Shown here in pieces: positions 1-42,815 of a DNA stretch of 42,815 nt; position 1 is the stretch's first letter; every line of letters begins with the position of its first letter. A program made the position numbers and the translations under genes. The notes beneath the pieces were generated by a model. That model had not been told where the DNA came from. It worked only from the letters and a program-made list of their open reading frames with translations, and ran no database searches. Source of the stretch: Candidatus Wolfebacteria bacterium (GTDB lineage Bacteria > Patescibacteriota > Minisyncoccia > UBA6257 > UBA9933); contig JACRPK010000005.1 in NCBI GenBank assembly GCA_016214005.1, positions 1 through 42,815 of the forward strand. Direction: 5' to 3'.

Positions 1-1
1 T

Positions 2-853
2 AGAAAGGTTTTTGATGAATTAGTTGAAAAATTCAAGCCTTTGTCAAAATTAAGCTATTTCAAAGGAGAAAAAATAGGACTTGACGCCGCTAATTTATTT
101 TTACTGGAAAGCGCGATTGGAAAATATATTTGGTGGTTCAGCGATGATGATGAATTTATGCCCGGAGCGATAAGCCGGACATTGGAATTGGTAAAAAAGT
201 ATCCGGAGATTACTTTTATTTTTGTTAATTTTGGATTTGAAAAAATTGAAAATTTAGCAATCAATAGAGATGATGGATTTTTTAAGGATGGAAAAGATGT
301 TTTAGAAGTAGCTGGATCTAATATTGGGCTTCTATCATCATTATTTTTGCGGCGAGAAGAAGCACTTCTTTCATTGCCATTAGCAAAAAAATATATAAAA
401 GGATTTTCATTCGCTGCTCTTATTCCTGTATTTTATAATTTATCTGGGGATGGAAAATTCTATTTTTTGAGAGGAGCCTACATATTGCATCAAGTTTTAC
501 ATCTTCGGGGATTAAAGGAAAAAATTGAAGAAAATAAAAAAATAATTATTGCGGGAGGAGATATTAAAAATGAATATTTTAATTATTTCGGAGTAGATTT
601 TTATAATATTCTTAAAGAGTTTGAATATAAATTTGGTAAAAGTTTTGTTAAAAGAATTTTAGCAAAAAATTTTTCCGCTTTATGGCGCGGTATATTGGTA
701 GGTTGGGTCGGCGGCTGGGATACCCCCAAGGGCAAACGCTGGAAAATGTTTAAATTATACTGGAATTTTCCAGAATTTTGGATTGCGATGCCGTTATTTT
801 TAATGCCTCTTTGGGTAAATATTTTAATTTTGATATTATTATTTTATAAATAA
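2..853 (+). CDS. Family 2 glycosyltransferase, 5'-truncated by window edge
   Basis: The reading frame is open back to base 2, so the N-terminus lies outside the window; a TTG at 41 is not the true start. The visible part has WWFSDDDEF, an acidic DXD-type motif expected of GT-A fold glycosyltransferases that bind nucleotide sugar through a metal ion. The C-terminus ends in a conserved [17 protein letters not shown] segment with a hydrophobic tail that may touch the membrane. The gene at 2805-3833 is a clear paralogue over the whole visible length ([17 protein letters not shown]). Likely adds one sugar of the surface glycan; donor and acceptor unknown. Confidence 0.8.
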
Positions 854-854
854 T

Positions 855-1892
855 ATGAAAAAAGCATTAATTACCGGCATTACCGGCCAAGACGGCTCTT
901 ATTTAGCGGAATTTTTACTTGAAAAAGAATATGAAGTTCATGGTATAGTTAGGCGCGTAAGCACCTTTAATAGGCAGCGGATTGAGCATTTAATGGCAGA
1001 TACGGAAGCTGATATTTATAAGGAAAAGAAGTTTTTTATTCATTATGGCGATTTGACTGATTCAAGTTCTCTTCATCGGATTATGCGCGATATTCAGCCA
1101 GATGAATTATATCATCTTGGCGCTCAAAGCCATGTGAGAGTAAGCTTTGATATTCCAGAATTCACAGGCAATACAACCGCGCTTTCAACAACTCGACTTT
1201 TAGAAGCGATTCGCCATGATAGTCCAAAAACTCGATTTTATCAGGCATCAAGCTCGGAAATGTTCGGCAAGGTTCAGGAAGTTCCTCAAAAAGAAACAAC
1301 TTCATTTTATCCGAGAAGCCCCTATGGCATCGCAAAGGTTTATGCTTATTGGATGGCGGTAAATTACAGGGAAAGCTACAATTTGTTCGCGTGTAATGGA
1401 ATTCTATTTAATCATGAATCGCCGAGACGGGGAGAAAATTTTGTTACTCGTAAAATCACCTCCGGTCTAGTGGAAATTAAAAAAGGTAAAAAAGAAGTGT
1501 TATATTTAGGAAATTTAAACGCTAAAAGAGATTGGGGATACGCGAAAGATTATGTTGAAGGAATGTGGCTGATGCTTCAGCAAGACAAGCCGGATGATTA
1601 TATATTGGCGACTAATGAAACTCATACAGTGAGAGAATTTGTTGAAGAAGTATGCAAATTGTTGGATTTCGATTTAGTTTGGGATGAAAAAGGAATAGAT
1701 GAAAAGGGGATAGATAAAAAAACAGGAAAAACAATTATTAAAATTGACCCGAAATATTTCCGGCCGGCTGAAGTGGATGTTTTAATCGGAGATTATTCAA
1801 AAGCTAAAGAAAAATTAGGATGGGAACCGAAAGTTAAATTTAAAGAACTTGTTAAAATTATGGTTGAAGCGGAATTGAAAGGCAATATTTAA
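855..1892 (+). CDS. gmd: GDP-mannose 4,6-dehydratase
   Basis: Converts GDP-D-mannose to GDP-4-keto-6-deoxy-D-mannose, the entry to GDP-fucose, GDP-rhamnose or GDP-perosamine. The 345-residue length is normal for the family. The N-terminal Rossmann motif TGITGQDGS and the following [15 protein letters not shown] are typical of Gmd. The catalytic region has ASSSEMFG and the SDR Tyr-Lys pair in [23 protein letters not shown] matches the family. It starts one base after the previous stop. No GDP-fucose synthase or GDP-rhamnose reductase is in the window, so the final sugar cannot be named. Identification is by strong motif recognition. Confidence 0.95.
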
Positions 1893-1908
1893 AGATAGAT
1901 TATATTTT

Positions 1909-2784
1909 ATGATTAAAAAAATTAAAAGATATTTTAAATATTTTTATTATATTTATTATTTTATAGGGATGAGTAAGGTTAATATGGCGCTTTCTCGCGC
2001 TGCGGCAACTAGCGGATTAAGAAAAATTGATGAAACTGACCCGCTTTCATGGGAATTTTCCGGTTTTAGCCAAAGTGGGGGAGATGGAATAATAGATTTT
2101 CTTACAAGAAAAATTTTAAATCCGAACCGTTATTTTATTGAAATTGGAGCGAATGACGGCATTGAGAATAATACCGCTTGGCTTGCCTTTGCCAGAAGGT
2201 ATACCGGAATTATGGTTGATGGGAATCCGAAGCTTTCGTGGAGGTGTAAATATCTTTTAAGTCCTTTGTGCCAAATTGATGCCATAAATTTATTTGTCGA
2301 TAAAGATAATATCGGCGTAATTAAAGAAAAAGCCCTTTATCTTAATCCCGATGTATTCTCATTGGATATAGATGGTATTGATTATTATGTTGTTGAAGCT
2401 ATTTTAAATGCAGGTTTTAAGCCGAAAATTATTGTTGTGGAATATAATTCTTGTTTTGGTCCGGATATGAAAGTAACTATTGAATATCATGAAGGGATTT
2501 ATGAAAAAAGGGAAAAAGGCCTTCTTCCGGGAATTTATTGGGGTGTTTCAGTTAATGGATGGAAAACTCTTTTGGCAAAATATGGTTATAAATTTTTAAC
2601 TGTTGATTCAAACGGAGTTGATGCGTTTTTTATCAATCCGAAAGAATTTGATTCAAAATTTGTCAGCCAATTAAAAGAAGGTCTTGCATTTCGAAATAAT
2701 TTCTCCACTTTTTGGGCATTTAAAACTGATTGGGGTAAGCAGTTTGAATTAATAAAAGATTCTCCTTTGGTTGAAATAAAATAA
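1909..2784 (+). CDS. FkbM-like SAM-dependent methyltransferase
   Basis: A 291-residue protein. The central FIEIGANDGIENNT resembles the SAM-binding loop of FkbM-type methyltransferases, and FSLDIDGIDYYVVEAIL followed by IIVVEYN matches the later conserved strand and helix seen in these enzymes. The first ~25 residues are basic and aromatic (IKRYFKYFYYIYYF), perhaps a membrane-surface helix. It sits between gmd and a glycosyltransferase, so O-methylation of a sugar is a reasonable guess. The substrate is not shown by the sequence. Confidence 0.65.
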   Translation: MIKKIKRYFKYFYYIYYFIGMSKVNMALSRAAATSGLRKIDETDPLSWEFSGFSQSGGDGIIDFLTRKILNPNRYFIEIGANDGIENNTAWLAFARRYTGIMVDGNPKLSWRCKYLLSPLCQIDAINLFVDKDNIGVIKEKALYLNPDVFSLDIDGIDYYVVEAILNAGFKPKIIVVEYNSCFGPDMKVTIEYHEGIYEKREKGLLPGIYWGVSVNGWKTLLAKYGYKFLTVDSNGVDAFFINPKEFDSKFVSQLKEGLAFRNNFSTFWAFKTDWGKQFELIKDSPLVEIK

Positions 2785-2804
2785 AAAACAGCCTATTTTT
2801 ATTT

Positions 2805-3833
2805 ATGGAAAAATTGTTTAAAAAAGAAAAATTTATTTTAAGTATTTGTATTCCGACTTATAATGAACCCGATAATGTAAAATTGCTTCTTGAAAATTTA
2901 TCTAAACAATCAACGCCGGAAGTTGAAATTTTAATTCGTGATGACAGCACCGATGATAAGACCGAGAAAATAGTGAATAGTTATCTCACTAAGATTCCCG
3001 GTCAGTTAAGATATTTTAAAGGGGAAAAAGCCGCCATAGGAGGATATGATATTGCTTTATTGTCTTTAATTGAATCGGCAAAAGGCGATTATATTTGGTG
3101 GTTTGGGAATGATGTTATGGGAGATGGAGCAATCAATAAAATAATAACAACTATTAAAAGATTTCCGGATATTTCTCTTATTTGGATTAATTCTGCTGGA
3201 ATCCATAATCAAAGTGATGTGGGGGTGGATTTTGGAGGAGATCGATTTTTTATAAATGCTGATGAGGTTTTTGAAACCGATGTTGGTTTATTGGGTTTTT
3301 CGTCCATTATTAAGAGAAAAGAAGCTATGGAAGGAATGGAAGAATCAAAAAAATTTATTGGGAGCGCTTTGGCGTGTTTTTATTTATCGCTTCATGTTCT
3401 TTCTGGCAGAAAAGGAAGATTTTATTTTATACAAAAACCTTATATGTTGTGCACCGCAAAACCTTCCGGCGAAGTCAGGTGGTATGATTCTTTCCAAGTG
3501 CATGGAATTAATTATTTTTTAATTTCTCAAAAGTTTAAGAATAAATTTAATAAAAAATCTTTTAAAAAGGGTTTGGCTAAGCAATTTGGTCAAATTTGGC
3601 GCGCCGTTTTAGTTGAACGGGCGTTGGGTTTTACGACTGGTTTTGGCTCTAAAACGCCAAAAATAAAAAAAATGTTCCAATGTTATTGGAATTTTCCGGA
3701 ATTTTGGATTGCCCTGCCGTTTTTTTTAATGCCAAGAATCATATTGAGGGTATTTTATAGGTTTTATAAAATATTTTTTGATCGTCGGCATCTTCGTTTT
3801 TCTATTTTTGAAAAAAATTACTTTTTAAATTAA
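2805..3833 (+). CDS. Family 2 glycosyltransferase
   Basis: A GT-A fold enzyme of 342 residues. It opens with LSICIPTYNEPDNV, the nucleotide-binding first strand of GT2, followed by ILIRDDSTDDKT. It is a paralogue of the truncated gene at 2-853. The usual DXD position reads WWFGNDVM, where the paralogue has WWFSDDDEF, so one metal-binding Asp is changed. The C-terminal [18 protein letters not shown] block is shared with the paralogue and is followed by a basic, aromatic tail. It lies 1 base upstream of the flippase gene, so probably the same operon. Confidence 0.82.
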   Translation: MEKLFKKEKFILSICIPTYNEPDNVKLLLENLSKQSTPEVEILIRDDSTDDKTEKIVNSYLTKIPGQLRYFKGEKAAIGGYDIALLSLIESAKGDYIWWFGNDVMGDGAINKIITTIKRFPDISLIWINSAGIHNQSDVGVDFGGDRFFINADEVFETDVGLLGFSSIIKRKEAMEGMEESKKFIGSALACFYLSLHVLSGRKGRFYFIQKPYMLCTAKPSGEVRWYDSFQVHGINYFLISQKFKNKFNKKSFKKGLAKQFGQIWRAVLVERALGFTTGFGSKTPKIKKMFQCYWNFPEFWIALPFFLMPRIILRVFYRFYKIFFDRRHLRFSIFEKNYFLN

Positions 3834-3834
3834 T

Positions 3835-5295
3835 ATGATTAAAAAAGTAAAAAAATTGTTTTTTTCTGATAGCAAAACGGTTCGCGGCACTATTTTTAAA
3901 AATTTTATTTGGCTTATTACTGGTAACGCCGGCAGTCGTTTTTTTAAGGCCTTAATCGTTATTTATGCCACAAGGAAGTTGGGGGTTGAAGGATACGGAG
4001 TTTTTTCGTATGTCTTGGGGCTGGCGGGTTTTTTTACATTTTTTAAAAATATCGGAGTGGATGCTATTTTAACTCGCGAAATAGCAAAAAAACCGGAAGA
4101 GCGGCATATTTATCTTTCCACATCTTTTTGGATAGAAATTGTTTTATTAATTATTACAGCATTATTGGTTATTTTTATTGCTCCTTTATTTAGCGGGGTT
4201 AAATCCGCTGTTGTTCTTTTCCCTTTTGCGGCATTGATTTTTATTTTTGATGATTTAAGAGATCTTTTTACAGCGTTTTTTAGGGGTAAAGAAAAAATGG
4301 AATTAGAAGCGCTGATTATTACGGTTGGAAATATTTCTTTGGTGGTTTTCGGCTTTATTGCATTATATTTTTGGCCAACGCCTAAATCTTTTATTGCCGC
4401 AAGTTCAGCAGCTTCTTTTGTTGGAGTTTTAGCCGCTATTTTTTTATTGAGGTCGTTTATAAATGGGATTATTAAAAATTTTAAAAGAAAATTGGTGATG
4501 CCGATATTAAAATCGGCTTTGCCATTTGCCGTTGGAGGGCTTGCGGGAGCGTTTTTATTTAATGTTGATATTGTAATGTTGGGATGGTGGAAAACAACCG
4601 AGGAAATAGGTTTTTATTCTGCGGCGCAAAAGCTGGTTGGCATTTTAGCGATTTTCCCCGGTTTTGCCGCTGCGGCAATTTTCCCAAGTTTGTCCCGTTT
4701 TGCGCATTCGGATCGAGAAAAAATGAAAATAATTTCTCAGGGAGCGTTAAAAATTATTTTTATTGTTGCCATTCCTTTAATTATTGGAGGTTTTATTCTT
4801 AAAAATTCTTTAATAAGTTTTATTTTTGGTCCCAGCTATGCTCCGGCCGCAAATGTTTTTGCGATTCTTCTTTTTTCTATTTTAGCTATTCACCCGCTGC
4901 CAATTTTATCTAATTTATTATTTGCGTTTGATAAACAATCAAAAATGATTAGATGCGCTTTTATTTCTTCATTGTGTAATTTAATGTTTAACTTTTTATT
5001 GATTCCTTGGTATGGAATGGCGGGAGCGGCAATAGCCACATTAATTTCATTTTTTGTTTATATTATTTTACTTTGGCGGGAAACAAAAAAAATGCAGGAT
5101 TTTCATATTGCGGCGGAATTATTAAAGCCGGCTATCGGGGCATTATTGATGGGATTTTTTACGTATGTTTTAAAATTATCAGGCGTTCATGTTTTGGCAA
5201 ATGTTATAATTTCTGCAGTATTTTATTTATTATGTCTTTATTTATTGAAAGAAAAAATATTGGAAGAAATTTTCGTAGTATTTAAAAATAAATAA
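3835..5295 (+). CDS. Wzx-like oligosaccharide flippase
   Basis: A 486-residue polytopic membrane protein with roughly 12-14 hydrophobic segments. The N-terminal pattern (TIFKNFIWLITGNAGSRF, then YATRKLGVEGYGVFSY) is typical of the polysaccharide biosynthesis/MurJ-Wzx MOP superfamily that moves undecaprenyl-linked repeat units across the membrane. A second member lies on the minus strand at 17583-19052 and is recognisably similar (LGxxxYGVFSY, LTREI, KPEE, MLGWW). Two flippases in one locus may mean two different repeat units or one redundant copy. Confidence 0.88.
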   Translation: MIKKVKKLFFSDSKTVRGTIFKNFIWLITGNAGSRFFKALIVIYATRKLGVEGYGVFSYVLGLAGFFTFFKNIGVDAILTREIAKKPEERHIYLSTSFWIEIVLLIITALLVIFIAPLFSGVKSAVVLFPFAALIFIFDDLRDLFTAFFRGKEKMELEALIITVGNISLVVFGFIALYFWPTPKSFIAASSAASFVGVLAAIFLLRSFINGIIKNFKRKLVMPILKSALPFAVGGLAGAFLFNVDIVMLGWWKTTEEIGFYSAAQKLVGILAIFPGFAAAAIFPSLSRFAHSDREKMKIISQGALKIIFIVAIPLIIGGFILKNSLISFIFGPSYAPAANVFAILLFSILAIHPLPILSNLLFAFDKQSKMIRCAFISSLCNLMFNFLLIPWYGMAGAAIATLISFFVYIILLWRETKKMQDFHIAAELLKPAIGALLMGFFTYVLKLSGVHVLANVIISAVFYLLCLYLLKEKILEEIFVVFKNK

Positions 5296-5335
5296 AAAAT
5301 ATTTTATTTATTTTTATTTAGTGATATCATTTTTT

Positions 5336-6370
5336 ATGAATTTAATTAAAGCATTTCCCTTTGTTTCAATATGTATTCCCAGTTATAATCGACCGGAAAA
5401 ATTGAGCGAGCTTTTAAAAAGCATTGATTTTCGCAATTTTGAAGATATTGAGATTGTAATTTGCGAGGATGATAGCCCCAAAAGAAAAGAAATAAGAAAT
5501 ATAGTTGAAGAGTATAAAAGCGGTTCAAAATATAAAATAATTTATATTGACAATGAAAAGAATCTTGGTTATGACAAGAATCTAAAAGAATTAATAAAAA
5601 AATCTTCCGGCAAGTGGATTGTTTTTATGGGCGATGATGATCAATTTGTTTCTGGGGCATTGGATAAATTATTTGATTTTTTAAAAAATCATGAAGATCT
5701 GGGGTATGTTTTAAGATCTCATAAAAAAATTGACGCGAATGGAAAGATTGAAAATTTCAGATATTATGGCAAAACAAAATTTTTTAATTCCGGCAAGGAT
5801 ACCTTTATAGATCTTTTTAGGAAGAGCGTGTTTATATCAGGATTTACCATTAGAAGGGATTTAGTATTGTCTTATCTTATTGATGATTTTGACGGCACCG
5901 CGCTTTTTCAGATATATCTTTTGGGTGAGGTGGTTTTAAAATATAAGTCCGCTTATTTTGATGAAGTTCTTACCCAGGAGGTTTTATTAACAAATTATAG
6001 GGATAAAGAATTATTATATCTTGCTGATAAAAAAATTTATGTTCCGCGGCCGTGTAATGTGGAAAACTCCCTGCGTTTTTTAAGCGGTTATTCTAAATTG
6101 ATGGAATTTTTTGATAAAAAATATAATTTAAACGTGACTGCTCTTATAAAGAAAGATATGTCTAAATATTTTTATCCAAGTTTGTCTATCCATAGAGATA
6201 AAGGATTAAAGGTTTTTTTTAATTATGTGGCCCAGGTTAACAAGCTTGGTTTCAATATCAGTATTTATTATTATATTTATATTGCGTTGCTTGTGATCTT
6301 CGGTAAAAATATTTGCGACAATGGAATTAGGGTATTGAAAAATATTATAGGAAAAACTCCGCATTTATAA
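5336..6370 (+). CDS. Family 2 glycosyltransferase
   Basis: GT-A fold transferase of about 344 residues. Motifs are FVSICIPSYNRPEKL (nucleotide-binding strand), IVICEDDSP, and WIVFMGDDDQF with an intact DXD. ATG at 5336 is preferred over the in-frame GTG at 5321 because only a few residues precede the conserved strand; neither has a clear ribosome site. The C-terminus has one hydrophobic stretch (IYYYIYIALLVIFG). It belongs to a different subgroup from the genes at 2-853 and 2805-3833, which share the NFPEFW block absent here. Acceptor unknown. Confidence 0.8.
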   Translation: MNLIKAFPFVSICIPSYNRPEKLSELLKSIDFRNFEDIEIVICEDDSPKRKEIRNIVEEYKSGSKYKIIYIDNEKNLGYDKNLKELIKKSSGKWIVFMGDDDQFVSGALDKLFDFLKNHEDLGYVLRSHKKIDANGKIENFRYYGKTKFFNSGKDTFIDLFRKSVFISGFTIRRDLVLSYLIDDFDGTALFQIYLLGEVVLKYKSAYFDEVLTQEVLLTNYRDKELLYLADKKIYVPRPCNVENSLRFLSGYSKLMEFFDKKYNLNVTALIKKDMSKYFYPSLSIHRDKGLKVFFNYVAQVNKLGFNISIYYYIYIALLVIFGKNICDNGIRVLKNIIGKTPHL

Positions 6371-6379
6371 ATAATAAAT

Positions 6380-7078
6380 ATGTTTAAAAAGAAAATTTTA
6401 AAAATTGCCATTCCTTTTTTATCTTTTATCGTAAAAAATCGGAGAATCAAAATAGATGAATCAAGGGGCGATGTTTTAGTTAATTTGGGCTGCGGGTTAA
6501 GATGTTTGCCGCATTGGATTAATATTGATGGAAGCTTAACCGCTTTTTTGGGGTTAAAACGATTTAATTTTATAAATAAATTACTTTATAAATTAGCTGG
6601 CTCGTCGGCTCATTATAGCTTTAAAGAATTTAATAATATTATTAAAAATAATAAACTTTATTTTTACGATTTACGCCGCGGCGCTCCATTTTTTGATGAA
6701 AGCGTTGATGTTATTTATGCTAGCCATTTTTTGGAACATCTTGCTAAAAATGAAGCTAAAAAATTTATTCAGGAATGTAGGCGGATTTTAAAAAAGAATG
6801 GTTTGATTCGCTTGGCGGTGCCGGATTTGGATATTGCTTTTAAAATGTATCAAAAAGGCAAAGTGGAAGAAATGTTGGATAGTTTTTTTTATACTTCCGA
6901 CGCTTACGATTTTCATATGCATAAATATAATTATAATTTTCAGACATTAAAAAAACTTCTCGAAGAAATTAATTTTTCCCAAATTAAAAAACAAAGTTAT
7001 CAAAAAGGAGAATGTCCGGATATAAATTTTTTAGACGTTTATCCCGACCATTCGCTTTATATTGAAGCTAAAAAATAG
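6380..7078 (+). CDS. Predicted class I SAM-dependent methyltransferase
   Basis: A 232-residue protein. VNLGCGLRCLPHWINIDGS is the SAM-binding motif I region of the COG4627-type predicted methyltransferases often found in glycan clusters. It is followed by DVIYASHFLEHL and RILKKNGLIRLAVPDLDIA, the usual later motifs of class I methyltransferases. It begins 9 bases after the preceding glycosyltransferase. Probably modifies a sugar or acts as a glycan-locus accessory; the substrate cannot be read from sequence. Confidence 0.72.
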   Translation: MFKKKILKIAIPFLSFIVKNRRIKIDESRGDVLVNLGCGLRCLPHWINIDGSLTAFLGLKRFNFINKLLYKLAGSSAHYSFKEFNNIIKNNKLYFYDLRRGAPFFDESVDVIYASHFLEHLAKNEAKKFIQECRRILKKNGLIRLAVPDLDIAFKMYQKGKVEEMLDSFFYTSDAYDFHMHKYNYNFQTLKKLLEEINFSQIKKQSYQKGECPDINFLDVYPDHSLYIEAKK

Positions 7079-7093
7079 ATTTTATTTGATAAA

Positions 7094-8464
7094 ATGATCC
7101 AAATTTTATTGACCAATATTAAAAATAGAATATCAAGTTTCGATTTATTCGCGCTGGGGAATTCCGTCATTCTTTATTATTTTATAATTTTTTATTTATC
7201 ACCGCTTTTATTTTTTTTAGGTATTTCGACAAATTCATCAATTACTAGCCCTCTTTTTTCTTTTAGGGTCATTTTATATATGACTATTGGCCTTATTTTT
7301 TTAATTTTTGGTTATTCCAGCGCGCTTGGTTCGGTTATTATTAAAAAATCATCAAATCTTTTTTTAAAGAAAGAATGGGATTTTAATAAAGTTCCTTGGG
7401 TTTTTGCCGTTATTTTTGGTTTTAGTTTGATTATAAAAACAATAAGAATTTTGGGGGGCGGATATTCTTATCTGGCTCGAAATCCGCTTTTTGAAAAAAG
7501 TTATTTATATAGCTTGGTTGGGGCGCTTGATTGGTTTTCATATATCGCTTTAATCATCGCTTTTAGCAGTTATTTCTATCTTTTTAAAAATAATGATAAT
7601 AGATATAAAATTTGGCGTGTTGTTGCCTGGGGGATTTTTATGTTTGAGATGATTTATGCAATTCCTTCCTGTAGCAGAGTGCTTGCTTTTACGCCAATCT
7701 TGCTTTATTTAATTGTTCGTTGGTATGTTTTAGAAAAAAATTATTTAAAACTTTCGTTAATTTTATTTTTTTCAATTATTATTTTTTTTCCGCTTGGAAC
7801 AATATGCCGCTTCCCCGCGTATAATTCCAATAATAGTAGTTTGAATAGTCAGGTAGGAAAAGCGATTCAATCGGTTATTGAAAAAGGTGAAATTAGCGGA
7901 CAAAAAGTTGCTGATAATAAATTTAATGTTATTTCTGCGGCTAGTAATATTGGAAAATTTGTAGCTGATAATTTTTTAGTAAGAGCCAATCAGGTAGTTA
8001 TTATTAGTTCGATTATTCAGCATCCTCAGCCTTTTTTGTATGGAGCGACATTGCGCGAGTTTTTATTCACATTTGGTCCTCCAAGATTTTTGTGGAAAAA
8101 CAAGCCACTTAGCATAAATGCAAGCGGCAATGAATTTGGTCGGCGAATAGGAGTTTTAGGCGATGGGGATACCACAACTAGCGTAGGCCCTACGATATTG
8201 GGCGATTGGTATTTAAATTTTGGCCTTATGGGAATTATTTTTGGCATGTTTTTTATGGGAATATTATTCCGTTTAATTTATGAATACTTGATCAACGGGC
8301 CGGAAGTTTCACTTTCTGGGATTATGATTTATAGTGTTTTATGGATTCAAATAATAAAAGGTATGGAAGATTGGATAGCGCCGGTTTATGTAGGAATTAT
8401 TAGGACATTAATAATTTTATTATTTGTTAATTTTTTATTAGTGAAAAAAGAAACTATTGATTAA
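7094..8464 (+). CDS. Wzy-like O-antigen/polysaccharide polymerase
   Basis: A 456-residue membrane protein with about ten or more hydrophobic segments and one large soluble loop (roughly residues 240-350). That loop contains PRFLWKNKPLSINASGNEFG and GDTTTSVGPTILGDWYLNFG, similar to the periplasmic loop of O-antigen polymerases (Wzy/PF14296-like). It would join repeat units on the outer face of the membrane after flipping. The sequence of these proteins is poorly conserved, so the call rests on topology, the loop motif and position between transferases. The next gene's ATG directly follows the stop. Confidence 0.65.
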   Translation: MIQILLTNIKNRISSFDLFALGNSVILYYFIIFYLSPLLFFLGISTNSSITSPLFSFRVILYMTIGLIFLIFGYSSALGSVIIKKSSNLFLKKEWDFNKVPWVFAVIFGFSLIIKTIRILGGGYSYLARNPLFEKSYLYSLVGALDWFSYIALIIAFSSYFYLFKNNDNRYKIWRVVAWGIFMFEMIYAIPSCSRVLAFTPILLYLIVRWYVLEKNYLKLSLILFFSIIIFFPLGTICRFPAYNSNNSSLNSQVGKAIQSVIEKGEISGQKVADNKFNVISAASNIGKFVADNFLVRANQVVIISSIIQHPQPFLYGATLREFLFTFGPPRFLWKNKPLSINASGNEFGRRIGVLGDGDTTTSVGPTILGDWYLNFGLMGIIFGMFFMGILFRLIYEYLINGPEVSLSGIMIYSVLWIQIIKGMEDWIAPVYVGIIRTLIILLFVNFLLVKKETID

Positions 8465-9649
8465 ATGAAAATTCTTCACATCGTGCCCTCATATATCCCT
8501 GCTCATCGTTATGGCGGGCCGATTGAAAGTGTTCATGAATTAAATAAAGGGCTTGTTAAAAATGGTGTTGAGGTAGTGGTTTATACGACAAATATTGATG
8601 GTTCAAAAGTTTTGAATGTTCCGTTTGATCAAGCGGTTGATATTGATGGCGTTAAAGTTTTTTATTTCCCGATTACATTTCGGCCTTGGCAGTATTCTTA
8701 TAAATTACACTGCGCTTTGGAGAAAAATATTCAAGATTTTGATTTAGTTCACATTACTTCAATTTTTTTATCAATTTCAACTTTGGGGGCTTATTATGCT
8801 AGAAAATTTAATAAGCCATATATTATTTCACCGCGCGGCAGTTTAATGTTTGAGCCAATGAAAAAAAATGAATGGAAAAAGAAAATTTATATATCGTTGA
8901 TTGAAAAAAGAAATTTAGCCGGAGCCGAGGCGGTTCATTTTACTGTTGAAAAAGAAAAAAATGATTATTTAAATTTAAAATTATCTCTTGAAAAAGCTAT
9001 TATTGTTTCTAATAGTATTGATGTGCGGGGATTTAATATTATCGCGCGCGATAATATTGAATTTAGAAAAAAATTTAAAATTGCGGCTGATAAAAAAGTT
9101 ATTCTTTTTATGGGGCGGTTGCACAAAATAAAAGGTTTGGATACTTTAATCCCGGCTTTTGCTAGAGTTTTAGAAAAAGAGCAAAATGCGGTTTTAGTTT
9201 TGGCGGGACCGGATGAAAATAATTATAAAAAAGAAATTGATAAAATGATTATTGATTATGAATTACAGGATGGCAAAAATGTTATTTTTACAGGGATGTT
9301 GGTTGGCGATGATAAAATCTCGGCTTATCGCGAAAGCGAAGTTTTTGTTTTGCCGTCTTATTCGGAAAGTTTTGGAATGTCTGTTATTGAAGCAATGATT
9401 ATGAGATTGCCAGTGGTGGTTACAAAAGGGGTTGGGGTAGGAATTTTTATCAATAAGTCTCGAGCCGGAATAGTAGTTGATAAAAATGAAGATGATTTAA
9501 GCGAGGCAATTGTTTTAATTCTTAAAAATAAAAATTTGGGAAAAGAAATGGGTGAAAGAGGTAAAAAAATGATTGAAGAGGAATTCTCTCAAGAGATGGT
9601 TGCTAAAAAATTTTTAAAAGAATATTCAGTATTAATAAAAAAACATTAA
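8465..9649 (+). CDS. Family 4 glycosyltransferase
   Basis: A GT-B fold, retaining glycosyltransferase of 394 residues. The N-terminus has HIVPSYIPAHRYGGPIESVHELNKG, the acceptor-domain glycine loop of GT4. The C-terminal domain has ILFMGRLHKIKGLDTL (strand-loop that binds the donor) and VLPSYSESFGMSVIEAM, with the E-x7-E type nucleotide-sugar motif. It begins immediately after the polymerase stop and its stop overlaps the next start (TAATG), a sign of translational coupling. Donor sugar unknown. Confidence 0.88.
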   Translation: MKILHIVPSYIPAHRYGGPIESVHELNKGLVKNGVEVVVYTTNIDGSKVLNVPFDQAVDIDGVKVFYFPITFRPWQYSYKLHCALEKNIQDFDLVHITSIFLSISTLGAYYARKFNKPYIISPRGSLMFEPMKKNEWKKKIYISLIEKRNLAGAEAVHFTVEKEKNDYLNLKLSLEKAIIVSNSIDVRGFNIIARDNIEFRKKFKIAADKKVILFMGRLHKIKGLDTLIPAFARVLEKEQNAVLVLAGPDENNYKKEIDKMIIDYELQDGKNVIFTGMLVGDDKISAYRESEVFVLPSYSESFGMSVIEAMIMRLPVVVTKGVGVGIFINKSRAGIVVDKNEDDLSEAIVLILKNKNLGKEMGERGKKMIEEEFSQEMVAKKFLKEYSVLIKKH

Positions 9650-11418
9650 TGGAAAAAATATTTAAATCAATTAATTTTGAATCAATAATATTATTTTTAT
9701 TGATTATTTTTTCTTCGATAATGATGGTTTATTCGGCGCTGGGAGATTCATTGGTTTTTGATGAATTGGCCCACATACCAGCTGGGTACAGCTATGTAAA
9801 ATATTTTGACAATAGGCTCAATATTGAGCATCCACCGTTGATAAAGGCGCTTTCTTCTATTCCATTATTATTTTTAAATTTGAATTTTCCTTCTGATGGA
9901 AAAAATTTGGAAAGTTTAAATCAGTGGGAAATTGGAGACAAATTTATTTTTGGTTCAGGGAATAACGCAGATGAGATTATTTTTATGGCGCGATTGGGCC
10001 CCATTTTTTTAACTTTATTACTTATTTTTTTTACGTATATTATCGCAAAAAATTTAATAGGAAGAAAATGGGCTTTGCTGCCGGCTTTTTTTATTGCTTT
10101 GTCGCCAAGTATTTTAGCGCATGGTCATTATGTTACGACTGATATCGGCGTATCATTATTTATTTTAATCGCTATTTATTATTTTATTAGATATATCATT
10201 GAACCATCATCCTATTTATTATTCGCCTCCGCTTTATCTTTCGGGTTTGCCCAACTTGCTAAATTTTCAGCTTTAATTCTAATACCAATTTTTGTTGTAT
10301 TAGCTATTATTTATGCTTTTAATAATAAGCAATGGTTAAGGTTGTTTAAAAACATCACGTCGGTTTTTTTATTGGGCTATTTAGTAGTTTATGGAGCTTA
10401 TTTTTTATTTTCTATTAATTATTCTGCAGAAAATCAAATTAAAAATACAGAATTTGCTTTGGGATTTTCAGACTCTCAAAGAGCTCGGGCTACCAGAGAA
10501 TCTTGTTCTGTGGCTAATTTAGGGTTAGCGCTTAAATCAAGGTGTATTTTGAAAGAATCTTTTATTAAAATGAGCGGTAATAATATAACTAGACCCATGG
10601 TTCAGTATTCAATAGGGGCTTGGCTTGTTTTTAAGCAGTCAATATTGGCTCATCATTTAACATTTTTTAATGGCGTTTTATGCGATTGTGGTCGATGGTA
10701 TTATTTCCCAATCTTGGTTTTTTTAAAAGAGTCAATTCCCGGGCTCATCTTTATTTTATTTGGGATTGTCGGAGGATTAATTTATTTTATAAAAATTAAA
10801 TTTAAAAATATCAGAGATCTTTTTGATTATATTATCATTCATTTTATCGATTTTTCTTTTTTCTTTTTTGTGATTATTTACGGCATTTATAGCATTCGAA
10901 GCAATTTAAATATAGGGATGCGCCATATTCTCCCAATATTGGCTCCAATATATATATTAGCGGCCCAAGCTGTTAAAAAAATAGAAATTGGCAATTTTAA
11001 AAAAATTTTTGTAGGGATTTTAATTTTTTGGTATATAGCTGAAGTATTTTTTGCCACTCCTTATTTTATTTCATATTACAATGAATTTGGAGGCGGGCTA
11101 TGGAAAGGCTATGAATACGCGGTTGATTCAAATTATGATTGGGGGCAGGATTTAAAACGTTTGGCAATTTGGGTAGAAAATAATAACATTGAAAAAATAT
11201 TTCTGGATTATTTTGGCGCCGGGAATTTAAAATATTATTTAGGTGATAAATTTGTCTCGTGGGATTTAGGGGACGCAGATCAAAAATCAAAGACTTCTAA
11301 TTTATTTGCGGTTTCCGTTCATCTTTTAAAACAATATCCGGGAAATTATAATTGGCTTAAAAATATTAATAATCCTGATTATAGGATTGGCACATCAATT
11401 TTTATTTATAAATTTTAG
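9649..11418 (+). CDS. GT39/PMT-like membrane glycosyltransferase
   Basis: A 589-residue protein with about 9-11 hydrophobic segments. After the first membrane segment comes VFDELAHIPAGYSYVKYFD, then NIEHPPLIKAL, the catalytic-loop signature of GT-C enzymes of the PMT/ArnT type that use polyprenyl-phosphate sugars. HGHYVTTDIGVSLFIL is the second family signature. The soluble C-terminal part has YDWGQDLKRLAIWVE, common to this subgroup. It could glycosylate proteins or lipids on the outer face of the membrane. About 70 bases of AT-rich DNA without a clear signal separate it from the next gene. Confidence 0.75.
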   Translation: MEKIFKSINFESIILFLLIIFSSIMMVYSALGDSLVFDELAHIPAGYSYVKYFDNRLNIEHPPLIKALSSIPLLFLNLNFPSDGKNLESLNQWEIGDKFIFGSGNNADEIIFMARLGPIFLTLLLIFFTYIIAKNLIGRKWALLPAFFIALSPSILAHGHYVTTDIGVSLFILIAIYYFIRYIIEPSSYLLFASALSFGFAQLAKFSALILIPIFVVLAIIYAFNNKQWLRLFKNITSVFLLGYLVVYGAYFLFSINYSAENQIKNTEFALGFSDSQRARATRESCSVANLGLALKSRCILKESFIKMSGNNITRPMVQYSIGAWLVFKQSILAHHLTFFNGVLCDCGRWYYFPILVFLKESIPGLIFILFGIVGGLIYFIKIKFKNIRDLFDYIIIHFIDFSFFFFVIIYGIYSIRSNLNIGMRHILPILAPIYILAAQAVKKIEIGNFKKIFVGILIFWYIAEVFFATPYFISYYNEFGGGLWKGYEYAVDSNYDWGQDLKRLAIWVENNNIEKIFLDYFGAGNLKYYLGDKFVSWDLGDADQKSKTSNLFAVSVHLLKQYPGNYNWLKNINNPDYRIGTSIFIYKF

Positions 11419-11491
11419 AATTGGATTTGATTTTTAGACAATTTTTCATTAAATTTATTTATATATTATATATTCTAATTTATAAAATATT

Positions 11492-12196
11492 ATGAGCTAT
11501 TCTAAAAAACATCTTATTATTGGCGCCGGTCAGATTGGCAATGCTTTGTACAAGGTTTTATCTCCATATTATAACGTATTTGTCATTGATAAAAACGATA
11601 AAATTGATGGCAATTTTGACGTTATGCATATCTGTTATCCAAATATGAAAGATTTTATAAAAATTACTAAAGCTTATATTAAAAAATATCATTCTAAATC
11701 GGTGATTATTCATTCAACTGTTCCTGTTGGTACGACAAAAAGAATATCATCAATGGCAGTTCATAGTCCGATTCGCGGGCTTCATCCTAATTTAGAAAAG
11801 GGCATTAAAACTTTTGTAAAATATTTTGGAGGTAAAAAAGCGAATGAAGCGGCTAAAATTTTCTCTGGCATTGGTATAGACACTCAATGTTTTAAAAAAT
11901 CTGAAACAACAGAATTGTTAAAAATTTTAGATACGACATATTACGGATGGAATATTATTTTTGCCAAGGAAGTTAAAAATATTTGTGATAAATTTGGGGT
12001 TGACTTTGAAGAAGCTTATGTAATTCCCAATCAACATTATAATGAAGGTTATAAAAAAATGGGAAAACAGCATTTTATTAGGCCAGTTTTGAAGCATATG
12101 CCTGGTAAAATAGGTGGACATTGTGTTGTTTCAAATTGTGATTTGTTAGATAGTTGGATAACAAAAACAATAAAACAAAGAAATAAAAAATATTAA
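11492..12196 (+). CDS. Truncated NDP-sugar dehydrogenase-like protein
   Basis: 234 residues. The N-terminal Rossmann motif reads LIIGAGQIGNALY. The middle has IIHSTVPVGTT, a hallmark of UDP-glucose/UDP-ManNAc 6-dehydrogenases, and near the end there is KIGGHCVVSNCDLL, resembling the GGHC(I/F) segment with the catalytic cysteine. The family is normally about 400-450 residues; here the whole UDP-binding third domain is missing and the Rossmann domain is shortened. It may act on another substrate or be a domain-reduced subfamily. No frameshift is evident: the frame is clean and abuts the next gene. Confidence 0.6.
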   Translation: MSYSKKHLIIGAGQIGNALYKVLSPYYNVFVIDKNDKIDGNFDVMHICYPNMKDFIKITKAYIKKYHSKSVIIHSTVPVGTTKRISSMAVHSPIRGLHPNLEKGIKTFVKYFGGKKANEAAKIFSGIGIDTQCFKKSETTELLKILDTTYYGWNIIFAKEVKNICDKFGVDFEEAYVIPNQHYNEGYKKMGKQHFIRPVLKHMPGKIGGHCVVSNCDLLDSWITKTIKQRNKKY

Positions 12197-13060
12197 ATGA
12201 AATTACCAGTATCTTTAATTGTTTTGACTTATAATGAGGAGCTGAATATTGAGAATTGCCTGAAAAATATTTTTGATTGGGCGGATGAGATTTTTATTGT
12301 TGATTCTTTTTCAACAGATAAAACTTTAGAAATCGCGAAAAAATATAATTGCAAAATTGTTCAGCATAAATTTGAAAATCAAGCTCAGCAATTTAATTGG
12401 GCGTTGGATAATTTGGAGATTAAAAATGAGTGGATTTTGCGGTTAGACGCGGATGAGTATCTTACAGAAGAGTTAAAAGAAGAAATTACTTTTTCCCTCA
12501 ACCCGCTCACGCCCCTCCGCTCGCGAGCGGAGGGACTGCGCTTCCGTTTAGGTTTCGGAGAAAAAGAAATTTCTTCTTCTACGGAAGTGAACGGTTATTT
12601 TATTAAACGGAGAGTTTATTTTATGGGACGCTGGATAAAATATGGCGGATATTATCCGACTTGGATTTTAAGATTATTCAAAAATGGAAAGGCAAGATCC
12701 GAGCAAAGAGCGATGGATGAACATTTAATTTTGTTGGAAGGGAAGGCGGAAAAATTAAAAAATGATTTTGTTGACGATAATAAAAAAGATTTGACATGGT
12801 GGATTGAAAAACATAATAATTATGCCTCAAGGGAAGCATCTGAAGTTTTTTCCGGCAGCTATGGCAGGGGCTGGAAAAAATATTATTATCGCTTACCGAT
12901 GTTTTTCCGCGCTTGTTTATATTTTTGTTATCGTTATTTTATTAGGTTGGGATTTTTAGACGGCAAAGAAGGTTTAATATTTCATTTCTTGCAGGGGTTT
13001 TGGTATCGTTTTCTTGTGGATGCGAAGATTTACGAACATAAAAAATATAAATTTGACTAA
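12197..13060 (+). CDS. Family 2 glycosyltransferase (WaaE-like) with in-frame palindromic insertion
   Basis: 287 residues. The N-terminus has SLIVLTYNEELNIENCL, IFIVDSFSTDKT and ILRLDADEYLT, the usual motifs of the WaaE/KdtX-type GT2 group, with intact DXD. The family pattern resumes at NGYFIKRRVYFMGRW. Between them, residues ~94-127 are encoded by a ~100 bp palindromic repeat (12478-12577), giving a low-complexity Leu/Arg/Glu-rich segment that normal members lack. The frame is kept, so the gene may still be functional. ATG directly follows the preceding stop. Confidence 0.85.
   Translation: MKLPVSLIVLTYNEELNIENCLKNIFDWADEIFIVDSFSTDKTLEIAKKYNCKIVQHKFENQAQQFNWALDNLEIKNEWILRLDADEYLTEELKEEITFSLNPLTPLRSRAEGLRFRLGFGEKEISSSTEVNGYFIKRRVYFMGRWIKYGGYYPTWILRLFKNGKARSEQRAMDEHLILLEGKAEKLKNDFVDDNKKDLTWWIEKHNNYASREASEVFSGSYGRGWKKYYYRLPMFFRACLYFCYRYFIRLGFLDGKEGLIFHFLQGFWYRFLVDAKIYEHKKYKFD
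12478..12577. repeat. Palindromic insertion element, copy A (inside a gene)
   Basis: The ends form an inverted repeat: left 12478-12494 and right 12561-12577 match as reverse complements with one mismatch. The centre is a perfect 22 bp GC-rich palindrome at 12513-12534 (11 bp arms, centred on TCGCGA). The inner flanks CCCTCAACCCGCTC and CTGCGCTTCCGTTTAGGTTTC are also present in the intergenic element at 20456-20721. It therefore looks like a dispersed palindromic element, comparable in style to the in-gene palindromic elements of Rickettsia. Confidence 0.85.
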
Positions 13061-13088
13061 ATTTTAAAGAAGATTATTATTAATAATT

Positions 13089-14132
13089 ATGGAGGAAATT
13101 AGGCAAAAAATAGAAAATAAAACAATTTTGGTGACCGGCGGCACGGGTTCTTTTGGCAATGCCGTAACGGAGAAATTGCTTCAATATAATCCCAAGAAAA
13201 TTATCATTTTCAGCCGGGATGAGAAAAAGCAGTTTGATATGGGCAATAAATTTAACAGCGATAAATTGAAGTTTTTAATCGGCGACGTGCGGGATAGGGA
13301 TTCTGTTTTTCACGCGATGTATGGAGTGGATTATGTTTTTCACGCCGCGGCTTTAAAACAAGTTCCGAATTGCGAATTTTTCCCTACGGAAGCGATTAAA
13401 ACAAACTCGTTGGGCGCGCACAATGTGATTGACGCCGCAATTATGAACAATGTTGAAAGGGTTGTTGTTTTGAGCACGGATAAGGCTGTCCATCCGATTA
13501 ACGCGATGGGAATGAGCAAAGCGCTTATGGAAAGAATTATGATTGCTTCTTCTCGCGAAGGAAGAGGGAAAACAGTTTTGTGCGGCACCCGATATGGCAA
13601 TGTAATGTATACGCGCGGTTCGGTTATCCCGTTTTTTATAGAATTAATGAATTCGGGCAAGCCGCTTAAAATCACTGACAAAAGTATGACAAGGTTTTTA
13701 ATGCCGCTTAGCGCTTCCGTTGATTTGGTATTATACGCTTTAACTAATGGAGAAAACGGAGATATTTACGTTAAAAAATCGCCGGCTTCAACAGTGGGCG
13801 ATTTAGCAAGGGCATTAATTGAAATTTTTAATTACGACAAAGGGGTTGAAGAAATAGGAATTCGGCCCGGTGAAAAAATGCACGAGTCTTTAATTTCCAA
13901 TGAAGAAGTGATTAGGGTTGATGACAAGGGCGATTATTTTCTAATTAAACCAGAGCCCGACATGGATTATAGAAAATATTATTTTGAATGGATAAAAGAC
14001 GGCCATGTTCTTTTAGAAAACGGCTATACTTCGGCTAATACAAAACAGCTCAATGTTGAAGAAACTAAAGAATTATTGCTTTCATTAGATGAAATTAAAC
14101 AAGAACTTAAAAATTGGAATAACGGGAAGTAA
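13089..14132 (+). CDS. capE: UDP-GlcNAc 4,6-dehydratase/5-epimerase (CapE/FnlA type)
   Basis: First step of UDP-N-acetyl-L-fucosamine synthesis from UDP-GlcNAc. 347 residues, normal length. Rossmann motif TGGTGSFG, then FHAAALKQVPNCEFFP and VVLSTDKAVHPINAMGMSKALME. The SDR Tyr of the YxxxK pair is replaced by Met (MGMSK), as is characteristic of the CapE/FnlA subgroup. RPGEKMHESLIS and a DYFLIKPE tail also fit. The 3' end overlaps the next gene by 44 bases. Neighbours complete the same pathway. Confidence 0.93.
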   Translation: MEEIRQKIENKTILVTGGTGSFGNAVTEKLLQYNPKKIIIFSRDEKKQFDMGNKFNSDKLKFLIGDVRDRDSVFHAMYGVDYVFHAAALKQVPNCEFFPTEAIKTNSLGAHNVIDAAIMNNVERVVVLSTDKAVHPINAMGMSKALMERIMIASSREGRGKTVLCGTRYGNVMYTRGSVIPFFIELMNSGKPLKITDKSMTRFLMPLSASVDLVLYALTNGENGDIYVKKSPASTVGDLARALIEIFNYDKGVEEIGIRPGEKMHESLISNEEVIRVDDKGDYFLIKPEPDMDYRKYYFEWIKDGHVLLENGYTSANTKQLNVEETKELLLSLDEIKQELKNWNNGK

Positions 14133-14847
14133 GGGATTTATCGGCGGGCATATTGTGGCGGGCTTGGAAAATCAAGGCGTAAAATTATCTTTCTTTGATT
14201 TACCGAAAAATAATCTTTTAAAGCCTAATCCGAATTTATTAAAAAAATTTATTCTTAGAAATGATATTATAATTCATGCAGCGGCTATTAATCGAGGGAT
14301 GGATATAGAGGTGATAGCCGGAAGCGTTGTCGCGACTTATAATTTAATCTCTGCGATGGAAAAATGCGGCAGCAAAGCGAAATTGATTTTTTTGTCTTCA
14401 ATTCAAGCGGAAACAGAAACATTATATGGCAAAAGCAAACGGCTGGCGGAAATAATGCTGGAAGATTTTTCAAATAGAATAAAATCGCCGGTTTCCATTT
14501 TTCGTTTGACTAATATTTTTGGAGAATGGGGCAAACCGTTTTATAATTCCGTAATCGCCACTTTTTGTCATCAAGTCGCCAAAGGGGAAAAGTTAAACGT
14601 GAATCCGAATGATAAAAAAATCAAATTTCTTTATGTCGGCGATTTTGTTAAAATAATAATTAAAGAATTAACTCTTGAAAGGAAAAATAATTTTTATTTA
14701 AAAACAATATCTTCAAGCAATGAAATTTCAATCCCCGATTTAGCAAATTTGATTGAGTCGTTTAAGAAAAATAAATTTAAAGCTAAAAATAAATTTTATA
14801 AAGACTTATATAAAACTTATTTGTCGTATCAGTATAAATCCGTTTAA
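14089..14847 (+). CDS. capF: CapF/FnlB reductase domain (SDR), split gene N-terminal part
   Basis: 252 residues. Starts with KIGITGSKGFIGGHI (NAD(P)-binding) and carries LYGKSKRLAEIM with the Tyr-Lys pair of SDR enzymes. In known CapF/FnlB the SDR reductase (about 250 residues) is fused to a C-terminal cupin domain (about 120 residues). Here the frame ends right at the domain linker (YKTYLSY) and the cupin is a separate gene 8 bases downstream in another frame. Summed length (374) equals a whole CapF. Starts inside capE with a 44-base overlap. Confidence 0.85.
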   Translation: MKLNKNLKIGITGSKGFIGGHIVAGLENQGVKLSFFDLPKNNLLKPNPNLLKKFILRNDIIIHAAAINRGMDIEVIAGSVVATYNLISAMEKCGSKAKLIFLSSIQAETETLYGKSKRLAEIMLEDFSNRIKSPVSIFRLTNIFGEWGKPFYNSVIATFCHQVAKGEKLNVNPNDKKIKFLYVGDFVKIIIKELTLERKNNFYLKTISSSNEISIPDLANLIESFKKNKFKAKNKFYKDLYKTYLSYQYKSV

Positions 14848-14855
14848 ATCAGTAT

Positions 14856-15224
14856 ATGAACAAAAAACTGGAAATAAAAAGCGACGAAAGGGGAAACTTT
14901 GTGGAAATATTTAAAATCCCGGAATTTGGGCAGGTTTCTTATTCCACAACAAAACCGGGGATAGTTCGGGGCAACCACTATCACACCAGAAAAAAAGAAA
15001 TTTTTTGCGTAATTGAAGGTGAAGCGAAAATAAGACAAAGAAATATAAAGACCAATGAAATAGATGAGGTAATTGTTTCGGGTGACGCGCCGGAATTGGT
15101 TGAAATGAAAATCAATTGGACGCATAATATACAAAATATTGGAGATACGGAAATGAAGTTGCTTATTTGGATTAGCGAAGTTTATAATCCAAACGATCCG
15201 GATACTTTTTATGAAGAAGTCTAA
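14856..15224 (+). CDS. CapF/FnlB cupin domain, split gene C-terminal part
   Basis: 122 residues forming a single cupin. SDERGNFVEIFKIPEFGQVS, then KPGIVRGNHYHTRKKEIF with clustered His residues, VIEGEAKI, and WTHNIQNIGDTEM. This matches the C-terminal metal-binding cupin of CapF/WbjC, which in the fused enzyme helps convert the 4-keto-6-deoxy intermediate before reduction. It has its own ATG but no strong ribosome site, so it may depend on coupling with the upstream reductase gene. The 3' end overlaps the next gene by 14 bases. Confidence 0.85.
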   Translation: MNKKLEIKSDERGNFVEIFKIPEFGQVSYSTTKPGIVRGNHYHTRKKEIFCVIEGEAKIRQRNIKTNEIDEVIVSGDAPELVEMKINWTHNIQNIGDTEMKLLIWISEVYNPNDPDTFYEEV

Positions 15225-16353
15225 TATAAATAAACTTAAAATAATGACGATTTTTGGAACGCGGCCGGAGATTGTTCGTTTGTCGCGAGTTTTTGCGAAA
15301 TTTGACCAATATGTCAATCACATAATGGTTCATACCGGCCAGAGTTATGATTACGAAATGGATCAGGTTTTTTTTGAGAACCTTAAAATTCGCAAGCCGG
15401 ATTATTTTTTGGAAGTGAAATCGGAAACTCTCGGAGGACAAATAGCGAAAATAATAGAAAGAAGCGAAGAAATTTTAAAAAAAGAAATGCCGGACGCGGT
15501 TTTGATTTTAGGCGACACCAATAGCGCGCTTGCCGCCATAATCGCTAAAAGAATGAAAATACCAATATTCCATATGGAAGCCGGCAATCGTTCTTTTGAC
15601 GAAAATCTTCCCGAAGAAATCAATCGCCGGATAGTTGACCATATCAGCGATATAAATTTGCCTTACAGCGAAAACGCGCGGCTTTATTTGATGAGGGAGG
15701 GAGTTCACCCTGAAACGATTTTTGTGACCGGCTCGCCGATAGCGGAAATTTGGAAAGCTTACAAAAATGACGTTAAAAAATCCCAAATTCTTAAAAAATT
15801 GAAATTAAAAAAAAGAAAATATTTTGTCGCGAGCATTCATCGCGAGGAAAACGTTGAAAACAAAGAATCTTTGACTAAATTAGTCGATTCTTTGAATGCC
15901 GTTGCCGAGATGTATAAAATGCCGATTATTATGAGTACTCATCCTCGCACTGCCAAACGTCTTGAAGAATATAAGTTAAAAGTCAATAAGTTGGTTAATT
16001 TTCATAAGCCAATGGGTTATTTTGATTATAATAATCTGCAATTAAACGCTTTTTGTGTTTTATCGGACAGCGGCACGATTTTGGAAGAATCTTCGGTTAT
16101 GGGATTTCCGGCTATCCAGACAAGGGTTAGCTCGGAACGGCCGGAGGGCTTTGATGAGGGAGTTTTGATTTTATCCGGCTTGGATAAGGATATTATTTTA
16201 CAGGCCGTTGAAATTACTGCGAAGCAGTTTGCGGCGGGCGAAAAATTCAATATTCCGAGAAATTACAGAGACACCAATGTTTCCAGCAAAGTTTTACGAT
16301 TGGTTGTGGGTTTGACGAGAATAATTCAGAAAAAAAGAGGATATAAGAAATAA
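15211..16353 (+). CDS. capG: UDP-N-acetylglucosamine 2-epimerase family (CapG/FnlC)
   Basis: 380 residues, the last step of UDP-L-FucNAc formation (C2 epimerisation), judged by its place after capE and capF. Motifs: IFGTRPEIVRLSRVF, VHTGQSYDYEMDQVFF, VLILGDTNSALAA, FHMEAGNRSFDENLPEEINR, and SDSGTILEESSVMGFPAI, all typical of WecB/FnlC-type epimerases. The start at 15211 overlaps the cupin gene, which indicates coupling. Sequence alone does not separate WecB from FnlC; the neighbours do. Confidence 0.9.
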   Translation: MKKSNINKLKIMTIFGTRPEIVRLSRVFAKFDQYVNHIMVHTGQSYDYEMDQVFFENLKIRKPDYFLEVKSETLGGQIAKIIERSEEILKKEMPDAVLILGDTNSALAAIIAKRMKIPIFHMEAGNRSFDENLPEEINRRIVDHISDINLPYSENARLYLMREGVHPETIFVTGSPIAEIWKAYKNDVKKSQILKKLKLKKRKYFVASIHREENVENKESLTKLVDSLNAVAEMYKMPIIMSTHPRTAKRLEEYKLKVNKLVNFHKPMGYFDYNNLQLNAFCVLSDSGTILEESSVMGFPAIQTRVSSERPEGFDEGVLILSGLDKDIILQAVEITAKQFAAGEKFNIPRNYRDTNVSSKVLRLVVGLTRIIQKKRGYKK

Positions 16354-16362
16354 GGCAGTCTT

Positions 16363-17586
16363 ATGAAAAATATTTTAATCGTTGCTGATATTTATCCGCC
16401 AGAGGTTTCTTCGGCTGCCCATTTGATGAAGGAGTTGGCGGAGGGTCTTAAAAAGCGCGGCTATAATGTTTGGGTTGCCACTACTTATCCGAAATATTAT
16501 TTGCCGAAAGAATTAGAAGATCAAAAATTTAAATTGTTTTCCGATGAGGCCGGCATTAAAGTTATTAGAATTAAAACACTTCCTTTAAAAAAGGTTAATT
16601 TTATTATCAGGGGCATTTCACAGCTTATTCTACCTTTTTTATTTTTCTTTAAAATTAAAAAATATATTCGTGAAAAATTAGATGTTGTAATTATTTATAG
16701 CCCGCCCTTGCCATTGGCTTTGATCGGCGGAATGATTAAGCGCCGTTATGAGGCGAAATTTATTTTAAATATTCAGGATATTTTTCCGCAAAATGCTATT
16801 GATTTGGGGATGCTTAAGGGGTGGAAATACAAGCCGGCTATCTGGCTTTTTGAATGGATTGAAAAGAAAGTTTATAAAAAAGCTGATGGCATTACCTTTC
16901 ATTCCGACGGCGGCAGAAAATTTTTAATTGAGAAAAAAGGAGTGCCGGCGGAGAAAATAATCACGCTTCATAATTGGATTGATATTGAGCCGTTTAAAAA
17001 TCTTTCCCAAGATATTTTTTTTAGGGAGAAATTTGGGCTTAATGGGAAGTTTGTTTTTGTTTTCGGGGGGATTATGGGGCCAGCGCAGGGGTTAGAATTT
17101 ATGGTTAAAGTCGCCCAAAATGTTTCTGATTTAAAAGATTTGGTTTTTTTGCTTGTAGGCGACGGAACCGAAAAACAGAAAATTGAAAAAGTAATTAATA
17201 ATTTGAATGTTAAAAATGTGATTATCAAGCCGTTTGTTTCAAAAGAAGAGTATCCATATCTTGTAAAAGATTTTGACGTTGGTTTTGTTTGTTTAAGCAG
17301 TGATAATAAAACGTCTTTTGTGCCAGGAAAAATTTTAGGCTATATGGCAGCCGCTAAGCCGATCGTCGCCTTTTTAAACAAAGAAAGCGATGGGTTTGCT
17401 GTTTTGAAAGAAGCAAAATGCGGATATGCCGCAAATTCAGATAATTTAGAAGAAGCCGAAAGAATAACGCGTAAAATTTATGCGGAAAAAAATAGGCTGA
17501 AAGAAATGGGGGAAAATGGGTTTAAATATGCGCTAGATAATTTAACGGTTGAGGCGGCAGTTAAAAAATTAGAAAGATATTTTTAA
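16363..17586 (+). CDS. Family 4 glycosyltransferase, WbuB-like
   Basis: 407 residues, GT-B fold. The N-terminus ILIVADIYPPEVSSAAHLMKEL and the middle ILNIQDIFPQNAIDLGML are typical of the WbuB group, which in enterobacteria sits beside fnlABC and transfers L-FucNAc. The donor domain has FVFGGIMGPAQGLEFMV and VPGKILGYMAAAKPIVA. Its position right after the FucNAc genes supports a FucNAc transferase role, by inference. Its stop codon overlaps the stop of the minus-strand flippase by four bases. Confidence 0.82.
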   Translation: MKNILIVADIYPPEVSSAAHLMKELAEGLKKRGYNVWVATTYPKYYLPKELEDQKFKLFSDEAGIKVIRIKTLPLKKVNFIIRGISQLILPFLFFFKIKKYIREKLDVVIIYSPPLPLALIGGMIKRRYEAKFILNIQDIFPQNAIDLGMLKGWKYKPAIWLFEWIEKKVYKKADGITFHSDGGRKFLIEKKGVPAEKIITLHNWIDIEPFKNLSQDIFFREKFGLNGKFVFVFGGIMGPAQGLEFMVKVAQNVSDLKDLVFLLVGDGTEKQKIEKVINNLNVKNVIIKPFVSKEEYPYLVKDFDVGFVCLSSDNKTSFVPGKILGYMAAAKPIVAFLNKESDGFAVLKEAKCGYAANSDNLEEAERITRKIYAEKNRLKEMGENGFKYALDNLTVEAAVKKLERYF

Positions 17587-19052
17587 TCAATTTTTGATTT
17601 TAGAAATAATTCTTTTATTTCGGTGATTATTTTTTCTTTTAATAGATAAAGGGCTGATAGATATATTAAAGTAGAGATAATAATATTGGCGATTATATTA
17701 ATATTAAATTTATTTAAAATAAAGCTGAAAATTCCCATAATAATCGCGCTGGTGATTATCTTTTTAAGATGTTTTAAAATTGAAATATCGGAAATTTTTT
17801 TGGCAACGCGCCAATTGAGGCTGGTATTTATTCCCTGGGCGATGATTGTCGCTATTGAAGAGCCGACTATCCCGTAGGCTGGGATAAGAAGCGAATTGAA
17901 AATAATATTTGCGATTGATCCGAGTAGCGCCGGGAAATTTAATTTTTTTTGTTGGTTATGCGCTAAAATAAAATTTCCCAATAAAATTTGCGGAAATATT
18001 AAAAATTGAGTGAATAGAAGAATTTGAAGCGAAGAAACCGCTGGCAAATATTGCAAACCATAAATAAATTGGATTATTGGATTTGCCAAAATGACGCCGC
18101 CAATAAATACGGGAATGGCTATAAGAAAAACAATTATCAAACTTTTTTCCATAATAAGTTTTGTTTTATCAATTTCTTTATTTTTTGCATAGCGCGAAAT
18201 AATTGGGAATAAGCTGGTGGCTAAAATTGCCGGCAGAGTATAGAGAAGTTGAATAATTTTTTGAGCAGCTGAATAATGCCCGATTTCTTCCGGAGCTCGC
18301 CACCAGCCGAGCATTATTAAATCAGTATTAAGCATAAACGATCCCAAAAGCGTAAGCAGGGTTATTGGATAGGCGGCTACAAATATTTTTTTTATTAATT
18401 TTTTTTGAAAATGGCTGAAAATTTTTATAAATTGGTTTTTTGCGATGAAAAAACCGATGGCAAAGCCGATAAAAATGCTAAAAGCATATGAATAAGTCAG
18501 AGATTTTGCGCTTGCTGAAAAATTTAAGATGATAAATCCAAAAATAGTTATTGAAATATTTGTTAAAATTGTCACCAGCGCCTCAAGCTCCATTTTTTCT
18601 TTTGCCCTGAAAAGCGCCAATGAAAACTCTCTTAATCCGTCAAAAATTGTTATTAGAGCGATAATCGGAATAAGATTTTTAGCAGCTTCTATTTTTGAAA
18701 AATGGGGCGCTACAAAAATTATTAAAATTGTCGTAAAAAAAAGAACGGCAATTTTTAGCCAAAAAGCGGTTGAAAAATATTGATGTTCTTCTTCTGGTTT
18801 TTGAGTTATTTCTCTTGTAAGAATTTGGCTTATTCCAATATCGGCAAAAACTGTGAAAAAGGCTGATAGTCCAAGAGCATAAGAAAAAACGCCGTATTCG
18901 GCCGCGCCTAAAACGCGCGCCGCGTAAATTATAATCGCCGCCCTTATTAATCGGCTGCCGATTTGGCTAAAACTCAGCCAAAAAACATTTTTGGCGATTG
19001 TTTGTTTCATGCCGCGATTTTGGAAAAGCAGTTCTTTTAAGCGGGCAATCAT
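17583..19052 (-). CDS. Second Wzx-like oligosaccharide flippase
   Basis: 489 residues with roughly 12-14 membrane segments. The N-terminus (KNVFWLSFSQIGSRL, YAARVLGAAEYGVFSYALG) and SQILTREITQKPEEEHQYF clearly align with the flippase at 3835-5295. Both also have a MLGWWR/K segment after a TD/VD pair. It is transcribed opposite to the main locus, downstream of the initiating sugar transferase, with which it probably forms a two-gene minus-strand operon (5-base gap). Confidence 0.88.
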   Translation of the reverse strand: MIARLKELLFQNRGMKQTIAKNVFWLSFSQIGSRLIRAAIIIYAARVLGAAEYGVFSYALGLSAFFTVFADIGISQILTREITQKPEEEHQYFSTAFWLKIAVLFFTTILIIFVAPHFSKIEAAKNLIPIIALITIFDGLREFSLALFRAKEKMELEALVTILTNISITIFGFIILNFSASAKSLTYSYAFSIFIGFAIGFFIAKNQFIKIFSHFQKKLIKKIFVAAYPITLLTLLGSFMLNTDLIMLGWWRAPEEIGHYSAAQKIIQLLYTLPAILATSLFPIISRYAKNKEIDKTKLIMEKSLIIVFLIAIPVFIGGVILANPIIQFIYGLQYLPAVSSLQILLFTQFLIFPQILLGNFILAHNQQKKLNFPALLGSIANIIFNSLLIPAYGIVGSSIATIIAQGINTSLNWRVAKKISDISILKHLKKIITSAIIMGIFSFILNKFNINIIANIIISTLIYLSALYLLKEKIITEIKELFLKSKID

Positions 19053-19057
19053 AATAT

Positions 19058-20380
19058 TTATTGATGAGAAATAAAAATATATTTGATGGTTTTGAATAAA
19101 ATTAAAATATCCAAAAATAAAGATCGGTTTTTAATATAATAAATATCGTATTGGAGTTTTTCAAAAGCTTCTTCCGGAGACGCGCTGGGTTTATAATTTA
19201 ATTGCGCCCAGCCGGTTAAGCCAGGTTTGATAATGTGGCGGATTTCGTAATAAGGTAATTTTTTATAAATTTTAACGAGCTCGGTTCGCTCCGGTCTTGG
19301 ACCGATAAAAGAAATATCGCCTTTTAAAATATTTATAAGCTGGGGAAGTTCGTCCATGTGAGAATATCTTAAAACTTTTCCGAAAAAAGTGAGACGCGGG
19401 TCGTTTTGGGATGTTGCCAGCGGTCCGTTTTGATTTGTTCTCATTGTTCTGAATTTATAAAGGATAAATGGTTTATTGTCTTTGCCAATCCGTTCTTGTT
19501 TAAAAATAATCGGTCCGAATGAGGTGAATTTTATCAGCAAAGAGATGATGATAAAAAGCGGCGAAAATAATAAAAGCAAGATAAGCGCCATGATGAAATC
19601 AATTTGTTTTTTGATGATATCGTAAATAATCCTTTCGGTTGAAATTTGGTCAATAAACCAGTTTTTTTCAATTTCATTGAGCGGAACTTTTTGAAAGATG
19701 TTTTCATAAAAATCATAAAGATTGTAAATATTTTTATGCTTTGGCAAAAATTGGTATAAGAATTTTATTATTTCATTTTCTCGTTTTATATTATTGTCAA
19801 TAATAATCGTTTCAATATTATTTTGTTCAATCAAGGATTTTATTTTTTCCGCAGATTCATTTGGCATTAAAGAAAAAATATTGTAGCCGATTTGAGGATG
19901 GATTTTGAGGTATTCTATCGTTGAAATTAAAGCCGGCGAATCGCCGATTGTCAAAATTTGTCTTCGCCAGCCTCGGGAAATGAAGATTTTCGATAAGATC
20001 AAGCGCCATGAATAATCTAAGGCAGCAAAAGTTATTGCGAAAATAAAGAGATTGGTTTTTGGGGTAAGCTTGAAAAACGGCTCAAAAATGTAAAAAGCGA
20101 TTATGGAAATTCCGACATTAATTAATATGGCTAAAATAAATTTTTGGGAAGACTGGAAATCTTGTTTGAAAAATTTATTGGAATAAAAATCAAAAAGATA
20201 AAAAACAGCAATCCAGATTATAAAAATGACGGAAAACGGATTTAAGTGGGTTAAAAACGATTTATTTAAATCCGCCAGGCCATATCTTAATAGCAATGTC
20301 GCTGCCAAAGAAAGATATAAAATAAAAACGTCTCCTGAGAAAATAAGCGTTTTTTTAAAACTGATAAATGGTAATTTCAT
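19058..20380 (-). CDS. Polyprenyl-phosphate sugar phosphotransferase (initiating PGT, WbaP-like)
   Basis: 440 residues. The N-terminal half has about five membrane segments and a CoA-binding-like Rossmann domain (ILTIGDSPALISTIEYL). The C-terminal bacterial sugar transferase domain has FKQERIGKDNKPFILYKFRTM, HMDELPQLINILKGD and FIGPRPERTE, with the catalytic Asp-Glu in MDELPQ. It starts repeat-unit assembly by moving a sugar-1-phosphate from a UDP-sugar to undecaprenyl phosphate. It is the only such enzyme in the window, so it is the likely start of the pathway. Donor sugar cannot be told from sequence. Confidence 0.9.
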   Translation of the reverse strand: MKLPFISFKKTLIFSGDVFILYLSLAATLLLRYGLADLNKSFLTHLNPFSVIFIIWIAVFYLFDFYSNKFFKQDFQSSQKFILAILINVGISIIAFYIFEPFFKLTPKTNLFIFAITFAALDYSWRLILSKIFISRGWRRQILTIGDSPALISTIEYLKIHPQIGYNIFSLMPNESAEKIKSLIEQNNIETIIIDNNIKRENEIIKFLYQFLPKHKNIYNLYDFYENIFQKVPLNEIEKNWFIDQISTERIIYDIIKKQIDFIMALILLLLFSPLFIIISLLIKFTSFGPIIFKQERIGKDNKPFILYKFRTMRTNQNGPLATSQNDPRLTFFGKVLRYSHMDELPQLINILKGDISFIGPRPERTELVKIYKKLPYYEIRHIIKPGLTGWAQLNYKPSASPEEAFEKLQYDIYYIKNRSLFLDILILFKTIKYIFISHQ

Positions 20381-20455
20381 GCTATGATTTGATTTGAAAA
20401 TTATAACCGATTTGGAAATTGTTTCAATTGATGATTAACGTTTATATTTTACCTC

Positions 20456-20721
20456 TATAAAAGAAATTTCTTTTTCCCTCAACCCGCTCGCGAATTTATT
20501 CCAGAAATATTATTTTAAAGAACATCCCGCAGGCGCGATAAGCTCGGTCCCCTCTTTTCCAGCAGAAAAGATGGGGTTATCGCGCCGAGGGAGAAGACCT
20601 GCCTGCCGGCAGGCAGGAATTTTTGCCGCTGGAGCAAAAATATTCTGGTTCTGAAAAATAATATTTCTGGAATAAATCCTGCGCTTCCGTTTAGGTTTCA
20701 GAAAAAGAAATTTCTTTTATA
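20456..20721. repeat. Palindromic insertion element, copy B (outer)
   Basis: The gene-free stretch 20381-20873 is dominated by this element. Its ends are a perfect 20-21 bp inverted repeat: ATAAAAGAAATTTCTTTTTC at 20457-20476 and its reverse complement at 20701-20720. Inner flanks CCCTCAACCCGCTCGC and CTGCGCTTCCGTTTAGGTTTC match the element inside the glycosyltransferase gene at 12478-12577. Where copy A has a short palindrome, this copy holds a second element (20495-20676). No transposase is encoded, so any movement would need a factor in trans. Confidence 0.85.
20495..20676. repeat. Nested palindromic element inside copy B
   Basis: Left end 20495-20523 (begins TTTATTCCAGAAATATTATT) is the reverse complement of right end 20648-20676 with 2 mismatches in 29. 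Inside are further hairpins: GGCGCGATAA at 20532-20541 pairs with 20577-20586, enclosing a second stem at 20549-20559/20565-20576. There is also a perfect 20 bp palindrome CCTGCCTGCCGGCAGGCAGG at 20598-20617. The same CCTGCC/GGCAGG core occurs in the gap at 28763-28802. Confidence 0.8.
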
Positions 20722-20753
20722 CTAGGAAAGCATATTTTTTTATTGATATAAAT

Positions 20754-20781
20754 TTGCTTTTATTTTTGGTTTTTTTATAAT
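20754..20781 (+). promoter_or_regulatory. Possible sigma-70-type promoter
   Basis: TTGCTT at 20754-20759 and TATAAT at 20776-20781 with a 16-base spacer. It lies just past the palindromic element and about 92 bases before the small membrane protein gene at 20874, so it may drive that gene and tsaE. The region is very AT-rich, which makes chance matches likely. Confidence 0.4.
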
Positions 20782-20873
20782 TAAATTAAAGGCGTGGAGT
20801 TTGAAAATATTTATTTTTTTAAAGGTCGTTTGCAAAAATATTTTTAAGCCAGCGCTAAATTAAAAAAAACAAT

Positions 20874-21320
20874 ATGAAAAATTTTATTTTAAATATGTCA
20901 TTGATAAACAAAATTCTTTTCGCCTTGGTGGTCGTTTTGATGATTGCCTTGGTTGGCGTTATTTATTGGCAAAAAAATGGATTTGAAGATCCGTATTACG
21001 CGGTTTATCTTAATACCGGAGATTTGTATTTCGGCCATGTTAATTGGTTCCCGAGATTTTCACTTTCCGGCGCTTATTTGCTTCAAAAAACAAATGATGA
21101 AAAAAATCCATATAACATCACAAAATTTGGAAACGCTTTTTGGGGACCGGAAGACGATCTTTATTTGAATTATGATAATGTTGTCTGGAAAACGAGATTG
21201 AAAAAAGACAGCCCGGTAATTGGTTATATTAAAGCCATGGATGCGAAAATCGCTTCTGGCCAAGAACAAATTTCTTCTCAGCCGGTTCAATCAACTTCAA
21301 CATCTCCTAAAAATAAATAA
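20874..21320 (+). CDS. Small single-pass membrane protein, unknown function
   Basis: 148 residues. One hydrophobic helix near the N-terminus (LFALVVVLMIALVGVIYW) is followed by a soluble domain with YYAVYLNTGDLYFGHV and a Ser/Thr/Gln-rich C-terminal tail. It is probably anchored in the membrane with the rest outside. An in-frame ATG at 20895 is an alternative start that leaves the helix intact. Not recognised as a named family, though such short anchored proteins are common in CPR genomes. Its stop overlaps the tsaE start (TAATG). Confidence 0.7.
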   Translation: MKNFILNMSLINKILFALVVVLMIALVGVIYWQKNGFEDPYYAVYLNTGDLYFGHVNWFPRFSLSGAYLLQKTNDEKNPYNITKFGNAFWGPEDDLYLNYDNVVWKTRLKKDSPVIGYIKAMDAKIASGQEQISSQPVQSTSTSPKNK

Positions 21321-21781
21321 TGGTTTACGAACTTAAATCATTTAAAGCAACGAAAAAATTGGCTTTTATTCTGGCGCAGGAAATTTCCCGCGCCAGAATT
21401 GTTTCTAAATCTTCATTGATTTTTGCGTTAAGCGGCGATTTGGGCGCCGGCAAAACAACTTTCACTCAAGGTTTTATGAGGGGATTGGGAATTCGCAAAA
21501 AAATAATCAGTCCGACTTTTGTTTTGGCAAAGCGTTATGGAATAAAATCAAAATTTTATAAAAATATTTATCACATTGATTGCTATCGTTTAAAAAATTT
21601 TAAAGATATTTCCGGATTGGGATTGAAAGAAATTTTTAATAACCCTCAAAATATTATTTTAATAGAATGGCCGGAAAGAATTAAGCGCTTGTTGCCAAAA
21701 AATATAATTAAGATAAAATTTAGATATGGAGAAAAAGAAAATGAAAGAATAATAAAAATAATGAATCCCGTTAAAGACTAA
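21320..21781 (+). CDS. tsaE: tRNA threonylcarbamoyladenosine biosynthesis ATPase TsaE
   Basis: 153 residues, normal size. The Walker A motif is in ALSGDLGAGKTTFTQGFMRGLG, followed by SPTFVLAKRY and YHIDCYRL, then ILIEWPERI, all hallmarks of TsaE. It works with TsaB and TsaD to make t6A37 in tRNAs that read ANN codons. The other partners are not in the window. The start overlaps the upstream stop by one base, suggesting coupling. Confidence 0.93.
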   Translation: MVYELKSFKATKKLAFILAQEISRARIVSKSSLIFALSGDLGAGKTTFTQGFMRGLGIRKKIISPTFVLAKRYGIKSKFYKNIYHIDCYRLKNFKDISGLGLKEIFNNPQNIILIEWPERIKRLLPKNIIKIKFRYGEKENERIIKIMNPVKD

Positions 21782-21786
21782 AAACT

Positions 21787-22047
21787 ATGTTTTATGTATA
21801 TATTATACAAAGTAGAAAAAATAAAGTATTATATACGGGTTCTACAAATGATTTACGGAAACGCTTTAAACAACATAATGACGGAAAATCAACATGGACA
21901 AAAGGTCGTGGTCCGTGGAATTTAATATATTATGAGGCGTGTCTTAATGAAGAAGACGCCAAAATAAGAGAAAAATATTTAAAAACAGGAATGGGTAAGC
22001 GATATCTTAAAAATCGTTTAAAGCGTTTCCTGTCTTTAACGGGATGA
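21787..22047 (+). CDS. GIY-YIG domain protein (UPF0213/YhbQ-like)
   Basis: 86 residues, the size of stand-alone GIY-YIG proteins. It has YVYIIQSRKNKVLYTGSTND (GIY-YIG core, here VYI and YTG), then LRKRFKQHNDG with the conserved Arg and His, and EKYLKTGMGKRYLK at the end. Members of this small family are putative nucleases with unsettled roles. It overlaps the next gene by four bases (ATGA). No sign that it is an intron endonuclease. Confidence 0.88.
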   Translation: MFYVYIIQSRKNKVLYTGSTNDLRKRFKQHNDGKSTWTKGRGPWNLIYYEACLNEEDAKIREKYLKTGMGKRYLKNRLKRFLSLTG

Positions 22048-23399
22048 AACTTACTTTTCACGGCGGAGCGCGGCTGGTGACCGGCGCTAATTATTTAATA
22101 GAAAGCGGAGCTGCAAAAATTCTTGTTGATTGCGGCTTGCATCAGGGCGCGAGTTTTTGCGATAAGCTTAATTTCGAGCCGTTTTCTTATGATCCCAAAA
22201 CCATTGACGCGGTCTTAATCACTCATGCCCATATTGACCACACTGGACGTTTGCCTCGGCTTTATAAAGACGGATTTCGCGGGAAAATTTTTTCAACCGC
22301 GCCGACAAAAGATTTCGGCGAACATCTGTTGATAGATTCCGAACATGTTTTAAGCTGGGAATCAGAGAAAAAAAACTTGCCAATGCTTTATTCAATTGAC
22401 GATATCAATAAAACGATGCAGCTTTGGGAAGGCGTAAAATATCACCAAAAAATAAAAATAAAAGATTTGGAAGTGGAATTTTTTGATGCCGGGCATATTT
22501 TGGGCTCGAGTTTTATATCGGTAAAAAGCAATGGCAAAAAAATAATTTTTTCCGGAGATTTGGGCAATGTTGCGACGCCGCTTGTAAAAGACACGGAAAC
22601 TCTTGAAGAAGCGGATTATGTTTTAATTGAATCAACTTACGGCAATCGCGTTCACGAAAATATAGAGAGAAGAAAAGATATTTTAGAAGATGCGATTGAA
22701 GACACAATTAATGCCGGCGGCAATTTAATGATTCCGGCTTTTGCCATGGAGCGCACTCAGGATCTTTTGTTTGAATTTAATGAGCTTGTTGAACACGGAC
22801 GCATTCCCAAAATTCCGATTTTTATAGATAGCCCGTTGGCCATAAAACTCACTTCGGTTTATAAAAAATATTCCCAGGATCCTGATTATTTTGACGCTGA
22901 ATCATTAGCCTTAATGAAAAAAGGCGATGTGATTTTTGATTTTCCGGGGCTGAAATTTACTTTGACAACCGAGCAGTCAAAAGAAATTAATGATATTAAA
23001 CCGCCCAAGGTGATTGTCGCCGGCAGCGGTATGTCGCAGGGCGGCAGAATTTTACACCATGAAATGCGTTATTTGCCGGATCCAAAAAGCACTATTTTAT
23101 TTATTGGGTATCAGGCAAAAGGTTCTTTGGGGAGAAGAATTTTAAACGGCGAAAAAAGCGTGAGAATTTTTGGCGAAGAAGTTGCTGTTAATTGCCAAGT
23201 AAGGCAAATCAGCGGCTACAGCGCTCACGCCGACAGGAATAAATTAGTTGATTGGTTGAGGCCGGCCAGAAATTCTCTTAAAAAAGTTTTTGTGGTTCAA
23301 GGCGATGATGACCAGTCGTATCCGTTGGCGCAAAAAATTGTTGACGAGTTGGCTGTTGACGCAACAATTCCTTCACAAGGGGATTCAATCGTGTTATAA
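22044..23399 (+). CDS. MBL-fold beta-CASP ribonuclease (CPSF/YSH1-like)
   Basis: 451 residues. The metallo-beta-lactamase core has LITHAHIDHTGRLPRL (HxHxDH), GHILGSSF and FSGDLGN. The beta-CASP domain has ESTYGNRVH, IPAFAMERTQDL, VAGSGMSQGGRILHH and the C-terminal SGYSAHADR. This arrangement is that of RNA-processing nucleases related to CPSF73 and bacterial RMM-type exonucleases. A second beta-CASP enzyme, ribonuclease J, lies at 37556-39295. Likely acts in RNA turnover; exact cut sites are unknown. Confidence 0.9.
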   Translation: MKLTFHGGARLVTGANYLIESGAAKILVDCGLHQGASFCDKLNFEPFSYDPKTIDAVLITHAHIDHTGRLPRLYKDGFRGKIFSTAPTKDFGEHLLIDSEHVLSWESEKKNLPMLYSIDDINKTMQLWEGVKYHQKIKIKDLEVEFFDAGHILGSSFISVKSNGKKIIFSGDLGNVATPLVKDTETLEEADYVLIESTYGNRVHENIERRKDILEDAIEDTINAGGNLMIPAFAMERTQDLLFEFNELVEHGRIPKIPIFIDSPLAIKLTSVYKKYSQDPDYFDAESLALMKKGDVIFDFPGLKFTLTTEQSKEINDIKPPKVIVAGSGMSQGGRILHHEMRYLPDPKSTILFIGYQAKGSLGRRILNGEKSVRIFGEEVAVNCQVRQISGYSAHADRNKLVDWLRPARNSLKKVFVVQGDDDQSYPLAQKIVDELAVDATIPSQGDSIVL

Positions 23400-23406
23400 A
23401 TAATTT

Positions 23407-24036
23407 ATGGATAATAACAACATTTGTCATACGACTTATAAATATAAAATTTGCGTTTCCGGAGCCGCGGAAACGGCTTTTTTAGGCGATTTGCGAAGCA
23501 AGGCGCTTATTGCCGGAGAAACTTTGGGAGCGGAAATTATTAAACACGACGCTGTGATGCTTGACGGCGCCACAACCGGCTTTCCTCTTTGGGCCGCGAA
23601 GGGAGCGAAATCAGCCGGCGGCATTGTTATCGGTCTTTCGCCGGCTTCAACTGAAAAAGAACATATGAATTATTTTAAGCTGCCTACCGAACACCACGAC
23701 ATTATTGTTTATACTGGTTTTAATTATTCTGGCAGAAACTTGCTTTTAGTAAGATCTGCTGACGCGGTGGTTTTCGGCTGTGGCAGAATGGGCACGCTCA
23801 ATGAATTTACCATCACTTTTGAAGATAAAAAACCGATTGGAGTCTTGCAAGGCGAATGGGAAACAGACGAGCTTATCGAAGATTTGATCAAAAAAACCCA
23901 TCGCGCCGAGGAAATGGCAGGCAAAATTGTTTTTGATAGCGACCCGAAAAGGCTTATTGAAAAATTGATTGAAGTAATTAAAAAAGATAAAGATAATAAT
24001 AATCATCAAGCTTTGTTCAAGGAACAAGAATTATAA
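23407..24036 (+). CDS. LOG/SLOG family protein (TIGR00725-like)
   Basis: 209 residues. YKICVSGAAE, then AGETLGAEIIKHDAVMLDGATTGFPLWAAKGAKSAGG cut into typical Rossmann strands, and VVFGCGRMGTLNEFTITFEDKKPIGVL match the SLOG cluster related to LOG-type nucleotide hydrolases and DprA. The classic LOG PGGxGT motif is replaced by GCGRMGT, so phosphoribohydrolase activity is uncertain; a nucleotide-binding role is safer. Confidence 0.72.
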   Translation: MDNNNICHTTYKYKICVSGAAETAFLGDLRSKALIAGETLGAEIIKHDAVMLDGATTGFPLWAAKGAKSAGGIVIGLSPASTEKEHMNYFKLPTEHHDIIVYTGFNYSGRNLLLVRSADAVVFGCGRMGTLNEFTITFEDKKPIGVLQGEWETDELIEDLIKKTHRAEEMAGKIVFDSDPKRLIEKLIEVIKKDKDNNNHQALFKEQEL

Positions 24037-24040
24037 TTTT

Positions 24041-24484
24041 ATGGATTTTTTAACTTCACAAAATTATGAAATTTTTCTTCGCTTAATTTTAGCGGTTTTG
24101 CTTGGCAGTTTTATCGGATTAGAAAGGCAGTTGGCGAAAAAAACAGCCGGGCTTCGGACTTTCGCTTTGGTGAGTCTTGCTTCCTGTCTTTTTACGACAA
24201 TTTCAAATTTACTTTCGCAGATGAATTTTCCGAATTTTAACATTGCTTTGCTCCCGATGAATATTATCGGAGGTATTGGCTTTATCGGCGCCGGTCTTAT
24301 TATTTTTCACGGGTCGCATCCGACCGGCATTACCACTGCGGCCGGGCTTTTGGTTTCAGCGGCAGTCGGCATGGCCGTTGGTTTTGGTTTTTACAGCATT
24401 GCGGTTTTTACCGCGTTATTAACAATAACGATTTTCACGATTTTCTGGATTTTTGAAGAAAAATTTTTGAGTAAAATAGATTAA
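24041..24484 (+). CDS. MgtC/SapB family membrane protein
   Basis: 147 residues with four membrane segments. It contains LRLILAVLLGSFIGLERQL, KTAGLRTFALVSLASCLFT and GGIGFIGAGLI, followed by TGITTAAGLLVSAAVGMAVG, the signature of the MgtC/SapB N-terminal membrane domain. It lacks the C-terminal soluble domain found in Salmonella MgtC. Family members are linked to magnesium limitation or acid tolerance, but the role here is unknown. Confidence 0.9.
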   Translation: MDFLTSQNYEIFLRLILAVLLGSFIGLERQLAKKTAGLRTFALVSLASCLFTTISNLLSQMNFPNFNIALLPMNIIGGIGFIGAGLIIFHGSHPTGITTAAGLLVSAAVGMAVGFGFYSIAVFTALLTITIFTIFWIFEEKFLSKID

Positions 24485-24521
24485 TTTTGCGGTTAATTAA
24501 TAAAAGAATAAATAAAATAAT

Positions 24522-25025
24522 ATGAAACAAAATCAAACAAACAAAAGAATAATTTCAGCTCGCAATGAAAATCGGGAGATTCCAAAAGGTAAGGGCGGCA
24601 TTATTTTTTGCGGGGATTGCAACGCGGTTCATTATAAAAAATCTTGGCATAAAAATCTCAGGAATTACAAAAATCTCAGAGACGATTTGGCTGTTAAATT
24701 TTCAACTTGTCCGGCCTGCGCAATGATAAAAAACAAACAATTTGAAGGCGAGGTGAAAATTTATAACGCTCCGGAAAAAATTTCAGAGAATTTAATTCAC
24801 TTAATTGAAAATTTCGGTCATCGAGCTTATTCGGCCGAGCCGATGCACAGGATTATTGATATCAAAAAAACCAGAGAAGCGATAATCGCCACGACTACCG
24901 AAAACCAATTAGCGGTAAAACTCGCCAAAAAAATTAAAGACACCTTTAAAAAAGTTTCAATGAAAATAACTTATTCTCCATCGCCGAGCGATGTAGCGTA
25001 TGTCAATTTGACTTTTATAAAATAG
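24522..25025 (+). CDS. Zn-ribbon protein, BCAM0308/NMD3-like
   Basis: 167 residues. The N-terminal half has a split Zn ribbon: IIFCGDCNAVHYKKSW and, about 40 residues later, STCPACAMIKN. The C-terminal half (HRIIDIKKTREAIIATTTENQLAVKLAKKI) resembles a domain shared by BCAM0308-type bacterial proteins and the NMD3 ribosome export factor. It could bind RNA or ribosomes, by inference only. No transmembrane segment or signal peptide. Confidence 0.55.
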   Translation: MKQNQTNKRIISARNENREIPKGKGGIIFCGDCNAVHYKKSWHKNLRNYKNLRDDLAVKFSTCPACAMIKNKQFEGEVKIYNAPEKISENLIHLIENFGHRAYSAEPMHRIIDIKKTREAIIATTTENQLAVKLAKKIKDTFKKVSMKITYSPSPSDVAYVNLTFIK

Positions 25026-25067
25026 CCTGCTCTACTATATTAGTTTTTTAACAATGGCGAGTCTGAG

Positions 25068-25086
25068 ATCTGCCATAGTGGCAGAT
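25068..25086 (+). other. Leader hairpin before the broken orphan gene
   Basis: ATCTGCC (25068-25074) and GGCAGAT (25080-25086) form a perfect 7 bp stem with a 5-base loop, ending about 17 bases before the ribosome site AAGGAGA (25104-25110). There is no T-run, so it is not a terminator. It may be a leader structure of the gene at 25119. Confidence 0.45.
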
Positions 25087-25118
25087 GAGGGGCGAACCAA
25101 AACAAGGAGAGTACTATA

Positions 25119-25481
25119 ATGGCTAAGAAGGATGTTTCTAAGTTGATCAGCGCGATGGGCGTGCTGATGACCATTATCACCGCGCTTGTCGCGGCGGTAA
25201 AAAGGAAAGGCGGGATGGATGAAGACATTTACCGCCTGGCAACGCCAGAAGGTGAAGGCCTCATCGAGAAGATTGCCGAGTTGATCGCGCAAGTTGGCCA
25301 AAGCGCCAACAGCACATTCCCCCCTTTCGGTTAACTACAACCGTTCTATAGAAGACAGCATCAAAGTTGGTAAATACGACTCGGTTAATAGCGATATCGC
25401 GTCAGAACATTTTCAATCAAACGAAACTGGCGAGAAAAAAGTAGCTATTGAACTTTTAAATTATTTTGCTAAAATTATTAA
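25119..25481 (+). pseudogene. Frameshifted small orphan protein (CPR-type)
   Basis: A good ribosome site (AAGGAGA) precedes ATG at 25119. The first frame gives 71 residues starting MAKKDVSKLISAMGVLM and stops at 25334. The next frame continues with LSVNYNRSIEDSIKVGKYD and similar good coding sequence. Removing one C from the C6 run at 25319-25324 joins them smoothly as NSTFPLSVNYNR. The 3' part runs into pspC, so the original end may be lost as well. The start is richer in GCG/CGC codons than its neighbours. I recall similar ~150-residue proteins from CPR genomes, function unknown. Confidence 0.65.
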
Positions 25482-25715
25482 ATGGAAAAACATAATAATA
25501 AAAAATTGCGAAGAATTCCAGACGAGGGCTGGCTCGGAGGAATTTGCGCCGGGTTTGCGTATTATTTTGAATTGCCGCTTTGGGTTGTGAGAATGGCTTG
25601 GGTTTTGGCTTCTTTTTGGATGGGCTGGGGAATTTTGCTCTATATTTTATTTTTTATTTTTATGCCCGAAATTGAAACTCCGAAAGACTTTGACGAAGCA
25701 ACAGATAATTTTTAG
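25482..25715 (+). CDS. PspC domain membrane protein
   Basis: 77 residues, essentially one PspC domain: LRRIPDEGWLGGICAGFAYY, then FELPLWVVRMAWVL and a second hydrophobic stretch (GWGILLYILFFIFMP). PspC proteins are small inner-membrane proteins tied to envelope-stress response, but in CPR genomes they often occur alone, as here. The last 56 bases overlap the 3' end of the convergent phosphomannomutase gene. Confidence 0.88.
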   Translation: MEKHNNKKLRRIPDEGWLGGICAGFAYYFELPLWVVRMAWVLASFWMGWGILLYILFFIFMPEIETPKDFDEATDNF

Positions 25716-26577
25716 CCAAAATTTTTTTATCGTCAGCTTCTATATTTAATCTTAAAAGCGGTTCGGTATTTGAAACTCGTAAATTAAATCTCCATCTGCC
25801 GGATGGCGGATTAAATTCCATTGTTAAGCCGTCTAAGCGCGATATTTTTATTGCTTGATTTTTAAATTCATTTTCAATTTTTTCTAATATTTTTCTGGGA
25901 TTTTTATTTTCAATTCTAAAATTTATTTCTTTACTCCTGTAATATTGCGGTAATAAATCAATAAAATCAGCCAGCGAATAAGGGAGCTTAGAAACAGCAT
26001 TGATTATTTCAACCGCCGCTAAAATTCCGGAATCGGCATAAAAGAAATTTTTGAAATAATAATGTCCAGATCGTTCGCATCCGAAATCTGCTTTGATTTT
26101 TTGCATCAATTTTTTGATGTAAAAATGGCCGACTTTGGATTCGTAAATTTTCAGTCCTTGATTTAAATTTCTTAATAAATTTCCGGCAGTCGTTTCAATA
26201 ACGATTTTTTTCGGTTTCAAGCGCCAGATTAAAAGCCGACTGATAATGTCGGGATCAATAAATCTGCCGCGATTATCAATAAAAAATGCTCGGTCTCCGT
26301 CAGCGTCAAAAATAACTCCTAGATCAGCGCTTTGTTTTAAAATTTCTTTTTTTAATTGATCCATTGCGCCATTCGCTAAATGGTTTGGCCCGTGGGTCGG
26401 AAAATTTCCATCAGGATTGTTATTTATAATTTTCAATTCTAAATTTTTATTTTTCAATTTTTTCAAAATTATTCCCGTTGTTCCGTTTGAACAATCAAAA
26501 ACCACTTTTAATTTTTTTAGGGGATTTAAAAAATTATTTAAAAAATCCGCGTAAATTTTTACGAAATTTTTTTCCAT
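25660..26577 (-). CDS. manB: Phosphomannomutase/phosphoglucomutase, C-terminal part of a split gene
   Basis: 305 residues holding domains 2-4 of the alpha-D-phosphohexomutase family. It has LGVIFDADGDRAFFID (metal-binding DxDxDR), CERSGHYYF (sugar-binding ExSGH) and RVSNTEPLLRL (phosphate-binding loop). Domain 1 with the catalytic serine is in the overlapping gene at 26559-26966. The two frames meet at an A7 run (T7 at 26567-26573 on the plus strand); adding one A, or a -1 slip, joins them. The combined ~440 residues is a normal length. It would link central metabolism to GDP-mannose or UDP-glucose supply for the glycan locus. Confidence 0.88.
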   Translation of the reverse strand: MEKNFVKIYADFLNNFLNPLKKLKVVFDCSNGTTGIILKKLKNKNLELKIINNNPDGNFPTHGPNHLANGAMDQLKKEILKQSADLGVIFDADGDRAFFIDNRGRFIDPDIISRLLIWRLKPKKIVIETTAGNLLRNLNQGLKIYESKVGHFYIKKLMQKIKADFGCERSGHYYFKNFFYADSGILAAVEIINAVSKLPYSLADFIDLLPQYYRSKEINFRIENKNPRKILEKIENEFKNQAIKISRLDGLTMEFNPPSGRWRFNLRVSNTEPLLRLNIEADDKKILAKNYLLLRQSLSEFQFRA

Positions 26578-26966
26578 ATTTGTTTGCCGCTGATGGGCAT
26601 TGCGTTTTTTCCGACGATTTTTAATCCATTATATTCTTTTGGGTTGTGGGAGGCGGTGATCATTATGCCAAAATCGGTTTTTAAATAATTGGTTAAAAAA
26701 TAAAGCATTGGTGTTGTCATCAGTTTTCCATAAATAATTTTTAATTTTTCAATTTTGCAATCTTTTAATTTTTTAATTGTTATTTGATAAATTGCCGGCG
26801 AGCTTAAGCGGGCGTCGTGGCCGATGATTATTTTTGAATTTGGCTTTAAAAATTTTTTTGCAAATTGAAAAATAATTTCAGAAATTATTTTTTCATTGAT
26901 TTCTTTGGGATATTTTCCGCGGATATCATAAGCTTTGAAAATTTCTTTTTGGAAATTAATATTCAT
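26559..26966 (-). CDS. manB: Phosphomannomutase/phosphoglucomutase, N-terminal part of a split gene
   Basis: 135 residues forming domain 1: FKAYDIRGKYPKEIN at the start, IIIGHDARLSSPAIY, and GIMITASHNPKEYNGLK with the phosphorylated catalytic Ser in TASHNP. The frame ends in GKQIWKKIS just where the next domain begins in the -1 frame. On its own it cannot be active; it needs the downstream part, by frameshift or slippage. No promoter seen. Confidence 0.88.
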   Translation of the reverse strand: MNINFQKEIFKAYDIRGKYPKEINEKIISEIIFQFAKKFLKPNSKIIIGHDARLSSPAIYQITIKKLKDCKIEKLKIIYGKLMTTPMLYFLTNYLKTDFGIMITASHNPKEYNGLKIVGKNAMPISGKQIWKKIS

Positions 26967-26990
26967 TAATTAATTTTAACCGCAAAACAA

Positions 26991-27022
26991 AAAAGGAGCA
27001 AAGCTGTTAGCTTGCTCCTTTT
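26991..27022 (-). terminator. Intrinsic terminator of the radical SAM gene
   Basis: AAAAGGAGC (26991-26999) plus inner AAGC pairs with GCTTGCTCCTTTT (27010-27022), with one bulged A and a short loop. Read on the minus strand, the stem is followed by T6GT4. The stop codon of the gene (27007-27009) lies in the loop, so coding and terminator overlap. Confidence 0.8.
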
Positions 27023-28431
27023 AAATGTTCAATCCAGTTTTTTTTGGCTTTAAGCCAATTTTTAACGTTTTTTCTTCCGTACCATTTTAAAGATATTTCC
27101 AAAATGCTTCCTTTGGCATCTTTAAAGAAATCGCGGAAGAAGATCGCAAAAGATCGTCTTATCAAATAAGTTAGCCCGTAGAATTTCAACATAGCTTTCA
27201 TGACGCTTGTTTGCAGTTTGTATCTTGAAAAGTTTTTCGGTTCAAAAACCGCATGATGGGCGTCGTAAAGGCTCCAGTCGTAATTTTTTATTCTATTTGA
27301 TTTTCTAAGCTCAACAAAGACTCGCGAGCCGGGAAGCGGAGTTAAAATAAGAAACTGCACGGATTCCAAATTGTTTTTTTGGGCAAATTCAACGGTTTTG
27401 TCGATAGTTTCTTGAGTGTCGGTATCTGCCCCTAAAACAAACATTCCGTGAATTCTTATGCCATGGCTATGGATTTTTTTAATCGCTTTTTCGATATCCT
27501 CAACATTTTGCTTTTTATTATAAGCTTTAAGGGTTTGGGGATTTATTGATTCAAGCCCGATATACAACAGATAACATCCGGATTTCGCCATAAGTTCAAG
27601 CAGTTCGTCGTCTTTGGCAACGTCAACGCTTGCCTGGGCTGTCCAGCGCGGCGCGTATCCTTTTTCAATCATCATTTTTAAAAGCATCTTGGTTCGTTTT
27701 TTGTTGATGGTGAAGTTATCATCATAAAAGAAAACACAATTATCGGCGCTTTTGATGTTGTTTTCTTTGATGAGCTTGTTATGCCGCTTAAGCTCAAGCA
27801 AAACATTTTCCGGATTTTTATAACGATAATTTCTGCCGAACATATCGGTAACCGAGCAAAATTCGCAATCATAAGGACATCCTCGGCTTGTCATTATCGG
27901 CGTTACTATCATCTGTTTTTGCCAATTACTGATAAGATTAAAATCCGGGGCTGGCAATCTATTGAGATCTTTGCAGTAAGGAACTCTTTTGTTGTGAATG
28001 ACATCAACGTCGCTCCAATATGACAGGCCTAAAATATTTTCAAATCGGTATTTTTTTTCAATCGCGCGGATAAGAGACAAAATTGTCTCATCAGCTTCGC
28101 CGCGCAAAACAAAATCAGCATGTTGAAGAGTCTCTTCGGGCATATAAGTAGCGTGCGGTCCGCCCATAACGATAACTTTTCCTTTTATTCTCCATTTGTT
28201 TGCTATTTCATAGCCTCTTGGAGCGGTTGAGGTGGTGATGGAAATGCCGATGATATCGGCTTTTTCTATCTCTTGGCAATCAAGTGGACCTAGCATTTCA
28301 ATTTGCACAGAAGCGTCGTAGCCGGCTTGTTTTAAAATGGTCGCTAAAATTATCGTTCCCAGTCTTGGCAAGGGCATGCGGGAATAAACATGGATTCCAG
28401 GAGCTTGCGGCTCAATAAAAACAATTTTCAT
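27007..28431 (-). CDS. Cobalamin-binding radical SAM protein
   Basis: 474 residues. The N-terminal B12-binding Rossmann domain has LGTIILATILKQAGYD, IIGISITTSTAPRGYEIA and VIVMGGPHATYMPEETL. The radical SAM core has TSRGCPYDCEFCSV, the CX3CX2C cluster motif, followed by FYDDNFTINKKRT and YLLYIGLESINPQTL. This is the large BchE/HpnJ-like class; many members methylate or rearrange unreactive carbons. No neighbour names a substrate. A strong ribosome site (GGAGG) lies 6 bases before ATG. Confidence 0.9.
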   Translation of the reverse strand: MKIVFIEPQAPGIHVYSRMPLPRLGTIILATILKQAGYDASVQIEMLGPLDCQEIEKADIIGISITTSTAPRGYEIANKWRIKGKVIVMGGPHATYMPEETLQHADFVLRGEADETILSLIRAIEKKYRFENILGLSYWSDVDVIHNKRVPYCKDLNRLPAPDFNLISNWQKQMIVTPIMTSRGCPYDCEFCSVTDMFGRNYRYKNPENVLLELKRHNKLIKENNIKSADNCVFFYDDNFTINKKRTKMLLKMMIEKGYAPRWTAQASVDVAKDDELLELMAKSGCYLLYIGLESINPQTLKAYNKKQNVEDIEKAIKKIHSHGIRIHGMFVLGADTDTQETIDKTVEFAQKNNLESVQFLILTPLPGSRVFVELRKSNRIKNYDWSLYDAHHAVFEPKNFSRYKLQTSVMKAMLKFYGLTYLIRRSFAIFFRDFFKDAKGSILEISLKWYGRKNVKNWLKAKKNWIEHLKGAS

Positions 28432-28582
28432 AAATCCTCCGCGCTATGTTGTTTCCATTTTTAGTTTTCAATGTTCTTTGGTTGAATTTAATAATATTTT
28501 TTAATGTTTGTCAAAAATATAGAAGAGTGTATTGGAAATTTAAGGTGTTATTCAAGAAAATCTTTTCTTGCCAGTATCTCTA

Positions 28583-28831
28583 TCAATAAAATCTTTTCTC
28601 GCCAGCCGAAGTTTACACAATAAATAAATTATCCTTGCTCGTCGTCAGAAGTTTACGAAAAATTGAGAACTCCCCGCCTCCGCCAGTTGGCGGATGGCGG
28701 GTCAAACATCTCAATTTTTCTACTTCTTTCCTCCTCGTTCGGTAATTTATGATTATTGCTTCCCTGCCTGCCCTGCCTACCGGCAGGCAGGCGGCAGGCA
28801 GGAACAGGCTGGCTACAGAAAAGATTTTATT
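28583..28831. repeat. Nested inverted-repeat element in the 28.4-29.0 kb gap
   Basis: The gene-free stretch 28432-29017 is mostly inverted repeats. The outer ends share CAATAAAATCTTTTCT (left 28583-28607, right 28807-28831, inverted). Inside, GAAAAATTGAGA at 28657-28668 pairs with 28709-28720 around a CCCGCC/GGCGGG hairpin (28672-28701), and a CCTGCC/GGCAGG array fills 28763-28802. A direct copy of the left end lies at 28558-28574. AAAAACATCC (28899-28908) pairs with GGATGTTTTT (28947-28956). A small frame through it is not a credible gene. Confidence 0.7.
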
Positions 28832-28974
28832 GGAATACTTGCTATAACTTGCGGCAGCAAGATATTAAATCACATTCCAGCAAAACAAATCATCTTGAAA
28901 AACATCCCGCAGGGATAACAAACTTATCTAAATAAGCGAGAAAAAAGGATGTTTTTGATTAGAAGTTAAAAAAG

Positions 28975-28983
28975 TTATCCACA
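28975..28983. other. Single consensus DnaA box
   Basis: TTATCCACA matches the consensus DnaA-binding 9-mer exactly. Only one copy is seen here and there is no dnaA, dnaN or AT-rich unwinding cluster nearby, so it is unlikely to be the origin. It sits just upstream of the promoter of the gene at 29018, where DnaA could act as a regulator. Confidence 0.35.
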
Positions 28984-29004
28984 GCAGCATTTTTTGCAAT
29001 GTGA

Positions 29005-29010
29005 TATAAT
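29005..29010 (+). promoter_or_regulatory. Promoter -10 element of a possibly leaderless transcript
   Basis: TATAAT at 29005-29010 ends only seven bases before ATG at 29018, so transcription would begin at or next to the start codon. No clear -35 is seen, and there is no room for a ribosome-binding site. Confidence 0.5.
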
Positions 29011-29017
29011 ATCAATA

Positions 29018-29299
29018 ATGAATAAAATAATTTTTATTATAGCGGTTGTTATTTTAATCGCTTTGATATCTTGGGCAGGAATTTTTTATTGGCAAAAATA
29101 TTATAAAGTTTCTGTTCAGCCAGTTCCGGAAGCGCCAAAAGCTCCTGAAACTTTAGGCGAGCAAATTAGCGGGCAGACGATTACAAACCCAGCGGATACA
29201 ATTCCCCAGACAAATCCTTATGAGGCTAAAACAAATCCTTTTGAAAGCGTTAAAACAAATCCCTATAGCGATGTTTATACAAATCCGTTTGCGAAGTGA
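29018..29299 (+). CDS. Secreted or anchored protein with TNPF/TNPY repeats
   Basis: 93 residues from ATG 29018, chosen because the N-terminus then begins MNKIIFIIAVVILIALISW, a signal-anchor helix; a frame extension upstream adds non-helical residues. The tail holds four spaced copies of TNP(Y/F): TNPYE, TNPFE, TNPYS and TNPFA, after a Pro/Ala-rich linker. NPF/NPY-like tails are recurrent in CPR surface proteins as I recall, but no function is established. It lies 9 bases before the Cys-rich repeat protein and is probably co-transcribed. Confidence 0.65.
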   Translation: MNKIIFIIAVVILIALISWAGIFYWQKYYKVSVQPVPEAPKAPETLGEQISGQTITNPADTIPQTNPYEAKTNPFESVKTNPYSDVYTNPFAK

Positions 29300-29308
29300 T
29301 GGCTAATA

Positions 29309-31030
29309 ATGCGAATTTTTAACAAAATAATGCAAATGAAAAATTTAAATTTAAAAAACTCATTATCAATTATTATTATTGTGATCGGTATTTTTGTCAG
29401 TTATTCTGTTGTTGCTCAAGCTCAGGCGCAAAATATTGTTTATCCGATTGCTGAACTTGGCAATTGCGAAAATGAAACCGCTTGCAAAGCTTTTTGCGAT
29501 GATCAGAATAATATTTCTGTTTGCGTTGCTTTCGCCGAAGGTCATAATTTAATATCTAAGGATGAAGCGGCGAAAGCTAAGGCCTTTATTAAATCTGGCA
29601 AAGTTGGTCCGGGCGGTTGTAAGGGAAAAGATCAATGCGAGGCGTTTTGCAATGATACGGCCAATATCGATGTTTGTTTAAATTTTGCGAAAAATAACGG
29701 GCTAATGAATGAAAATGAATTAAAAGAAGCTGAGAAATTTTCTAAGGCTTTGAAAGAAGGCGCGCAGGCTCCGGGCAGCTGTAAAAATAAAAATGAATGT
29801 GAAAATTATTGCAATAATCCCGACCACATGGAAGAGTGTATCGCTTTTGCGGAAAAGGCGGATCTTATCCCAAGAGGAGAACTTGAAGAAGCTAAAAAGG
29901 CTTTGAAAGCGATAAAATCAGGAGTTAATCCGCCGGGGAATTGCCGCGGGAAAAAAGAATGTGAAACTTATTGTTCTGAATCTTCGCATATGGAAGAGTG
30001 TTTGGCTTTTGCTGAAAAAGCCGGATTTATTCCCCCGGAAGAAGCAATCCAAGCCAGAAAAATGATTCCTTTAATGCAGGCCGGTAAAATGCCGGGAGGA
30101 TGCCGCGGAAAAAATGAATGCGAAACTTATTGCGCAGATGAATCGCATAGCAATGAATGCGCTAATTTTGCGATTGAAGCTGGATTAATGAAGCCGGAGG
30201 AAGCGGAAATGTTTAAGAAAACCGGCGGCAAGGGTCCTGGTAATTGCAAGGGTAAAGATCAATGCGAGGCGTTTTGCAATGATTCGAATAATCAAGAAGT
30301 CTGCTTCAATTTTGCCAAAGAGCATAATTTAATTCCTGCGGAAGAGGTTGAAAAAATGAAAAGCGGAATGGAACAAATGAAGAAAGGTTTTGAAATGGCT
30401 CCGCCGGAAGTTTCGCAATGTTTAAAATCAGCTGTTGGCGAGGATGTTTTGAATAAAGTTCAATCAGGACAAACGATGCCGTCTCAGCAATTAGGCGAGC
30501 AAATGAGAAAATGTTTTGAACAATTTATGCCTAAGATGCCACAAGCGCCACAGGGGGGTCCGCAGGGAGAAGGAATTCCGGGCGGTCAAAATGGCCAAAT
30601 GCCTCCGGCTGGCATGATGCCGCCGCAAGGAATACGGGGAATGCAGGGAATTCCAGAGGGCGCTGGTTTTGGCGGGTCAAATTTTGGCGGTCCTGGCGGG
30701 TGCAAATCTCCTGAAGAGTGTCAAAAATATTGCTCCGAGCATTTAGATGAATGTTCTAAAATTCAAGGAGGATTTCAAGGCGGAGATCAAACGCCGAATA
30801 ATAAAATAAGAGAAGGTATCCCTGAAACGATTAAACAAATTGAAGGAATGCCCAATAGTGGAATTCCAGGTAGTGGAATTCCGGGCAAAGAGCAGATAGA
30901 AAAAATGATGCAGGGAGGAAAGATTCCCGAAGGATTTCCAAAAAATTTTGATGGGCAAAATATTCCGGAACAATATAAAAATATGATTCCGATGATGCCG
31001 CAGGCTCCCCAGCTGATTCCGGCTCAATAA
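29309..31030 (+). CDS. Secreted Cys-rich tandem-repeat protein
   Basis: 573 residues. A signal peptide or anchor (LSIIIIVIGIFVSYSVVAQA) is followed by six tandem units of about 50 residues and a partial seventh near residue ~465. Each unit follows the pattern C-x4/5-E-C-x2-YC/FC-x7/8-E/V-C-x2-FA, for example GCKGKDQCEAFCND and NCRGKKECETYCSE. Four regularly spaced Cys per unit suggest disulfide or metal binding outside the cell. The rest is Gly/Pro/Met/Gln-rich and probably disordered. Likely a surface or pilus-like structural protein; not matched to a characterised family. Confidence 0.75.
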   Translation: MRIFNKIMQMKNLNLKNSLSIIIIVIGIFVSYSVVAQAQAQNIVYPIAELGNCENETACKAFCDDQNNISVCVAFAEGHNLISKDEAAKAKAFIKSGKVGPGGCKGKDQCEAFCNDTANIDVCLNFAKNNGLMNENELKEAEKFSKALKEGAQAPGSCKNKNECENYCNNPDHMEECIAFAEKADLIPRGELEEAKKALKAIKSGVNPPGNCRGKKECETYCSESSHMEECLAFAEKAGFIPPEEAIQARKMIPLMQAGKMPGGCRGKNECETYCADESHSNECANFAIEAGLMKPEEAEMFKKTGGKGPGNCKGKDQCEAFCNDSNNQEVCFNFAKEHNLIPAEEVEKMKSGMEQMKKGFEMAPPEVSQCLKSAVGEDVLNKVQSGQTMPSQQLGEQMRKCFEQFMPKMPQAPQGGPQGEGIPGGQNGQMPPAGMMPPQGIRGMQGIPEGAGFGGSNFGGPGGCKSPEECQKYCSEHLDECSKIQGGFQGGDQTPNNKIREGIPETIKQIEGMPNSGIPGSGIPGKEQIEKMMQGGKIPEGFPKNFDGQNIPEQYKNMIPMMPQAPQLIPAQ

Positions 31031-31034
31031 TCTC

Positions 31035-31427
31035 GTGATTTCCAATAAGAAAATTCTTTCGCTTTTGTTATCTATCGTTATTTTTCATTTTTTGGCGTTG
31101 GCGAATTTTTGGTATTGGAAATTTTTATGGCTTGATTCAGTGATGCATTTTTTAGGCGGTTTTTGGCTAGCGATGGTTTTTATTTTTTTGATTTCAAAAT
31201 TTGAAATCAAATTGCCGATTTTTTTTAATTTTATTTTTGGGATTTCTTTCGCCGCTTTAATCGGAATTTTATGGGAATTTTATGAATTTTTGTGCGATAT
31301 TTTTTTGAAAAAAGGCCAAATTTTGCAGCTTGGCGCCGCTGACACGATAAGTGATTTATTTTTTGATATTTTAGGCGCTATGATTTTTTTGATTATTTAT
31401 CGCTTTATGGAAAATAAAAGAAATTAA
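31035..31427 (+). CDS. Small integral membrane protein (DUF2238/VanZ-like)
   Basis: 130 residues with four hydrophobic helices. WLDSVMHFLGGFWLAMVF, GILWEFYEFL and LGAADTISDLFFDILGAM form a pattern of conserved acidic and His residues in helices, as in the DUF2238 group of predicted membrane proteins. It starts at GTG, 4 bases after the upstream stop. Function unknown. Confidence 0.6.
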   Translation: MISNKKILSLLLSIVIFHFLALANFWYWKFLWLDSVMHFLGGFWLAMVFIFLISKFEIKLPIFFNFIFGISFAALIGILWEFYEFLCDIFLKKGQILQLGAADTISDLFFDILGAMIFLIIYRFMENKRN

Positions 31428-31487
31428 TAAAAATAAATTGCTTGATTTAAACAGGCTTTTTGTTATTATAGATAAAATTTAATAAAT

Positions 31488-31562
31488 GCCGGACTAGCTC
31501 ATTGGCAGAGCGCAGCCCTGAAGAGGCTGGCGTACCCAGTTCGATTCTGGGGTCCGGCACCA
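31488..31562 (+). tRNA. tRNA-Phe (GAA)
   Basis: Full cloverleaf: acceptor GCCGGAC (31488-31494) pairs with GTCCGGC (31552-31558); D stem GCTC/GAGC; anticodon stem CAGCC/GGCTG with loop CTGAAGA, giving anticodon GAA; T stem CCCAG/CTGGG with loop TTCGATT. CCA is encoded (31560-31562). Confidence 0.95.
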
Positions 31563-31573
31563 AAATTATTAAT

Positions 31574-32071
31574 TTATTCTGAAATTTCTTCAAAGATTTT
31601 ATTTAAATCCGCCAACTCTTTTTTGTTGAATTTTTTAAGCACGAATTCTTCGGCTTTTTGTTTTGATTTCGGCGGCCTGATTCCGATTCGCAATCGCCAG
31701 AAATTTTTTGTTTTCAAAGATTTTATTATTGATTCAACTCCTTTATGGCCAGCAGCTCCGCGGCCGAAAGAAATTTTACATTTTCCAAGTTCAATATCTG
31801 AATCATCGTGAGCTATTAAAATATTTTCCGGTTTTAATCCGGTTTTTTTCAATGTTTTCGCCGCAAAATTTCCGGATGCATTCATAAAAACATCGCTTTT
31901 TAATGTTTTGGCTTCTGTTGGAATTTTTACCGGCGATTTTTTTGATAATTGGCTGTTTAAATAATCAATAAATAAAAATCCGGAGTTATGGCGCGTTTTT
32001 TCATATTCTTTTCCAGGATTGCCTAATCCGATTATCAATTTGACAAATTTGAGGTTGGGGTTGATTTCCAT
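31574..32071 (-). CDS. pth: Peptidyl-tRNA hydrolase
   Basis: 165 residues, slightly short for the family (~185-190). It recycles peptidyl-tRNA that drops off ribosomes. KLIIGLGNPGKEYEKTRHNSGF includes the catalytic His; VFMNASGNFA has the conserved Asn, and IAHDDSDIELGKCKI and RGAAGHKGVESI the other active-site segments. Convergent with tRNA-Phe and divergent from lepB. Confidence 0.93.
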   Translation of the reverse strand: MEINPNLKFVKLIIGLGNPGKEYEKTRHNSGFLFIDYLNSQLSKKSPVKIPTEAKTLKSDVFMNASGNFAAKTLKKTGLKPENILIAHDDSDIELGKCKISFGRGAAGHKGVESIIKSLKTKNFWRLRIGIRPPKSKQKAEEFVLKKFNKKELADLNKIFEEISE

Positions 32072-32086
32072 ATTTTATAAGTATAA

Positions 32087-32104
32087 GATATCCGCAAGGA
32101 TATC
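32087..32104. other. Perfect hairpin in the pth-lepB divergent gap
   Basis: GATATCC-GCAA-GGATATC: a 7 bp perfect stem with a GCAA tetraloop, in a 51 bp gap between divergent genes. It could be an operator or a leader structure. No T-run follows. Confidence 0.4.
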
Positions 32105-32122
32105 CGCAAATTTATAAATTTT

Positions 32123-32674
32123 ATGCGATCTTTTCTTTACGCAATTTGGGAAATTGTTGAGGTGGCCTTGGTGGCCGTTATTTCGGTTTTAATTATACGC
32201 AATTTTTTAGTTCAGCCTTTTTTGGTTAATGGCGCCAGCATGGAGCCGAATTTTCATAACAATGACTATTTGCTGATTGATGAAGTATCTTATCGTTTCA
32301 GAGAGCCGCAACGCGGAGAAGTGATGGTTTTTAAATATCCGGGCAATGAAAATTATTATTATATTAAAAGAGTGATTGGTTTGCCGGGCGAAGAAGTTAA
32401 AATTAAAGACGGAAAAATTTTGATTTTTAACGGAAAAAATTCAAATGGGATTGAGCTTGATGAAAAATATCTGCCTTTCAGGCTTGATGCCAATGGCAAA
32501 GATGAAGAAATCAAGCTAAAAGATGGAGAATATTTTGTAATGGGAGATAATCGCCAATTTAGTTTTGATTCCCGCAATTGGGGGCCGGTTAAGAAAAATG
32601 AAATTATCGGCTTGGTGCGCGTAAGGCTTTGGCCGATTGACAGCGTAATGGCTTTTGAAAAACCGGTTTATTAA
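32123..32674 (+). CDS. lepB: Signal peptidase I
   Basis: 183 residues. One N-terminal membrane helix (IVEVALVAVISVLIIRNFL) precedes the catalytic domain. VNGASMEPNFHNNDYLL holds the catalytic Ser; YYYIKRVIGLPGEEVKI holds the catalytic Lys; YFVMGDNRQFSFDSRNWGPV is box E. It removes signal peptides from exported proteins such as the Cys-rich repeat protein upstream. Single-helix form, as in Gram-positive and CPR enzymes. Confidence 0.95.
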   Translation: MRSFLYAIWEIVEVALVAVISVLIIRNFLVQPFLVNGASMEPNFHNNDYLLIDEVSYRFREPQRGEVMVFKYPGNENYYYIKRVIGLPGEEVKIKDGKILIFNGKNSNGIELDEKYLPFRLDANGKDEEIKLKDGEYFVMGDNRQFSFDSRNWGPVKKNEIIGLVRVRLWPIDSVMAFEKPVY

Positions 32675-32736
32675 AGATATTAAAATTTATTGCAAAAACA
32701 AAAAAAATCTCTAAAGGATCGAAAAAGGCGCAGCCC

Positions 32737-33984
32737 TTGCAGTCGCCAAAAGGTATGCATGATATTTTACCCGTTGATCAGCCATTTTGGAATAAGGCCA
32801 GAAATAGTGCTTCCAAAATCGCGGATTCTTTTAATTTTCAAAAAATTGAAACTCCGATTTTGGAATCTGTCGAGATTTTTGAACGCACTGGCGAAGCAAC
32901 GGACATTGTTGAGAAGCAGATGTTTTTTGTCAAAAGCCGAGGTAGCGACAAGCTTGTTTTAAAGCCCGAAGGCACGGCTCCGGTGATGCGCGCTTATCTT
33001 CAACACGGGCTTTCAAAGCTTTCCCAGCCGGTTAGACTTTTTTATATCAGCCCGATTTTTAGATATGAAGCTCCGCAAGCGGGCAGGTTTCGCCAGCACC
33101 ATCAGGCTGGATTTGAAATTTTAGGCGGAGAAGGCGAACCGATTTATAATGCAGTTACAATTTTGGCTTTATATCGTTTGCTTGAAGAATTAAAAATAAA
33201 AAATCTGGTGGTCCAGATAAACAGCATTGGCTGCAAGGTTTGCCGACAGGCTTATATTAAAAAACTTCAGGAATATTATAAGAAAAATCTTGGCAAAGTT
33301 TGCAAAGACTGCAAAAATCGCTATCAGGCAAGACCGCTTCGGCTTTTGGATTGCAAAGAAGAAAAATGCGCCCTGATAAAAGCCGATGCGCCGATAATTA
33401 TTGATAAACTTTGCAATTCCTGTAAAAAACATTTTAAGGCGACTTTGGAATATTTAGATGAATTAAATTTGCCCTATATGATAAATAATTATCTTGTGCG
33501 CGGGCTTGATTATTATAACGGGCCGGTTTTTGAAATTTTTTCCGAAGGCAATAATATGGCTCTTTCAAGCGGCGGCCGATATGATTATCTTTCAGAAATG
33601 CTGGGCGGCAATAAAGTCCATGCCGTCGGCGGTTCGGTTGGGCTTGAGCGGGCGATTGAAGCGATGAAATCCCTTGGAATTGAAATTCCTCAAAAAGGAG
33701 TTCCGGATGTTTTTCTTATTCACATCGGCGATGAAGCTAAAAAGAAAAATTTAGTTATTTTTGAAGAGCTTCGCAGGGCTGGAGTTAAAATTATTGAATC
33801 TTTTGAAAAAGAATCTTTGAAATCCCAGCTTCGGTTGGCTGATAAATTTGGCGCAACCCTTACTTTAATTTTAGGGCAAAGAGAAGTTTTTGAAGAAAGC
33901 GTGATCATCAGGAATATGAAAACCGGAGTTCAGGAAAGCGTAGCCCTAAAAAAAGTCGTTGAAGAAGTAAAAAAGAGGCTTTAA
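32737..33984 (+). CDS. hisS: Histidyl-tRNA synthetase
   Basis: About 415 residues, class II synthetase. SPKGMHDILP at the start, motif 2 region RLFYISPIFRYEAPQAGRFRQHHQ, the His-specific LVRGLDYYNGPVFEIF, and GGRYDYL. The start is uncertain. TTG at 32737 keeps the conserved QSPKGMHDILP and ATG at 32755 would cut it. The frame also stays open further upstream, giving a Lys-rich AKTKKISKGSKKAQP from an ATT at 32689, the sort of N-terminal extension seen in some CPR HisS proteins. Confidence 0.92.
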   Translation: MQSPKGMHDILPVDQPFWNKARNSASKIADSFNFQKIETPILESVEIFERTGEATDIVEKQMFFVKSRGSDKLVLKPEGTAPVMRAYLQHGLSKLSQPVRLFYISPIFRYEAPQAGRFRQHHQAGFEILGGEGEPIYNAVTILALYRLLEELKIKNLVVQINSIGCKVCRQAYIKKLQEYYKKNLGKVCKDCKNRYQARPLRLLDCKEEKCALIKADAPIIIDKLCNSCKKHFKATLEYLDELNLPYMINNYLVRGLDYYNGPVFEIFSEGNNMALSSGGRYDYLSEMLGGNKVHAVGGSVGLERAIEAMKSLGIEIPQKGVPDVFLIHIGDEAKKKNLVIFEELRRAGVKIIESFEKESLKSQLRLADKFGATLTLILGQREVFEESVIIRNMKTGVQESVALKKVVEEVKKRL

Positions 33985-33986
33985 AT

Positions 33987-34337
33987 ATGGATTGCATATT
34001 TTGCAAAATTGTCCATAAAGAAATTCCCTTGGAAAATATTGCCTATGAAGACGACGACGTTGTTGTTTTTAAAGACCATAAACCCTCTGCGCCGGTGCAT
34101 TATTTGTCTGTTCCCAAAGAACATATTCAATCAATAATGCATTTGGAAGAAAATCATAAAGCCATAATTTCTAAAATTATTTTTGCCGCTAAAAAAGTTG
34201 CTAAAGATTTGGAATTAAAAGGTTATAAGCTCGTTTTTAATGTCGGCCGCGAAGGCGGGCAGGTGATAGACCATTTGCATCTTCATCTTTTGGGAGGCTG
34301 GACAAAGCAGGAAGAAATTGATCATTTGCCAAATTGA
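33987..34337 (+). CDS. HIT family hydrolase (HinT-like)
   Basis: 116 residues. CIFCKIVHKEIP at the N-terminus, VFKDHKPSAPVHYLSVPKEH, and DHLHLHLLGGW with the His triad (HxHxHxx). It hydrolyses adenosine phosphoramidates or similar nucleotides. It starts two bases after hisS and ends before an intrinsic terminator. Confidence 0.95.
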   Translation: MDCIFCKIVHKEIPLENIAYEDDDVVVFKDHKPSAPVHYLSVPKEHIQSIMHLEENHKAIISKIIFAAKKVAKDLELKGYKLVFNVGREGGQVIDHLHLHLLGGWTKQEEIDHLPN

Positions 34338-34361
34338 TAAATAATTTATTCAAACAAAAAA

Positions 34362-34387
34362 ACCGCTTAAAATTAAAGCGGTCTTTT
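34362..34387. terminator. Bidirectional intrinsic terminator
   Basis: ACCGCTT (34362-34368) pairs with AAGCGGT (34376-34382). On the plus strand it is followed by CTTTTTG; on the minus strand the stem is followed by a T-run (A7 on the plus side). It lies between the convergent HIT gene and the MscS-like gene. Confidence 0.85.
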
Positions 34388-34402
34388 TGTTTTGGGTATG
34401 GT

Positions 34403-35080
34403 TTATTCTGTGCGTTCTCTTAATTTTGAAATAAGATGGGTTGCATAATCTTTACCGCCCAATCCAAAAGCGATACCGCCGGCAATGGCAAGCATTGCGA
34501 CGATGCCCGTGACAACAGTGTTTATTAAAGCCGGATTAACTCCGAGTTGGATAAACGCGGTTAATAATCCGAAAACAACGATAATCCACCAGACCAAAGT
34601 TCCCAAAAATTTTGAGGCTTTGAGTTTGGCTCCCATTACCGAAGCTTTTACCACTGAATTCATCGTATTGGCAATGACAATTGACGCCAAAACCACTAAG
34701 GTGGCGATAATGATATTCGGAAGGTAAGTCACGACTTCGCGCAAAAATTGCGAAAGCCCTGAAAGACCCAAAATATCAGTTGCCGCCAAGATGAAAACAA
34801 TGACGAAAAACCAATAAACAAGCGCTCCGAGGAATTTGGCTGAATTAAGCCTTAATCCGGCGCGCTCTAAATATGATTCAATCGTCAATTTGCGAAGCAA
34901 GCTGTCGAGCTTTACGGATTCAACGATTTTTTCAATCAATGAACCGAAGCCGGAAGCGATTATCAAACCGATAATCAAAGTTATCAAAGCGCCGATTAAC
35001 GACGGGATAAAATTAATTATGCCGCCCCAGACATTGTAAAGCGAAGCTATTGTCGCATCAGTTAAATTTTGAATTAACAT
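34403..35080 (-). CDS. MscS-like membrane protein with TM-helix repeats
   Basis: 225 residues with about five membrane segments. Two similar blocks are visible: FLGALVYWFFVIVFILAATDIL and FLGTLVWWIIVVFGLLTAFI, followed by IAMLAIAGGIAFGLGGKDYA-like Gly-rich pore sequence and DYATHLISKLRE. This is the TM_helix (PF05552) arrangement related to MscS channels but without the beta domain. Possibly a small channel. Confidence 0.75.
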   Translation of the reverse strand: MLIQNLTDATIASLYNVWGGIINFIPSLIGALITLIIGLIIASGFGSLIEKIVESVKLDSLLRKLTIESYLERAGLRLNSAKFLGALVYWFFVIVFILAATDILGLSGLSQFLREVVTYLPNIIIATLVVLASIVIANTMNSVVKASVMGAKLKASKFLGTLVWWIIVVFGLLTAFIQLGVNPALINTVVTGIVAMLAIAGGIAFGLGGKDYATHLISKLRERTE

Positions 35081-35180
35081 TTAAATATTTTTTATTTATA
35101 TCTCGACCTTTTAAATTTACTTTATATATTATATAATAAAATCAAATTAAATTCCATGTGGATAAATAAGATCTTCCTTT

Positions 35181-35546
35181 ATGCCTAAATTTGTCATCAG
35201 AATCTTTTTATTTTTTTTGTCTAATTTAGCGGCTCTTTATGCGGCTGTTTATTTTGTAAAAGGTTTTGAGATTATCTCCGGAATTGAAAATTTTGCGGTT
35301 GTGGCGCTTATTTTTACCTTCATCAATATTTTTATTAAACCTTTTATCAAGCTCGTTTTAACACCCCTTATCATCATCACCTTGGGATTGGCGTCAATTT
35401 TAATAAACGTCATTGTTCTTTATTTCCTTGACTTTATTTCAGATAAGATTACTATTATTGGAACAGAACCTCTTATTTATGCCACTGTAATAATTTGGTT
35501 TGTAAATCTTATGACAGGCTTTTTTATTAAAAAAATAGCCGAGTAA
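35181..35546 (+). CDS. YvlD/phage-holin-4-like membrane protein
   Basis: 121 residues with four membrane helices. LAALYAAVYFVKGFEI, ALIFTFINIFIKPFIKLVLTPL and ASILINVIVLYFLD are typical of the YvlD family (PF04020). Despite the holin label it is not linked to a phage here. Function unknown; a role in envelope stress is suggested for some relatives. Starts the secG operon. Confidence 0.85.
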   Translation: MPKFVIRIFLFFLSNLAALYAAVYFVKGFEIISGIENFAVVALIFTFINIFIKPFIKLVLTPLIIITLGLASILINVIVLYFLDFISDKITIIGTEPLIYATVIIWFVNLMTGFFIKKIAE

Positions 35547-35553
35547 ATAAATT

Positions 35554-35769
35554 ATGTTTATTTCAATCACGCAAATCGTTGTTTCTGTTGTTTTAATTTG
35601 TTTAATTCTTATTCAGGAACGCTCTTCCGGACTTTCCGGAGTTTTTGGCGGCAGCGAGGGCGAAGCTTATCATGTCCGCCGCGGGTTCGAAAAAATCGTT
35701 TTTTATTTGACGATTATCTTAGCTATTGCCGTTGCCGGCTTATCTTTACTTGATATTTATCTTAAATAA
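35554..35769 (+). CDS. secG: Protein translocase subunit SecG
   Basis: 71 residues with two membrane helices. The loop QERSSGLSGVFGGSEGEAYHVRRG is shortened here but matches the conserved SecG cytoplasmic loop (Q-x-G...FG). It assists SecYE in protein export and is followed closely by the solute-binding protein gene. Confidence 0.92.
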   Translation: MFISITQIVVSVVLICLILIQERSSGLSGVFGGSEGEAYHVRRGFEKIVFYLTIILAIAVAGLSLLDIYLK

Positions 35770-35786
35770 TAAAATTAGCTAGAAAA

Positions 35787-37448
35787 ATGTTTTTAGGACT
35801 TATTCAGATTTTTAAATCTTTTTCAAAAAAAGAACTTTTAACCTTTTTGGCGTCCTTTTTTATTTTACTTGTTTCTTTTTCTTTATTTTTTGTAGAATTT
35901 ATTGAAAGTAAAACGAAAATTACTCCTGTTGTCGGCGGGCAATATACCGAAGGGATTGTCGGTCAGCCGAGTTTCATCAATCCAATTTTGGCGATAAGCG
36001 ATGCCGACCGCGATATCAGCGAAATTATTTTTGACGATTTAAGCGATTTTGCGGAAAGTTATAAAGCGGATCAAAACGGGAAAATTTGGCATTATCGCTT
36101 GAAAGAAAATCTTAAATGGCATGACGGAGAAAAAATCACCAGCGATGACATTATTTTTACAATTGAAACAATCCAGAATCCTGATGTTTATTCTCCTTTG
36201 GCGCAAAATTGGCAAGGCGTTGTTGCAACAAGGGTGAGCGAAATGGAGGTGGAGTTTAGACTCCCGAGCCAATATGCTTTTTTTGGAGCGATTTTAAAAG
36301 ATTTAAACCCGATACCAAAACACATTTTTGCTAAAATTCCGGCGGTTAATTTAAGGCTTTCTAATTATAATTTTGAGCCTGTCGGCAGCGGACCATATAA
36401 ATTTGAAGCATTCCATAAAAAAAGCGACGGCTATATAGATTTATACAGCTTTAGGCGCAATGAAAATTATTTTGGGCATAAAGCTTATTTAGAAAAATTC
36501 AATTTTGCTTTTTTTGACAGAGACGAAGAAATGATAAAGAGTTTTAATTCCGGAGATATTGACGGCATGGGAGTTTCAAATTATAGAGATATTTCAAAAG
36601 TATTTTTTCCGAATAAAATTTTTAGTCTTGGAGAAAACAAATATTATGCTGTTTTTTTAAATTCTTATACCCACTTGGCTTTTAAAGATAGAAATGTTAG
36701 AATGGCTTTAAATTTATCTACCAATAAAGACGGAATTGTCGAAAAAATTTTTGGCAAAGATGCGTCGCCCATAGACGGACCATTAGTCGGTGAATCGCTT
36801 GAAATAGATAATAATGTTTTTTCCGGCGAATTTTCAATTGAAAAAGCTAACCAGATTCTTGAAAAAAGCGGCTGGATTTTAAATGAAGAGAACGTTCGCT
36901 CTAAAAAAATCGGTAAAGATGATATAAAACTGGAATTTGTTTTAACAGCGCCGGATGTCCAATTTTTGAAAGAAACTGCTGAATTAATCAAGGAAGATTG
37001 GCAAAAAATCGGAGTTAAAGCGGATATTAAAATTATTTCATTGGCGGACATTAATAGTCAAATAATAAAAACTCGCGATTATCAGGCGTTAGTTTTTGGG
37101 AATATTTTAGGCGAAGTTCCGGATTTATTTTCATTTTGGCATTCATCTGAAAAATTTTATCCCGGACTTAATTTGGCGCTTTATGAAAATAAAGAAGTTG
37201 ATCGGCTGATAAAATCAGTAAGAAGCGATTTTGATTTTGAGAGTCGAAAAAAAAATCTTTGGAAAATTCAATCGTTGATAATTTCGGATCAGCCGGCAAT
37301 ATTCCTTTATTCGCCAAATTATCTGCATATAAATAAAAAAACGCTTTTTGGTTTTGATAAGAGAGAAAGCCAATATATTTCTTTTCAAAGCGAGCGTTTG
37401 AAAAATGTTGAAAATTGGTACATAAAAACAGCGAGAGTTTTTAAATAA
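35787..37448 (+). CDS. ABC transporter solute-binding protein, family 5
   Basis: 553 residues. An N-terminal hydrophobic helix (LLTFLASFFILLVSFSLFFV) without an obvious lipobox Cys suggests a signal anchor. Then come GIVGQPSFINPILAISDADRDI, LKWHDGEKITSDDIIFTIE and GSGPYKF, the signature of SBP_bac_5 (OppA/DppA). In Gram-positive relatives these bind peptides. No permease or ATPase genes follow, so the importer would be elsewhere, or the protein has another role. Confidence 0.88.
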   Translation: MFLGLIQIFKSFSKKELLTFLASFFILLVSFSLFFVEFIESKTKITPVVGGQYTEGIVGQPSFINPILAISDADRDISEIIFDDLSDFAESYKADQNGKIWHYRLKENLKWHDGEKITSDDIIFTIETIQNPDVYSPLAQNWQGVVATRVSEMEVEFRLPSQYAFFGAILKDLNPIPKHIFAKIPAVNLRLSNYNFEPVGSGPYKFEAFHKKSDGYIDLYSFRRNENYFGHKAYLEKFNFAFFDRDEEMIKSFNSGDIDGMGVSNYRDISKVFFPNKIFSLGENKYYAVFLNSYTHLAFKDRNVRMALNLSTNKDGIVEKIFGKDASPIDGPLVGESLEIDNNVFSGEFSIEKANQILEKSGWILNEENVRSKKIGKDDIKLEFVLTAPDVQFLKETAELIKEDWQKIGVKADIKIISLADINSQIIKTRDYQALVFGNILGEVPDLFSFWHSSEKFYPGLNLALYENKEVDRLIKSVRSDFDFESRKKNLWKIQSLIISDQPAIFLYSPNYLHINKKTLFGFDKRESQYISFQSERLKNVENWYIKTARVFK

Positions 37449-37454
37449 AGGCGT

Positions 37455-37536
37455 GCCCGGGTGGTGAAATTGGCAAACACGTACGGTTCAGGGCCGTATG
37501 CCGCAAGGCTTGAGAGTTCAAATCTCTCTCCGGGCA
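37455..37536 (+). tRNA. tRNA-Leu (CAG)
   Basis: Type II tRNA: acceptor GCCCGGG pairs with TCCGGGC (one G-U); anticodon stem TACGG/CCGTA with loop TTCAGGG, anticodon CAG; a long variable arm; T stem GAGAG/CTCTC with loop TTCAAAT. CCA is not encoded (CAAA follows the discriminator A). Confidence 0.94.
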
Positions 37537-37555
37537 CAAAATAAAATAATAAAAT

Positions 37556-39295
37556 ATGATTCATAAAACAATAAATAAACCGGTTATCAGAACGCGGACA
37601 ATGGTGAGAAAAAATAATATTCCCAAAGATAATGACGTGGTGAGATTTTGCGCGCTTGGCGGTCTCGAAGAAATCGGCCGCAATATGATGTTTTTCGAAT
37701 ATGGCGATGAAATTGTCGCGATTGACGCTGGATTGCAATTTCCGGAAGAAACAACTCCTGGTATAGATTTTATTATCCCGAATATTTCTTATCTTGAAGC
37801 AAAGAAAAAAAATGTTAGAGCTTTAATTGTCACTCATGGCCACCTAGACCACATTGGAGCTATTCCCTACATAATGGAAAAAATCGGCAATCCGCCGATT
37901 TATACCACGCTTTTAAATAAAGAAATGATAAAGCGGCGCCAGGAAGATTTTCCTAATGCGCCAAAGCTTGAGTTTGAAATTGTAAAAAGAGGAGAAACAA
38001 GACAAATATCGGAAAATTTTAAAGTAGAATTTTTTGGCACGGCCCATACCATTCCGGATAGCATCGGCGTTATTTTAGATACGCCTGTCGGGAAAATGGT
38101 TCATCCTGGGGATTTTAGGGTTGATTATGATGCCGAGGGAAATCCTCAGGATATGGATGTTTGGGAGAAAATCGGAAAACAAAAAATTCATAGTTTTTTG
38201 CTTGAATCAACCGGAGCTGATAAAGAAGGACGCTCTCTTTCTGAGCGTATTGTGGAAGTGGAAATAGAAAAAATTTTTAAAAAATCAGAAGGAAGGATTA
38301 TTGTTGCAACATTTTCTTCTTTATTGGAGAGGCTTGCGGAAATAATTAAAATCGCCGAGAAATATAATAGAAAAATATTTATTAGCGGATATTCAATGAA
38401 AACCAATATTCAGATTGTTCAGAATCTTGGTTATATGAAAATAAAAGAAGGGACAATTATTCCGCTTGATGAAATTAATAAATATAAAGATGACAGGGTT
38501 GTTCTTTTGTGCACGGGCGCGCAAGGGGAAGCTAACGCCAGCTTGATGAGAATTATCAATGGCGAGCATAAGCAGGTGCAAATTAAAAAAGGCGATACGG
38601 TAATTTTATCTTCATCAGTTGTTCCGGGAAATGAAAGAAGCGTTCAGGTTCTTTTAGATGACATTGCCAGGCAGGGGGGAATAATTTATCACTCAAAAAT
38701 GGTTGATATTCATTCTAGCGGCCATGCTCCTCAGGAGGACCTTAAAATTGTGATGAAAATGGTGAAACCGAAATTTTATATTCCGGTTCATGGATATTAC
38801 TTTATGCGTTGGCGAAATGCCCAATTAGCTCAAGAATTTTTAAAATTGAAACCGGAAGAAACGCCGATTGTTGACAATGGGCAAATTTTGGAATTATCAA
38901 AAAATTCAGCTCAAATTTCTGAAGAAATGGCGCCGTCATATTATGTGATGGTTGACGGGCTTGGCGTGGGCGATGTTGGTGAAGTTGTTTTGCGCGACAG
39001 AAGGGCTTTGTCGCAAGAGGGAATGGTTGTAATAATCGCAACATTGGATCGCCATACGGGCCAATTTTTGAAAAATCCTGATATTATTTCTCGCGGTTTT
39101 ATTTATTTGAAAGAAAATAAAGAGCTGGTGGAGGATTTAAGGAAAAGAATCCGCAATTTAATAGGCCGCATTCCAAGGCATCAGCAAATTGACGCGGATT
39201 ACATAAAAACTATGATGCGCGATCAGATCGGACAATTTTTATATATGAAAACAAAGCGCCGGCCAATGATTTTGCCGGTGGTAATTGAGGTGTAG
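37556..39295 (+). CDS. rnj: Ribonuclease J
   Basis: 579 residues. The metallo-beta-lactamase core has ALGGLEEIGRNMMFFEYGD, LIVTHGHLDHIGAIPYI and HPGDFRVDYD; the beta-CASP part has LLESTGADKEGRS, FSSLLERLAEII and VHGYYFMRWRNAQLA. The C-terminal dimerisation domain is present. RNase J is a 5'-3' exo/endonuclease for mRNA decay. With the gene at 22044-23399 it gives the window two beta-CASP nucleases. The first ~30 residues are variable, so the exact start is uncertain. Confidence 0.95.
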   Translation: MIHKTINKPVIRTRTMVRKNNIPKDNDVVRFCALGGLEEIGRNMMFFEYGDEIVAIDAGLQFPEETTPGIDFIIPNISYLEAKKKNVRALIVTHGHLDHIGAIPYIMEKIGNPPIYTTLLNKEMIKRRQEDFPNAPKLEFEIVKRGETRQISENFKVEFFGTAHTIPDSIGVILDTPVGKMVHPGDFRVDYDAEGNPQDMDVWEKIGKQKIHSFLLESTGADKEGRSLSERIVEVEIEKIFKKSEGRIIVATFSSLLERLAEIIKIAEKYNRKIFISGYSMKTNIQIVQNLGYMKIKEGTIIPLDEINKYKDDRVVLLCTGAQGEANASLMRIINGEHKQVQIKKGDTVILSSSVVPGNERSVQVLLDDIARQGGIIYHSKMVDIHSSGHAPQEDLKIVMKMVKPKFYIPVHGYYFMRWRNAQLAQEFLKLKPEETPIVDNGQILELSKNSAQISEEMAPSYYVMVDGLGVGDVGEVVLRDRRALSQEGMVVIIATLDRHTGQFLKNPDIISRGFIYLKENKELVEDLRKRIRNLIGRIPRHQQIDADYIKTMMRDQIGQFLYMKTKRRPMILPVVIEV

Positions 39296-39376
39296 CCAAT
39301 GGATTTTTAATACTAAAAAAACCGACATATTTATTTATTTCCCGCGGAATGATAAGAAACATTATTTTATATTAAT

Positions 39377-39453
39377 ATCCCCGCATAAATTCTCTCCAAA
39401 ACCCGCCATTGACTTTTTCATTTTCCCGAGTATAATATAAAATAGAAACTTTG
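39377..39453 (+). repeat. 77 bp direct repeat, copy 1 (left flank of cassette)
   Basis: Matches 42599-42675 with no gaps and six mismatches over 77 bases (offset 3222). The shared sequence begins ATCCCCGCATAAATTCTC and ends TAGAAACTTTG, and includes a full promoter. Together the copies bracket the radical SAM, peptide and two peptidase genes. Confidence 0.9.
39409..39436 (+). promoter_or_regulatory. Strong sigma-70 promoter of the radical SAM/peptide operon
   Basis: TTGACT (39409-39414), 16-base spacer, TATAAT (39431-39436). Near-consensus and repeated exactly in the second direct repeat. Start of transcription is expected near 39443, 78 bases before the radical SAM gene. The 225-base gap after ribonuclease J holds this promoter and the leader hairpin. 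Confidence 0.8.
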
Positions 39454-39459
39454 AAAAAT

Positions 39460-39484
39460 ACCAGTTCTAAGGTTAGAAACTGGT
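39460..39484 (+). other. Leader hairpin before radical SAM gene
   Basis: ACCAGTTCTA (39460-39469) pairs with TAGAAACTGGT (39474-39484) apart from one unpaired base. No T-run follows. At the matching place after copy 2 of the direct repeat there is instead a terminator. It may influence expression or mRNA stability. Confidence 0.5.
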
Positions 39485-39520
39485 TAAAAAAAGAAAGAAA
39501 AAGAAAGAGAGGATAAGGAA

Positions 39521-40771
39521 ATGAAGATAGATTATAATCCAATTCTTGTTGGTGATTCTATAGTTTTTAGAGATAAAGAGGGAATATTTATTTATAGCCA
39601 AAATAGAAAAAAAGTTGTTTTGGTAAATGATTTTATTGTTCAAGAGCTTCAGGAAAAAGGATTTTTATTGCCATTTTCAGAAAAATTTGAAAACTCTTCT
39701 AATAAGAAGAAATCTTTAAATTTAATGTTGTTATTGGGCAATAAATGTATTATGGGTTGCCGTTATTGTTATGCAAATGGTGGCGCGACCAATAATGAAA
39801 TGATGAGTTTTGAAGTGGCTGAAAAAGCAGTGGAACAATATATCAGTATGGAGCCAAATTGTAAAAGAATTACACTATTCGGAGGCGGAGAGCCAACTCT
39901 TAATATTGATGTCATTAAAAAACTAATTGATAAATATCAAAATTCTTTTAGTTGGATTTTAACAACTTCCGGCGTTATGTCTCAAAGTTTTCTTAAATGG
40001 CTTATAAATAAAAATGTTAATATTACTTTTTCAGTTGATGGGCCGTCTTTTGTCCAAAATAAATTAAGACCGCTACAAAATGGAAATCAGTCATCGCATA
40101 TTGTTGAAAGATCTATGCGCATTTGGAAAAGTGAATCTTGCAAACCTCTTTCAGTAAGAACTACTTTGACAAATGAGACATCAATTATTATCAACGATAT
40201 TTTGGAATATTTTAACCAAATTGGAGTTGATACTATCCATATTGAACCGCTTTATAATATCGGACGAGCGATAGGATCAACAAAAAAAGATTTATTTCAG
40301 CGACCGATTTTAGATAATTGGGTAAATGCCGTAATTATTGCATTAAGGTGGGCGAAAAATAATAAAAAACGCGTTCGGGTTGGAGAACTAATTTATTTTT
40401 TAAACCCCGGTGTTTCTTCTTATTGCAGTCCAATGCGTGGGAAAACGATAGTGGTTAATCATAGCGGAGAAATTACTGCTTGTAGCGAGGTCGTTGATGA
40501 TAGCAATGAAAATTGGAAATTATTTCATATTGGCAGTTTGGACTCAAAATTTAATTTTGATAGCGAGAAATTTAAATTTTTAGCCAATAGAACAGTTGAT
40601 AATATGGAATTTTGCAAAAATTGCTTTGTGAAATATCTGTGTAGGGGAGGTTGCGCCCATAAGGCGCTAACAGGAACAGGCGATTTATTTTCTCAAAATT
40701 CTTTTCACTGCGCATTTATGAAAAAAATTATTCCATTGTTAATTAAACGCATGGTTATCGGTAAATATTAA
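39521..40771 (+). CDS. Radical SAM/SPASM peptide-modifying enzyme
   Basis: 416 residues. The radical SAM cluster motif is C76-x3-C80-x2-C83 (KCIMGCRYCYAN), followed by LFGGGEPTL. The SPASM domain is complete: C302-x13-G-x4-C321, then C365-x2-C368-x5-C374-x3-C378 and C397, which would bind two more Fe-S clusters. SPASM enzymes mature peptides by forming thioether, C-C or similar bonds. The first ~65 residues are short and could be a reduced leader-binding (RRE-like) part, unproven. It ends 29 bases before a Cys-rich peptide gene. The ribosome site AGGATAAGGA is moderate. Confidence 0.9.
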   Translation: MKIDYNPILVGDSIVFRDKEGIFIYSQNRKKVVLVNDFIVQELQEKGFLLPFSEKFENSSNKKKSLNLMLLLGNKCIMGCRYCYANGGATNNEMMSFEVAEKAVEQYISMEPNCKRITLFGGGEPTLNIDVIKKLIDKYQNSFSWILTTSGVMSQSFLKWLINKNVNITFSVDGPSFVQNKLRPLQNGNQSSHIVERSMRIWKSESCKPLSVRTTLTNETSIIINDILEYFNQIGVDTIHIEPLYNIGRAIGSTKKDLFQRPILDNWVNAVIIALRWAKNNKKRVRVGELIYFLNPGVSSYCSPMRGKTIVVNHSGEITACSEVVDDSNENWKLFHIGSLDSKFNFDSEKFKFLANRTVDNMEFCKNCFVKYLCRGGCAHKALTGTGDLFSQNSFHCAFMKKIIPLLIKRMVIGKY

Positions 40772-40799
40772 GTTTAATATAAGAAAGGAGGTGAGATCA

Positions 40800-40922
40800 G
40801 TGGCTGATATTGTTGTAATTGATGCTTCATTAGATGAATTGGCTGGTATATCTAGCACCTGTCCGACTCATACTGATGATTGCCAGTGTGGCGATGATTG
40901 CACTTGTGGTACGGATACATAA
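40800..40922 (+). CDS. Putative Cys-rich RiPP precursor peptide
   Basis: A 40-codon gene with GTG start and TAA stop. A near-perfect ribosome site AAAGGAGGTGA (40784-40794) lies 8 bases before GTG; an in-frame GTG at 40791 overlaps that site and is less likely. The N-terminal half is acidic and hydrophobic (MADIVVIDASLDEL), like a leader. The C-terminal half holds five Cys at 21, 28, 30, 34 and 36, with two tandem hexamers DDCQCG and DDCTCG. A strong terminator follows at once. Directly behind a SPASM enzyme this fits a modified-peptide precursor. No family match can be claimed. Confidence 0.75.
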   Translation: MADIVVIDASLDELAGISSTCPTHTDDCQCGDDCTCGTDT

Positions 40923-40944
40923 ACTCGTGCGATTAATGCCACGA

Positions 40945-40981
40945 GCGTGTCTTTGTTAATTAATAAAGACACGCTTTTTTT
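40945..40981 (+). terminator. Strong intrinsic terminator after the peptide gene
   Basis: GCGTGTCTTT (40945-40954) pairs perfectly with AAAGACACGC (40965-40974), followed by T7. A smaller stem CTCGTG/CACGAG (40924-40929/40940-40945) precedes it. The structure overlaps the last codons of the opposite peptidase gene. Confidence 0.9.
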
Positions 40982-41862
40982 ATTGAATCTTTATCGCGTA
41001 ATAAAAAATTATTAAAATTTTCTTTTTGAGCTTCATATTTTTCTAATATTAAAATTATTTTTTTAATATTTTTAAAATATTGATTTTCAAGCAGTTTTAT
41101 TTTTTTATTATAATATTTTTTATTATTTTTATTTGAACGCAAAACAATAGCATGAATTAAATATTCTCTGATTATGGATAGCTCTTTATTTGTTATTTCA
41201 GTATTAAATATTTTTTTAGTTAACGGATTGATAATGGCATGCAAAAATTCATGCATAATTCTTTGAGATGGGAATTGATTGTTTTTATTACGAGACGGCC
41301 CCAAAATGGCATATGCTGTTTTATCAATTAGCGGTCCTAATCCACGATGATATTCATCAAGGAAATTTGGAATAACAATAAATTGATTGATATTTATATT
41401 TTTATTTGAAAGGCGAAGATAATATATTGCTGATTTTACACCAAGCTTAGTTTCAGTAAGGCATTTATTATGTATTTTCAAATATTCCTTATAAATTTGA
41501 TTCCAAAATGATTTAATATTTAGTTTTTCCCAAAAATATGAGCACTCGGCTTTGAATTCATAACTTGTTTTTTCATCTAAATATTTTTTCCAAATTGAAT
41601 TTATTTCTTTAAAATTTTGCGGTTGTTCATGGCAAAGAATCCATGTTCTAAAAGGAAACCAAAATTCTTTATTTAAATTTTGATAATTTAATATTTTCTC
41701 TGCGTTTTCAAAATTTATTTTATTTTTAACGATATTTTTTAAAAAATGACGCGCTTTTTTTCGAATTGGATGAATAGGATGAGTTTCGGGATTATATCCT
41801 ATCGCGTTTAACATTATGTAAAATAAAAAGATACGCTTGCTTATTTCTATCTTGATTTTCAT
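40960..41862 (-). CDS. Putative zinc peptidase with HEFLH motif
   Basis: 300 residues, Lys/Asn/Ile-rich. H204-E-F-L-H208 in RIMHEFLHAI is the zinc-binding HExxH helix. A Glu at about 233 (IIREYLIHAI) could be the third ligand as in gluzincins. No signal peptide is clear, though the N-terminus RIFLFYIMLNAIG is hydrophobic. Not assignable to a named family, with some likeness to DUF4932-type proteins. Lies 9 bases after the other peptidase gene and overlaps the peptide terminator at its 3' end. Candidate leader peptidase or associated protein, by inference. Confidence 0.65.
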   Translation of the reverse strand: MKIKIEISKRIFLFYIMLNAIGYNPETHPIHPIRKKARHFLKNIVKNKINFENAEKILNYQNLNKEFWFPFRTWILCHEQPQNFKEINSIWKKYLDEKTSYEFKAECSYFWEKLNIKSFWNQIYKEYLKIHNKCLTETKLGVKSAIYYLRLSNKNININQFIVIPNFLDEYHRGLGPLIDKTAYAILGPSRNKNNQFPSQRIMHEFLHAIINPLTKKIFNTEITNKELSIIREYLIHAIVLRSNKNNKKYYNKKIKLLENQYFKNIKKIILILEKYEAQKENFNNFLLRDKDSIKKACLY

Positions 41863-41871
41863 AAATAATTA

Positions 41872-42510
41872 TTATTGAATATTATCCAAAAATTCTTCTT
41901 CAAGTTTCGCAAGATTTTTGCCAAAAATATTAATTGCAATTTTGTCAAAACGATTATAGGAATAATAAATAGGAGCCGCTTGAATCAATTTTTTTATTGT
42001 TTTAAATCCATACTTATTAAGAAGATAGCGCGTGAATAAATAAGAGGTTGCATATGCTCCCGAACCCGAATTAACTCGCTGACTCCAATTAAATGGCGTA
42101 TCAAGTTTGCTGCAAAAATCAGTTTCGAAATATTGATTTTTTTTATTTTGTCCGGATCCAGAAATAGTTTCAGCTAATCCTTCATTCAACCATTTAGGGA
42201 GAGCTTTATTTTTTGATAGATGATTTGTGTAGGCATGAACTAATTCGTGTTTGATGGTAGTCGAAAATTTTTTTGGATTATGTATCGGAGCGTCTTTTTT
42301 CCATCGGACGGGATCCAATAATTTAATATTTTTTTCTTGTGGCGAATAACTTCCTATTTCCCAATCAGCGGTTTTTCTGCCCAATAATTTTTCGTATTCT
42401 ACTCTATTCTTGGCAATTATTATTTCAATTTCTAAATTAAAACCAAAAAAATCGGAGATTTCTTTTTTAGCTTTTTTAATTTCTGGGGCGTATTTAGTAA
42501 TTTTAAGCAT
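41872..42510 (-). CDS. Peptidase MA-like zinc peptidase (HELVH)
   Basis: 212 residues. H88-E-L-V-H92 (IKHELVHAYTNHL) is followed by PKWLNEGLAETIS, giving Glu110 as third zinc ligand, and GAYATSYLFTRYLLNKYG, the typical C-terminal helix of peptidase MA-like gluzincins. No signal peptide is seen. It is the first gene of a two-gene minus-strand unit and has no clear ribosome site. Possible role in cleaving the peptide leader, not shown by sequence. Confidence 0.75.
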   Translation of the reverse strand: MLKITKYAPEIKKAKKEISDFFGFNLEIEIIIAKNRVEYEKLLGRKTADWEIGSYSPQEKNIKLLDPVRWKKDAPIHNPKKFSTTIKHELVHAYTNHLSKNKALPKWLNEGLAETISGSGQNKKNQYFETDFCSKLDTPFNWSQRVNSGSGAYATSYLFTRYLLNKYGFKTIKKLIQAAPIYYSYNRFDKIAINIFGKNLAKLEEEFLDNIQ

Positions 42511-42598
42511 ATTATTTATTTTACTAAATTCTCTTTATTTTAGCCACTCATTTTTTCATAATTTGTTTTTTACTATTATTTTTTCCAAATTCTTCCGA

Positions 42599-42675
42599 AT
42601 CCCCGCATAAATTCTCTCCAAACCCCCCCATTGACTTTTTTATTTTCCCGAGTATAATATAGGGTAGAAACTTTG
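42599..42675 (+). repeat. 77 bp direct repeat, copy 2 (right flank of cassette)
   Basis: Same orientation as copy 1 at 39377-39453, ungapped, six mismatches. It lies between the peptidase genes and the IS30-like transposase end. Confidence 0.9.
42631..42658 (+). promoter_or_regulatory. Second copy of the strong promoter
   Basis: TTGACT (42631-42636), 16-base spacer, TATAAT (42653-42658), the same elements as the promoter at 39409. Its transcript would hit a terminator after about 50 bases, so no protein-coding target is seen downstream. Confidence 0.7.
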
Positions 42676-42689
42676 CGCACGTGAACCCC

Positions 42690-42815
42690 TCAAGCCGAAC
42701 ACTCGGCTTTTTTATTTTCTTCGACTTTTATCATATCACTTAATTTTATTTTATCCATATTTTTGAATAAATTATTTTCTTCCATTACTTCTTTTGGCGT
42801 TTTGAAATTCAAACA
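42690..42815 (-). CDS. IS30-like transposase, C-terminal fragment (cut by window edge)
   Basis: The frame is open to the window end and stops at 42690-42692. The visible part begins CLNFKTPKEVMEENNLF, a good match to the conserved end of IS30-family transposases (C-L-N-F/W-x-TP-x-E-V-F). The rest of the element lies beyond 42815. Its last codons form the stem of the terminator on the other strand. Too little remains to say whether it is intact. Confidence 0.65.
   Translation of the reverse strand, partial: CLNFKTPKEVMEENNLFKNMDKIKLSDMIKVEENKKAECSA
42692..42713 (+). terminator. Intrinsic terminator facing the IS30-like gene
   Basis: AAGCCGA (42692-42698) pairs with TCGGCTT (42703-42709) around an ACAC loop, followed by a T6 run. 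It stops plus-strand transcription from the promoter at 42631 before it runs antisense into the transposase. Confidence 0.8.

Follow-up and report, generated by a model that had tools for sequence, protein, structure and literature searches.

The closest described systems are the PapA/PapB (freyrasin) ranthipeptides, in which a radical SAM/SPASM maturase adjoins a Cys/Asp-rich precursor carrying several Cys-Xn-Asp pairs. The natural motif of PapB is Cys-X3-Asp. Further points of reference are the SCIFF system with its thioether-forming maturase CteB and the TIGR04115 to TIGR04117 families, Cys-Xaa-Xaa-Xaa-repeat targets whose period-four Cys repeats adjoin radical SAM enzymes. Very small genomes are typical of CPR cells, most of which live on other cells. 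Graspetide loci of branches 1 and 2 have been described from CPR genomes, with short precursors, zincin and Tiki/TraB peptidases and sometimes a SPASM enzyme; the words "array" and "promoter" are absent from the text of that paper (PMC8939145).

Here, we analyzed a window of 42,815 nucleotides, the whole stretch of DNA considered, which runs to the contig end (42,815) in a Candidatus Wolfebacteria genome of ~640 kb. The original prediction had placed a compact peptide-modification cassette in a CPR-like genome, and the CPR assignment was upheld. Positions 39,377 to 42,675 hold a radical SAM/SPASM gene, a gene for a 40-residue Cys-rich peptide, a terminator and two convergent HExxH genes. The gene cassette is real and produces, and probably cross-links, a small Cys-rich peptide. 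Taken as a whole, it is likely explained as a ranthipeptide-like RiPP cassette and one of the exchangeable, promoter-sharing modules of the genome. While its genes are as originally described, "compact cassette" is too small a description because it stands for a single member of a repeated set that shares a promoter.

The cassette is bracketed by a direct repeat of ~80 bp (39,377–39,456 and 42,599–42,675, 92%). The limits given in the original prediction fall on the outer ends of this repeat, although the repeat itself went unmentioned there. Copy 1 on the plus strand contains TTGACT (39,409–39,414), a 16-nt spacer and TATAAT (39,431–39,436), a near-consensus promoter with 11 of 12 matches. 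A common 5' leader follows (39,437–39,520, plus strand), comprising a hairpin (ACCAGTTCTAAGGTTAGAAACTGGT, about 39,460–39,484) and the ribosome binding site GAGAGGATAAGGAA, with near-identical leaders found at C1 of the same genome (C1:21428, 24917 and 31431). Rfam searches of the array region returned no known RNA motif. The shared sequence extends to two flank blocks, both on the plus strand. The left block (39,315–39,521) is common with C1:24819-25028 (86.7% over 211 bp) and ends at the start codon of the radical SAM gene, and the right block (42,508–42,675) is common with C1:27301-27469 (87.6% over 170 bp), starts just 5' of a minus-strand HExxH gene and holds promoter repeat copy 2. The window and C1 cassettes have common flanks and different contents, and these contents appear to have been swapped through recombination at the repeated flanks.

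The exact promoter pattern occurs ten times in the genome, on one strand and at two loci only, with zero copies on the reverse strand and zero for a reversed-pattern control. Most of the units it heads encode a radical SAM, ATP-grasp or GNAT modifying enzyme together with a peptidase and a short peptide, and units sharing the promoter are probably co-expressed. Compared with integron-like cassette arrays, the repeats here are promoter/leader copies in a single orientation. Unit R6 on C1 combines an MvdC/D-type ATP-grasp with a ChaN/Tiki protein and fits the description of the CPR graspetide loci, with which the window cassette shares the type of host and the short precursor. The window cassette itself differs from those loci in having no ATP-grasp and in its Cys-X2-Asp precursor family. 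Alternatively, the repeat could be a common strong promoter that was duplicated by chance, in which case the array would not be a functional set. Ordinary duplication can spread direct repeats, the C1 units R3 and R5 are not clear peptide-modification systems, and the radical SAM gene of unit R4 contains an in-frame stop. We nevertheless consider this alternative unlikely, since the ten copies are confined to two loci and mostly head such units, since at least three spaced copies were found elsewhere only in one further genome (G021) and one other C1 region among 68 segments tested, and since radical SAM/peptide units in two other genomes (G053 and G047) likewise stand behind arrayed repeats, independent of this one and unrelated to it in sequence.

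Those two promoter-led arrays resemble the one described here in layout, whereas none was found in G188 or Kazan; the array layout is therefore not universal. When 150 other genomes were searched with the leader DNA, just 3 gave matches, all of them short and weak, and the repeat sequence is therefore particular to this genome. A repeat lying upstream of the cassette in G236 had a single weak match of 53 bp, at a locus with an alpha/beta-hydrolase-like gene. A broader reading, which we put forward tentatively and hold to be somewhat short of an even chance, is that CPR bacteria maintain dedicated arrays of exchangeable RiPP units, with many different maturase–peptide–peptidase sets placed behind a single copied promoter/leader, in which the repeat serves both as common regulation and as recombination joint, with a largely CPR-specific Cys-X2-Asp thioether as the lead chemistry.

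The radical SAM/SPASM protein (39,521–40,771, plus strand, 416 aa) is a PapB/CteB-like peptide maturase by profile and fold matches. Its CX3CX2C motif is formed by C76, C80 and C83, and all seven SPASM cysteines (C302, C321, C365, C368, C374, C378 and C397) are present, with little or no variation across an alignment of 30 sequences. The SPASM signature CX9-15GX4C ... CX2CX5CX3C ... C is found in the enzyme and conserved in its relatives, in line with the complete enzyme originally proposed. CteB is both the best PDB profile match (E 3e-34) and the closest solved structure (Foldseek E 6e-20, model pLDDT 91.7), while the model has further matches to anSME, TigE, ChlB and SkfB. The top NCBIfam model is PapB (NF047865), with 120.9 bits against a cut-off of 340. 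The SCIFF maturase model likewise missed its cut-off (116 vs 425 bits), as did Pfam SPASM (13.8 vs 21.5), and the enzyme falls below all NCBIfam equivalog cut-offs shown. In contrast to the SCIFF/CteB system, the radical SAM core is preceded in the prediction by only a short N-terminal sheet plus helix: residues 8 to 45 of the model form four strands and one short helix, and it does not show the three helices that a complete leader-binding RRE domain would have. Orthologues are rare, with two above 300 bits and a few more down to ~130. An assignment as antiviral viperin was rejected, as the PADLOC matches are only weak and accounted for by the common radical SAM core.

Directly behind the enzyme lies the gene for the 40-residue precursor, (M)ADIVVIDASLDELAGISSTCPTHTDDCQCGDDCTCGTDT (40,800–40,922, plus strand), with a GTG start and a strong ribosome binding site (AAGGAGGTGA, 40,785–40,794, plus strand). 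An alternative GTG at 40,791 would give 43 residues, yet it overlaps this ribosome site. An intrinsic terminator predicted by folding follows the gene (40,943–40,976, plus strand; region −30 kcal/mol, z −6.1) and extends into the last part of the convergent HExxH gene. Peptide homologues (35–49% over the aligned part) were found directly behind the orthologous radical SAM gene in five other genomes (G236, Kazan, UBA6257/G151, G072 and G186), so that a short precursor adjoins the enzyme and is conserved with it in six genomes, the present one counted. The gap between enzyme and peptide genes varies from 15 to 204 bp among orthologous cassettes. Judged from its sequence conservation, the 40-residue peptide is a real gene. 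The peptide-modification system proposed at the outset withstood both of its refuting conditions, as a Cys-rich short frame does adjoin homologous enzymes and this frame is conserved between relatives. No known precursor family in NCBIfam or Pfam matches the peptide, and the relatives' peptides gave nothing above cut-off in NCBIfam. The precursor is not a SCIFF peptide by this measure and has five Cys in 40 residues. Further, a Dojkabacteria peptide matched TIGR04117 weakly (16.3 bits, cut-off 50); in these precursors the fourth residue is preferentially Asp and no above-cut-off match to TIGR04115 to TIGR04117 was obtained.

In the six orthologous cores, Cys-X2-Asp occurs at 20 of 31 Cys compared with 6.7±2.1 after shuffling, and none of 5000 shuffles reached 20. 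Eight less related CPR peptides showed the same pattern (50 vs 15.3±3.1 shuffled, 0 of 4000), one of them at 16 of its 18 Cys, while Cys-X0-, X1-, X3- and X5-Asp were not enriched. The best reading is a ranthipeptide-like system in which the Cys sulphur would be bonded to the Asp three residues later and a zinc peptidase would trim the leader. The thioether products originally suggested are favoured because of the CteB/PapB similarity together with this pattern. The C-C linked products, secretion and metallophore role that had also been raised gained no support. Compared with PapA/PapB, the cassette differs in its spacing (Cys-X2-Asp vs Cys-X3-Asp), its CPR hosts, its HExxH partner, the lack of an equivalog-level score and the lack of a known precursor family. 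According to a review, PapB mostly left Cys-X2-Asp unprocessed (PMC8172795), and a later in vitro study found n=0–6 to be accepted (PMC9413430). This difference in motif spacing counts against the best explanation, as do the sub-cut-off scores, a possible metal binding by the Cys/Asp-rich peptide and the presence of only two clear pairs (CGDD and CGTD) in the window's peptide, the first part of which has drifted.

The enzyme might instead modify the peptide through another bond, whether a carbon–carbon link, a thioether from Cys to Calpha as in sactipeptides, or one that joins Cys to some residue besides Asp. All of these chemistries are known from SPASM enzymes of the same fold, four of which match the model as listed above. 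This is unlikely in our view, as an Asp acceptor would account for the strict Cys-X2-Asp register in unrelated precursors, and CteB and PapB are the top matches. Very unlikely is a metallothionein- or metallophore-like product that binds metal, with a minor or unrelated role for the radical SAM enzyme. The core CQCGDDCTCGTD resembles CxCxxxCxC metal-binding motifs, and both Cys and Asp are ligands, but the register conserved is that of Cys to Asp(i+3) with the other spacings unenriched, the peptide is fixed directly behind the radical SAM gene and the cassette has no metal transporter or regulator. Finally, short ORFs are common, but a chance origin of the 40-residue ORF, with the enzyme working elsewhere, is ruled out by the homologous peptides that occupy this position in five further genomes, besides the strong ribosome site and terminator.

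Two opposite-strand HExxH proteins had been predicted, and both were found. P0003 (40,960–41,862, minus strand, 300 aa, HEFLH), a putative zinc peptidase, is convergent to the peptide gene and conserved with the cassette in G236, where it is also convergent, and in Kazan, where it lies upstream. Its family was found in 9 of 293 genomes searched, convergent to a radical SAM gene in G188, G186 and G053 and adjoining an MvdD-type ATP-grasp in G021, and H204, E205 and H208 are invariant in eight sequences. P0003 had no significant match to the PDB by fold, so a peptidase activity would rest on the HExxH motif and genomic context; it shows no similarity to the HExxH protein encoded in unit R4 on C1. 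P0004 (41,872–42,510, minus strand, 212 aa, HELVH) is a Peptidase_MA_2-like gluzincin (Pfam, 35.6 bits, above the cut-off of 32.4) with relatives adjoining radical SAM–peptide units in UBA6257/G151 and L061. The suggested co-occurrence of enzyme, peptide and peptidases therefore holds for the pair in other CPR genomes and for P0003 in G236 and Kazan but not for P0004, which is absent from some orthologous cassettes. As predicted, no transporter lies within the cassette; no exporter was found there either, and Peptidase_C39 is without a match anywhere in the genome. The missing exporter, the missing fold match of P0003 and the rarity of enzyme orthologues likewise count against the best explanation.

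Under the ranthipeptide-like reading, the promoter and structured leader would give a single transcript, radical SAM gene first and peptide second, stopped by the terminator. The enzyme would most likely form S-Cbeta(Asp) thioethers, each from Cys to Asp(i+3), in the precursor core, and P0003, perhaps also P0004, would probably cut off a leader that extends to about the first Cys. A small ranthipeptide-like peptide with several rings would thereby arise from the 40-residue precursor, and it may act outside the cell; for the Kazan peptide, three rings are predicted.

If the Cys-X2-Asp prediction is true, nature offers in these enzymes a route to rings of a size unlike that of freyrasin. For a cell of ~640 kb, ten promoter copies that mostly head enzymes, short precursors and peptidases represent a heavy investment in modified peptides. 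The cassette set may bear on how CPR cells act on their hosts or rivals. Given the common promoter, all units should be turned up and down in concert, for instance at host-cell contact.

The cassette, the outer end of which lies 140 bases from the contig end, begins on the plus strand with a promoter and structured leader 5' of a radical SAM (rSAM)/SPASM gene encoding 416 residues (39521-40771). This is followed on the same strand by a 40-residue peptide gene (40800-40922) with a GTG start behind AAGGAGGTGA, and by a terminator (40943-40976). Two HExxH proteins, P0003 (40960-41862) and P0004 (41872-42510), are encoded on the minus strand. The original prediction of a complete enzyme, a Cys-rich peptide gene, a terminator and two opposite-strand HExxH proteins was borne out in each part: all cysteines of the radical SAM and SPASM clusters are present and conserved, and peptide homologues are found behind the enzyme gene in other genomes.

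A genome from a different family of the same order (G236) encodes an rSAM enzyme 50% identical to that of the window, a homologous 40-residue peptide 15 bp 3' of it and a convergent P0003 homologue. The same triad occurs in a Kazan-division genome (rSAM 41% identical), where the P0003 homologue is placed upstream. In UBA6257 (G151) and G072, which have orthologous enzymes of about 31-33% identity, the peptide behind the enzyme is likewise of this type but longer, and a convergent gene encodes a HELTH protein; that of UBA6257 is related to P0004 (BLAST E 5e-10). In G186, the enzyme frame is disrupted near its end and the peptide is still present. Enzyme scores fall steeply outside the orthologue group (951, 418, 360, 235 and 217 bits, then about 134 and lower). 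The peptides share the end CPADxSCG[DQ]DC[ST]CxxD, with the window genome's copy diverged at its start. Comparative sequence evidence shows that the window peptide is a real gene, and we consider it very probable that the cassette encodes a true RiPP system.

P0003 belongs to an uncommon family, present in 9 of 293 genomes with the window genome counted. Its HExxH motif is invariant in all eight sequences compared, and a search with its confident structural model (pLDDT 87.9) found no significant match among solved structures. In G188, G186 and G053, genes of this family lie convergent to further rSAM genes. The peptides beside those rSAM genes terminate with C[PT]GxC[SA]CASK followed by a few residues and constitute a second precursor family (L164:2349-2495, L014:1314-1439 and L020:1229-1393). 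In G021, a P0003 family member adjoins an MvdD-type ATP-grasp. P0004 is Peptidase_MA_2-like, with relatives adjoining rSAM genes in UBA6257 and at locus L061. Leader removal would be a natural role for both proteins; known RiPP leader peptidases include M16 and other metalloproteases (PMC10885120).

The best curated model for the enzyme is PapB, a known ranthipeptide maturase, at 121 bits against a cut-off of 340. Its best PDB profile match is the thioether-forming maturase CteB, which is also nearest to its AlphaFold model (mean pLDDT 91.7; Foldseek E 6e-20), followed by TigE and anSME. In the peptide cores, 20 of 31 Cys carry Asp at exactly i+3 compared with 6.7±2.1 after shuffling (0/5000), and no other spacing was enriched. 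Because these peptides are kin, the test was repeated on eight less related peptides near rSAM genes of CPR genomes, a set not fully blind as it was chosen for Cys richness, in some cases once the motif had been noticed. Here, Cys-X2-Asp occurred 50 times versus 15.3±3.1 (0/4000); Cys-X6-Asp was also raised, in line with period-four repeats such as DCRNDCGCDNDCSRDC, while spacings of 0, 1, 3, 4 and 5 were not. The natural PapB linkage spans Cys-X3-Asp. PapB tolerates n=0-6 in vitro (PMC9413430), whereas according to a review Cys-X2-Asp is mostly left unprocessed (PMC8172795). S-Cbeta(Asp) thioethers across Cys-X2-Asp are the predicted product linkage, a chemistry we regard as the best-supported guess and somewhat better than even.

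Directly behind an rSAM gene in G731 lies a 96-residue peptide (L199:2608-2898) with 16 of its 18 Cys in Cys-X2-Asp, in a period-four run. Further such peptides (L111:7636-7815 and L124:7244-7426; 7/7 and 4/5 Cys) lie 1.1-1.4 kb from rSAM genes in Desulfobulbaceae and Hydrogenedentota genomes, so that the pattern may reach outside CPR. The window also encodes a 573-residue putative secreted protein (29309-31030) with repeated C-x-x-x-x-x-C-x-x-F-C-type units.

A direct repeat (39377-39456 and 42599-42675) brackets the cassette, and its outermost positions are the bounds given in the original prediction. The promoter pattern of this repeat, TTRACTTTTTNNTTTTCNNRAGTATAAT, has ten mismatch-free copies in the whole genome, all on a single strand, eight at 18599-31431 of another contig (C1) and two in the window; the reversed pattern gave zero matches genome-wide. 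Directly 3' of the second window copy, a terminator-like hairpin (42692-42709) could serve in attenuation or indicate that the unit is empty, the contig ending 106 bases further.

Most copies head a unit. C1:18599-35226 (L047/L048) holds eight promoter-led units, mostly peptide-modification modules with differing enzymes and peptidases. R-1 (18599) has a 34-residue Asp/Ser-rich ORF and an HLLEH (M16-like) protein; R1 (20173) a 33-residue Gly-rich peptide and a C39-like protein; and R2 (21428) a GNAT, a 66-residue peptide and an HMLEH (M16-like) protein, the R-1 and R2 peptidase calls being based only on the motif. R3 (23736; CFI-box-CTERM protein, two small ORFs) and R5 (27426; 192-residue protein, convergent GNAT) do not clearly fit an enzyme-peptide-peptidase plan. 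R4 (24917) comprises an rSAM/SPASM gene, a 55-residue peptide and a convergent HExxH protein. An in-frame TAA splits this rSAM gene (L048:5029-6162), which points either to a pseudogene or to faulty assembly; in G039 (L027), an unbroken relative occurs together with a homologue of the HExxH protein of R4. R6 (28811) encodes an MvdC/D-family ATP-grasp, a 36-residue peptide, a ChaN/Tiki protein and a DUF6624 protein, and R7 (31431) lipoprotein-like ORFs, an rSAM/SPASM enzyme, a 30-residue peptide and an APH-family kinase. A further direct-repeat cluster (L048:16495-17802) lies among small ORFs resembling HicAB-type pairs. R6 is of the graspetide kind with zincin and Tiki peptidases described in CPR bacteria in a 2022 phylogenomic study (PMC8939145). 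In the literature searched, neither Cys-X2-Asp peptides of CPR rSAM systems nor RiPP arrays with a shared promoter were the subject of any paper, which is weak evidence of novelty since that literature included few subscription journals.

Comparable arrays, with repeats unrelated in sequence, were found in three other genomes. G053 (L170:2453-11724) has five copies of an about 75-140 bp repeat across 9 kb, holding a plausible minus-strand promoter ahead of minus-strand genes. Among the genes of this array are two for rSAM enzymes, one for a P0003 homologue and several for GNATs, and one unit is homologous to R5 (58% and 64% identity, same convergent layout). In G047 (L173:2589-8162), two of three promoter and hairpin-leader copies precede rSAM-peptide units, one with a 77-residue Cys-X2-Asp peptide; leader folding gave z -4.2 and -5.2. 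In G021 (L172:4342-8639), the repeat is formed by a histidine kinase gene's 3' end, present in three copies, at least two of which are followed by a new unit. Among 68 segments of at least 8 kb, spaced repeats with at least three copies were confined to these arrays and C1 36.5-37.8 kb. Flanking repeats in two copies are present in UBA6257 and at L061. As G188 and Kazan showed no such repeats and the segments are a non-random sample, the layout is best called common, not universal.

The window cassette and R4 share their left flank (86.7% over 211 bp) up to the rSAM start codon, and the right flank of the window cassette matches the next one on C1 (87.6% over 170 bp) from just outside the HExxH gene. 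The DNA enclosed by these shared flanks gave no match, and P0003 and the R4 HExxH protein showed no similarity. On these alignments, the simplest reading would be that recombination at the repeats swapped different units between a common pair of flanks. That the units form a promoter-sharing array is well supported at the sequence level; the array may reflect shared regulation and recombination.
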